Of a stretch of 64,000 nt of DNA, positions 1 through 64,000 are shown piece after piece. Position numbers and translations under genes: made by a program. Source of the DNA: Loxodes magnus (taxonomy: Eukaryota > Ciliophora > Karyorelictea > Loxodida > Loxodidae); the NCBI GenBank assembly GCA_946699065.1, contig CAMPDV010001742.1:48064-112063 (forward strand). The letters run 5' to 3'. Numbering within the stretch: position 1 is the first letter of the stretch; each line of letters opens with the position of its first letter. The notes under the pieces are model-generated. The model was not told where the DNA came from. It saw nothing but the letters and a program-made list of their open reading frames with translations, and did no database searches.

Positions 1-1380
1 TAAATTACTATTTAATATAGTTTAACTCTAATCAAAGCATTTTAAACTACTCATTTTATCAAACAAAAGTTAAATATTTCAAAACTATTATTTTGCTCTT
101 ATAAACTCATTTTATGCTTCTAATTTAGCCAACATATTTTTTTAACCTTAGTAGCAATCTTACAAATTAATTGCATAAACATGTAATTATTCTTAGAAAC
201 CTTTTTATATACTCAATTAATCAGTTTTTTCAACTAATTTAAATAATATATTACTAAGCCATACTATTATTCTTATTGTAGACTCTGTTTTCTTCACCAA
301 GTAATTCGATTTAATTCACTTCTAAATTTAAACTGCAACGCTTAAAAAATTAAAAATATCATTTAATCATTCGATTTTAAAAACACTTAGATATACATTT
401 TTACCTCTACTCATTTAAACTGTTGAAATCTAAATGCATTTTAGAACATTAACATAAAAATATAGTAGAAAACACCTAAATAATAAAAACTAAATTACTA
501 AAATTAAATAATTTAAATACTTAATACAAAATATTAAAATATTATAGAAATTAACAACTAAAATAATTTTACTATAGATAAATTCTATTAGAAATCATTC
601 TTCTATATATAAATCAAATTTTAGAAGAATTTTTTTATTTAATTTAGTATTTTTACTTTTTATTTATACTATCAAACTTTTTTCAGATGGATTAAATAAT
701 AAAGTAAAAATTAATTAAAAACTTTTAAAATTATAAATTTATATTTATATGGCTTAAATAAAGAAGCATTTTAATAATAAAATTTTTTCTATTATAATTT
801 TTCTAAATTAAATAATAGATATATTTTCAAATGATGAATTTTAGATTTTTCGATATTTTAAAATAGATACAAAAAACCTTTTTTTGTTAAACTAAAATAT
901 ATCTCATACAAAAAGATCTTATAGGTAATTACATTCATTTACATTTACTAATATAGAACTTTAAAAAATGATAAAATTAAAAAAAATATGTATTTTACTT
1001 ATAATATTTATTAAAAAATAAAAAGTTATCAGATAGAAATAATTTAATTTAATTTAATTTAATTTAATTTATTATGATAGAACTGATAAATGTTTGATCA
1101 TTTAGAACTAATATTTAAAAATCTTAATTCTTTATATGAGAAATCAAATCTAATCTTTTATTAGAAGATTCAGAAATTATTTTTTGTTTATTCAAATCTT
1201 TTACAACATAAATAAAATGTTTGTGAAAATAGCAATTATTAATTTTTTATTAGAGGATTGCTCACTTCTCGCTTTTTTTAGAACCTACTTTTAATGAGTA
1301 ATCTAGGATTTTATACTAATTAATTTCTGCAAAAATAAATTATCATAAGTAATGAATGTTTAATTTTAAATAATTAAGCA
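1..1380. other. AT-rich region, no gene seen
   Basis: Very AT-rich sequence. In neither strand, reading TAA and TAG as Gln, did I find a domain, a signal peptide or a sustained biased composition. The only structured item is a short (AATTT)n tract. Confidence 0.5.
1041..1070. repeat. (AATTT)6 microsatellite
   Basis: Six uninterrupted copies of AATTT, seen directly. No function is implied. Confidence 0.9.
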
Positions 1381-1389
1381 AGCTTCTTA

Positions 1390-1960
1390 AATATCTGAAT
1401 GCTCCCCTCAAGCCATGAATTTACCGGAGATCTCTCTAGTCTAATATATAAATGTTGGCCATTACATTGAGTCTTGTATTTTCTAAAGATTTTAATGTCT
1501 GCAAACTACTATTTGGATATCCTCAGCTAGAATTTTATCAGTTCTTTCCAATTTACATTGTTTTAAAATTTCTTATATTCTTTAAATCTGTAGTAGTATC
1601 TCACCAGACGCCTTTCAGAATTACAAATGAGAAATTTCTTCTTATTTTTTTTTAGTCTCAACTAACAGTTCTCTTCACTTTATTAAACCATTTATTTCAT
1701 AACCATAATATAAATGTTTCAACTGTAATTCTAAATCAACTTCAGTTTTTATTGATCCAAAGATATTTTGGACGTTAATTAATAGTAAATTCTAAAGATT
1801 TGCTCTGTATAGACAGATCATGAAATAATTTATAGTAAATTTTCTAATGCATATCTCTTCTACCATTAATTTAATTTTATTAAGCTTTTCCACTCACAAC
1901 TGTTGTGCCATATCGGTGCTTTATTGCTTACTTTAGAGGAGTTTATGTAAGGGATTATTG
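1390..1960 (-). other. Less AT-rich island, possible decayed coding sequence
   Basis: This stretch has clearly more G and C than its flanks. On the - strand short open pieces contain leucine- and charge-rich peptides such as RSPVNSWLEGSIQ, but the frame changes and TGA codons interrupt it. It may be a gene relic. I recognise no family, and the call rests on composition only. Confidence 0.2.
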
Positions 1961-4900
1961 CTAGCCGTTTTCTAAATTTTCTATTTTTCTTCATAGCTAG
2001 TAAATTTACGATATAATGAAGATTGAGATAGATTAGGATAAGAAGATGAGAAAGAAAAAAAAAAAAGATGCTACTGTCTATTCACATTTTTTGAGGATGT
2101 AGTTTAAAATTTTTTTTGAAACATTCTAGCATTTTTTATGAATGATAAAATTAATAATAAAAAAGTTAAAAATATAAAAAATAAATAGTAATTAAAACAT
2201 ATCTTTTTTAATAATTTTTATGCTTTATTGACTCTTAACTTTAGAAATTTAAATAAATAGTGTTTAAAATATTTTTTAATTAAGCAAAATTTATAAAATT
2301 TGATATTGCATTAAATTTTAAAATAAAAGCAAACGTTTAAATTAATATTATTAATTTTAAACTTTTTTTTATTTTCATTCAAAGTTCTGCAAATAATTAA
2401 TTATTTTAGTTTTAAATTTAAATAAAAATATAAACTTTATTTATTTACTTCTGATATAATAAAATAATTCATAAATTTAGCTATATTTACTATTTTTTTT
2501 ATTCCATAGAATTATTTTATTTTTTCTATTATTAGTCTATAAAATTAAGCTATTAATATCTTTCTTTTATTTTTGCCAAGATTTTCTAGACCATACTTAT
2601 TAGAAAGTTTAGATATCAGTAATAAATAGTATCAAATAGATATTTCAGCACCAAAAACTTAAAGTATTTGAATTATTTCTTTCACAATTTGTTTATTTTA
2701 ATTTTATTTAATACATTGAAAAAATAATCCTCTTTTATGAAAAATAAATAAAATGAAAAGTATTTTGAATTAAATTTCTTAAACAATTTTAAAATTTAAA
2801 ATTAATCAGATTTATATCAAATTTATTAAGAAATAATTTAAGATTAATAAAAGTTTTATTCAAGATACAAAGTAAAACTTTTTTGAGCTTTTATTTAACA
2901 GAAATATTTCATATAATCTTTTAGAAAATATTAAAAAAATAAACAAAAGACAAGAAGAAATATATAGATAAAAAATAATTAAATATATCTCAGAAAATCA
3001 TTTTCTAAAATAACGTGCTAAAATGGCGATTTTAAATATAATTAAAAAAATTATATTTTCAAATGATTAAAATAAAGAATTTTAAAAATTATGATAATTT
3101 AAATAATAGCAAATTTATAAAATAAATATGATTAAAAAAAATTTTAGAGACGCTGTAATAGATAAATTGAAATTTCTTCAATGTTATTAGAAAGATAGTA
3201 AATTAATGAAGTTACAAGTAAATACTAAAAAATAAAATAAAAAATACAAAAATTATTGATCGAAAGAAATTTTTAAGATTTTAATCCTTTTAAATCATAC
3301 TTTATAATAATTTATTTACAAAACTGTATGGGAAACATATGATTAGGTTTGCATAAAAAGATAACTGAAAAAGAATAAGAGATAATTCAGAAAAAATATA
3401 AAATCTATATCTAAGTTATATTACCAAACAAACAAATTCAAGATATTTTAATAGAAAATTGGCAATCTCAGTAAAGCAGCTTACTCAATTTATTTTTCAG
3501 ATGAAATGACAAGTGATTTCTGTGCTATCAGTTAAATATTTAAAAAAAATTTAAATTTTTGTTTAGGAAATACTGCAAAAAATGCTTTTTTATTTTATCA
3601 TTTAAATATTTTAGAATATTGTTATTATTATACAAACTAAGATTTAACGCTTTGCTAAATTTTAGCACTTTTTGTTAATTAATTATTTAGAAAGTTAGTT
3701 ATCATTTTTATAATTTTTTATGTTATAAATGCTTACTTTTTTTCCATACTCTTATAGTATAATATTTTAATAATTACTAATAATTATTAGAAGACTCTGA
3801 GTTAAATTTTACTTTAAGATTAATAAATTAAACACTTTTTAGTAAAATTTATGAAAAAACAAAAATATTAAAAAATTATAATTTAAAATTTTATATTTAG
3901 CAATATTTGTGATAAAGATAATATTAAAAAATATTAAAATCTTACAAATCTAGCATCGATTGACTTTTTAAATAAAGAAATTCAACAAAAAAATATAAAA
4001 AATTAAAATTGTTAAAAACGCTAAAAAATGCTAAAAAATTCTCTAACTCTCAGATTTTTATAATTAGCTTATTCGAAGATAGTTTATTTTTACTATTTTT
4101 CATCAATTATGGATGTATATATTGTAAAAGTACTAATTATTTTACTAATCTCAAATTTTAACTTCAGCTTAAATGGAAACTTTTAAATATTTGAATAAAT
4201 AAGTAAACAAATTATTTAATTTTTTATTTTCTAATTCTTTTTCTAAACTTAATATGAAATCCCGTAAAATGTTTTAAAAGTAATTTAATTTATATCAATA
4301 TTAAGATTCTAACTTTAAATATTAAGTAAAGTAGCAAAATTAATTAAAATTTTGAATTAAAAACATATTTATTTTTTAATTTTATTGATTAAAATATACC
4401 TATAAATTAAAAAATATGAAACTAGGACCATTTTCTATTAAAAGAAGATTTAAAGTTTATTTTAGAACAATAGAAATACAAATAAAATAAGATTAAATTT
4501 GTTGATAAATTTCTAATTAAAAAAATAAATTATAAATTATAGTAGATTTGGATATCATTCTTGATTATTTAAATATTTTGAATCTAAAACTAAATTTTGT
4601 TGTTATTAAATTTTATAAAACTTACTCATTTATAATTACAAATTATAAGCTAAAATAATATTATTATAATAATAGTATTTATAATTTATTTATGTATCTT
4701 ATATTTATTATTTTTATAAATTTAATTTCATAGAAAAATAATTAATAATAATTAGTATTTAATAATTAATCCAATTGTTTCTAATTTAAAATTAAAATCA
4801 AAGTTGTCTAATTATAGAGAGATTGGAAAATGCTATTTTTTACTTAAAATAGATAATTAAAATTACATAAGAAAAAATTATTTATTTATAAAATAAATTA

Positions 4901-6850
4901 TATCAATAGAGTATAAATCCCTTCTTATTTTTAGTTTCAAATATCCCTTTCTATTAAAATTAATTTTTTAAACATTTTCTACGAAACTAATTGCAAAGGT
5001 ATCTTTTGTAATCAATTAAAAACTCTATCAAGTTGATAAGTAGTACTTATACTTTTATCGAAGATAATTTTTTTCTAACTATATTATAGCAAGTGGTTAT
5101 CATACTTTCAAATATATATAAAAATTAAAATATAAATGAGACTAGCATTTTAAAGCCTTTGCATTATAAAAAAATGTATTTTATAGAAATTTATTTAAAC
5201 AAGAAATTATAAAGTAAATAAAGAATATAATAAATAATTTTACATCATGAATGGATTCTTTTTATCTATTATAAAAATATTTAATGTCTATTATATATTA
5301 AAATAATATATTTCTTATATTTTACAAAATAGTTTTAATTAATTTTACATTAAACTTAGCAAAATCTTTATAAATTAAAAAATATTTAGTTATAAAATTT
5401 AAAATATTTAATTTGTAAAATTATTAAAAATGTAATAAACTATAATATTATTTTAAGCTATAATTAGAAATTAAAGAAAGTATAAAATTTATGTATCCTA
5501 TTTAAAAATGATAGTTACTTCTTACTTAATTTTAAACTATAATTTACAATAACTGCTAATTTTTTATTATTATAATTATCTATATTATAAAATAAATATA
5601 AATTATATTAGCTTTATTATATTAATAAAAATACAAAAAAATGAGTGAGGAAATAAAGTAAATCTTAGTATTAAAAAAGAAGATACTAATAAGATTTAAA
5701 TTATTATATTTAATTAATTTTAATTTTATATTACTTTATTATAGTATAAATATATAAAATTAATTATTTTTACCATCAAAGATAATTAACTTTAATTTTT
5801 AACTATATGCAATATATAACAAATATTATATATATATACACTTTATATTCATAAACAAAAATAATTTATTTAAAAATTATAGTTTATAAATGTTATAATA
5901 CTTTATCACTTTTTATTATATTATATTTAAAATACAATGTTTCATAGATTAAATGGAATGTAAATTTAATAATCATTAATATAATTTGCCTTTTTATTTA
6001 AAAGTAAAAATTTATTTGTTAGTTTAATTATTTACCCTTATAACTATTTTACCTGTCTTATAGTTAATCTTGCAACTTATTTCTTTCTCCAGATTTTTTA
6101 AAGATTAATGAAAGAAAAAATAAATATGCTAGTATATAAAAATTATTTGATTATTATGCTAAAACATAGATACTTAACCTAGAAATAATATATTGCTTTA
6201 TATTATATGATAATTAAATTATAGTCAGATTTAATTAATTTTACATTTAAAAAAATTAACACTTTTTTTAATTTAGACTCATAAATTTAAAATCTTTATA
6301 GCTTTATAATATTAGCAATTTAGTATAAAGTTGTAATGTATTTATATAAAATGTAGATTTTAGTTAAGAAGTTATAAATTAAAATAAAAGATAAAAAGCT
6401 AATTCTGATTAATTAGTTATCTATCTTATTATTAATTAAACTACTAATAAAACATATTAATAGAACTAGTAACTTTCTTCTAAATTATTAATATTTATAT
6501 AATAATTCTATAATTTTTAACCGCAATTTATAATATCTTTTGAACGAATTAAAGTAATTAAATATTATATTATAAATGATTTAAATATAATATCAAACCA
6601 TAAAATACTTTTATAAATATTAAAAGTAAATATTAATATTTTTCAGTTTTTTATTATTTTAAATGCTCACTAGCTTTATTTTATTATTTTCTTTATTTAT
6701 TCTATCATCTTGTTAAAAGGCTTAAGTTATCTTTTTTTATATTTTAATTAATTATCTCTACTTTTTAAGATAAGAGAACTTTGAGTGATATATCTTAACT
6801 AAATATATTTATTAAAATTAAGTAAAATAGAATTTAATTTTTTTGATCTT
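1961..6850. other. AT-rich region, no gene seen
   Basis: About 4.9 kb of very AT-rich DNA with many homopolymer runs and short AT repeats, lowest in G and C around 5,200-6,700. I see no domain, RNA gene or long repeat. Chance open frames are common here because only TGA stops translation, so open frames alone are not evidence of genes. Confidence 0.5.
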
Positions 6851-9540
6851 GCAAAAATGAATTTAATCCTTTCCTCTTCTAATTACTTATTTGCTCAATT
6901 TAACCTGTATTTTCGACTAGGATTAATAGTTCATTTTTGAGATTATAGGCAGATTTGACTGACAATTCGCTTATTTAAAGTTTTTTATTATTTTTTATAT
7001 AAAAAATCTTACAATTTTTGTTCAATTAAGTCAAAAATTTTAAATTTATATCCTAGAGACAGTCATAACATCAATTTCACTTTCTTATCCTCAAAATTAT
7101 TGTGATTTAATTTATCTTTCTTATTCATCTCTGATAACAATCTAATTTACCGAATTCATTTATTTACATCAAAATTGATCTTCATTCAAGCTTTGTCTAT
7201 CTCTAAAAAGATAATTTCTATAAGAACTGAGATGTTTAATCTTATTATGATCTAAGCAATCATTACCCTCAAGAACTTCCTTCATTTACTATTTTAAATG
7301 TTTTTCTAATTTCATTAAGCCAATTTGATTTTTTATTTGAGCTTAGTATACTACTCTAGAAATATGAATAATAGAACATAAAAATATCTGTAAGCTGCTT
7401 CAAAACTTACACAGTCCTTTCTGCTTACTAAATATTTCGATTATGGAAAGAATTAGTATTATGATGTATTAGTGACTATAGCAATTTATTATTAAATAAC
7501 AAAAAATTTGATTCATTTTAACTTATAATAGCATCTGGATTGAAAAACAAAGGCTTTTTTTCAAATCCATGAGATCAACTTATCTTATTTAAAATGTAAG
7601 GTTAAATCTCTAGAAATTGACCTCTAAAGGAAAAATTTGTCTAACTTATTTCTACCTTTCTTCAAATTGAAAATGCAAGAAATAAACTTTAGGCTGGAAA
7701 TCTATCAGACTAATAATCTAAAAAATGTAATTAAAATTTAGAATGGATTAATTAGAGCAGCTTTAAAATTAGACTCACTTTTCATTAAAGGTTGTTAAAT
7801 CTGTAAAATTAATTGGCTAAAGCAGATAAAAGGTACCGATAAAAGCTGCAATCACAAGAAAATTCGATTCTTTGCTTAAAAATTTTTCTTGTAATAAAAT
7901 AGGAAACCTAAAGCAAGAATAAATGATGAAGTTTTAAAGACTATGATATGCGGATCTGAGAGAAAGAGGTATATTATGAGATGTAAGTACTTAAAGACAA
8001 GGCTCAAACTTACAAAGGAAAAATTATCTGATTTTTACAGCCATTTTATCTTAATTATTTTAAAAGAGAAATACAATCAATGCGTAAGATATGTTACTCA
8101 ATTAAACTATATAATATATTAATAAACTCTATATCTAATTTAAATAAAGCTTTCAAAAAGCCATAAAATATTAAAGCTGTGTAAATAAATAAACTTAAGC
8201 TTAATTTAATCCCGCCTAAATTAGTTCCTATCATCATGATTAATAGTTTTTAAATTTAAAATAATATTATTAACTAAACTAAGCTTTTTTAACTATTTTT
8301 CCTTTCTTTTATATCTACTTTAACACTTAATTGTCAAGTTTCTGATTTTTTTTTAATTAAAAGGATTCTTTCTGTTAAATGTAAAATCCTTAGACAATTT
8401 TAAGAAATAGATTCTTAAATCTATTTTTATCCCAATTCTCTATTTATTCAATCTGATTATTCATTACAATTACAATGAAGTAGCAATTATTTACTTTAAT
8501 ATGTTAGTATGTTTAGTGAAAAGATATAAAATGAATAATAAAGAATAGGGAATAGAGAGTTATATATAGGTGTGATACAGATGATAAGTGTATGCTAACC
8601 TTTTAGTAATAGTTAAAAGGTATGAAAATGGATATTGAGTTGAGTAAAAGCAAATTACTATATTACTTTAAAACATTCTTTATCATATTAACATTTTTAT
8701 ATCATTTTTGCCCTTTAAGTCAAGCTCATCTAATTATCTAATAATTATTCTAACAAAAGTGGAAATAAACTAATTTTTGGCTGTAATGGTTGCCTAATAA
8801 AAGAAAGTTTAAAATAATATTGTAACTTAAGTTTTAGTTAATAGATATATAGAGATAATTAATTACTTTTTATTAATTCTATTATATAGCATTATAATTC
8901 TAAACATCATTACTTATACTCATTACTTTCATTATTTATCAACTTACCATTTTATCTATTATTACTATCATCTACTAAGATATTTTCCTTCTATCTCATT
9001 CAGCTTCTCAGTTTCTATATATTAAACTCTAAGTTATTCTAAAGTAAATAAAAACTAATTTAATCTACTTAATAAGCACTAATTCTTATAGCTTATGAAC
9101 TAGTACATTATTAAATTTAATATATCTACTACCAATCATCTACAATCCTACTTCTTTCAATCTATTTATCATTTCTGTATTATCAACGTTTTAACTATAC
9201 CCTTTAATAATAAATTTATTAATTATCATATTTAAGCTTTCAATCAGCATTCTCTTATATTAATTTACTATAAATAAAATTCTTTTTAAGCATTGTTATA
9301 AAGATGCTATAAACATTCTTATTAATCATTCTTATTTTCTCTTACATTTTAAAATTCCTTTCTCTTTTAATTTACATTACCTAAGTTAGTCCAATACTCT
9401 TTTTACTTTATATTAACTCTAGTTTTAAAATGTAAGAAACTCCTTCTAAAATTATCAAATTAGGAGTTAATATTTTTAATTATATCCTATTAATCATTGA
9501 GATTATAACTCACTTCCTAGCAGCATTCGAATAATTTTCT
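6851..9540. other. Mixed intergenic sequence with a G-poor tract
   Basis: Composition is less extreme than upstream. Short coding-like pieces occur around 7,560-8,100 on the + strand but I recognise none. From about 8,880 to 9,480 the + strand is markedly C-over-G biased, with almost no G. Similar G-poor blocks occur at 41,440-41,900 and 44,060-44,260. No gene can be supported. Confidence 0.35.
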
Positions 9541-11420
9541 TAGAGAGTAATTAGATTAAACTCTGCTCTACTGAGATTCCTTAAGATCTTGAGGTGCTTT
9601 AACTTAGGATAACAAGTTAACTTTTATTCTTCTAATAAGTTTGATTTCGGACTCACTTATTAGGCTGTAAATGAACTTAATCTGATTTATTTATTTAGAT
9701 AAAGCCCATTAATTTTGAAAGTTTTAAGAGCCTTATCTCGGCTATAATTTAAAGTGATAACTAGATAGACCAGCTCAAAAACTTTAGTCAGAGGAAGTTA
9801 TTTAATGAATTGCAATTGTTTAAGTAGTAAAGAGAGCATATCCTAATTATTACCAAGACTAGATAGTTTAGAGATTTTAATATAAATTGGAATTAACTGT
9901 CTTAGCTTAAACTGCCTAAGGCTTTAGTCTTAAAATTTTGATCAAGCAATGTGAGTCATCTGGAGTTTTAGTAAAAGGCTATAGATCTTACTGTCCAATC
10001 TGAGAAGGAGAACTGCTTGAAGAAGATGAACTGAATAGGAAATATCACAAACCTATTAAGTACAAACTTAATATAAGATTAATATAATAGATAGATAATA
10101 CCTGATCATTATTTTAGTAGACAGCAAAGGTAAAACAATCGCATATCTGAATATATGAGATAGATATCTAATACTTCTAATTTCTAAATTTGCAGAATCT
10201 CAACTTAAATCAAAGTCACATCCAAGATTTCCCATTATCAACTCCAAGAAGCTGATAAAACTGATAGTTAGACAAAACTAAATCTTTAAAGTTGTCAGAA
10301 ATTGAATTTTCCTTAAACTAATTAAAAATTCTGAAAAATCTGGATAGTTATACTTAGTTGTAGTGCTTAAAGTTTCATATTATAAAAGTGAATCTTAAGA
10401 GAAAATGCCCATTAAGATGTAAAGTTTGACTTTCCTTGAAAAGATATACTTACGATAAAATCAATTTGATTGTAAGTATTACCAATTTTAAAGTAGACGC
10501 TAAAGCTCTTAAAACAGAAAGTCAGCTAAGAGACAGTAAAATTAGAAAAGTATGAGTAACAGAATAAAAATTAGAGCTTTAATCAATCTAGTTTAAGAAC
10601 AAGTTAGAGTAACTAAATTATAATATAGTATGAAAGGATTAAAACCTTAGATTAGGATTAAGTAAATGAAAAGAAAAACAAGAACTTAAATTTATGGCTG
10701 GAAATCTTGCTGATCTACTAAATGAGAAAATTAAAATAGCAAGCTATTAAGAAAATTCTTAGTAAAAGTTAAATAACTTAAAGTATGCTAATTAGTAACT
10801 TTTAAAAGGCTAATATCACTTATAGCTGAAAATTAGACTAATTCCAAGAGATGGGTAAGATTCTTTTAAATCCTTTCAGAAAGCTAAGATCCGTTTCACC
10901 TATGGAGATCTTCATTTCATCCATACTTCTTAAGAAATTAAAAAGACTAAGGATTTTTAAAGCTTCATGGTTATCAAAATTTAACACTATCATAACTGAA
11001 AGCACAACTGAACAGACTTAAGATTGGAATGAAATAGTAGCTCTAAAATATAAAGAAGAACTCAATGAAATAAAGCTAAATTCCATTAAATATTTGTTTA
11101 AAAGCATCAAAGAGACATATAAAGAAAAATCTAAGTCTTATTCTCAACAAGCAAGTTAGAATACTATTGGCATTTAATGCGATGCAGCTTGATCATCAAA
11201 GATATAAACTGAAGATTTACAACTTAAGTTTATCGCTAGGAAGATTTTCTAAAATTTTTTGAACAGAGCAATTTAAGAATAAATAAGGTTTAACCAATCT
11301 TGAAAGATAAAATTAAACTAATGAGTAGATATAGAAAAAGTAAGTGAGGTAAAGCAGCTAGATATAGACAAATTAAGCTCTGCTATCCCGGAAGAACTAA
11401 GTAAAAGAAAATTTTTTAAA
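9540..11420 (+). pseudogene. Decayed leucine-rich coding sequence
   Basis: Read with TAA/TAG as Gln, the + strand gives several leucine-rich stretches with spacing like leucine-rich repeats. One at about 10,280-10,370 contains SLKLSEIEFSLNQLKILKNL; another, near 9,850, contains LPRLDSLEILI. From about 10,860 to 11,190 a frame of about 110 codons is open and ends in a charged helical region (KEELNEIKLNSIKYLFKSIK). The good stretches lie in different frames and are cut by TGA, so no single protein can be read. I infer a broken leucine-rich-repeat-type gene. The family call is weak because leucine repeats also arise by chance in such AT-rich DNA. No start or stop is assigned. Confidence 0.35.
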
Positions 11421-11499
11421 TTTATAAAATTTACGAGTTTCAAAATAATTAAACTAAAAAGAGTAATAATAGAAAAGTAGTCAACATTTGTAATTAGAA

Positions 11500-13350
11500 G
11501 CCTTATGATGATAAGACAGAATATTTTTAAATTTTTCTTTACTATCTCCAGATCTACTTGGAGATATTAATTAAAGTAAAGTAATAAATTTAGAAAAAAA
11601 TAATGATAATCAAAATATAAGCGACAGGTTGAATAGTAAAAGGAGCTATGATAAAAAATAATAAAATTTAAAGAATCAAAAAGTTATGTTGTTTCATGAG
11701 TTTTTCAGTAATAAGCTCTCAGATTCAGTTAAATTTAGAAAGCCATTTAAATTCTTATTAGATATACTAGTATAAAAAACTCCTTAAGTTTTATAAAGCC
11801 TATAACAATATTAGAGCGAAAAGGGATTCAATTTATGTTATATGATTAAATAGTTCAGAAAAAATCAGTCTATTCCATTAACTTAAGCTAAACATCCAAG
11901 AAGTTAGGGATATATAGAAAGTTAACGAATGCTAAGATAAAAGAAATGATAATAAGAAAGAGGTAAAGAAGTATACTTTGGCTTAAGGATACAATATCAA
12001 TAAGAATGTCTTATATGAAAAGTTTCTCGTCTACCTTGTTCAAATAGAACCTTGAAAAAAGCTAAAAAGTAATAGCAAATGACTTTAAAAGAAACTTCAG
12101 TATCTAGAAAAAATATCAAAGTATATTGGTTGAATTAAAAAAGTAAGGATTTATGCATAAAATACTAAGAAAATCAAAAATTATCAAAGTAAAATAATAA
12201 ATAGCTGTTTATTAAAGAAAGAAAATCGAGATATCTACTAAGGAAAAAAGGAAATAAAAGAAAAAAGAGCTTTCTAGATTGTAGAGATATATGTAGATGA
12301 GTTTAAATTCACAGATCATTAGATTATTGATTTTGTACTTCAAGATGTTCTAAACTGTTTGAAATAAAAATAGATTGATGAGTACTAAAAGAAAATTTGT
12401 TTAGATAAAAAGAGCCTAAAAAGTTTTTAAATTCAGAGAAGGTCTTGAATAAAGATGCTAGTTGTTAAAAAATGAAGTGATAGTCCTCAAACACGATCAA
12501 ATAGTAGATTTTCTCGTCTAATTAAAAGAACTAAAGTAGACATATTTTCTGAATCAAAATATGTTTATATTACAAGATAAATTTCTGCCTTTAAAAGATT
12601 TAGAAGTGAAGCAATATAATTTAAACTATCGATAAATCACAAGCAAAGACTTTATACATATTCTCTTTCAATAATCAAGCTGTTAAAGCTTGCGGAGAAT
12701 TAAGCATAATTTGGTATGCATAGTAAATTTTTTGATGTAGGATTAAGAAATGATAAGCACTTTGATTTCTTTATCAACGATATCACCAAGAAGGTTTTAA
12801 ATATGAGTAATTTAATATTTTATTGTATAGGTAAAATAGCAAAGAATTGAATGATACTCAGTCTTTAAAGTATTTAATTATAAAAAAAGCTTAGCAGGGT
12901 AATAAAAGATTACACTTATAAATTATATGAACTGATTAACATAAACGCTAACTGAATTTTGCTTCTGTTCACGAAAATTTCAGAATATTTGAGCAAACAA
13001 TAAACTCTTAATATGGATTCAACGTTTCACGGAAGCCCCTTGTGCTACGATAGCTTAAAGCAAATTAAGGAATCAATTATAGCAGAAAGACATAAACCTA
13101 AACTAATTTTCTTTGGCAAAGGAATAGTAAATTCTTTCATTGAAGTATTTACTAGATAATCTTGCCTGGAAACATGAGAAAATGAACTACTAAGCTTCAA
13201 TAATTGTAAAGAGAAGAAATATATAAACTTCATTGAGAAAAACTTTCTTCCAGGCTGCTAAATCTATTTTCTTTCCAACAAAGAGAGTTAACTCAGTTTT
13301 CTATTCTTAAATCTGATTAGCATGGCAAGCTCTAAACAAATGGACATTCT
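11500..13350 (+). pseudogene. Decayed coding sequence, unknown family
   Basis: The + strand carries several coding-like stretches read with the ciliate code. The clearest is at about 12,990-13,250, where a frame contains SKQQTLNMDSTFHGSPLC, then KPKLIFFGKGIVNSFIEVF, then a TGA and a further charged stretch. Upstream pieces such as GMHSKFFDVGLRNDKHFDF near 12,720 lie in other frames. Composition is more protein-like than the surrounding DNA. I do not recognise the family. Frame changes and TGA codons make an intact gene unlikely. A reading frame of 62 codons on the opposite strand at 13,045-13,233 is a shadow of this one. Confidence 0.35.
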
Positions 13351-13359
13351 TCTTATATA

Positions 13360-14730
13360 TCAGCTTAAGCACTTTCTATAATACTCTTCTTTTTAATGGG
13401 TTTAAAATAATTAAATTATCTTCATATGTTTATAATTTATTTGTCAAAATAAGGTTCTGACTTGTCCTCAGTCGCTTTCTTAGGATAAAGATAAATTAAA
13501 AGGAAAAAATTTTAATTTTTATGGGATTGCCAGTTACTCAAGTAAGGGTTAATCAAGATAAACAACCTTGAAGTGAAAATGTTTTTAAGTTCTAGAGTAG
13601 TGCATAGGCCTTTTTACTAAAGTAAAGCATTCTCTTAGTTTATTGAACTAGAATTATGAGACAATTAGTAGTGCTTGAATAACTTGTATTTTTTGAGTAT
13701 CATCTAATGATTAAATTTCTTCTTTTTATTTACTTAATATTAATACAGCTTTATCATAGTTAAGACACCCTAGGTTTAAGTATAGATACTAGCTATCTAA
13801 TTACTATTGAATATTAAAATAGGAAGTAATAAAAATTGCTGATTATTAGTATCCTACTAATAACTACAATATAACTGAAATAAGCTTTATACTAGTAATT
13901 GATAAGCTAATAATTAGCATCTACTTTGAACATCTAGCTTTAAATATTGATAAGCTTACTAAAAGAATGTACATTTAGGTTTTAAATTAAACAAATAAAG
14001 GCATAAGTTATTAGTGTCCTAGTTATTACTTATATTTATATAATATCTTTTAGATAATATTTCAATCTATTATTTCAAAGTATCTTTAGCTAATTAATGT
14101 AAGAATTTTAGACTTATAAAAGCTAATTAAATTCCATAAGAGAAGCATACAAAGATACTAAACTATTACATTCAAGCTTTCAAAAGGGAATAGTATTTCT
14201 CTTGGTGTTTTGCTTAAATGAATTAGAACATTAGAAGGATTAATAATTTACTCATTCACTATTCTTAAAATATTCCTTTAGTTATTTATTAATATATAAT
14301 AACTAACCTATCAAGCACTGCCAACATTATAAACAAGTTTCAGTAAGTAACGTTTCTATTAAGCATAACTGTCTTTTAAAAAGATTATATTATGGGAGAT
14401 CTTAAGATAAACATATCTAAGGAGATTGAGAATATAAAATAGATTTTTTAGAGCTTGAGATTAAATAACTAAATACTAATATTAGCATTACTAGATTAGC
14501 TATAAGAACAATCTTTAAATTGTAGTCCTAACACTATTAATATTAACCTTACTTGCTATAAAGCTATTTAATCCTAATAATACTTCTATTGCTTATTAAT
14601 ATTTTACCTATAATATCATTATTTTATATTTAGCATTAAATATATACCAGTCTAAGTTTTTACTCTCATTTCAATAGTAATCAATCAAGCTTCTAACAAA
14701 CTTACACAAAAAGGCTAAACTCTAATCTAA
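13360..14730. other. AT-rich intergenic region, no gene seen
   Basis: AT-rich sequence with short recurring words such as TATTAGCAT and many runs of A and T. I see no supported coding region or RNA gene. Confidence 0.4.
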
Positions 14731-14734
14731 ATTT

Positions 14735-15120
14735 TTACCTGCTTTTGAAGAATATTACAAAGAAAATAAATCTTAATAGTAAAGTAGAGTGTCTAAGATA
14801 ATTGCTGAAACTAAATTAACTAATATTATTTAAATAAAGCTTCAAAACTTTATTTTAAGACTAAAGATCTTAGATTAAATTCAGTCCCTCTATGATACAA
14901 AAAATGTATAATAAGTAGAATAAATACATTAAAAAGGATTAAATAGAAGTTGATAGAAAGTTGAAGCTTTGTAGTGTAAAGTAGATTCAATTAGATAACT
15001 GCTAGAGAGTCAAAAGATGGGAGTGATTAAGATTATAAATAAATCTAAAACCTTAGTATTAAACTGTAGTTAAATAAGAGATTTATTTTTGGAGAGCGGA
15101 GGGTCTTAAAAGGTATATAT
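14735..15120 (+). pseudogene. Coiled-coil coding fragment with one in-frame TGA
   Basis: With TAA/TAG as Gln the + strand is open for about 65 codons. It starts near YYKENKSQQQSRVSKIIAE and runs through a helical, Leu/Ile/Gln-rich segment. It then meets a TGA after GLNRS and continues in the same frame with QKVEALQCKVDSIRQLLESQ. The heptad-like spacing suggests a coiled coil. The single TGA with no loss of frame fits either a recent nonsense change or the end of one exon. I do not recognise the protein. It runs head-on into the - strand beta-helix remnant that begins at about 15,120. Confidence 0.35.
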
Positions 15121-17640
15121 TTATCAAATAAGGTAATATGACTAAATTATACTCTTATAAACAGTATTTTAGGTCTAGTATATTGAACTGCCTTACTCTA
15201 CTCCTGTAATTTTAGTAAATATGCGATGATAAAAGACGAGAACTCCATCGCTCATTTTAGCAATAGTATCTCCAAACTGAGCCTTATTGCTATTGAACGT
15301 AGAGTTGTGGATTTCAGTGTAATTGATTTGTTATAATATAATAGCACCACCATATTAAGTGGTACTTGTACCTTTACTACCAAGTACGAGTTCTTTACTA
15401 TAAAGCTAACTTATTTGTTCTTAGTTTGTATGCAAGCTGCACTAATCGCGCTGTTATCTGAACAATATAGGTTTTCTATTAGAATAGTGTTGAATGAGTC
15501 TAAATAGATCCCAGCAGATATTTAATTTACTTTATTGCTTTAAATTGTGGTATTACCAAAGATAATATTCGAGGCTTAATCACTAAAAACGCAACAAAAA
15601 TACAACCATTTCCAGAGTAAATTTAAGCTCGTCCTCTATCAAATTGATTGAATCCGTTTCCAGAAACCACCTCCCTTATTGTTAAGGATTTAGCAGCGAT
15701 ATAAAAAGATTACGGGAGTAACTTTTCTTTGACTAAATTAAATATCCATTGCATATACGATACTTCCTAAATCCTGAGAAGAGACTATAATATTATTCTA
15801 AAATTCGCTGTTCATCAAGCATAAGAAAGTGAAACCCTGCATTCCTTCTACATTTATCAGATAAACTCTTTACTGAAACTATTTTTTATTACCTTTAAAG
15901 GTTACTTTATCAAAGATCAGAACACCTTTATGAGACAGATTGAGTAAATACTAACTATAGTTAATATAGCTAATTATCGTATTTTTAAGGATCACCTTTG
16001 AAATTTAATTAGCTATTTCTTTAGATTTGGTCGATTTACTATCTGAAGTCGTTTAATTGTAATCTGTTATAATATGTTAGTCAACTTCAAGAAACTGCTA
16101 TAAGAGTCATTGAAGATGCAGCTATTTATTACCAGATAAGTCAACTAGATATTGCTATCCATGCTAGATAAGAAGATTAGCCTTCCTTTAATTAACCAGT
16201 TCAAGTTGAAAAAAGAATTGACCATTTAAATATTTTTATTAGTTTGAGTTTAATTTAGAGTCAGTAAAGAGAGAATGCCAGCTTCTGATGCTTAATATTT
16301 AACTAGGGTTGGCAATGATATAGAAGGTATCTATAAGTACATTGTCATTAGTTGCAAATATTATAGCTTAATATTCATCTGTATTACTAGAAAAAATAGA
16401 ATTGAAAATACTGAGAGAAATGCCAAAGTCTAGTTAAATAATGAACCTTAGCCAATGCTTGAATGTCAGAGAATATAGTAATTTATATAATAACACTTTT
16501 AAAATATTGGAGATATAGTAATGAAGCATTATTCTGATAGCCATTTATATAATTTTGGGAGAATTAGCTTTCCTTTATATATAGTAGTATGCTAGGAGTT
16601 GATTATCAAAAAGAGAATACATCTTAGGAATTTTATTACTATTAAGGCTATCTATTATCAAAATATCAAAGCCTTGAGAGGTAAAGACCTGCAGTCATAT
16701 AACTTCTAAGAAAATCTTGTTATCGCCTTAGAGAGAAGTTCAGTTACAAGTCTATTTCCACCGCTAGATTCTAGATATCTCTGATTTAAAAAGAAGAAAG
16801 CTCGTTTTCTGAGAGATGGTATAGGAAATATTAATTACCATCTGGCTAGTAGTTTAATGAGACTCCAAAATACTTTGCAAAATTTTAAGTTTCGATGTAA
16901 GAATTATCATTGGATTTTACCTGAAGTAGAGATATTTACAAGTAGTTTTCAATGCTGATAACTGTGGAGCATAAGTTGGAAATAAAGTTAGCAATCTGAA
17001 TGAGTAACTTTTTATCTAAGTTAAATTTAGATCAGGAATCGTTTTTCCACTTACCTCCTTATTGCCTATTTTACTATTATGAAAATCCGAACAGAAGAAT
17101 GTAATTAATGTTTTGGATTTAATTCGTTTACTACATGAAGCAAGTGTTTTCCTTGAAGGTCGAATTCTTTACATTAACATTTGGAATAATAGAGTCTGAA
17201 CTAGTTTATAAGGAAATAATGTATCTTGAGCTCTGATCTTTGTATCCACCGAAATTATTAGTAAATGAACAATTCTCGACATTTACAGTCAGATCTAAAA
17301 TTTGTTTAGTAAGAACGTACTAATAAATATAATCTCCCCGTTCCATGCCAAGTTACTACTAAAGATACAATCCTTGAATAATATACTAGTTACATAATAT
17401 AAATAAATAAAAGCTTGATCACTACAAAATTAATCATTTTAGAAGCAATTTACGATCTTATTTTTATCAAAAATTACTTATGAGATAGTAATATCATTAG
17501 CAAAATAAGTGAAAAGAAAGCCATTTTAAGATACTAGAAGGCTCTAATTCTTTTAGGTATTAAGGTTGTAATCTTATGATTTGCGTTATAAATCATGAAA
17601 AAAATTAAGATCAGTTACTGTTCCTTAGTATCAATAAAAG
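15120..17640 (-). pseudogene. Beta-helix repeat surface-protein pseudogene
   Basis: On the - strand several stretches show the Asn/Ser/Phe-rich repeat of parallel beta-helix (pectin-lyase-like or Pmp-like) extracellular proteins. Examples are VENCSFTNNFGGY near 17,280, ILFKDCIFSSN near 17,380, ISLSIFNSIFSSN near 16,420 and HNSTFNSNKAQFGDTIA near 15,290. Large beta-helix membrane proteins are common in Tetrahymena. Here the matching stretches fall in at least two different frames and TGA codons intervene, for example after LLNKFQI. The gene is therefore broken. No start codon or signal peptide is assigned. The repeat pattern supports the fold, not a function. Confidence 0.55.
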
Positions 17641-17877
17641 GTTTATATTTTTTTTTACTTTTTAATATAATTTGCAGTTAAAAGCACATTTTATTTTTTT
17701 ATTTTTTTTTAATTAAATTTCATATTTTATTAAAGTTAATTTAAAAAATATTAATTTAAAATAATTCTATAAAAATAATTATATTATAATATTTTTTTAT
17801 TTTATTCATATTATTATTATTTAACGTATATATACGTGGATTTTGTTTAAAAGGAAAAGTTTTTTTAAAAATTAATA
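17641..17877 (+). promoter_or_regulatory. Upstream region of the RING gene with a 14-bp palindrome
   Basis: A T-rich, A/T-only stretch separates the - strand beta-helix remnant from the RING gene. At 17,824-17,837 lies the perfect palindrome ACGTATATATACGT, 40 nt before the ATG. Its CG dinucleotides stand out against the surrounding A/T-only sequence. It could be a regulator binding site or part of a divergent promoter. That role is inference; only the palindrome is seen. Confidence 0.35.
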
Positions 17878-19929
17878 ATGTAATCTGAAATGTCCTAGAC
17901 TGCTAAATGTCTTTAGTGTCAAGGAGATTTTAATGGGTAGTTTAAATTCCCAATTTCATTACCTTGCAAGCACAACATATGCTATACTTGCATTCATGAT
18001 TAGTTTTAGAAAAGTTAGGTGATAAAATGCTTTGACTAAAATTGCTAAAGAGTTCATAAGATCCATCCATAAAAACTTCAGGAAGACACTTAGTTACTTA
18101 AGCATCTTGAACAAAAGAACCTCATGGGAAATATAACGATGTTAGTGAATCAATCGTCAAGAATTCGTCAAGCATAAACTTAATTGTCCAAGGTCTACAG
18201 TCTTTTCATCTAGTAGTTGATAAAGCACGTGAGTACTTATTTGTTTAAGGAGAATATCAGCTTACAAAGACAGTTGATTTAACAGGATAAGTAAATCTAA
18301 TAATAGTTGAAGTTTTTCAAACTCTAGAAATAGATGATGGACAAAAAAGGGAGCAGCTAGTAGTAGATCGTTTGTTAAGAATCTCCATAGAATGAGCAAT
18401 AAGTTTCAAAATTGATAGCTGATGTTTAAAGAACCATCTAGAAGAGCAATCAGGTATCGGTAAAAGTTTTTGAGGAGCTAGACTCTTGCAAGTTTAATCT
18501 AACTTAAGTGACATAGGAAAATAGTTACTTGAAGAATGAGATCTAAAAGTTGAGAGACTAAATCTAAAATCAATAATAGTAGTTATCATCTCTGCAAGTT
18601 AAGTAAATCGAATAGTAACAAGTAAAGCTTTAAGTGATATAGCCTAAAAAAACTCAATAACCTAAAATTATCCCTAAACAGGCTAAGCTATAGGACATCT
18701 AGATAACTATCGTATCGCCAAACAATAAAACAGCAACTTTATCAGTAAAGCAAGAGACTACTATCGGTTAGATAAAGAAATAGATCGAATCATAAACTGA
18801 TTTATTACCTGACGGTTTGAGTATCGTTAAGAATAAGGTTATATTGGATGACGGTTAAACAGTAGCGAGTTAAAAGTTGTTGAATGGTGAGAGGTTGCAA
18901 ATGGAATTAAGTAAGTTCAAATTTAATTTTCTTAAATAATAATATAGACGGTAAATAGATTTTATAACTTAAATAAAGAGCAAGGTGAGTTTAAGATTTA
19001 CTTTAATTAAAAGGATGTAAGTCTTAAATAATATTTCAATAATAGGGAGTAAGGATTTAAGTATAATATTTAGATGGTAAGTTAGTATTTAATAATGATT
19101 TAGAATGTAAGTTTCATTTCAAATGTTTCGCGATAAGATTGTAAGTTTCATTTTAAATGTTTCGTAATAAGATTGTAAGTTTCATCTTAATAATTATTAC
19201 TTAATTTAGGTAAGTTAAATTTTAATAATTAACACTTAAGCATGTAAGTTAAAGTTTAAGGTGAAAATGAAGCATGTAAGTTAAAGTTTAAGGTGAAAAT
19301 GAAGATGGTAAGTTAAAGTTTAAGGTGAAAATATAGTGAGTAAGTTAAAGTTTAAGGTGAAAATGAAGATGGTAAGTTAAAGTTTAAGGTGAAAATGAAG
19401 CATGTAAGTTAAAGTTTAAGGTGAAAATGAAGTTGGTAAGTTAAATTTTAATAATTAACACTTAAGCATGTAAGTTAAAGTTTAAGGTGAAAATGAAGAT
19501 GGTAAGTTAAAGTTTAAGGTGAAAATGAAGGGAGTAAGTTAAAGTTTAAGGTGAAAATGAAGCAAGTAAGTTAAAGTTTAAGGTGAAAATGAAGCATGTA
19601 AGTTAAAGTTTAAGGTGAAAATGAAGCATGTAAGTTTCATTTTAAAAATTTACACTTAAGATCGTAAGTTAAAGTTTAAGGTGAAAATGAAGAATGTAAG
19701 TTAAAGTTTAAGGTTACATTTAGAACGTAATGTTCTATTTTAGGTTGTAAGTATTTTTTTATAGGTTATTTTTTAGATCGTAATGTGTTTAATATTGATT
19801 TAGGTGGTAAGTGTAATTTTATGGTTAATATAGAATGTAAGTAATTTTAACATTATAAGGGGGTAATGAGGTTTTTTAAATAAATATTTAGGATGTAAGG
19901 GAATAATATTTTGTTATGTAGTGTTTTGA
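17878..19929 (+). CDS. RING finger / coiled-coil / ubiquitin-like protein with microexon 3' end
   Basis: Predicted ubiquitin-pathway protein, probably a RING-type E3 ligase. With TAA/TAG as Gln the first exon (17,878-18,910) is open for 344 codons. The RING is C11-x2-C14, C30-x-H32-x2-C35-x2-C38, C51-x4-C56; the last pair is spaced by 4 instead of the usual 2. Gln-rich coiled coils follow at about 122-160 and 202-255. Residues 272-344 resemble ubiquitin: QITIVSPNNKTATLSV, then TTIGQIKKQIESQ, then a final strand ERLQMEL. Coding then passes into the microexon array. Phase-1 joining gives a 33-residue tail (NEQGWNEYYSSYVNAFAY, then GTTSYQQRYREWGLF) and a TGA at 19,927-19,929, 377 residues in all. 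If the introns were retained, the first in-frame TGA is at 19,096. It is the only long, domain-bearing frame in the window without a break. RING and ubiquitin-like calls are firm; the splicing is inferred. Confidence 0.8.
19201..19216 (+). other. Zero-length exon junction (possible recursive splice site)
   Basis: At 19,209/19,210 the sequence TTTAG|GTAAGT places a 3' splice site directly against a 5' splice site with no exon between. Splicing could remove 19,175-19,240 as one 66-nt intron, or in two steps as in recursive splicing. Both outcomes leave the reading frame unchanged. The juxtaposition is seen; its use is inferred. Confidence 0.4.
19244..19692 (+). repeat. 32-bp tandem unit: identical 29-nt introns, variable 3-nt exons
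   Basis: Eleven copies of one 29-nt intron, starting GTAAGTTAAAGT and ending GAAAATGAAG, are identical. They begin at 19244, 19276, 19340, 19372, 19404, 19470, 19502, 19534, 19566, 19598 and 19664. Variants begin at 19308 (ending AAAATATAG) and 19696 (ending TTACATTTAG). A second 31-nt intron type occurs at 19,210-19,240 and 19,436-19,466, and a third related type at 19,107, 19,141 and 19,630. The trinucleotides between the identical copies differ (cat, atg, tga, ttg, gga, caa, atc, aat). The unit is 32 bp, so it is not itself a coding repeat: one frame in three meets TGA. Confidence 0.9.
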
Positions 19930-20500
19930 GAGTGAAGGACATTACGAACATATTTAAAACTTTACTTAATTAAGAATTAAAAAAATATCTATATTTATAA
20001 TTAATATTTTCTAATATACTATAGAGTAGGTATTAATAAGTTTACTCTATAAGTATGTGTTTTTTAAGATATAATAATTTATATAAGTTTACAATTATTA
20101 GATAGTTTCTAAGTATTTGGATATTATATTATTGTATATTCAATAAATATCCAGAAGTAGTGTTAATCTTAAGATGTTGTTAAAGAGTAGTTTAGAGAGT
20201 TAGAGTAATAAATAAATATTGTAAAATGGCTGTGAAGTAGGTGAGTATAGGTGGATAAAGTTTGAATTAGAATCTTATTAAAAGGTTATATTATATGTTT
20301 TTAAAATTTAATTTATTTCTTAGGTTTTAGTTTGTAAGTATGCAATATGTAAATAATTTTAGTTTGAATAATTTTAAGTCTGAAGTATTTTATATATTTA
20401 ATAATGTGGATATTAAAGTAAAATTAATATTAAAAGAGTTTCGCAGAATTTAATTTTAAAAGAGTGTTGGGGAGTATTAGGCATATAAAAATTTATTTTT
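19930..20500 (+). other. 3' flank of the RING gene
   Basis: After the predicted stop the + strand stays very poor in C and fairly rich in G to about 20,480. I find no further domain. GTAAGT-like words continue near 20,330, so extra 3' exons of an untranslated region are conceivable. No terminator or polyadenylation signal can be assigned with confidence. Confidence 0.3.
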
Positions 20501-21990
20501 TAATTTTTTGTAAGTTACTTAATTTCTTTTTTTTTTTATTTTGAATTTTATGAATAGAAAAATTTTTTTTAGATTTTTTTAGATTTTTTTTAGAAGTAAG
20601 TTTAATTTTTTTTTTATGAATTAAGTTTCAATTTTTTTTATGTTATTTAGAATTTTTTTCGAAATTTTTTTAATTTTTTAGATTTAGAAATTTTTTTTTT
20701 AGATTTTGCTCTATTAGAATGTTTTTTTTAATCAAAGTAACATGTTAAAAAATAAAAAGTAAATTTGTTTAGTATTTTTTTTTTTTTAGTATTATGTTAG
20801 TTTTTTATTATTATGTTAATTTTTTTTAATTGTATTTGTTTATTTAAATATTTTTATTCTTTGAATTTGTATTTCAAGTATCCAAAATTTCAAAAATTTT
20901 ATTTTTGTTTTTTTGCTCAGCGTTTTGCACTACAAGAGATTTTTTGTGACGGACCAACCTTGTGTGAATTGGGATAATTTTTTGAATGGTAACAGGGGAA
21001 ATTAAAAAAATTAAAGTGTATGATTGGTGATAAATTTAGAATAAGGACTGAAAAATGAAAAATGGATTTTAATTAAAAAAGTTTTTTTCAAAAGGAAAAA
21101 CGGAATAAAAGTCATTTTAGAGATTTTTTTAGAAAAAGTTCTTAAAATTTTAATTTTTTTTTATACAAAAAATTTTTTTTCGAAAGAGAATTTAGAAATG
21201 TATTTTTTTTTTTAATAATCGGTTAAAATTTCCGTAAATTTTTGTTTTGTTTTTAATTTCATTTTTTTTCGATTTTTTTTAACACGAACATTTTTTCGGA
21301 TTTTTAAAATTAAAAAATTTTTATTTTTTTTGTCATAAATTCAAAAAGGATATAAGTTAAAAAAGCAAAAATTTTATTTTTGTTTTTTTGCTCAGCGTTT
21401 TACACTGCAAGAGATTTTCGGGACGGAACAAACTTGCGTGAATCGGTATAAAATTTTTGGAATGGGAATAAGGGCAATGTAAAAAGTAAAAAGGTATTTT
21501 TATTGATATTTTTTAATAAGAACTGAATAATGTGTAAATGAATTTTTTTATTTAAATAGTTTTTCAAAAGGAAAAACGGAATAAAAGTTATTTTAGGACA
21601 AAAGTTCTAGAAAAAAGTTTTTATAAGCAGCTCAAAATTTAAAAAAGGTCCAATTTAAAAATTTTTTTTTTTTTGGATTCAGTCTATTTTTTTTCAATAC
21701 AAAGCTATTTTTTTCGGATTTATATAAAAGCAAAACTTAATTTTTTGTCATAAATTCAAAAAGGATATAAGTTAAAAAAGCAAAAATTTTATTTTTGTTT
21801 TTTTGCTCAGCTTTTTACACTGCAAGAGATTTTCGGGACGGAATAAATCTTTTTCAAAAATTTTTATGTTTGCAAATATTCTTATCTAAGAAAATCTTTT
21901 AAAATTTAAATTTTTTTTAGAAAAGATGAAAAATAAAGATTTTTTTTTATCGTTTTAAATTTCTTACTTGTTTTTTTTTACAAACAACTT
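20501..21990. repeat. Poly-T-rich region with three 415-475 bp direct repeats
   Basis: The motif TTTTTTTGCTCAGC followed by TTTT(A/G)CACT(G/A)CAAGAGATTTT occurs three times, with GCTCAG at 20,915, 21,390 and 21,805. Upstream of copies 2 and 3 is the same block CATAAATTCAAAAAGGATAT. Downstream of copies 1 and 2 comes CAAAAGGAAAAACGGAATAA. The rest is long runs of T on the + strand. No reading frame is supported. The conserved cores are the least AT-rich parts. They may be a local satellite or degenerate copies of a small transcribed unit. Confidence 0.7.
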
Positions 21991-24900
21991 AAAAGACAAA
22001 AAAAATATTTAGAAGGTTGATAAATATTAAAAAAAATGCAATTTTTAGCATAATCATCTTAAAAATATCTAGAATGGCTTTCAATGAGTTTTAAATTTAC
22101 ATAAAATATATTTTGCTTACCTAATTTTAAAAAGAATTCGAATGAGAAATAATAATATTTTTGATTTTTGATTTATTTTTTTTAAATAAATTAAGATCTA
22201 GTTTAAAAAAAATACGTACTCTGTTTTTGAAAATAAAAATAAAAAATTATAAAATTTAAAAGATTTAATAATTAAGTAAATAGAAAAAACTGTATCTGAA
22301 AAATAAGTTAAAAACTAAAGCATAAAAAATCTGAATCTATCTAAAATAAAAATATTGCTCTTACTTAATTTAAATTGAAAATATTCAGAACTAAATACAA
22401 AAAGAACTTTATATCGAAAATAAAAAATAAAACAAAATTAGAATCTTAGTTGAAGTAAAAATAAAGACATTAGTTGTTATATATATAGCTATTTAAAAAT
22501 AAGATTTTGTTAATCTTTAAAAACGCTTAGAACATTTTAGATATAGTTACTTTAAAAAAATAGTTTATTAAATTCGTCATAAAAAAATTAACATTTAACT
22601 ATAAACCACTAAGTTAAAGGTAAAAAATCTAAACGCCCTGAATTTAATTGAAATTTTTCATTAAAATATAATGTATCTTAATTAAATCTATTATATCTAA
22701 TATATTATAAAACATCTCTAAAGATTTAAATTTACTTAATTCTCAAAATAAATAAATAACTTAATAAAATGTACTAAGTTTCTTATAATGGACTTAGATG
22801 AGAGTAACATATTAAAAATCCTAAATGTAATAGAAACTATTGATTTAATCATAGTTTAAGCAAAAAATTATTTTAATTTAATCTTTCATAAAAAATAATA
22901 TATCTATTTTTGATAAAAGTAGATTAATAGAAGAAAATTAGTTCACAGTTAAATTCTCTAAGGTAAATATTTAATAATCTTTTTATCTTTTAATCAAGAT
23001 TCTTATGTACTAAATTTTTACAATTTAAATATTTGACTGAAATATAAATTCCAATTTATTTATAAAAGTCTTACTCTACTAGTGCAATGTTTTAAAACTT
23101 AATAGAGACATATAATTAAAAAAATTATCAAATAAAATCTTTAAATGCATTATAAAACTTTAAACTATAATTAAAAAAGAGGCAAGCAATGAATATTCAT
23201 AGGAAATTTTATTAACATTTAATTAATCAGAAGTAAATTTTTTATAATAATCATTTATGTATTCTTTTTATCGAATAGTATTACAGAAATATTAATAATG
23301 AAAACATAATCTCGAAAAGTATTTTCTCATATTAATTTTATAAATTTATTTAAAATAGCTATAAATAAATATTATTAAATCATAAATAAAACATTTAATT
23401 AATACTATCTAAAATATTATTAAACTCTATTTAAATAAATTTAATAATAGTAATAACAAATAATATAAAAGAAGTCTCTAAATAAATAGAAATTAAAAAT
23501 AATTTTCGAACCAAATTCATCAAAATTAAATGAAATTATAAAAAAAGAGTATTTAACAAAATTTTGATAAATTATTAAAAAATAAATTATATCTTGATCA
23601 GAATTTATAGAATTAATTTTAAGTAAAACTAAGATCAATTTTTATTTAAATCTATAACTTAAAATCTTAATCTAATTTAAAACTTCGTTTTAATAAATAA
23701 ACTAATTTAATAAAAAAAGCAAAAATTCTTTATTGCAAATAATAAGAATTAAATTATCCTAATTATTTAATAAACTGATGATCGAAAATAATTTTCTTTA
23801 TCTTAGATAAGAAAAATAAATTTCGAAAAAAAATTAGTATCTAAAATTAGTTGAAGAAGATAAAAAAAAGTAAACGAAAAAAAAAATTAGCAAAAAAATT
23901 ACATAAATTTAATAAAATTTTCCTTTGTGTATGTACTTTTTTTTAATTATAATAAAATACTGCTATTTTTTTCTAAATAACTTATTTTTGACATGCTCGT
24001 ATCTTTTAAATTTTATAAATATTATTAAAACATTTTAATAATTTTTAATTTTTTTCTACATAGGTAAATTTTAGACGTTTTGACCTCTTTCACTTTTTAG
24101 ATATTTGTAAAAATGTTTAAAGATTAAAATAAACATTTTTGTTCTGCTTTCTATTTATACAGTTTATCTAAAGATCAATTTAAAATTAAAAAAATTATTA
24201 CATCATAATTTTTCTTCTGAAATTAGTCTATAAATTATCAAACTTCTTAATTAATAAAGAAAATACCGACATCACGTATATTTGTTTAAATAATATCGAA
24301 AAGAAGCAATAGGAATTATTTGTATATTATTTGTTACTGAAAAGGAAAAGAAAGTAGATTAAGAGTTAAAAAAACTGTAAAAGCATACAAAATTATAAAA
24401 TATATATTTCTTTTTTATTGTAAAAAATTTAATAAAAAAATTTTCAAATTCTCGAGAAAGTAAGAATAGTTTGCTTTTAAGTTTATTTTTAAGTTTTACT
24501 CCTAAAGATAGCAGAATACTATTTTAGGGACATTGATTTATAAAATATTTTGTTTGAGCCTTATTAGTTCATATTATTATTCAAACTAGAAAATTCTTCT
24601 TGCGAAGAAAAAAATAATATAAATGTTTTCGAAGATATTCAAATTATCAGAGATATTAAATGAATTTAAAAAATTACATTTGAAGTAAACGCGGTAATTT
24701 TTTTTTTCTGGGACACAACACTCAATTTTTAAAGCACGGTAAAAATGATATAAATGTTTTAAAAATGAAACATTTATTTAAATGTTTATCTGTTTAACAT
24801 AAAAAGAAGTTATAAAATAAATTATTTGAATAAATCTATTAGTAAATCTAAACTTAGTTGAATTAGATAAATAGTAAAAGTTATACTTTTTCTTGAGTAC

Positions 24901-27240
24901 GGAGCCAAAAACAATGTCTCGGATTTTCTCATAAAAAAAACTCTTTTTATTTAAAAAAAAACTTAAACATCATAAAAATTTAAAATTTTATCTTTTTATT
25001 GTAACTTTAAATTATTTTAAAAATTAAATTTATTTATAATAAATATTTTAATATCATTTAAGATTCTTATTTACACTTTATTTAAATTTAAAATGAGAAA
25101 AAGCATTTTTATCTTTGATAGTAACAAAAATTCTAATAGGTAATTCTTAATCTCTTTTTCATCTTGAGAAATTAATAAATTTAGAAAAAAACTATTTTAA
25201 AAAATAAATGTTTCCTAATTTTTATTTGATATAAATGCAAAATTATTTTTATAAAATTTCTTGTATTTTGATAAATTATTTCTTCGAACTTTTAAATAAA
25301 AAATAAAGGAAATAAAATTAATGAATTACTTTTATTTAAATCCAATTAAAAGAGATTTTAAATAACTTAAATTAAAAGAATAAAAATTTTATTTTTTTAA
25401 ACAAATAAATACATTATTTTCACAATATTTTTATGTAATAAAAAACATATTAATATTTATAAATAATAAGAAAAGTATTTTTTAAACAAACAATTACAAA
25501 TGTTTAACAAAATCTTAAATATGGAATAACAAAAAAGTTTATCTTAGTTTAATTATTTATAAATCTTTTTCCAATTTTTATAAAATTTGAAAAACATATT
25601 TAAAATGAGAAATTTTTTAAATTTAAAGAAAAATAATCATCATTTTAATTTTTATTAAATTATTTTTAATGATTAAAGAAATCTTATTAAGCAATAATTA
25701 CATAAATTATAATTTATCACTAAGATAGAAAAATACTATTCAAAAAAGCATTTAAAAAAATTAAAAAAACATAAAAATTTATAGATAAAAATGTAAGAAA
25801 ATATTGAAGGATGAATATTTTAACCTGAATATTCTTTAGTTATTTTTATAAAATTTATAAGCAAAAGATATTTCATAAAATAATTATGAAGGTATGATAT
25901 TTGCCTGCTTAATTCCAGAAATTCTGCAATTATGTTTATTATTTAAAATATTTAATTTCTTATAGTTTATTTCTATGACTTATTATTTAAACTTTTAGAT
26001 AGTGAATAAGAATTTTAAATTATTAATTTTTTAAAATTAAAATAATTTTTTAGTAATTAATATTTAGTATTATTGTTTTTCATTTAAATAATGGAATTTT
26101 CTAATATATATGTTGATATATATATATATATAAATAATAAAAATGATAGAAAAATAAAATTTAATCTTTTAGAATTTATAATTTTAAAGGATAGTTTTAG
26201 TTAAAATATTTTAAAATGAAAGAAATAAAGTAATTTAATTATAGTTAAATATTTTATGTAAGTATGATTTTCTTATTATTAGCAATTTGATATAGCTTAT
26301 TTAAATTTTTTTACTGGCATTGATATAATAATTAATTTTACATAATTATAATTATAATAAGTTTAATTAAATTTTTATATATAATTTAATAATTTATTCT
26401 TAACTTTTAAATATAATACAAGTTAGTTAATTTTATTATTATAATTACTTATATTATTTAGAACTAAAACTTATATATTCATTAAATTTATAAATATTTA
26501 TAATTCTTTATTAATTTTATTTTATGCAGTTATCTCTAAAGATATGTTTTACTATATTTACTTTTTAATTCACTAAATTATTGTTTTAAATATTGTAGTC
26601 ATTAATTATCAAATGTGAACCTTTATATTTTTATAATCTAGTAATCAAATGCTTATTGTTAACCAATTATTAAAAATTCATATCAAAGATATGAAAACTT
26701 CCTTTTTATTAATTTTAAATTGATACAAAGATAGATATTTCTAGCTAAGCATATAATTATTATTTAATTTTAGATTTTTGATATAGTATTTTTAATATTA
26801 ATATCTTACTATTATAAAGTATTATTTTACTATATTTTGCTATCATTTAGAATTTTATATTATTAAAGTCATAAAGCTAATGTTTCGTTTAACTTTACTT
26901 AGAACTAAAATTCCTTTAAGGTATTTTTTCCTTTATATTCTTAATGTTTTATTAATTAAAGTTAAATAAATAGTTCTTTAAATAATTCGTTAGCAATTTA
27001 AATAGTTTTTAGAACTTAAATTTTATTATTTATTTATAAAAATAAATTGTATAAATTAAAGCTATTTAGTAATAATATTTCATTTTAATAAAAGAATTAT
27101 TGTAAGAAACTGTTTATTTAAATTTAAATTTTAAAATAAAAAAAATTTTAGACATCTATAACTGCAAGAATTGCTTCCTTCAATGAGACTCTAATAAATG
27201 TTTTTAATGTTTTTTAATAATAATCTTGATCTCCTAAACT
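21991..27240. other. AT-rich region, no gene seen
   Basis: More than 5 kb of almost pure A/T with short homopolymers and an (AT)n run near 26,115. I see no domain, conserved RNA or larger repeat on either strand. The 65-codon frame at 23,441-23,638 is low-complexity Ile/Phe/Tyr sequence expected by chance. Confidence 0.5.
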
Positions 27241-27249
27241 TTTAATTAT

Positions 27250-28270
27250 TCTCGTTTCAGTCTCTCTTTTATGTCTTCCTTTTTTACTTTTTCCATTTCA
27301 TATAAATCTAAACTTTTTGACAAGTGAAAACGATTTTTAAGGGTAAAAGGAGGTTTATAACTTTTTGTAGGAGTTGTATGTGGAATTTCTGATCGGAAAA
27401 GGCAGGAATGGGAGGAGTAGGCAATGACAAGAGAAAACAATTTTTAGTTTTAAAATATTTCATCAAAATTAAGGTTTATTTATTGAAGTTTGTTTCCTTT
27501 TTTCACACTTTTTAGATTTAGAATTTTAGAATTTTTTCAATTACATATTCAGATTTTTTTAATCTTTTTTTTAGTTATAATACTGTCTCATATCTCTTGC
27601 AGCTTACTTTCAGCATATTTTTTTAGCCCTTTATTTTTTTTATTGGCTTTGCTTTCTGATTAGTTTTTTCATAAATTTTTCCGATTTTAAAACTTTTAAG
27701 ACATATAGCTTTTTTTGATTTTAAATTTTTCTCTTTGTTTTTTTAAGCGCTAATGAGTAAGTACTTCTTTTCTTTAAAGTAATTAATCTATTCTTCTGAG
27801 TATTAGCTTTTTTTTTAATTTTAAATTCGATTTCCCTCTTCCTTCGTGACTACTGAAATAACTTTTATTTAAATACATTTTAGGGTTTTACTTCTATTTC
27901 TTCTTCGTTTTTTTTATCTTTCTCTGTTCATTTAAGTGTTTATCTTTTTTATTAAATCCTTTATCGAAGATACTTTTTCTCTTTATTTTCTCAATTGCCT
28001 TTTTTTCCTCCTTATTCTTATTCTTTTTTTTTCTTTTGTACTTATTTGATCATAGAATTTTTTGCAGCTTCTTCACTCAGATTTCTTTCGAATCGCGAAA
28101 GTATCATTTCTTCACTTTTTTTTGTTTTATCTTCTTTTTCTTTTACTTCTCTTTTTTTATAGAATGTTACTTTCTGCGCTTTTCTAGCTTCTTTTTAGTT
28201 TTTCCAGTCTATTTAATCAGCCACTCCAAGCTAGAATTTTTTATTTCGGACACACATATAACCGATAGAT
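27250..28270 (-). pseudogene. Lysine-rich charged coding remnant
   Basis: The - strand is extremely A-rich and, with the ciliate code, reads as a Lys/Glu/Gln-rich protein. One stretch near 28,180-28,020 contains RFERNLSEEAAKNSMIKQ; another from about 28,005 contains EEKKAIEKIKRKSIFDKGF and runs about 125 codons to a TGA. The two lie in different frames. It lies just downstream of the NACHT pseudogene on the same strand. Low-complexity basic proteins are frequent in ciliates, so no function follows. A short + strand frame at 28,036-28,287 is its shadow. It may be a broken gene or A-rich noncoding DNA that translates as Lys by composition alone. Confidence 0.35.
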
Positions 28271-28299
28271 TCAAAGACGTAAATTAGTAATCCATCCAA

Positions 28300-30828
28300 T
28301 TCAATATCGTTATACTATTAGTTGCCGCTATTTATAAAGAAACATTAGTACTGGACATTCTCACTATCTCCAATAGATTTTATTACACACTTGTATTATT
28401 ATTTGCAGAATTTGAATTATAAATTTCTCTCACAAACTTAGTATCTTTAGATTGTTCACTATCAAAAATTTATTTATATTGTGAACCTCTATTTCTTATG
28501 CCTTAGCGGATGAAACTAAATCTATAATATTCTTTGCCACATAATAATCTCTTATTGCCGCATGAATAAACTCAAATCTCTTTTTATTATTCTATTCCTT
28601 TATCTATATCAAACACCCTATATGGTTTTAGTCGTCCGTAAACTACTCTATCCACTTTTGATTCACTTTATCAAAGCTTGATATCTCCACCGATCCCTGT
28701 AACATCTCCCATGCCGCATTCACTTAGATACTTTCAAGCAACTTTATTTACTAGTTGAGCACCTTACTTTTTAAACCCTGATTTTACAATTTTTCTTAGG
28801 TTCTTTTGTTTCACTAAACTATGAAAATCTCATATATTCTAGACTTTTAAACTACTTAACCACTTTTTAAATAATCTAATATCTCTTCCTCACTCAAACA
28901 AATATATAGCAGAAAGGGATTACTGATAATTTCTTTCAGACCAGGTATTCTCTATATTAATGCCATCATCTCTTATATTTAAGATGCTTCCACTTGACTT
29001 TAAACTTGACTTGCACTTTATTATTACTGGTTCTTCTTAACTAGGACTTTTTCTATATATTTTTCTATCTAAACGATATCGAATGGCTTTATATACAGTT
29101 CCTATAACTCTTATAATTAGACTCTTTCGCTACTGTATGGTGAAAAATAATGTTGGTAATTTTTTCTTTTAATACATAATTTACTCTACATGTTATTATA
29201 TATTTTGCCTGAGGATACTTTTGCTTTAATTTATTACTACTGATAATAGCCTTGCATTCTCCCAACTCATCATACGCGTCAAATAAGAACAGAATCTTTC
29301 TAAATTTAAATGTCTCATTTCTTTCTATTTAATAATTATCTAAAGCAGATTCTATTAATTTGTCTTCGAATGCTTTTATAGTTGGGAGATACACATATAT
29401 GGATAAGTATTCATGTTTCTAGTCTAGATATTTTAAGGCTAAAATCTTCAGGAACAAGGACTTTCCAGAACCGGAATCTCCCAGAAGTAATAATCCTGTC
29501 TTAGTATCGTTTTCTAAAAATTTCAAAATTTCAAGGTCAAGATCATCCTCAGCTTATGAATTAGGATTAGGAGCGCAAAGTAAGCTTACGTAATATTCTT
29601 GCTTCTCCGAAACCTCTTCTTTTAAAGTCCTTATCATATTTTAATATATACTACTGCTAATGCCCTTAAGTGCCAACCAATTCTCTTCTATTGTTTAGTA
29701 AATAAAACAAAATGCTCTGGATCCATTAATAATTCTAGAATTATCTAACGCTCTTTTACATTCTTCTTAAGTTCTCTTTTTTAACTTAAATATTCTTTCC
29801 TTATAAGTGCAAGCTATTTGGTTCTTTTCTAAAGTCAATTCCAAAAATGTCTTCATTGCATAGTACCTTATCTACCAATCCTTGTCGTCACATAGTTTTT
29901 CTAAAAGTTTACATGAGTCTTCTACCAATTCTGCACTAGCTTACGGGTTTTTTATCATGTGTTTTAGAAGATAGCATGCTCTAAATCTTAAGTCTATTTT
30001 TTCTTTCAAAACAATATCTCAAAATTGATAAAATTTTTATTTTGAGTATTGTCTCACTAAATCACATGCAAGAGCATCTAAGACTCGTAATCTAATAATC
30101 TTTTTATAGTTGAGCTTCTAATTTACCCAACCTTTTCCTCATAAGAAAAACTCCTTTATAATAGAGATCGCTTCTAACCCTATAACTCCAACTCCAAACG
30201 TCAAGACAATTATTCATTAAGCAACTTTTAAAATCTTACATAGAATTCCAAAATATTCGGTTTCTTTGCTATCTGGAATATTCTCCAGAATCATCAAACT
30301 AAATCTTAAGTAAAAATCTAGTTCTGGACATCCAATCCTATTTTTATTTTTATTTACTAACTTTAAGCTATCATTTATTTTTAAAATGAGCTCTTCTTTT
30401 GTTTTTTTATTTATAAAGGAGTTTTACTCGTTCTTCTAAAGCAACATAGCCAATAACTCAGGAAGATTTCGTACAAGCTACTCTTTCAAAAGCAAAGACC
30501 ATTCTTCAGCATACTTATGGGAAATAATTTCAATGAATTGATTTATAAGAACTAATGGATCATTGATATTGGCAAACTTATTCTTTTGAATTGTTTGAAT
30601 TCCTTGTAGAACTTTATCCATCTTTTATTCATTCAAACCTTCTTTTAAGAGCTACAATCCTTCTTGATAAATCTTTTGTTCCTTATTACCAAAAACTTGT
30701 TCATCTTATGAATCTAGGAAAGTTTAACTCTCTTTATGATTCTTGTATTCATATTCATTCATTTAATTATTTGTAGTTTAGCGTTCATCCCTTTCTAGTG
30801 TCTTTTGATTGTTATTAATAGTTTTCAT
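28300..30828 (-). pseudogene. HEAT-repeat / NACHT NTPase pseudogene
   Basis: A STAND-type NTPase relic, likely a sensor or scaffold when intact. A likely start is MKTINNNQKTLERDER at 30,828; ATG 30,969 is also in frame. Helical repeats follow (FGILCKILKVA; DKDWQIRYYAMKTFLELTL), then Walker A LLLLGDSGSGKSLFLKIL at about 29,490, and Walker B KILFLFDAYDELGE at about 29,290-29,245, followed by KYIITCRVNYVL. Later segments match the NACHT C-terminal part: NPFLLYICLSEEE, then RFEFIHAAIRDYYVAKNI at about 28,570. In-frame TGAs lie at 30,214-30,216, 30,139-30,141 and 30,019-30,021 within otherwise collinear repeats. The frame shifts near 29,080 and again between 28,830 and 28,600. The domain calls are firm; the gene is broken. 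The + strand frame at 30,591-30,776 is a shadow. Confidence 0.8.
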
Positions 30829-31272
30829 AAAGAAAGGAGAACCAAATCGGATTAAAAGAACATGTAACTTTAAGAATTCATTTGTCTAGTTTTATTACTG
30901 AAAGCCTTGATAGTTTCTCAGAACTTAACTGAAAAGATAGCAATTCGAATTGCAAATTCCAGTAAACATTTTATTATCTTAAAGACTAAATTCTCTTAAA
31001 TACCTTAAATTATATAAAACATTAAATAAAATCAATTAATATTAGCTTTATCTTCTATAATTGTAAAAGCTAATTGTCTAAATAAGAAACAATTAAATCA
31101 TTTTATACTCTAACTCTATAAACCTAAAACTAATTAAAGTCAGCTAGCTTTAAATTAAGTCTATTAAATAGATTTAATTCTTAAATATAGAAAAAAGAAA
31201 AAGAATCTAATGAATCACAATTAAAAAGCTAATAAGTAGATAAGTAGCAAAGTATCAAATTGAAAAATAGCT

Positions 31273-31288
31273 AATTTATACATGTTAA
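31273..31288. repeat. Target-site duplication, left copy
   Basis: AATTTATACATGTTAA, 16 bp, identical to 32,134-32,149. The two copies flank the retroelement insertion exactly. Confidence 0.9.
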
Positions 31289-32133
31289 TAATAATAATAA
31301 TAATAATAATATACTTAAAGTTATTAGAGTTTTGCATTCTCTGGAATTGCAACCAGTTCCTGCGGACAGTTTTTTTAACGTGGGTGTGATCCACGACCTT
31401 TTTATTAAGTGGAAGGTTACCACTGTAACCGTTCAAGTGGTCTTGCAAAAAGCTTTTATTTGTAGATCCCTGTTGGAGTTATTCATAGTTTATTGAGTTG
31501 TCTCCATGTTCTTTTCTGCTCTTATTTGTTTATTTTCTTTCATTATCAACAGTTTTTTAAAATATGTTGATTTGATTTGCAACATCAACAAAGTTTGTAT
31601 TATTGTCTTTATTTCGTTCTTTTTTATGATAATTTATTTTCTATATTTTCTAATCTTTTAATGAAACTTGTAGTAATCATTTCTTTTTCTGGATTCAATT
31701 CTGTTTTTAATTATATTGGTATTTTTTCTATTTCCATTTTTGTGTCATATTTAAAATTTTATTATGATTAAGTTCAGAGTTATTCTTCCGTTATTAATTT
31801 GCTACAAATAAGTTATCTTCTAAGTATTAGTAATTCGTTGTTCTAATCTTCTATGTTACTCATTAGTTCCCGTATTTTTTCGCCTAAGTTGTAAGTTGTT
31901 TCTTCATAATTTGAGATTACCTTTTACATTTGATCTAATTAAATTTAAAGTTTTTGATTAGTTTCGTTTTTAGGTTAACTTATCTCTATTTATCCTACCA
32001 TAACTTTACCTTCTGAAGAAGAGCTTGACTCCTCCTATTGTTATTATTTTTTCTAAATTTCTTTTGCCGCTTTTCTCTTTAGGTTTCTAAGTTAATTTTT
32101 TGAGAGTCTAAGAGATTAATCCATTTTTTTTTT
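31289..32133 (-). mobile_element. ORF1-only retroelement insertion with 16-bp target-site duplication
   Basis: An 845-bp insertion read from the - strand. Its 5' end is a run of A leading into ATG at 32,124. Its 3' end is a (TAA)n run seen on the + strand at about 31,287-31,311. A perfect 16-bp direct repeat flanks it. This is the signature of target-primed reverse transcription by a non-LTR element. The insertion holds one ORF with a zinc knuckle and no reverse transcriptase, so it must have been moved in trans, like a half-LINE. Near the 3' end are G/C-richer hairpins, for example GGTTAC-AGT-GGTAACC, GTGG-ATCACA-CCAC and CTGG-TTGCAATT-CCAG. The tail may be what the partner reverse transcriptase recognised. 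That last point is inference. Confidence 0.85.
31300..32124 (-). pseudogene. Zinc-knuckle (Gag/ORF1-like) protein of the retroelement
   Basis: Starts MDQSLRLSKNQLRNLKRK; a Ser-rich stretch follows, then a coiled coil to about residue 110 (GEKIRELMSNIEDQNNELLI). The same frame continues past a TGA at codon 117 to a second charged region and the sequence C-TGA-CCKSNQHILKNC. This fits a CX2CX4HX4C zinc knuckle if the TGA at codon 180 stands for one residue; the related copy at 53.9 kb has Phe there. A third TGA follows at codon 193, and a shifted frame stays open to the tail. Zinc knuckles in ORF1/Gag proteins bind the element RNA. The copy is no longer intact under the standard ciliate code. 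The + strand frame at 31,577-31,771 is a shadow. Confidence 0.7.
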
Positions 32134-32149
32134 AATTTATACATGTTAA
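32134..32149. repeat. Target-site duplication, right copy
   Basis: AATTTATACATGTTAA, the second copy of the 16-bp duplication at 31,273-31,288. Confidence 0.9.
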
Positions 32150-35100
32150 GCATTAAATTTATTAATTTAATAGGCTTTGCTGATAGCATCTTATTTGATA
32201 TCCAAGTAACTTATAAAATAGCCAGAAATTTGCTTATTTTTGACGTAGCTTAAAATAAATCTAATAATTAAGTCTAAAATCTTTTATTTTCTATTTAACT
32301 GAGAGTATTTTAAGTTCCTAACTGAAAAATATAATTAAGATACATAATTAAAAATAAATTATCAGTTTTATATCAAATTCTTCCCTAAAAAAGAAAATCT
32401 AAAGAAGACAGTCTTTTATTAAGCTCAAAAAATAGATTTAAACTAAAAAAGCTTTTTATTAGTTAAATAAGGAAAATAATTACTATTTAATATATTATTT
32501 TCACTAAAATATCTTAATAATAAAAATAAAATAAATAAGGAAAAGAAGGTTATTATTGTAATAAAATAAGGTTTAAAGGTTTTAATAATAGTAGAATCAT
32601 ATATCTAATATAATAAAATATAATAATTTCTATAATTAAGGTAATAATAATTAAGATTATATATATTATATTTAATAAAAAGTAAAGCATAAGATAAAAG
32701 AAAAACTTATTTTAACTAGTTAACTTTATTTAAATTATATTAGATGTATTATCTAATTTCTACTATTCAGATACTAACTAAATTTAGCAATTATAATAAA
32801 ATGTCTTAATGAACTAAAGAAAAATTAAGTTTCTAATTATTTTAATAAATCTATTTGAAACTAAAATTAAGACAAGCTCTAATAACTATAAAGAAGCTAG
32901 CTTATATAATAAGAATAAAATAAAGCTAAACATTTATTAATCAAAAATGTTATAATTTATCTGAATTAATTATAAGCCTTTAGCTTTACTTAGTTACATG
33001 TCTTTAGGATTTTAAGACTAAGAATTATCTTTATTTATAAGGTATTTTAGTAGATAAAATTAAGGCTAATTTTTAATAATGCTAGATGTTGCTGTTAGAA
33101 AATAAAATTGAAGCTAGTTAAAATTATTAAAGATAAGCTAGCATGACTAATATGATTAAAACTAGATGATAATCTTAAATCATAAAATCTAATAAAATGA
33201 GGAATTCATTAAATAGAACAAAATAAATTATACCTAGAAAATTCAAGCAAAGTTATAAATATTTAAGTTAAAGCTGAAATTCCAGAATGCAATTCTGAAG
33301 AAGATTCCTTCAAGGGCTGAGAAGTTATATGAAGAAACTAATTAATAATTAAATTTTAGGAAAGATAAATAGCATAGAATTAAAAGATTACATGAGAGGG
33401 ACAACAATAACGAAAATAATAATTTAGAGATATTAAGTTGCTACAAAATTAAAAGAATGCATAAATCTATTTAAAAAGTTATTCTGTGTAATTTTTCTGC
33501 TAGATATCGGTGCTAAAAGAAGAAAGAAATTTAAAACATGCTTAATATTAAGCATGACTATGATCAGAAAACTAGATAAAAAGGCTGAAAAATCTCAAAA
33601 TCAAATGATACAAGTTTAAAATGAGTAGAATTAGCATTCATTATATTGCTGTAGAAATTCGCAGGAAATATATTAGCGCAGGAATTAGCTCTATTTGCGT
33701 CTCCAAAGAAGTTATGATAATTTCGGATGCGGTTCTTTGGTTTATTTAAGCTTTTAACGTTTTTTCAAACCTAAATTTTAATTTTATTTTTGCCTTTATT
33801 TATTCAAAAAAGCTGATTACGCATTTCTTTATTTCTTAGTGTTTCCCATTCTAATTTGTGCATTTTCATAGCTCTTCTATTTCTTAAAATTATAAGTTTG
33901 TTTAAAAAACTCCAACAGCTGAGAAATATAATATCTTAGAATAGCTCTTAAGATATTAATAGTTGTAGGTCAATGAAGACTAACTTATATAAATAGGTTA
34001 TTATCTTCTATTATCTTCCAGTACCTATAGGTATTTATTTACTTACTTAAAATTTTGAAAATTCAGTTTTCTCTGATTTATTATAAACTTTAATCTCTTT
34101 ATTAAAACTTTCCTAAATTGATGGATTCTTAAATCTTACTACCTTAGTAATTAAGATTCTTATAGGTTTATGCTTCTAATTTTTCTAAATTTATAAATAC
34201 TTACTCTTTTATTTGAAGAATCGTGCTATATAGATTGTCTTTTGTCTTGCTTACACTTTTTATATTGTTCCATCTTTCATGAATTTGATTCTTCATTTTA
34301 GCTCTAATAGGATATTTCTATAGGAATGTTTAGTTTTATATGTAAATATTCAGGCTACATTTTTTTGGAAAATAAAGTGTTAAAATATCTATTTTCTGCT
34401 TACTTGAAAAGCTTAAACCACCCCATTAAATTTGTAATAAATGAAGATTTCACTGTAATAAAGGTTACTTATGAACTGTTTTCCTAAGCTCTATTTTAAT
34501 AAATAGACACTTACATTTGTTTAATTTTTAAATTAAATTAATTAAAAAAGGAAAAGCTGAACATTAACTTATTAAAGCAAATAATTATCTTCTTAATAAA
34601 ACTTACTAAACAATTGCATAGTTGTAGAGATTAAATCTTATTATAGGAGAGCTATAGAATCAGTTAAGTCTTCTATTTTTTTGATACTATATTCACAAGT
34701 TGTGACAGTTAGTATATAAGATTGAAAAAAGAGATTTAATTCTTAATAGAATAATATAAACATTAAAAGTAACAAGTCAAGATTAAGATAACAACACTTT
34801 AATATCCTTAATATATACATTTATAAACTAATTCAAATGCAACTTAAAGGTGTGATATTCAAGCTCCACTTAAAATTTTATATACTATCTGCTGAGACAT
34901 CGACCCTTAAAAAATGTTCTGGACTTAATTTAAAGAAATAATTTTTAAACAGCAATGAAGATTCCAGAAAAGATGCTTAAAAATATCGAAGTTAAATGAA
35001 GAGATAATCTGAAAGTTTTAAATTAAATTCAAGGATTTTCTAGAAGTGAAACCTCAATAAGGCGGAACATCAAGAACTCAAAAATTAAAAATAACTAAGA

Positions 35101-35320
35101 GGCAGTAGAGGTGGAAAAAGGAATAGATTAAGATCATAATATAGATAGGAATAATATCTTAAGCTTACAAGTTAAATTTGATTTATCTAATAATTTTTAA
35201 CTTATTGAATTATTTAGAATAAGATCATTAGCTTGCTTGATTATCTTTCAAACATTATTTAAATTTTAATCTTCTAGTTATAAGCATTAAACCAAAATAA
35301 TAGAATCATATTATATAAAT
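32150..35320. other. AT-rich region with scattered coding-like pieces
   Basis: Mostly AT-rich. At about 33,260-33,740 the + strand is less AT-rich and gives short charged peptides (IPECNSEEDSFKG; ISVLKEERNLKHA) in changing frames, cut by TGA. At about 34,880-35,130 there is a second charged, helical-looking stretch. I recognise neither. Both may be decayed gene or transposon fragments. Confidence 0.3.
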
Positions 35321-35324
35321 AAGA

Positions 35325-38300
35325 GGGTTATTAAAATAATAATAATGAGACTAAAGTTTAGATAAAGAGAGTTAGTACTATTTAAAGAATAAGGAAAATA
35401 ATAATTAGTAGATTATTAAACTAAAAGTATTTCTATTAATTAATATATTAATATATCTTTAATATACATCTTAATTAAATTAAACAAAACTTACTTCTTC
35501 ACTTTAATTCAACAATAGAACATTTAACTGGGACCAATCAAACTTCCAATGCCTTAGAAATTTTAATTCAAACTTTATCTGCGTCTAAACTAACTGAGAA
35601 ACTATTCCAAAATTAGAATTGGACACTTAGCTTATTAAATAAGAATGATTATGATAATTTACAAATAAGAAAGTTTAAGTCATAATATAAAAGAAATTAA
35701 CAGATATTACTAAATTAAAATCTTAAGATTTTAAGGATTTACTGAAGCTATTAGAAACTATTTTTATTTGAAAGAGAAAAACATTTAATTGGGCAGAATA
35801 AGTATAAAGCACTTTAAAATATTCGCTGAAAGTAAAATCAAGAAATATAAAATAAAAAAGAAGAAAGAAGAAAGTATTATAATCAGATTAAATTTAATTT
35901 AGGGACTCAGAAAAATATTCAAAAAAAGAAAGGAATGCCTCATTAAATAATAAAATTGACTAAAAATAGATATAGAAAAATAATTTAAGACCATAAAAAT
36001 TAGCTACAGCTTTCAATTCTATAAATGGAAAGAGGAAAATGGAATTTAAAGAAAGATATTTAATGTAATAAAAAATAGGAAATAAGACATAGATAAAGAT
36101 AACTAAAATGAAATCAATCTAGAAAGCCAATTTTAATTTTCTCTAGTCAAATTTTGTTAGCATGAACTGATAGAAAGTGATGAGGGATTTTTAGCAACTA
36201 TTTCACAAAATTATTTAAGATATCTTAAGTTTAAATTAGGATTATAAAACTTACCTTTGAATATTTGCAAAAAGCTTAAGAAATGTAAAAAAGATTAAAG
36301 CTAGAATATAAATATTTAACTAACTATATTTAAGTTATTGTTCTTTACAATCTTTAAAATATAAACTTTATAAATAATAGATAAAAGAAGCACTAACTAA
36401 TCTATAACTACTAAATACATTTAATAATTGGAAATGTCTCTAGCTAAAATAATAAAGTATTATAATTAAATAAAGGAAATTAATAATAAAATGAAAGTTA
36501 AAAATAATAGCATTAGTAAGCTTATATATGTAAATTAACTAAGGCTAAATAACTAATACTAAGAAGCTTAGTATTTAAAAGTAACTAATAAATTAAACAT
36601 TCCTTTCTTAAGTTATCCTTAATCAATAAATATCTTATATTACTATTATTACTATTTATTTTATTACCATATTATTTATTTTTACTTATTAAACCACATT
36701 TCCATTAAAATAATTGAATGAACTACATTAGCTGATAACTGTCTTAAGATATTAGAAAAATACTAAAGATTTTAAAATAAAATATATGAAATACTGTGCT
36801 TGATACACAGTTAGAATAATTAAATAAAATTAATGATAGATATAATCACTAATATAACTAACTATTATAAATTTATTACCTATAGTATTTAAATAGTGTC
36901 TTAAATTTGGTTGTAAGATTGATTAATAGATATACAAGTTAAGCCTTAATTATTTATGTGGTTGGGTCTTAAGAAAGAATTTAAATAAAAATAAGAAATA
37001 CTTATAAATTTAGAATAACAAACACAAAGATAAAACTTAGAATATTAAAACTAGAATGGTAATTATTATTTCTATAGAGCTAAGATCTTCCTTTAATTTT
37101 AAGATTCTTTTTTATTTAAATATATTGATATATTTAAATAACTTTAATTATCTCTTAACTTTAATTCTACTCTAAAAATTTGCTTTAGATGTAATCTAGC
37201 TTAATAACTTTTTTAATTCTAGTTAATTTTAAAATTTGAAATAAAATAAAATGGATAATATTCAAATTACAACATAGAAACACTAATCTATATAAAAAAA
37301 TAAAGATTAGCAACCAATTAGAAAATAAAGAAGAGATGAAAGATTGATCTTTCTATTTAAAATAACTAAATTGATAGAAGATTCTTATTCTATAGCCTAT
37401 CTGATACTTTTACACTGAAAAAATACTAGGAAAGTTTAATCTAAGTTAAAGAGCAAAAGCTAAAATAGAATTAGGAAATCTAGAGACTTCTTCAGTGTAT
37501 TTTTTTCTAATTGATCAAAGATTAAGTTAGCTTTGATCTCCAAGAAAAAAAGGCATCTCCTTAAAAGTATATTATTTATAGTATTAAAGATTAGGAAAGC
37601 AAATAGATTGGAACTATCTTTCGATCAAAAAATACTTAAAGGCAAAAGGTGATAAGGCCTGAAAATTTTAATAGGAGTAGAATTAAGTTAAGGACTTTAA
37701 GGTGAGTTAATTTTAGCAAATATTGAAAGAGTCAAAGGTTTTATCAAACTTTGAGACATTTTAGAAGAGTCTGGATTTTCCATTGCAATTAAAATTCTGA
37801 AAACCACTAAAACTTCCTGTTGATACTAAATTAAACTGAATCTCATTAAGTTCATAAAAAGTAGAGTTTATGCATATCTTATAGCAAATAAAGAATACTG
37901 TAAGTATTATTTATTTAGATGCTTCTTGAACTTGCCAAGCTTTTTGATCTTAAAAGTTAAAGAGGCTTAGTTTTATAAAAGCTGAAAAAATAGCAGTTAT
38001 AAAATCTAAAAAGCAATTAAGAGCTGAAAACGGATTCTAAGAGATAATTTATAGCTTAGAAGCAAAATTTAAATAAATTTAAATAAATTTAAAGAGAGAT
38101 TAGAAAAGCAATTTTTTTTTAAACAAGCTAGACTTCAAGTGTTCTTAATTCCTCACAAGTAGTTTTGGAATTTTTAAGATAATTTATAAAGTACAGATCT
38201 AATTAATAAAGTAGAGAAAGCCTAGTAAAGATAGAGATATTAAAGCTTGACAGGAAAAATTGTAAGCACAAGTGAAACTTGTAAGTTTCTTTGTAAATTC

Positions 38301-39500
38301 TAGAGAATTAAGAAAAGCAGATTCTTGAGTCTGAGTGCGAGGGATAGAATTGATAGGTTGCAATTACTTTAGAACATTTGCCGAATGTAAATATTCCCTT
38401 TATAAATAAGAAGAAGAAAACTCTGTTGTTTCTTTAACAAGCTTTAGAAAAATCAGGATTATGTATTTAGTATAAAAAATAAAATTTCACTTGTAAAAAT
38501 ATTGAATAGTCAGTAGCTTTAAAAAAGCACACGAAGATTAAATTAAACTAAATTGGAGCTTTTAACATTCAAACTCAAACGTGCGCTAATTTTATGCAAG
38601 TTAATTCTAAGAAATTTTGATTGACATTCCTTAGAAATAAAAGTACAAAAAAAGAAAGCAATTGATTACTCTAAATAATTTAATAGGGCTTGAGAGCTTA
38701 TATATTAAAAGATATCTGAAGTTTTACTCAAAAATGACATAAATAACAAAAAATTTCACTAAGAGGAAAGTGTATGGTTTCTAGCATATCCTGCTAGAAA
38801 ATCTAAGCAAGTGCTCAGTTTACTATAAGAATATTATAGCATTATAAATGATGACAATTAGGACAAATTTAATAAAGGCTGCAGAAAAAAACTACTTATC
38901 AAAAAATTTAGAAACGACAAATTGAGAGATTTTTAAATGACTGCAACTAAAATAGAGACCTAATTACTAGGAGTGGAAAAAAATTAGCCGCTAACTTTAT
39001 AAAATATTTGAAGAACTCAAGAAGATTAGTAGTCATTAAATCCAATCAAAAGCGTAAAAAATAAATCCTATGAAATAATAAAATCAATTATCCTGGTGTT
39101 TCGGTTTTTTAGGGAACTCAGGAATACTTTAGAAAAATTTTTCAAGAAATTAACGAACCGTAGTATTTAATCAAATAGATCTTATCAAATATTTTGATTA
39201 TTTCAGCCTAGCTTAAATTAAATCAAGGGCTGAAAACTGCAAAATTAGCTTATCATTTTGATTGGATAAAGCAAAAGTTTATAAAAGAAATAGTAATCAT
39301 ACAAAATTCTAAAAAACAATTTTTAAAGTTGCTTGAGAATTTCTCAAAAGAGTCATTGAAAGGAATTTTTGGCTTTTGCTAACATTTAGAATCAATTTCT
39401 GGATAAATTAATACGAGTATATCAAAACAAATAATAAAATCTTGATTAGCTATTAATGATAAATGAATAATTCTATCTTTACTTATTATTTAAGCTAAAT
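35325..39500 (+). repeat. Left inverted arm
   Basis: Pairs with the right arm. It holds coding-like stretches on the + strand in the ciliate code, for example AKIELGNLETSSVYFFLIDQ near 37,470, KKGISLKVYYLQYQR near 37,550, and a 150-codon coiled-coil frame from about 37,860 (LELAKLFDLKSQRGLVLQ). The outer part has DFKDLLKLLETIFI near 35,740. Frames change along the arm and TGAs occur. No family is recognised. Confidence 0.75.
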
Positions 39501-42500
39501 TATTACATAATTTTAAATTATAGACTGATTGAGTTATAATATATGGGTTACATTTGGTATTTGATTAGTTAAATATTACTTAATTGGTAGATTTAAAGTA
39601 TTTCTATTAATGATTTGTGATAATAAAAATAAAGTAAATATTTAGTTAATTACTTCTAACTATGACTAAGATTGCTTATTAATGTATGTACTAAATTAGA
39701 TTCTAAACATAGAAGTCTATAACTATTTTACTTACTGATTTAATTAAAGTTATTCATATAAATCTAAGATTTATTTGATATTAGTAGCTTTATCTTGGTA
39801 TTTAAATAATTCCAGTCTAATATTAAAGATATAATTGGTATATTTGTAAGATAATTTCTAGTTAGTAAGATAAATTAACTTAAGATATTATAAAGCTACT
39901 TATCAAATATACCTTAAAAGAAATAACTATAATAATAACTATCTACTAAATACTACAGTCATTCTTTTAAATTTATCTATTATCTTCCTAATACAAACAT
40001 ACCATTTTTATACTCTATTTAAGCAGTTAATCAATTAGATTTATAGATATTAGTATCTTTATAGCTTTAACTAGAATAAGCTTTCTTAAGTTGGCATATA
40101 AATTCTATATCATAAAACTAATAAAAAAGTAAATAATCTTTAGTATTATTTAATTTAGTTTTTGGTTTAAAAAATTATCCTAAAATTAGAAAAATTCTGC
40201 AAGCTTGTTAAAAAATCAATGCCGCTAAAACGAATAATTTGAACATTATAAGCAAAAAAGATGTGAATTAGTTACTAAAATTAATAGACTATAATGCAAA
40301 AGAAAGAATGATTCACTAAAAATGGTTATAGTTTATTAGTCTTAAATTCCATTCTACTTTATGCATAAAAATAGAAGCTAAATGGATATAAGAAATTTTA
40401 GAAATAGGGAATAATAAATGTTAGCAAAAAGAGTTGAATTAGATGAAGAGTAGATAGGAGAGTATTATTCTTTTGGAATTAATGAAAATTGATTAAGATT
40501 AAAGAATAAATAAAGAGGTGTATTATGATAAAGGTATATTTAAGTTTATTTATGGTAATAAATTAGAATATCTATCTATTGAATAATATCCTATCTTGTA
40601 TAGCTTATAAACTGCTGATAAGAATTAAACATTAATCTGCTTATAAGATACAAATAAATGATGAATTAATCTTAAAGTCTACAGCTATTTGATTTAAGGG
40701 GAATTTTAGAAAGCACTACAATATAGTAGGTTTGTATTGATTAAAGATAATGAATAATAAAATAGTTGTTAATGATATTAGCTGTTTAACTATTTCCCCT
40801 TGATCTTTTGATTTTTGTTTAAGGTAATATTTAATTTAAATAACATGCTAATAGAAGATAATTTTTAACTTAAGTAACTTCTTTCTTGTTAATATTAATC
40901 CTTCATTATAGCTTTATTACTTCTTAACTTCTCCTCAAATTTCTAAGATTAAGATTTATTAATATAAGTGCTAAATTCTTTAGAATCATCCTTAATTTAC
41001 TTCAAACAAATCTAGATAAACTTTTATTTGTTTCCAAGATATTACAAAGCATGCTTAATAGAAAAGAATTAATAATTATTAAGGGCGAAAATAATAAAAT
41101 AGTCGATGGATATAAAAGTTATAATAGGTAATATGCAATTATCTTTGTGGATTTATAAACCCAACTAGAAATTACAACCTAAACATTGTAAGTCCATTTT
41201 ATTACATTCTATTTAAGATTCTAGTATTCTCACAATAATACTAGTAAATTTGCATCTATTTGACTAAGACTTTGACTCTTATCTTTCTCTAATAATATTG
41301 TGATATTGATATTTTCTTAAAAGGTTAGTAAATATTTTCTTTATACAATACTATTTTTAATGTAAGTTATTGCTATTAATTAATTTTAAATAATCTTATA
41401 GTTTGCTTAGTATTAATTTTAGATAAAACTTATTAAAATTTTACTAATTATATAGATCCTCTACATAATATTATTAACTCTTTTATATCTAACAATCATA
41501 TTATATAAAAGCCATATAACTAGTTATTAAATCAACAGCGCTAATCAATTTATTATTATTATATCAACATATCTTTAATATTCTAGTTTATATACTTAAA
41601 TCTATCCAATTTTATTTATTCTCTAATTATTCCATAACTTCCAGCTATATCAACTATACCAATTATTCAAATTATCTTCAAAACTAAATCTATATGGCTT
41701 ATTAATAATGCTTCTTAATTATATTTATAACAACATTACAGTTCATCATTTACTAGTCTCTATTTATTATACATATTTATTCCTTATTTCAATCATTACT
41801 TCCTAACTAACCTTATTCAAACTAACCTTAACACTCAAATTTCCACTTCTACCTACTATTATTTCTACCTTTTTAATCTATTTTCAAATTATAAAAAGAA
41901 GCTTATTTTATGCTAATTGTAAAAGAAATATCATAAACATATGAAAAGGTTCAACTCTATGAATAACTTTATTGTATAGCAAGCATTCATCATTAAGATT
42001 TAGCATATAACAGACTCTTGCTACATAATTTATATATAAGAATTTAGTTAAAAAGGTAAACTACAAGGAAATATTTATCAAAAATGCTATTGCTATTCTT
42101 ATTAGAAGATTTCAGGCTGATCTAAGAAAATAACTGAAGAACTAACCGTTTGAAATTCTAAATTTTACTTCAAGACTAGTGCTAATTATATAGAAATCAA
42201 GAAATTTGGAAAATCTTAAAACCTTTAATAAGTGTTTATTGGCTACATTTATCTGATAAACTGCTAGAATTTTAATATTCTTTCTGGCTTTTCATTTCCT
42301 AATAATAGGAAATCAATTTTTGTAAGCTAATCACACGTAAAATTATCAAGTATACTTATAAACTGAGTTTTGAATGCATTAAGCTTTATCGCAAATCTAA
42401 ATTTATTTCTCGGAATAGCTTAGATTTATTTTAGCTGCATTTTTTCAAAAAGGATTACGATAATCCAAAATTTAAGCCTCTTTTATTATTTCCTTCAAGA

Positions 42501-42590
42501 ACTCTTTACTATTAAAACTTTATGTTACAGCTATTTTACCTAAAAGCTTTCTTACTAAATATGGCTCTTTATCTAAGCTTTTTAATCTTT
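39501..42590. other. Interior of the inverted-repeat structure, no gene assigned
   Basis: AT-rich. The + strand at about 41,440-41,900 is C-rich and nearly free of G. Short coding-like pieces occur but none is recognisable. Confidence 0.35.
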
Positions 42591-42599
42591 ATTCCAGCT

Positions 42600-43150
42600 A
42601 AGATTTTTTAAAAGAAAAAGATAATTCAGTAGTGTTAATGTCAAAATTTCTCTTTGCTTATAAAATTCTTCTACCATACTTAATGACAGATAATAGTCGA
42701 TCAAATCTAGCTAATTTTATAAATCAGCAGGCAGAAGTCTTATTATAAAATGTAGGGCTGAATGAACAACTTTACTGGTAATTTTTAACTTCTAATGCAT
42801 CTAATTTTGTTAAATGGAATATTTATTCTCTTTTTGTTATGAAGCTAAAATACTTTCTATTATTTGGTGAATTCACTAATCACTGATTTCTTCAATGCGG
42901 TTTCTTCTATCCAGTTGCATTGTTAGAAACTTACTTCACGACAGGGTAAGCAAAGCGACATTTAGAGTAATGTTGTTTCAAGACAGCGACCTCTTTCTAT
43001 GTCTTCTACGTCTCTTTACACGCCAGACAAAAATCAAACTCAATAGAGTCTTCTTTCCCTGCTGGTCATGCCAAGCTCGTCTCATTGGTTGGTTGAGACA
43101 CTTTAAATTCTTGTATATTCTTACTAATAAATCTAAGCTAAAATAATCAA
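42600..43150 (-). pseudogene. Decayed coding sequence with a zinc-finger-like motif
   Basis: On the - strand a frame reads SKNIQEFKVSQPTNETSLA, then TGA, then PAGKEDSIEFDFCLACKET, and on to VLKQHYSKCRFAYPVV. This gives C-x2-C followed later by H-x4-C, a possible zinc-binding finger of unclear class. About 300 nt further downstream another frame, about 90 codons without TGA, contains LLPADLQNQLDLIDYYLSL. The region is richer in G and C than its surroundings. The + strand frame of 83 codons at 42,895-43,146 is its shadow. It may be an element-encoded protein; I cannot name it. The motif and the composition support coding origin, and TGAs indicate decay. Confidence 0.4.
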
Positions 43151-46100
43151 AGTTCTTAATACTTCTTAGTATTCTAAAATATTTGGAACTTCTATCAAAG
43201 TACCTAAAAGAGTTAGCAGTTGATAATATATTAGATTTTTATTATTGGATTGAGTCAATTAAAATTTCTTTTAGAGCTTAAATATTTCCAATTTAAAGTA
43301 GTAATTAGCAAGGATACCTTTGATCACTTTATAGCATATTCTTTACAGAAAGACTAGATTTTCTCTAAACTTCATCTTTAAGTAAAAATTTAGAAACTTC
43401 TAGCGTAAGCTGAGATTATTCCTTTTTAGTTACTAAACTTCTACATTAATTAGAAACCATTTTAGCTTACCTAAACTTACCATTATATGTTTAGACTATT
43501 TTAAAATTAATTAGAATCTTTCTTTATCCAAAATCCTTATTTTAAAGAATCCTTTTATAAGAAAATAATTTTCCATTTTATTTGGAATAAGAGAAGCACA
43601 GCAACAGTTGATCAAAGGCTTGAGAAACTTAAAATGAAGATATTTGTTCATTAATTCTATTGCTATTTCCGTTTCTATTCTGTAGCATGACATATCACTT
43701 TTTTATTTCAGAAGAAAAAATCCCAGATAACGCTTGTCCAAAGTTTTTTAGAGTCTAGAAATCTATTAATTCTAATTATTTAATCTTCTCTTCTCTTCTC
43801 TTGCACTTCTAAGCATTTACCAAGTATTTGGTATATCTATATACAGATTTTTTTAGGCTTAAGTTGATATTTCAATTTATTTAGTTACAATTAAAAAATT
43901 AGCTTTAATTTTTAGTAGCGTTTTGCTTAATACCTTCACTAATAGTCATTAAATTAATAAATTAAAGAAGTAGCTACATAGTAAATAATTTGAACACATT
44001 GAGTTAAGAATTTTAAATAGATTTAGCATATATAGATATATAATACTACCTATAACTAAACACAGTACCTAACTAATTATATTATTACTTCATTCTTTAA
44101 TATCTTTATACATACACCCTTCTTATTACATTATTATATACTACTATATTCCAAATTACAATCTATCATAAACTTAAGATTAACAAATCTTTATTATACT
44201 GCTCTCATTATCATCTAAAATCTTACCAATACATTATAAATCTCTCAGTCTTCAAAATGACATCTATTAAAATATTAAAAGGTATAGATAGTTTAATTAT
44301 TGTAAGCTTACTATTATGAAGCTATTATTTTGCTTATTTACATTTCTTTCTAAAATTAAGATTTCTATTTGTGCTTCTTAGTTCAACTTATATCATTAAG
44401 ATTTATACCTCTTCGTAGTATAGAGAGATTACCTACTAAGATAATTCTAGACTGTATATCATAGTGATAGAATGTCTTAATGATAGATTGAGAAAGAAAT
44501 TTGCCTAGTTTTAGGTAAAAACTATCTTCATATAATGAGGTAATTATAAAGAAGATAAAAGAAACGTGTCAATTCCTTAGATCTATCATTACGTTATAAG
44601 GATAATAAATTCTAGTATGAATATTCCTTGAACTTAAAGTAAGTTCTTATCTCGGCTACAGAAAATAAGACTATGTTAAAGTGAACTTAAATATAATGTG
44701 TAATAATTTAACTGGAGTTTCTAAAGAAATACAGACTAATTACTAAAACATAGTAAATCCAGCTAATGTCTTTATAAAGCCGTCAGTTATTTCTAATTCA
44801 AATTAGTAAATTATCATTTTCTTGATAGAACAGTTATGTCCATATTTGATAAGCTGCTTCCTTCTTTGCCACTACTTTATTAATGTAAGATGATGCTTAA
44901 ATACATGAGTGAGGAAACTACTAAATATTCATTACCGAGGAATAAAAAGTGATTAAATAAACAGATTAAATATTTATTCTTGTTAAAGAACTCGGCCATT
45001 TTAAAACTTAATAGAGAGATCTCAAAAATGATAAACACTAGACACTTTATTACTTTAAAGTACGACATTTTTATTTAGAAGGATATTATCCCTTAAAATA
45101 TCAATTTTTATACTTATTAACATTCAATCTAAATTCACTTATAATAAGATAAGAAAGTGTAGCATTAAATAACATTCACTGAACTTTATAAATCTTACAC
45201 TTTAAAAAGTTTATCGATTCATTTTTTCAAAAATCAGATTGTCTTTATAAAGTTTATTTTTTCAGATGATTGATATGAGACCTTAAAATAAAAATAAACT
45301 AATATGACGTTATAATTATTTTCTAAGGAATATAGCTTCTTAAGTAACTACTACATTAGGAAAAATAGGAAAATAAATTATGTATTTTTAATAGGACACA
45401 TTTGCAAAACTAGTCAATTTAGAATTAATTTTATATTAATCCAAAACGAACATTATCATCTTAAAAGTTTAAAAAATTGAGTAAAAGTTTAGAAGATCTT
45501 TTTAAGACTCTGGAACTGAGGAAAAGATAAATCAGTACTCATAGAATAGAAAGGATGAAATATACAAGCTGAGCAAATAAATTAACATCTTAAAACGTAA
45601 AAAATAAAAGTTTATACAAATTATCTAGGACTAAATTCTTTACATCATTTCAATAAAGTACACTTCTTAAAAGATCTTCTTAAAATGGAATTCCACTTAT
45701 AGGATTTTTGCTACGACAAGAACCTCTGAGTAGCCTTTATAAGTTAAAAAATATTAAAAATATTTAGAACGCTTAATAAATGTAAATAAAACCTTTTAAT
45801 TGCTAGAAAAATGCGATTCTAATTAACGATGAATTTAGAGAAAAGAATAAATTCTAAAAAACAAAACGCAGAAATTATGAGGAGAACTCTGAACTATATA
45901 TCAATAATACGCTGCATTGATACTAAACTGAATATTGAATCAAATGATGGCTCAAATTCTTTTAAGAGCTGATTAATGAAGCTGAAAATAATAGAGATAT
46001 ATGATTAACAAGACTCCGAAAATTATTTTTTTCTAGCTGTAAAAGAGGAGTGATGATATACCAACCCATATTACAAATATTTCAAGTGCAAATTATAGAA

Positions 46101-46384
46101 ACTTTTCCCTATTCTAAAGCAGAAAGGGCAACCTTTAATAATATTAGCAAAACTTTCTAAATCCTTAGAAGAAGAGCTAATTTTCATCAAAATTTATTTT
46201 ACAAATAGAAAGAAAATTTTCAGGGAAATAAATAGATTATTTTAGGATTAAAATAACATTTTTTGATCGTATTGCTAAAGAATGTAACCTAATGCATTCT
46301 CTCCTTAAGGTAACAAGAAACAAATCAACGTAATTCAAAATAAAACCTTAATAAGTCAAAGTCTTACAATAGCGAAGCAAATGA
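43151..46384. other. Interior of the inverted-repeat structure, weak coding signal
   Basis: Mixed sequence. At about 45,630-45,900 the + strand has a frame of about 90 codons with GIPLIGFLLRQEPLSSLYK and then NAILINDEFREKNKFQK. The stretch at 44,060-44,260 is C-rich and G-poor. No domain is recognised, and open frames of this length can occur by chance with a single stop codon. Confidence 0.3.
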
Positions 46385-47257
46385 AGAATTAAGAAAAAAA
46401 CAAACTTACTTAGAAAGAACATTTAAAGTAATCCTCTACAAATATCTTCAAATTATCCTTAGTAGGAACTAACTAATCATAAGCGAGAAAAAGATATTTA
46501 CTAAAAAAATGCCTTCAGAATAAGAGAATCCGTAATTACTCTTTATGAAGTCAGGATAATTGTAAAATCTAATCTTGGCAATCTTTATCAGCAAGCATAA
46601 AGCATTCACCCTTTGAATAATTATTTTAGACTCAATTAAATAAGATTCTTTTAGGAAGAAAAGAATATAGAAGGTTATAGTCAATTCCAATAGATTTCTC
46701 TTAATACGACATGCAACTAGATTCAGATACTATTGAGATCTTTAGTGACTAATTAGTAATTTAAAACATTATAGCCTATTTTAAACTAGACTATTAGTAA
46801 ACTTGAACGAGGTCTTGCTTATGGGATACTTAAGAAAGTGAAATTCATCGTAGCAACTAAGTATAGTGTAAAGAGTATTTTAAATGTCTAGAAGAAAAAG
46901 AAGGTAACTTGTCTAATAATAAGATTTCCAAACTATCTTTTGTGCTGTGAAAATGATAAAGTACAAGGAAGCGGGGAGATAATTAGAGATTTGCTGAAGT
47001 AAATCAAATACTCTTAAAGAAACAGAAGCACTTCAAGAAATGGCTATTTATATTCTACAAAGTAGCTAAATAAATTTAGCATTGAAATTTCTTCAGATAA
47101 AGAAAAAGAGTAAATATTACAGTAGAGACGACCTAAAGAGTAAACTTTCTTTATTTTTCTTATTCATTTTATAAAATCGATTAAAGATATTCTCCAACTA
47201 AAATGGTTAAACATGAAAAGACACTATAATAAAATAAGTTTAGAGGATTTGAAGTGA
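46385..47257 (+). CDS. Long open frame inside the inverted-repeat element, unknown
   Basis: Open for 290 codons between TGAs in the ciliate code, longer than its neighbours. Pieces include DIYQKNAFRIRESVITLYEV, KLERGLAYGILKKVKFIVAT, GSGEIIRDLLKQIKYSQR and a C-terminal LQLKWLNMKRHYNKISLEDL. Composition is basic and helical. No clear start codon is chosen. I recognise no transposase, integrase or polymerase motif. Frames of this length arise by chance in such DNA, so coding status is uncertain; placement inside the inverted arms makes an element-encoded protein plausible. The - strand frame at 46,469-46,690 is a shadow or chance frame. Confidence 0.35.
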
Positions 47258-48189
47258 CTAACTTTAACTAAATTCGTATCAAAAGTATTTTATGTCGTTA
47301 CACCTTAACTGTGAAGATTCTTTAATATTTGATTTATATTTAATATTCTTTGTCTCATTATTGAATTATATTACTAAGTAATCTTTCTAACTTTAATATC
47401 TTCGATATTAACCCTTCACCTAGTTAAGTATTTTAGCTTGTCCTATAGTTAGATTTCATTTTTACAATAAAATAATTCGTTATCATTTAACTGTCATTAA
47501 TACATAATAAAATAAGTAAGTCACTTTAAATAAAAAGATCTAAGTGACGCTTTATATATTTAGGACTGACTTTACAACACTAGTATCTCTATTATACTCT
47601 TAAATAATTAAAAAGTATTGTATTTATAAAATAGACACTTTAGTATATTAAAACCTATTTTCAATGAAGAGATCTTTAATTTATCTTAGTGTTATTAATA
47701 TCCGTCTTGTGTATGTTTAATAATAATCTACTTATTTAAAAAGACTTAGAAAGTTATATTTCATATATTAGCATTTATTAACTCAATTACTTCTATTATA
47801 TATAATTAAACTAAATCTTATCTTATTAACATTTACAGCTTGTAGATTTATGATAATTACTTATAGATATTCATTATCAATATTTGCTTACCAAGTAATT
47901 ATAGAGCTGTTTTAATAAATTGATATCATCTTTAAACAAAATATTACTTCTCTAACTTCTTCAATTGCTAGCTTAAAAAATCAATATACTATCATCTAAA
48001 TTGAAGTACCCTAAGGTATTAAGACTATCAATTTAGCTATCTTTGACTTTTCTTTCAATGTCGATAGAAGGTTGTAAACATAAGATACATGCTAAGAAGC
48101 TCTTAAAAGTAGAAAGATATTAAGATTTATTAAGCATAGAAACATATTAGTACTGTTCTGAAATTAATCTATCTTAAGACAAGGAAACA
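47258..48189. other. AT-rich interior, no gene seen
   Basis: AT-rich sequence leading to the right arm. I see nothing that can be supported. Confidence 0.4.
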
Positions 48190-51100
48190 GCAGATATATA
48201 TATTCAATTTTTAGCTAACTTAGTGAGAATAGATAGAGCTGATTATTAATCATGATAACTAGCCAATAATTGATTATTATAATTTGATATTCTCGTGATG
48301 TTATCAAAAGGAATTAGTCCTAAAGTTTTAAAGCCAATAGATGTTCTCAAGCAACTTTAAAGATTTTATTTAGGAATTTTTGGCATGATATTATATCTTT
48401 TAAAGCTTTTGCTTTATTCAATTAAAATGATAAACTTAATTTTATATTCTTCACCCCTTGATTAATTTAAGTTATGACTTAAATTAAATCAAGATATTTT
48501 TTAAGGTCTATTTAATTAAGTGACTATATCTCCTTATTTTTTTGAAGAACTTTTTCAAAAATATCCCTGAGTTCTCATAAGTAACTAGGCACTAATAATT
48601 AAAAAATCTTATTATTTCATGTGACTTGTTTTTTACTCTTGCTTATTATATTTATTTATTTCTAATATTCTTGAATCCTCCAAATATTTTAAGGAGTTGG
48701 TGTCTAATTTTTTTCAATTCCTACCAATTTAGTCTTTATTTTAGTTGCAGTCGTTTAAAAATCGCTAAAACAGTTTATTATTATTTTTTTGCTTCAATTT
48801 AGCAAATTTTTCTGCAATACTTATTAAATTTGCACTAATTGGCACGCATCCACCTAGCCAGAATATTCTTATAGTAAGCTGAGTATTTGTTTTAGATTTT
48901 TTAGCAAGATATATTAGGAACTGTGAATTTTTCTTTAAGTGAAATTTTGTAGATATTTATGTCTCTTCCTAATATAGTTTCAGATATCTTTTATCAGATT
49001 AACTCCCAAGCCCAACTAAGTTATTTAAAGTAGTTTTTTACAATTTTTCTTAATTTTATTTCTCAATAATCTGAAACCAAAGCTTCTAAGAATTGCATAA
49101 ACTTAACGTTCATTTAAGTTTGAGTGCTAAAAATCCAATTCAGTCTGCTTTAATTTTTGGGTGCTCAATTAGAGCTACTGATTACTCAATATTATTCAGG
49201 AGAATTTTCTTTTTTATGCTAAATAAATAATCCAGATGCTTCTAAAGTTTATTTAGGAAACTATAGGTCTTCTTCATATTTATATAAGGACTATTTTCAG
49301 TCGGTAAATGTTCTAAAGTAATCAATCTAACTTTTTAAAAACTATCGCTATTCTTCCTAGAACTCAGTTCCATGAATCTGCTTTTTTAATTCTTCAGAAT
49401 TGACTAAGAAACTTATGATTTTCACTTAAGCTTATAATTTTCCTTTCAAGCATTACTATCTCTAGTACTTGTTAAGCTTCTCTCTTTTATTAATTAGAGC
49501 TGGACTCTATATATTATCTTACAAATTCTAAAATTAATTGTGAGGAATTAAGAACACTTGAAGTCGAGCCTGTTAAAAGAAAAAGCTTAATTTCTAATAT
49601 CTATTTATAGGTACTTAAAATTTAGCTGCCAAGTAATATTTATCTCTTAGAATCTGCTTTAAAGCTCATAATTGCCTTTTAGATTAAATAACTGCTATTT
49701 TTTTCAGCTTGCTATAGAGCTAAGTCATTTGAACTTTTAAGATCTAAAAGCTTGGCCTGTTCTATAATAAAAAGGGATTTTTCTAGCGTCTAAATAAATA
49801 ATACTTACAGTATTCTTTTGTTATAAGATATGCATGAACTCTTCTTTTTAAGAACTAAATGTGACTCAGTTTAATTTAGTATTTGTGAGAAAGCTTAGTT
49901 TTTTTTCGAAATTTTGACTGTTATGAAAAATTCAGACTCTTCTAAAAATGTCTCAAAGCTTGATAAAATTTTAGGCATTTTCAATGTTTACTAAGATTAA
50001 CTCATCTTTTTGTCACTGAACTATTTCTGCTCATATTAGAAGTTTCAGATCTTATCCTTTTTACCTATTCTTATTTTTTGATTGAAATATAGTTCCAGAA
50101 TTAATGTCTTTTGCTACTCTTTATTACTATAAATATTATAATTTTAAGGAGATTCCTTTTTTTCTTGGAGATCAAAGCTAATTTAATCTTTTATTAATCA
50201 GAAGCAAATACGCTGAAAACATCTCTTGATTTCCTAATTCTATTTTAGCTCTAGCTCTTTTTACTTAGATTGGGTCTTTCTAATATATTTAATTGCAAAA
50301 CTATCAGATGGACTATAGATTAAGAATCCTCTATCAATTTAGTTATTTTAAATAGAAAGATTAATCTTTCATCTCTTCTTTATTTTCTAAATATTTGCTA
50401 GTCTTTATTTTTTCTGTGGATTAGTGTTTCTATGTTGTAATTTGAATAATATCCATTTTATTTGATTTTCAAATTTTAAAATTAACTCAAACTAAAAAAG
50501 TTATTAAGCTAGATAACATCTAAAGCAAATTTTTAGAGTAATATTAAAGTTAAGAGATAATTAAAGTTATTTAGTTGAATTACTATATATTTGAATAAAA
50601 AAGAATCTTAAAATTAAAGGAAGATATTAGCTTTATAGAAATAATAATCACCAATCTAGTTTTAATATTCTAAGTTTTATTTTTGTGTTTTTTATTCTAA
50701 ATTTATAGTATTTCTTATTTTTATTTAAGTTCTTTCTTATGAGTCAACCACATAAATAATTAGGCTTAACTGTAGATTCCATTAATCAATCTTATATCCG
50801 AATTTAAGACACTATTTAAATACTATAGGTAATAAATTTTAGTTGTTTGTTATATTAGTAATTATATCTATCATTATTTCATTTAATTATTCTAATTGTG
50901 TATCAAGCATAGTGTTTCATATATTTTATTTTAAAATCTTTAGTATCTTTCTAATATTTTAAGATATTTATCAGCTAATGTAGTTCATTCAATTATTTTA
51001 ATGGAAATATAGTTTATAAGTAAAATATAATATGCTAATAAAATAAATAGTAATAATAGTGATATAAGATATCTATTGATTAAGATTAACTTAAGAAAGG

Positions 51101-52320
51101 AATATTTAATTTATTAGTTACTTTTAAAATACTAAGCTTCTTAATAATAGTTATTTAGTTTTAGCTAAATTACATATATAAGCTTACTAATGCTATTATT
51201 TTTAACTTTAATTTTATTATTAATTTCCTTTATTTAGTTTTAATACTTTATTATTTAAGCCATAGACATTTCCTTATAATTAAATGTATCTAGTAGTTAT
51301 AGATTATTTAGTACTTCTTTTATCTATTATTTATAAAGTTTATATTTTAAAGATTGGTAAGAATAATAATTTAAATATAGTTAAATTAAAAATTTATATT
51401 CTGGCATTTATCTTTTTACATTTCTTCAGTTTTTGCAAGATCCAAAGGTAATTTTTATAATTTCCTAATTTAAACTTAAGATATCTTAAATAATTTAGTG
51501 AAATCATTGTTAAAAATCCTTCAGTCACTTTCTATGAGTAGATGCTAACAGAATTTTACTAGAGAAAATTAAAATTGGCTTTCTAGATTGATTTCATTTA
51601 GCTGTCTTTTTCTATGTCTTATTTCCTATATTTTTTCTTACATTAAATATCTTTCTTTAAATTCTATTTTTTCTTTCTATTTATAAAATTGAAGGTTTTA
51701 GTTCATTTTATGGTTTTAAGTTAGCTTAATTTATTTATTTTTGCTAATTTTTTAAATTATTTAATGAATTATTTCTTTTCTTTTTATGATGATTCCTTTG
51801 GATCTCTAATTAAAATTTAAAATATTTGTAACACTTTCTATTTGTTTATTTATACATCTTAGATTTTGCTTTTATCGAATATTTTTAGTGCTTTATATTT
51901 ATTCTGCTCAATTAATTCCTTTTTTCTTTCAAATTAAAATACCTTCCAATACCTTCAGTAAATCCTTAAAGTCTTAAGATTTTAACTTTCTAATATCTAT
52001 TAATTTCTTTTAGCTTTATGACTTAAACTTTCTTTTTCCGAATAGTTTCTCAGTTAGTTTAGATGCAAATAAGATTTTAATTAAAATTTCTAAGATATTA
52101 AAACTTAGATTACTCCGAATTAATGATGTTTAATTAAAGTAAAATAGTAAGTTTAGTTTAATTTAATTAAGATATATATTAAATTAAAGATATATTAATA
52201 TTCTAATAATAGAAATACTTTTAGTTTAATAGTCTACTAATTATTATCTTCTTTATTATTTAATAATACTAACTCTCTTTATCTAAACTTAAGTCTCATT
52301 ATTATTATTTTAATCAAACC
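48190..52320 (-). repeat. Right inverted arm
   Basis: Inverted copy of the left arm. On the - strand the same peptides recur, for example AKIELGNQEMFSAYLLLIN and DFKDLLKVLEGILI. One TGA, before SPRKKGIS, is shared by both arms. At another site the left arm has AAT TGG GCA and the right arm AAT TGA GCA. The arms therefore descend from one coding sequence and have diverged since. Confidence 0.75.
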
Positions 52321-53500
52321 TTTATTTTTAAATATATCTTTATTTAAAATACTTCAACAAAGATACAGAACAATATCAAAAATTAGAACATTACAATTAT
52401 AATGAAACAATGAGCAAGCATTAGAGGGAAGCTAATAAAAATGATAAACAAGAAATACTTCAAAATTAATATTTTAAACTATACTTTAAATTCTTAGTAA
52501 TTTTAGTAATTATGGATAAGTTACTAAATTTTAAGATCTTTAAAATATTTGAAGGTTATATAGTATTTGTTTAGTCAATCTGCGACTAATAATAAATTTT
52601 TAATGTTTTAGAAATGTGTTAAACATATTTTTAATCCCTGTATTTTTAGTAATCTTCAATAGCACTTTAGTTTGAAAAAGATCTTGAATTGTAAAAAAAT
52701 CCCTATATAAACATAAACTATGAAAGACAAATTTTAAATATCAACTCGTTGTTAAGGTATAGATTCTTCGCAAAGGTTTATAAATCCTTTTTTATATAAG
52801 TCTTTTCTAAAATATGAGGTTCAATTTTCAGAACAATGTACTTGCACAATGTTAAAGTTTTAGATTTGTATAGACAATAATAACAATTTTTATTAATATC
52901 ATTTATTTATAAATATTATTTCTTATTCTTCATTTGTGGGTAATCCATATACTTTTGGCTAGTTTAACTTCGTTCTTTTACTTTTAAAAATAAATAATTT
53001 AATTTTAAACTTCTATGATAGCACTTATTCCCTTTATATATTATATGTAGTATTTTCAATACTGTTATCATATAATCTATATTTTAGATAAATGTCTAGT
53101 CATTGTTTATTTAGTAATCCTTTTATAAAAAATAACTTCCGCCTTATTTTATACATTATTCAAACTTTTATTGTCGTTATAACTTTAAAAATTTGATCTC
53201 AAACTACTTCTGCATCAATAGATTAATTTGAGATTACTTTGCTAATATCTTGCATTCAATTAAATGGGTACTAAGAGCAAGCTGCTTTTATTGCAGAGCC
53301 TATACAAATGAAAAAAGTCAAGTGCTAATGAGTTGTATTATAGCTAATTTTCAATCATATTTTTAAATTAGCTTTAACTAGTTAAGATTATCTTTCAGAG
53401 GATTAATAGCTTACTAGAACTTTGTCTTAAATTATTTGATGTATTTATCTTTGCTCTTATTAAATATCTATGTATTCACAGATTTTAAACCAAATTTATG
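52321..53500. other. AT-rich intergenic region, no gene seen
   Basis: Sequence between the inverted-repeat structure and the second retroelement insertion. No domain, RNA gene or repeat is recognised. Confidence 0.4.
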
Positions 53501-53515
53501 TATTGCTCCTTTTAT
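53501..53515. repeat. Target-site duplication, left copy
   Basis: TATTGCTCCTTTTAT, 15 bp, identical to 54,074-54,088. Confidence 0.9.
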
Positions 53516-54073
53516 AATAATAATATTAATTTTAAGTTTTCCGTTTTAGGGATTTCCAACCCCGTCAGGAAGACAGCAATTCATACTCCCTGCTGTTAAA
53601 TAAAAGAGTTCGGGTCGCCCAATTTTAGCAAGATTGGGAACTCGAATTTTTCCAGGTTTTCCCTTCTTTAACTCGCCTTGGTTCCATCTTAATCTTGTAT
53701 ATTGAACCATCCGGGTTGCAATACATTCTTTTCATTCTTGCTTCTTCTTTTTTCTTCTTTTGTTGTTCTTTAATCCAATAGTTTCTTTATTTTTATTAGA
53801 ATTTCTAACACTTCCGATAAAAATGTCATACGCTTCCACAGCAGAAACATTTCTTTTTTATTTTGAATTATTTTCCTTAATTTTTTTGCTCTTTCTAGGC
53901 TTCGATTTCCATTTGTATAGCTCCAGTTTCGCTTTACTCTTTCTTAAAAGTTTACAATTTCTCTTCTGCTTTTACGAGTCTGTTATCCAGTTCAGTCTGC
54001 TTCTAAAGCTAGTTTTAGGATTCGTTAATCTGACTTTGTGAGATATTCCAAAAGGCGTTAAGATCTCTTTCCT
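53516..54073 (-). mobile_element. 5'-truncated retroelement with zinc knuckle and 15-bp target-site duplication
   Basis: A 558-bp insertion on the - strand flanked by a perfect 15-bp duplication. Its 3' end carries a TAA-repeat run (+ strand 53,513-53,523), as in the copy at 31.3 kb. From the very first base the frame is open without an ATG (ERDLNAFWNISQSQINES), so the copy is 5'-truncated. A coiled coil follows (TELDNRLVKAEEKLQTFKK), then the zinc knuckle CFCCGSV-TGA-HFYRKC, spaced CX2CX4HX4C, then a Lys-rich stretch. The 3' part is G/C-richer, with hairpins such as CCCAAT-TTTAGCAAG-ATTGGG. No reverse transcriptase is present. The + strand frame of 93 codons at 53,760-54,041 is its shadow. 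This element and the 31.3-kb copy appear to be relatives. Confidence 0.85.
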
Positions 54074-54088
54074 TATTGCTCCTTTTAT
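54074..54088. repeat. Target-site duplication, right copy
   Basis: TATTGCTCCTTTTAT, the second copy of the duplication at 53,501-53,515. Confidence 0.9.
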
Positions 54089-55199
54089 TTAATATTTTTT
54101 ACATATTTTGTTATTTCTAACTTTAACATTAAGTTTATTAAATAGCTTAAAATGTTTTCTTGATCTAGCATATAAATAGCAATAGATTCATGTATTTTAG
54201 TTATTTTTATAATTTCCTTGCTAATAAGTTTTTCTTTTATATAAAACGAATTAGCATCTTTATAATATCAATCACTTAACTTTATTATGTTAATTTATCT
54301 TTAGTATCTTAAAGGTAATCACTATTTAATAGATTTTTTATTAAAATTGTATATATTAATAATAATAAAAAATAGCGGTAAACTATTTTTATCCTTGCCT
54401 TTACTTTTAAAATAACTAAAATGATTGAATTATACTTTAATTACTTGATTAAGATTAACCCTTCTTAAAAGAATTAGGATAGCTTTATTACTAATGCCTA
54501 TCAATTATAAGTAAGTAATTACTTATAGATATTTTTATTCTAAATGGTTGCTTTTTAATATATCTTTCTATAGCTGTCTATTAAGCTATTTTTGATTTAA
54601 TCTTTTTCTCTAACATAATATTTAGTTGCTTTTAGGTGGCTAAACACAATGCTTTCTTTCACCTAAAACTTTTATCTTCTATTTTCCAAATTTATAGCTT
54701 TAATTTCCTTCCAAATTATACAACTTAAATTTTAAAATAATGATATTTCATTAGCATAAACATAGAAGCCTCTTTTTATAGACAAATTAAAAGAAATAGC
54801 TTCTTTTATTAAGATAAATGCATATTTATTATGAATATAGTAACTTGAAAGGTTTGTATAATAATACTTATTAAGCTTTCAATTATAATTTAGGTAGTTT
54901 AATCAATTACTTTTACAATCTCTTAATTGAATTTAAGAGTTATAAGCAATTAGATCTTTAGTAAACTTAGACTCTTTACTAAGGTTATTTCTTTCTATAG
55001 AACTATAAATTGCTTTTAATTTTAAAATGCTTATGGTGTTACTACTCAAAGACATTTAATTATCTAGTTCAAAATAGTAGAATCATGTCTTTACTATGAG
55101 ATTATGGGTTAATAATATTCACATAGAGTAGTCCTTAATAAAAAATCGGATATATAGATACTGAGTTGTCTTAAGTGAATGAGGATCAAATCATTATTG
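54089..55199. other. AT-rich intergenic region, no gene seen
   Basis: AT-rich. A short TAA run at about 54,357-54,366 followed by less AT-rich sequence could be a small retroelement tail, but I found no duplication to support that. Confidence 0.35.
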
Positions 55200-56400
55200 A
55201 AGCAAGAGGAATTCATCTGAGTTAGAATTTGGATATATAAAGAAATAACCCTTCAAGCAGAAGATTTATATCATCATATAAAGAAATCGTTTTAGTTTAA
55301 TACTTAAATCTCTAGCTTTGCTTCCTTAAGTAGTTTTTGGCTTGCTTTCAGAGTGAACAACAAATGAATTAAAGAAAATTTGAGAATCAAATATGTAAAG
55401 CATAATATTTCTAGGCATTAAGAGATTTGTCTTAGCTAAAATACTAAGTTAGAGATAATAAGACAAATCAGATCTTAAGTAAATTTTGAATGAGAATAAT
55501 TTTAGAAGTTATAAGTCAGTCTATGAGATTTTAAACTTAAATCAGCAAAAACAAAATCACTACCAGAACTTTTTAATTAGATTAAAAATGTTTGAGCGGA
55601 TTTAAAAGGAGAAATAGGGATTTAAGTTCTAGTAACAGTAATTTGAAGTAATTTGAAGTAATTTGAAGTAATTTGAAGTGCAAAATTAAGAAGGATAAAT
55701 TTTATCTAGCAGAGTTAAAAGAAGTTTGACATAGGTAGGCATTTTATAAAAATTAACCAATTTATTTATCAATTTATTTGCGTTTCTGCCTGCTAAATCT
55801 TCTAATAACTAGAGTAAGAAGAAATAACTCTTTAGATTTATTTATAAAAAACAGAGATAGGCTTTAAGAATCTCCTCAGGCTTGCTTGAATTAATTGAAA
55901 ATCTAGAAGATAACTTACTGAAGAAATGATAAAAAACATATGAAAATGTAGAATTAAGTTCTTTAAGGAAAGAGAGTTATTCACACTTAAAACTATGAGT
56001 TTTTTACATAGTATCTTATATACCTTCTGACAATTATCAGAAATTAAAATATTAAGAGATAAAGGAAAGCACTTAATAAAATGAAAAAGGGTAATTCTTC
56101 AGAATAATAACTTCAATGAACATTTTAAGAATGAGAATGTTCTTAAGAACAAGATTCTAAAGCTACTTCAAATTAAAGAAATTTCTAGTCATAAGATAAA
56201 AAATGAAGCTAAAAAAGCTTAGCTATTTTTAGAAAATTGAAGCTAGCATTTTAAAAGCTAATGCATTTTAAAGAATTCAGCTTTGTAACATCATAAGCAA
56301 ACTTTTGAGTAATTAGACAGCAAATCTGCCATTTCTATTACCAAGTAATCAGAAAAATTGGATATGAAGTTAAATTTTAAAAAATTAGTCAAAAAAGTGG
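55200..56400 (+). pseudogene. Decayed coiled-coil coding sequence
   Basis: The + strand has Gln/Lys/Leu-rich peptides in the ciliate code. One near 55,510-55,650 contains YKSVYEILNLNQQKQNHYQ and then FLIRLKMFERIQKEKQG, and runs into a 10-bp tandem repeat that shifts frame at each unit. A charged stretch follows to about 56,400 with many TGAs. I infer a broken coiled-coil gene. It resembles the coiled-coil pieces of the inverted arms in style, but I could not show homology. No function can be given. Confidence 0.35.
55637..55680 (+). repeat. 10-bp tandem repeat, 4 units
   Basis: ATTTGAAGTA is repeated three times and followed by ATTTGAAGTG. The unit is not a multiple of 3 and contains TGA in one frame, so it breaks the surrounding coding-like frame. 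Confidence 0.85.
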
Positions 56401-57599
56401 AGCTAGTATAAGCTTAATAAAGGTTATTAAGTTATTCAACTTATCTTGTTTTATCTATCTCCCTTCACTACTTTTTAACGAAATTCTTTATTCTGCTTCA
56501 AAAATTATCGTCACTTTCTTATCTTTAACTACAAATCTTTTTAGTTAATAGAATTAAGGCTTATGGTCTATACTTTTCATTACTTACTATAATAAAATTT
56601 CATTTTCTTTTTGATTTTATTTCTCTGCTTCATTAAATAAGCAAGAGTTTGGTGTATAAGCTCTATTTTTTATAGTTTCTGCTTTTAATAATCAACTAAT
56701 AATATCATAGAGCTTTTCATAATTTTTAAAAATATAATCATTTTGGAAATTTTGTAAGAATTAGCTTTCTTTTTCTATCTTAACAGAAATTTAGCAACAC
56801 CAAGATTTTAGTTTCTACAGCTATAGTTTTTGATTTCCAAGAGAAGATAATAGATTTTTAGCTTAGTAAAGAAAATAAAGATTTGATTTATTTAATATTA
56901 ATAACTCTTTAAACAGTCAATAAACTTGTTAAAATAATAATATACTAAGCAATAAGATAATAAGCAAACGCTATTCAACTTAATACAATAGAGATTAGTT
57001 AATTAATAAACTTTAAACTCTTAATATCAATATGATTAAAGGGCTTTATTACTTTAATTAATAACTTTAGTTATAGATAGTAAATAGTAGTATTATAGGT
57101 ATGTTTAGAGTAATCATTTTAATAATTATAAATTTAACTAAAGCTACTACTTATTTAAATATAATAGCTATTAACATTAATTATCATAATAGATCATATT
57201 ACATTAGACAAAGCTACTTATTTTATTTACTTTTAATCTAGTTTAACAAATCTTTTACCTAGTTTTATTTTTAAGCTGTTCTATTGCAAATAAAAGGTTA
57301 AGTGGCTCTTTAATTTACTGTCTCTTTAATTCGATCTTTAAAGAACATTTATAAATAATTAAAAAGTTTGATAATAACTCTATCTTAAGCTTTTGAAAGA
57401 TTATTATTATTAGTTTCATTAGTTATAAAATCCAGGATAAATTAACTTTTAATATTATTAGGAATTAAGCTATATTTAGTTAACCATTTTTTAAATAGTA
57501 ACTTAAGTTCCTTTGCTTATATTAGCTTAGTTTACTTCAATTATTAATTTCTATCTTTTGCCAAATATCTTATGTTGATTCTTATAAAATACTGAAGTT
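56401..57599. other. AT-rich intergenic region, no gene seen
   Basis: No supported gene or repeat. Composition becomes less AT-rich near 57,600, where the kinase remnant ends. Confidence 0.4.
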
Positions 57600-58665
57600 A
57601 TTAATTTAAAGTTGTAATGATGATAGATGAATATCATATGATTTTAACTTCAGAAAGTGCTGAAGTTAATCAAGGATCTTTTAGTATTTTCTTGACATTC
57701 GGTCGTTTGCTAGAGTTTAATACAAGCATTCTATTTATAATAGCCTTTGAAATTTCGATCAAGTATTCTCCTAATGTAAAATCACCTTTGATAATCTAAC
57801 TGTAAAGCTCTTTGCCGTTTTTCCTCTGAAAGGATAAAATCCATTAAAGCTGACAAAAATAAGTACTCTAATCGCTCAAATATATTCTTGTAAGCCGCTA
57901 TGCTCTTTATCTCCAATTACTTAAGGTGACATATAACTAAAAGGGCATCAAAACATTTCTACCTTCTAACCAGGTGGAATTTTTGTTGAAAAGCCAAAGC
58001 TAATAAGCTTGACGCCTAACTAATAATCCGATTTATTGTTCTAAAGCAGAAAATTTCCTAGTTTAATATCTCTATGCGCAATGTTTAAATCATAGCAATA
58101 ATCCAGAGCTTATAGCAGCTACTTAATTATCATTTTTGCGATTTCTTCTGGAATCTGCGTTTAGTTTGTTTTTGAGAAATGTATACAATTCAGGTCCATC
58201 CATATATTTAGTTACCAGATTATTTGCTTATTTTAACTAACTACCTCTTATAGCTTGCTATGTTAGGATACTTTAGCTTTTGTAGTACTAAAATTTCTCA
58301 TTTACTGATTTCATTCTATGTGTATCCATAAGCTTAAACTTTTCATATACTTTTATAGCCACTTTTTGTTCACTGTACTTGTTTTTTCCATAAATCAGAG
58401 ACGCATAAGCACCACGTCCAATTAATTTCCCTAGTCAGTAGTTATTTAGTGAGATTTTCCTCCCTGTAAAATTGCTGAAGGATTTAGAATCAGCTTATAT
58501 AACTTATTTATCAGCTGGTTTTTCTTTCTCTACTTCATTGTTCTGAGCAAAATTTAACTGCCTCATATTGTATATTCCTGGATTATTTTTTCTTTTATTA
58601 TCTTCTTCTAATTTTGAACAAAATACTTTGCTTAGATTTAATTTGTTGTATTTGATAGGAGACAT
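57600..58665 (-). pseudogene. Serine/threonine protein kinase pseudogene
   Basis: Starts MSPIKYNKLNLSKVFCSKLE at 58,665. The kinase domain follows: glycine loop LGKLIGRGAYASLIYG, then VAIKVYEKFKLMD with the catalytic Lys, then ILVLQKLKYPNIASYKR in a shifted frame. The catalytic loop is IAHRDIKLGNFLLQNN at about 58,070. The DFG motif reads LISFGFSTKIPPG, with Asp replaced by Ser. Next come SYMSPQVIGDKEHS, EYI-TGA-AIRVLIF and finally SSKRPNVKKILKDP-TGA-L. The last two TGAs (57,876-57,878 and 57,670-57,672) sit where kinases carry the Trp of DxW and of HPW. Another TGA is at 58,435-58,437. Frameshifts, loss of the DFG Asp and nonsense codons make it inactive. Motif order supports the kinase call strongly. 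The + strand frame at 57,617-57,799 is a shadow. Confidence 0.8.
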
Positions 58666-58740
58666 TTTTGTTATTTATGGAATAAGAAAAGACCTGAAAC
58701 TGGTATCAGAAGTAAAAGATGGAAATTAACGATATAGATT

Positions 58741-59230
58741 TCACTCTGAGCCTAAGCGGCTGATGTTATTTTCTGCTTTCCTATGTAATTAGCTCTGAAA
58801 GCCTAGTTTATTGAATGTAATTTAAGGCAGCTGCTTGATTTCCTCACTGTTATTCTCTTCTTTGGCAGTCTATATTGGAGTAGCTCTTATTTCCTCTTAG
58901 CTTTCCTTTATACTCTCTAATATATTCTCAAAGTAATTATATTCTACTTAACTTCTTTATACTTCTTCGGAATTCGTTAGAGACTTGTTTCCTTTTCATT
59001 ATTTTTGGAATTTGATACTTCTGCTTCTTTGGTGATTTCATTATATCTAAAAAAAGATGTTCAATTAAGTACTTAGCTAGGTTGCCTTGATAATTACAAA
59101 GGTATTTTTTAACTATGTACCAGATAAAGGGCGTTACTAAGCTTTTTGCCTCTGTTTGAAAATCTATTTGCTAGGTATAATTTACTATGGTTAAACGAGA
59201 CAATCTTGTTGATATCTTAAAGATAATATT
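58741..59230 (-). pseudogene. Broken gene of unknown family upstream of the kinase
   Basis: The - strand has two good coding stretches in different frames. The first, about 59,195-58,925, reads LTIVNYTQQIDFQTEAKSLV and then TPFIWYIVKKYLCNYQGNLAKY. The second, from about 58,965, reads EYNYFENILESIKESQEE and ends RKAENNISRLGSE with TGA at 58,741. Together they look like the C-terminal part of one protein with a frameshift between. It lies just upstream of the kinase remnant on the same strand. I recognise no family; the IWYIV segment could be buried or membrane-associated. The TGA at 58,741 may be the original stop. Confidence 0.4.
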
Positions 59231-60129
59231 CTTTCCTCTTCACAGTGCTAGAATTAGACTTTTAAATAGCTACTAGAAATTAAGGAATTAAGTATACCTC
59301 TTCATTGAATTTTAAATTTTTCCCTACAGTTTATTTAAGAGCAGTCTTATTAGAAGGCAAGCTACTTCTAACTCCTATTCCGTTTCCATTATTTACAATA
59401 AATAATCTTTATGGTAGTAAGTTGTTGAACTGTCATAGCAGAGAGTTGTTTTATGTATTCTTTTTGAATGTGATAAGTAAATGATTCTAGAAGTTAGAGT
59501 TGAATGTAGCTAATTATTTACCATTTTATCTCTAGTTGAATATTTAATTACCTAAATAGAAGAATTAAGCGATAGATGTAGATTTTATTTTCTAATTATT
59601 ATAATTGCTCTTCAATTCCATTTTTTTAATAGATTTGTTTTTTATATTTAATATTGCATGAAAAATTACGACTGTTGCATTAAGTGTATTTGTATTTTCT
59701 TTCTTTATTCTTGTATTGCTACTAGATACTAGATATAAAGGCTATCCTTCAAATTTATATCCTTCTTATTGCTAATTTTGCACTGTATTTGAATTCGTTT
59801 TGCAAGTATTTAGTTTAAGAACTTTAATTTTCTATTTGAATATTCTACAGTTAATATTCAAATAAGTAATGCTTAATTAATAAGGCTATATAAATATAAG
59901 CTATATACATTGATCTCACTTTAACTTTATTTTCTATATAAGATTTTATATTTAAGCTAAAACTATTTAGCTTCATTCTTTTACTCCTTTCCTGTCTTAA
60001 GCTTTTAACTGTACCTTATCACTAGAATTAATAATAAAAATAGAAAAAGAAAATAAGTGAATCTTAAGTCTAGAATATGGCTAAGTTTCATGCTTCTTTA
60101 AAAATCTACAGAGAAGCAATTTATCACCA
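59231..60129. other. Intergenic or decayed sequence, nothing assigned
   Basis: Moderately AT-rich, with short open pieces on the - strand. No domain or repeat can be supported. Confidence 0.3.
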
Positions 60130-60870
60130 AGAGTATGCTTAATTTAGGCTATTTGAATTCTCAGCACTTCTTCCTTGTCTTCCTACTTCGGATTCGAATT
60201 GTAGAAAGTATATCCGAACTTCAAATGATTCACTATTGATTGATTAGACGAATTCATACAAAACTAATATGAATTCTTTAGATATTCCTGACATCCTTTT
60301 CGCCAAAATAAATCTTTCTAGCTTTTATTTTATCTGAACTGTTATATATTTTTCCTTGGTGATTAAGTTATTCTGGGATTCTTTATCAATTCATTGTAGT
60401 GATTACCATTGTTTTTTCGAGTTCAATTTTCATCCTTTACGTAAACTCTAAAAGTGCTTCTAGTTGAAAGATGCAAATTTTGGGGCTTGAACAAAGGGTT
60501 TTGCATGTCTTTTAGTAATTGTTGCTGTATATGGCATAGTCTACATATTCCCTTTTAACTAATAAATTTACTTATTTTGCTAAATTTCTATTTCTAATCT
60601 CTAAGAAATCTCTAATGCCAATCTCTTAAGCTAGCATATTAAGCATATCCACAGTCTTCAGAGTCCTAGATCTGTATTCAATTTTATCTACAGTCAGTCA
60701 GTCTCTTGATTCTAGAGACTGTGAATATTTATCGACTTTTAGGTTGATTCAACTACGAGTAAGTTATAAAAACTTCATTTGGCTATTTGCGTTAAAATTC
60801 CTAGTTTCAGTTTAAATACGATGGCTAAGAATTAACTAGTCTTTCTCGACATTTTTTTCTTAGTTAAATG
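60130..60870 (-). pseudogene. Coding remnant of unknown family
   Basis: A start-like MSRKTSQFLAIVFKLKLG occurs at about 60,852 on the - strand and soon meets TGAs. Further down a frame contains GICRLCHIQQQLLKDMQNP, then a TGA, then about 105 open codons with NHYNELIKNPRITQSPRK and RKGCQEYLKNSYQFCMNSS. The C-x2-C in GICRLCH is isolated and does not make a recognisable finger. Composition is protein-like and richer in G and C than the flanks. I infer a decayed gene; the family is unknown. Confidence 0.35.
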
Positions 60871-61214
60871 CTCATATAAATTGCAGTTTCCTAGCTATTC
60901 TTAAGGATTTTTTAGTAATCCCGAATCCTTTAGTGTTATTAAGACAAACACTAAGGAAAAGTTCTAAAGTTCAGGTTCTATTAGTTAGAACGTTTCTAGA
61001 TGAATGGTAAGAAATGTTTATAGGTTATTGATTTCTAATTGCTTATGTTCTAATACATTTCTGTTCATTAAGGACTTTACTATTTTAATCTCATTCGTTT
61101 TTATAAATTTAAAAACGATTGAAATGGTAGATAGTAATCTTTCTAGTGAATATAAAACACTCAGATTGGAAAATAAATAAAATGCCTGAGCAGGAAAATT
61201 GCATATATTAAATC

Positions 61215-61260
61215 CTCTTTATTACATTTATTGGTCCTTCTATATCAAATATTAATTGTA
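61215..61260 (+). repeat. Imperfect direct repeat, left copy
   Basis: Contains TTACATTTATTGGTCCTTCT and continues ATATCAAAT. A similar block occurs at 61,697-61,735. The pair flanks the hairpin-rich island. Confidence 0.5.
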
Positions 61261-61284
61261 AATACTGTAATTAACCATTATAAT

Positions 61285-61660
61285 AGCATTGGTAGTTCAA
61301 TTCCTAGAGAGTAATAATTTGAGAGTCAGTTTAATGGATGTATGCAGCCATTAAATGTTAGCCAATAATCTTGAGCAGAAATATGTCTGCAATGACGGAT
61401 TGGACGCTAGGGTTCATGCTAGCGCAATCCTATATAGTCTAACTCAGCTACCTGCAGGATAGATTTGACTCCACAAGATAATCGTAGCTTTACCAGTGTA
61501 CTTATCCACAAGGCATAGGAAATATATAGGCTATGATAGGTGTTCTATGGGGTACGGTCGAGTAACATCTTTCCCATACCAGACTAATACAGGGATAAGT
61601 GTAGTTGCACAAAAGATATATTAGTAGTATTATCCAAAAATGGCTGGTTTCCCCAAATTT
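61285..61660 (+). other. GC-richer island with strong hairpins, possible structured RNA
   Basis: This stretch is much richer in G and C than its neighbourhood and has no convincing reading frame. Perfect stems are visible. TTTAATGG (61,330-61,337) pairs with CCATTAAA (61,348-61,355). GGATTG (61,397-61,402) plus CGCTAG (61,405-61,410) pair with CTAGCG plus CAATCC (61,419-61,430), with a 2-nt bulge and an 8-nt loop. TATGGG near 61,548 can pair with CCCATA near 61,573. In AT-rich genomes such islands often mark noncoding RNA. GGTAGTTCAATTCCTAGAG near 61,291 resembles a tRNA A-box region, but no full tRNA fold is seen. The strand is arbitrary. Confidence 0.45.
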
Positions 61661-61696
61661 GTATTGGAAATTTTCAGTTTAACTCATAAGGAAAAT

Positions 61697-61740
61697 CTTT
61701 CAATACATTTATTGATGCTTCTATATGAATTATAAATTAC
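61697..61740 (+). repeat. Imperfect direct repeat, right copy
   Basis: Contains ATACATTTATTGATGCTTCT and continues ATATGAATT, about 85% like 61,220-61,250. It may be an old target-site duplication or a boundary signal around the island. Confidence 0.5.
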
Positions 61741-61744
61741 ACAC

Positions 61745-62159
61745 ACATTTTCTTTATTATTTTATTTTTCCATATTACTTTTGGTATATTAAAAATCTAA
61801 GTATTCGTCAAACTTTAAAAAAACAGTTTTTTGATAAAGCATATTATAAAAAATCATGGAGTAATGTAGCAAAATTATGATAATTGTTTGATATTTATTG
61901 CTAATGTTTAAAAATTCAGAAATAAGGACTATAAAGATTTATAGTTCCGATTTAAAAATGGGAATTTTAATGAATCTAAACTTTTCGAATTTATAAAATT
62001 TCTTGGTTATTTTTAATGACTTTTAAATTTCATTTGTGAATACAATAAAAGAAGACAGGGAAATTAAATGATAGATTTTGTTGCTATTTTTCCATTAAGT
62101 TAATAATAATAAACTATCGTTAGATTTAAATGAAATTTAAAGAAATTTTTTGTTTCCAT
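61745..62159. other. AT-rich sequence, nothing assigned
   Basis: The - strand frame of the membrane-protein remnant stays open into this stretch, but the translation loses protein-like composition. Confidence 0.35.
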
Positions 62160-62723
62160 TATCTTCTCATAACCAAATTAAATTTCTGAACCAAACCTAG
62201 AAATGCAGACACCAAAAGAAAGAATTAATTCTGTTATAAGTTAAATTCACAAGGCAGAATTGAAAAGTTTTAGTACTTCATTATTCGTGCATTCCATAAA
62301 ATCGCCAGAATATCTTAAATTTAACCCATAGCTTGTCCATCCAAGGATAAATCCACTATCAAACAAAAAGATGACTAGTAAAAAGGTTCATAAAGACAAT
62401 CGTTTATTGAACCATAGACATAGTAAACTAATCTATTGTAGAGCGTTGAGTATGAAAAATACGATAGACCATGACTTTATTTTATTTGTCACATCTTTGT
62501 AATTTTCATAATCATTCCAATAATCAAAAGTTACAGTAAAGCACTTATAGTTATAAGAAAGAACTACGATACTTAGTATCTCTGAAACAACATTCACAAG
62601 TATCAGTACAACTGAGAATATGATTTTAAGTACTTATAATCAACTTATTGTAGGACGTTTATTAGTCTACTACTATTGGCTTTAAGCTTCTTCGTCAACA
62701 GAAGTCAATGGCTGAGAAGACAT
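62160..62723 (-). pseudogene. Small multi-pass membrane protein with three in-frame TGAs
   Basis: ATG at 62,723 begins MSSQPLTSVDEEAQSQQQQ, a typical polar start. One frame then runs without any shift for about 190 codons, interrupted only by TGA at 62,640-62,642, 62,388-62,390 and 62,247-62,249. Hydrophobic segments are IIFSVVLILVNVVSEILSIV, IVFFILNALQQISLLCLW, TFLLVIFLFDSGFILGW and probably LITELILSFGVCI, suggesting four membrane spans. A middle loop holds FDYWNDYENYKDV. TGG is used four times. The three TGAs stand in PTIS-TGA-LQVLK, RLSL-TGA-TFLLV and NSAL-TGA-IQLIT, where Trp would fit at membrane borders. It is either a lightly decayed pseudogene or a gene with UGA readthrough. Family unknown. 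Confidence 0.55.
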
Positions 62724-62759
62724 TTTGATTATATTTATAAGAAATATAAAGATGTGAAG

Positions 62760-64000
62760 TTTATAATTAGTATTTGAATATAAAATTGGTTAAGGAAATT
62801 TAGGAAATTAGTATTCTTTTTTATTTAAAAATATAAAATGGATATCTAACTAATGTTTTATTAAAGCAATTAAACTAAATTTTTTGTACTTGAGATATTT
62901 TTATTTTTACAGTTCATTTTATATAATTTTGTTCTAGTAAATTTTGAATTTTGCCTTTAAATAGACCAATAATTTATGAGGAAACTATAGATAATTTTAT
63001 TTATCAAAGCGTAAATAAAATGATGAAAGTCATCCTTGAGAATTTATTTATACTTAATGTCTAGCAATCATATTGAGTAATATTATTGAAAAATTTATAT
63101 TTCTCATTATTATTTTGGTTGCTAGCATATGTTTCTAAAGGATTAATAACTTTGTTATGAGATAAAGATCTAGCAACCATATTAGAGCTATAAAATAGTT
63201 ATTAGGCTTAGTTGACAACTAAATATTAATAAAGACTCCTTAGACTCCTATATCAGCAAATGCACTAATCGATCATTATCTTAAATAGCAACCAATCATC
63301 CAATTCTTCCATTTCAATCCCCATATTAAAAAAAATCAAAATTCCCTTAAACCGCATACTATTATTTCTATCTTAACTAGATAAAACTAAGAGAATTTTA
63401 AATATTACAATGCAGAGAGTTAATTAAAAATAAAGTAACTAAATCATAATTTAATATTAGAAAGTAAATCATAAGACTTTACTGCTATTACAATACTTAA
63501 CTCTACTTTCTTATTAACTTTTCATTCTTTTAGTCATTCAATCATATCTGAGAACATTAAGTAAGTATGATAATGAAAGTACCTTAACTATTAAAGGGTC
63601 ATCAAGAAAAGGCTTTTTTACATTATCTCTTATTTGAAACTTAAATAGACCAATTAACTCAAATAAATAGTAAAAAACTAAATTTTAGGGATAGAAATAA
63701 TAGATTGATGAAAAGATATATTCTTAATTCTTAATTATCTTCTTAAGCAGAGTGAATGCATAGGATAATGCAAGATTAATTCTAAGTTTAAGTATTAAAA
63801 AAGATACACAATTAAAAACACTGGAAATGATAAATATGAATACTATAATGCAGAATTATAAATACTTTATAGACTTTTTTTATTATATAGTAAGATATTT
63901 TTCTGGTAGGGTGTGAGGATGAGGCTGAATAACTAAAAAATCACAAAATTAAATTGATCTCTATTTTTATTATAATAATAATATCATTAATTAATAGAAT
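62760..64000. other. AT-rich region, no gene seen
   Basis: AT-rich to the end of the window. A slightly C-rich + strand stretch lies near 63,240-63,380. No gene, RNA or repeat can be supported. Confidence 0.4.

Follow-up and report, generated by a model that had tools for sequence, protein, structure and literature searches.

Introner elements and intron gain by tandem duplication give rise to many near-identical introns that are multiplied together with their splice sites. Extremely short exons are likewise known and, according to the parts of the respective papers that were available, the exons of schistosome micro-exon genes (MEGs) measure 6-36 nt (PMC5825161), recursive splicing in Drosophila subdivides long introns with the ratchet exon being skipped (PMC8605326), and isolated ultra-short exons comprise 1 nt in the Arabidopsis gene APC11 and 3 nt in the smallest alternatively spliced exon (PMC4674806). 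Regarding Loxodes magnus, the available passages of its genome study report introns with a mean length of 19.3 nt, a mode of 17 nt and 93% of at most 25 nt, as well as a macronuclear assembly of 706 Mbp, and no mention of a chain of single-codon exons was found in these passages (PMC11441545). The literature searched, by its listings and the passages cited here, similarly yielded no description of such chains, in agreement with an earlier note on this DNA that knew of no described gene with a chain of one-codon exons.

The locus described here was detected in a window (the whole stretch of DNA that was analysed, 64,000 nt) and has, after a long first exon, a chain of GT..AG introns of 17-37 nt that are parted almost everywhere by 3 nt. 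The low GC content, the reassigned TAA and TAG codons and the tiny introns of the assembly fit the L. magnus macronuclear assembly, and the species is most probably L. magnus. Tiny introns are known from karyorelict and heterotrich ciliates, the same organism group; compared with those reported for L. magnus, the introns found here are longer than the mode of 17 nt, and those of 29 nt exceed most of the reported lengths (PMC11441545, as available). The chain shares with the schistosome MEGs the long runs of tiny symmetric exons, gain and skipping that are safe for the reading frame, membership in a multigene family and variable protein segments, with all 573 internal exons counted in 18 copies of the gene being symmetric, in one phase and of 0, 3, 6 or 15 nt. 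It differs from them in exons of exactly 3 nt (535 of the 573, outside the 6-36 nt range), in introns of only 17-37 nt, in the run of about 30, and in its context of a RING finger and ubiquitin-like (Ubl) domain and its minisatellite central units, and is thus of the micro-exon kind but far outside the size range known to us. Similar to recursive splicing in Drosophila, AG|GT junctions without a retained exon are present in 15 of the 18 chains and stepwise joining to a growing 5' exon would be a natural route for the chain, whereas here one codon would be retained in the mRNA at nearly every step. The isolated ultra-short exons show splicing to be feasible for exons of 1-3 nt, but are single exons rather than a chain. 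As with introners, many near-identical introns have been copied together with their splice sites, while the units of this locus are multiplied in situ, each with its variable 3-nt exon, and the loci read showed no ordinary exon into which the intron unit had been inserted.

Exon 1 (17878..18910, plus strand) starts with an ATG at 17878, is 1,033 nt long (344 codons plus 1 nt, ending in phase 1) and has no in-frame TGA, with TAA and TAG read as Gln; an intact first exon of 344 codons had been proposed in the earlier note. Comparison of copies, Pfam and a PDB profile search revealed a C3HC4-type RING finger at residues 11-56, followed by a Gln-rich spacer and by a Ubl domain at residues 276-342. 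The ligand pattern of the RING finger, Cx2C..CxHx2Cx2C..Cx4C, is complete and its eight zinc ligands (C11, C14, C30, H32, C35, C38, C51, C56) are unchanged in all seven copies compared, although the assignment to the RING family is weak because the Pfam score of the window protein falls under the cut-off. The Ubl domain was matched by the Pfam profile PF00240 in all seven members of set A1 (best E 4.2e-7), with the window protein reaching 25.2 bits, slightly less than the cut-off of 25.4, and the profile hits ubiquitin chains in the PDB. The mean pairwise dN/dS of exon 1 is 0.38 (23 copies, L033 dropped), and at the level of sequence comparison exon 1 is shown to be under purifying selection.

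Downstream of exon 1, our parse gave 32 consecutive GT..AG introns, each 17-37 nt long and all in phase 1 (18911..19921, plus strand), with 31 internal junctions of which 29 are 3 nt, one is 6 nt (18979-18984, where the sequence would also allow 0 or 4 nt and 6 was chosen) and one is 0 nt (AG|GT at 19209/19210). The N-terminal fixed slots (18911..19106, plus strand) contain non-satellite introns and the exons ACG, AGCAAG, GAT, GGA, ATG and AAT, which together with the last base of exon 1 start the tail with N-E-Q-G-W-N-E. They are followed by variant units of 34, 34 and 35 nt (19107..19209, plus strand), the final one closing in the zero-length exon, and by a minisatellite-like centre (19210..19695, plus strand) of 12 units of 32 nt, each a 29-nt core intron plus a 3-nt exon, and three units of 34 nt, each a 31-nt intron plus a 3-nt exon; the exon words of this centre are CAT, CAT, ATG, TGA, ATG, CAT, TTG, CAT, ATG, GGA, CAA, CAT, CAT, ATC and AAT. 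The C-terminal fixed slots (19696..19921, plus strand) have introns of 28, 17, 30, 24, 27, 23, 29 and 27 nt and the exons AAC, GTT, ATC, GTG, AAT, GGG and GAT, which in phase 1 give ..R-Y-R-E-W-G-, and the last exon (19922..19929, plus strand) reads TG TTT TGA (Leu-Phe-stop). The joined frame is open until this TGA, and a TGA in the same frame terminates the last exon in every copy whose sequence was listed. Coding of the array without splicing was ruled out by a TGA at 19096, the first of 10 TGAs that an unspliced reading meets in the sequence examined. The outline in the earlier note, with about 30 microexons that are nearly all single codons, GT..AG segments of 17-37 nt and a frame open to a TGA 8 nt after the last intron, was therefore recovered by the parse; of its statement that the segments are spaced by 3 nt and once by 6 nt, both spacings stand; the zero-length junction is not mentioned there.

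The genome searched comprised 705,730,643 bases in 7,843 contigs. With the longest run of 16-38-nt GT..AG segments at a fixed spacing k taken as the chain score, the region 18905-19935 gave a chain of 23 at k=3, while none of 300 first-order Markov sequences with matching composition exceeded 4; the other spacings from 0 to 9 nt gave at most 7 in this array, and in three control regions inside the window the longest chain at k=3 was 1. Since the 32-nt units are mutually homologous, independent evidence comes from the diverged introns at the ends and from diverged chains at other loci. A neutral parsing rule, taking the last AG ahead of the next donor, gave 3 nt at almost every slot in 19 copies, 0 nt at slot 2, and also some off-frame rows (11-nt rows and one of 1 nt), which on our reading are decoys from words such as TGA and AGA. 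The parser used for the frame counts favours an AG 3 nt ahead of the donor, fixes slot 2 at 6 nt and passes over GTGAGTAA decoys.

Genome-wide, exon 1 had 360 first-look candidates, and all 40 that were scored matched over about the full length at 91-100% identity. Among the 24 exon-1 loci analysed, 23 have an exon 1 of 1,027 or 1,033 nt, a 6-nt difference that is in frame, and L033 has one of 1,031 nt. The chain was parsed in the 19 loci with the exact array end motif, leaving out L021 and L027, which are cut by the locus ends, and L022, L026 and L045, which are without the motif; L030, L031 and L036 parse identically and are not independent copies. The 18 copies without a frameshift contain 535 internal exons of 3 nt, 18 of 6 nt (those of slot 2 being set by the parser rule), 18 of 0 nt and two of 15 nt, with none off frame, while L033, with its frameshifted exon 1, has the sole 4-nt exon among the 19 parsed copies. 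Fifteen of the 18 are free of TGA from the ATG to the final TGA, whereas an upstream in-frame TGA, which may be Trp in this genetic code, was detected in L029 and L049 (exon 1) and in L038 (tail). One to three AG|GT junctions are present per copy, except in L029, L042 and L047, which have none.

Regarding the 13 fixed slots, the segment length shifts between copies by non-multiples of three in eight, by 3 in two and is constant in three (for two of these, differently parsed rows were set aside), and the exon words remain 3 nt, with slot 2 being 0 or 6. Across 16 non-redundant copies, none of the 52 splice dinucleotide columns is variable, compared with 77 of 297 columns of the intron interior (P 9e-7); gaps hit 41 of these interior columns and, in exons, only two gaps of 3 nt were found, both in the last exon. 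Substitutions are distributed differently: the microexon columns of the window's family are variable in 8 of 29 cases versus 46 of 165 for introns, exon columns of the 16 copies in 18 of 50 versus 77 of 297 for the interior, and extra constraint on microexon substitutions was looked for within the window's family and not found. Because exon columns vary no less than introns, it is the geometry rather than most of the tail residues that appears to be constrained in this family. Multiples of three and phase 1 throughout, as stated in the earlier note, hold in the window and for all 573 exons of the 18 copies, and the GT/AG geometry is likewise kept in the other genomic copies of the family.

The flanks of the gene are repeated too, with window positions 14673-26261 matching within parts of the loci analysed. 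The segment 29000-29900 has 497 candidates in the genome, of which 40 were scored at 98-100%, and among the matches scored 11 contigs beyond the window's own carry both this segment and exon 1. The two pieces are 10.9-12.9 kb apart in nine of these 11 contigs (11.1 kb in the window), though not on C496 and C41. The gene is therefore part of a large dispersed element or of a repeated segment. Neither a reverse transcriptase nor a transposase was detected with Pfam in the six frames of 10,001-18,002 and 19,931-29,502 or on the minus strand of 27,500-35,002. The only Pfam match near the gene at E up to 0.01 was a weak one to NACHT/STAND, with two more weak bacterial-type matches at E up to 0.1 on the plus strand of 10,001-18,002. 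Rfam and tRNA scans of the whole window, as well as searches of viral contigs with the exon-1 protein and the 29-nt core, gave no matches.

The MINISATELLITE centre combines a constant 29-nt intron with a hypervariable 3-nt exon. In the loci read, the 32-nt unit occurs after the RING-Ubl exon and in satellites, building long arrays outside the gene as well; in L022, L026, L027 and L038 such an array begins abruptly after an A-rich run, oriented away from the gene, with no coding exon visible. Ten arrays supplied 1,655 units of 32 nt, cut at GTAAGT so that positions 1-6 are fixed by the method; deviations from consensus do not exceed 1.7% at core positions 7-29 and amount to 53, 44 and 40% at the three word positions, with 23 of the 64 possible words used. 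Inheritance of words in blocks between loci found little support, as 3- and 4-grams are not common to different arrays beyond shuffles; 5-grams among gene arrays are, with four seen versus at most two in 100 shuffles. Within single arrays, block repeats exceed all 200 shuffles in C3602, C1505 and C7251 but not in the other seven, and selection on word adjacency was not seen, mutual information (MI) being no higher than in shuffles. Five anchored satellites have 16 of 548 intact units with another spacing (merged units left out). A loss of geometry in the array-only contigs C6847, C675 and C4762, in which words of 2 and 4 nt occur, was dropped as an interpretation since such words are seldom found in anchored arrays and are, in our judgement, probably consensus errors. 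Fast turnover of units from a shared pool, diversifying selection on the tail and a process acting on the slot are candidate explanations for a uniform intron with a variable codon slot.

Further evidence comes from diverged chains elsewhere in the genome. A pattern of two successive 3-nt exons amid 17-25-nt introns has 31 genome matches, while the reversed pattern has none and equivalent patterns with 2-, 4- and 6-nt exons have 0, 1 and 0; the 31 matches are not independent, several belonging to one family and at least three carrying end introns of the window's family. Seven of these places were examined (L051-L057), of which L051 and L055 are satellite-like chains with a different, 24-nt core. 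L052, L054 and L057 have a Ubl-type exon followed by a chain, with a mean pairwise intron identity of 0.70-0.73 compared with 0.65 for shuffled interiors, and for L053 and L056 no upstream exon was seen in the sequence examined. In these five loci, 70 of 85 GTAAG sites have their nearest upstream AG at a distance of exactly 3 nt, compared with 8 of 175 isolated donors. L052 looks decayed, judging from 11 nt missing at the exon end relative to L057 and one lost donor. For the Ubl end of L057 there are 416 candidates, of which 150 were scored and 149 match at 39-91%, and the two chosen from these, L058 (49%) and L059 (46%), both run on into chains. L059 is in phase 1 and without a stop; in L058 the triplet ahead of the phase-1 base of the Ubl exon is TGA, which if coding would mean Trp in this code, an alternative donor 5 nt upstream would give phase 2, and the middle of the chain is a 34-nt repeat, for which reason spacing 7 also yields a run of 10. 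The seven diverged chains, five of them downstream of a Ubl exon, have exact 3-nt exons in runs of 12-23 (at k=3, L054 23, L053 21, L056 18, L058 17, L057 15, L059 13 and L052 12), with a Markov maximum of 4-5. Together with the diverged end introns of the window, which keep the 3-nt geometry as well, they bear out the earlier note's proposal that the chain amounts to more than a single satellite motif.

The tails of the window, L041, L057 and L058 all spell YREWGL in phase 1. They are written with TAT (GTT in the window itself) ATC GTG AAT GGG GAT TG in the window's family, TAT ATC GAG AAT GGG GTT TA in L057 and TAT ATC GAG AAT GGG GAC TG in L058, and the codon differences between the three (CGT/CGA, GGA/GGT and TTG/TTA/CTG) are synonymous in every case, whereas phases 0 and 2 of the same words would give amino-acid changes and phase 2 has a TGA in the window's family. 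YREWGL ends nine of the 15 readable copies of this family, the other six deviating by amino-acid changes (CEWGL in L030, L031 and L036, which are one array, YLEWGL in L043, YCEWGL in L044 and YRKWGL in L050). The six introns between the YREWGL exons resemble each other little across the three families, 18 pairwise comparisons with shuffled interiors as the control giving P above 0.05 in 11 and at or below it in seven. For YREWGL itself, two of the three family comparisons are based on one locus each. In our view, the synonymous pattern is the best indication that the single-codon exons may be joined and translated.

It is likely, from the sequence data compiled here, that a RING and Ubl multigene family writes its C-terminal tail codon by codon through single-codon exons. 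After the Ubl domain, the transcript would contain 27-47 tiny introns (in the copies parsed), parted by 3-nt exons in phase 1, each of which would be recognised singly by intron definition and removed in turn, so that every splicing step would add one codon to the growing 5' exon, with the few AG|GT junctions acting as ratchet points. The predicted tail has 28-49 residues in the copies that read through, with N-x-x-G-W at its start in most, a variable centre and EWGL near the end in most. With all exons being single codons in a common phase, units could be gained, lost or skipped with the frame intact, and for the same reason the middle of the chain would behave as a minisatellite nearly invisible to the protein, to which each 32-nt unit would contribute one variable residue; both ends, and notably the terminal (Y)(R)EWGL, would be held more firmly. 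Transcription, the order of splicing, translation and any function of the tail are predictions from sequence in this scheme, exon skipping and use of the acceptor at nt 17 of the core are possible, and confidence in the chain is slightly lowered by the TGA of the L058 exon and by the amino-acid changes that YREWGL shows within the window's family.

The acceptor at nt 17 is the basis of a rather doubtful but live alternative for the 12 core units of the window array, in which these would use the proximal acceptor, giving 17-nt introns and 15-nt exons that encode a tail of x-E-N-E-x pentapeptides, with 3-nt exons only in the other units. The segment GTAAGTTAAAGTTTAAG would then have 17 nt, the modal length given in the available part of the L. 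magnus study (PMC11441545), AG17 is 12 nt from AG29 and in frame with it, leaving 15-nt GTGAAAATGAAGNNN blocks in frame, and the alternative window frame is open to the same TGA. Both acceptors are present in 213 of 219 gene-array core units, with only AG29 in four and only AG17 in two, so that AG17 is kept in 215 and AG29 in 217, and the 31-nt units and most introns of L054, L057, L058 and L059 end 3 nt before the donor with an unpaired AG, which suggests that the distal AG is ancestral. Removal of the array in a single step, as an intron of about 1 kb, or in random large blocks, with the 3-nt exons mostly skipped harmlessly by symmetry, is decidedly unlikely. Exon 1 and the last exon are both in phase 1 and would be joined in an open frame (..QMELMF*), and the donors and acceptors of the core units are all alike; yet every end segment keeps its GT/AG (0 of 52 columns variable), the introns of L. 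magnus are tiny in the part of the genome study available (PMC11441545), and three diverged loci spell YREWGL from single-codon exons that differ only synonymously, so that at least occasional translation of these exons is probable.

Two further alternatives concern the nature of the segments. Ciliates are known for internally eliminated sequences (IES), and the segments, being short and AT-rich, could be imagined as such DNA-level sequences removed in nuclear development rather than as introns. To this we give almost no credence, given that the assembly fits a macronuclear one, from which IES would already be gone, that the boundaries are GTAAG..AG with exon lengths obeying the reading frame, and that, in the passages available, canonical IES were not detected in L. 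magnus by the genome study (PMC11441545). A non-coding satellite whose unit contains GT and AG by chance, its regularity reflecting common descent only, is highly improbable and appears to be already contradicted: the identical 32-nt unit makes long arrays outside genes and 231 Mbp of the published MAC assembly are low-complexity tandem repeat according to the same passages (PMC11441545), but the diverged chains hold the geometry although most of the unit sequence is lost, indels sit in introns and not in the 3-nt exons, and the 16 of 548 off-spacing units of the anchored satellites contrast with zero off-frame exons in the 18 gene copies.

With the codon-by-codon tail as the preferred reading, a wider one can be put forward tentatively. 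The genes may form a dispersed Ubl superfamily whose tails are made from single-codon exons in an intron minisatellite that is turning over, the 29-nt intron serving as the frame of a cassette and the 3-nt exon as a hypervariable slot; most copies would differ in the tail between fixed ends, amounting to a repertoire, possibly with a mechanism that diversifies the codon slots. Ordinary gene finders and spliced aligners, which are poor at placing 3-nt exons, may overlook such genes. If true, the tail would be the most finely split protein-coding region known to us, with dozens of consecutive exons of the smallest whole-codon size, and would provide a strict test for exon and intron definition, with donor and acceptor 3 nt apart thirty times. 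Such splitting would have been kept across a diverged superfamily, and a minisatellite could inhabit a coding gene with almost no trace in the protein.

The parse of the intron array and the identity of exon 1 of the RING-Ubl gene are the same in three contigs (loci L030, L031 and L036), and these copies are either recent duplicates or haplotypes that were assembled separately. In four further loci carrying exon 1 of this gene (L022, L026, L027 and L038), long arrays lie on the other side of its 5' end; these arrays start with GTGATAAGTT, preceded by an A-rich run, and no coding exon was seen at them.

Regarding the surroundings of the gene in the window, short tandem repeats with the motifs TTTTTTTAG and GAAGTAAGTTT are present downstream of it (20562-20642), as is a direct repeat of approximately 0.5 kb (20891-21432 and 21366-21847, 73% identical), traces of which were detected in several copies of the large dispersed element or repeated segment on which the RING-Ubl gene sits. 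A gene with a weak match to NACHT/STAND NTPases (E 4e-4 to 1e-3) is encoded on the minus strand at 28966-29958; its region has 497 candidate copies genome-wide, with 98-100% identity in the 40 that were scored, and a copy of the RING-Ubl gene is usually found 11-13 kb away from these copies. The window also contains an inverted repeat with arms of approximately 4 kb (35308-39339 and 48344-52335), which are 80% identical and 9 kb apart.

Chains other than those of the window's family were also detected. Those at L051 (contig C913) and L055 (contig C520) are satellite-like, with a different intron core of 24 nt and variable 3-nt words, and no host gene was seen for them in the loci read. At L056 (contig C77), 21 introns of 17-25 nt form a chain with exons of 3 nt, which perhaps belongs to a different gene, because its reading frame is open in phase 0 but is interrupted by TGA in both of the other phases (1 and 2).
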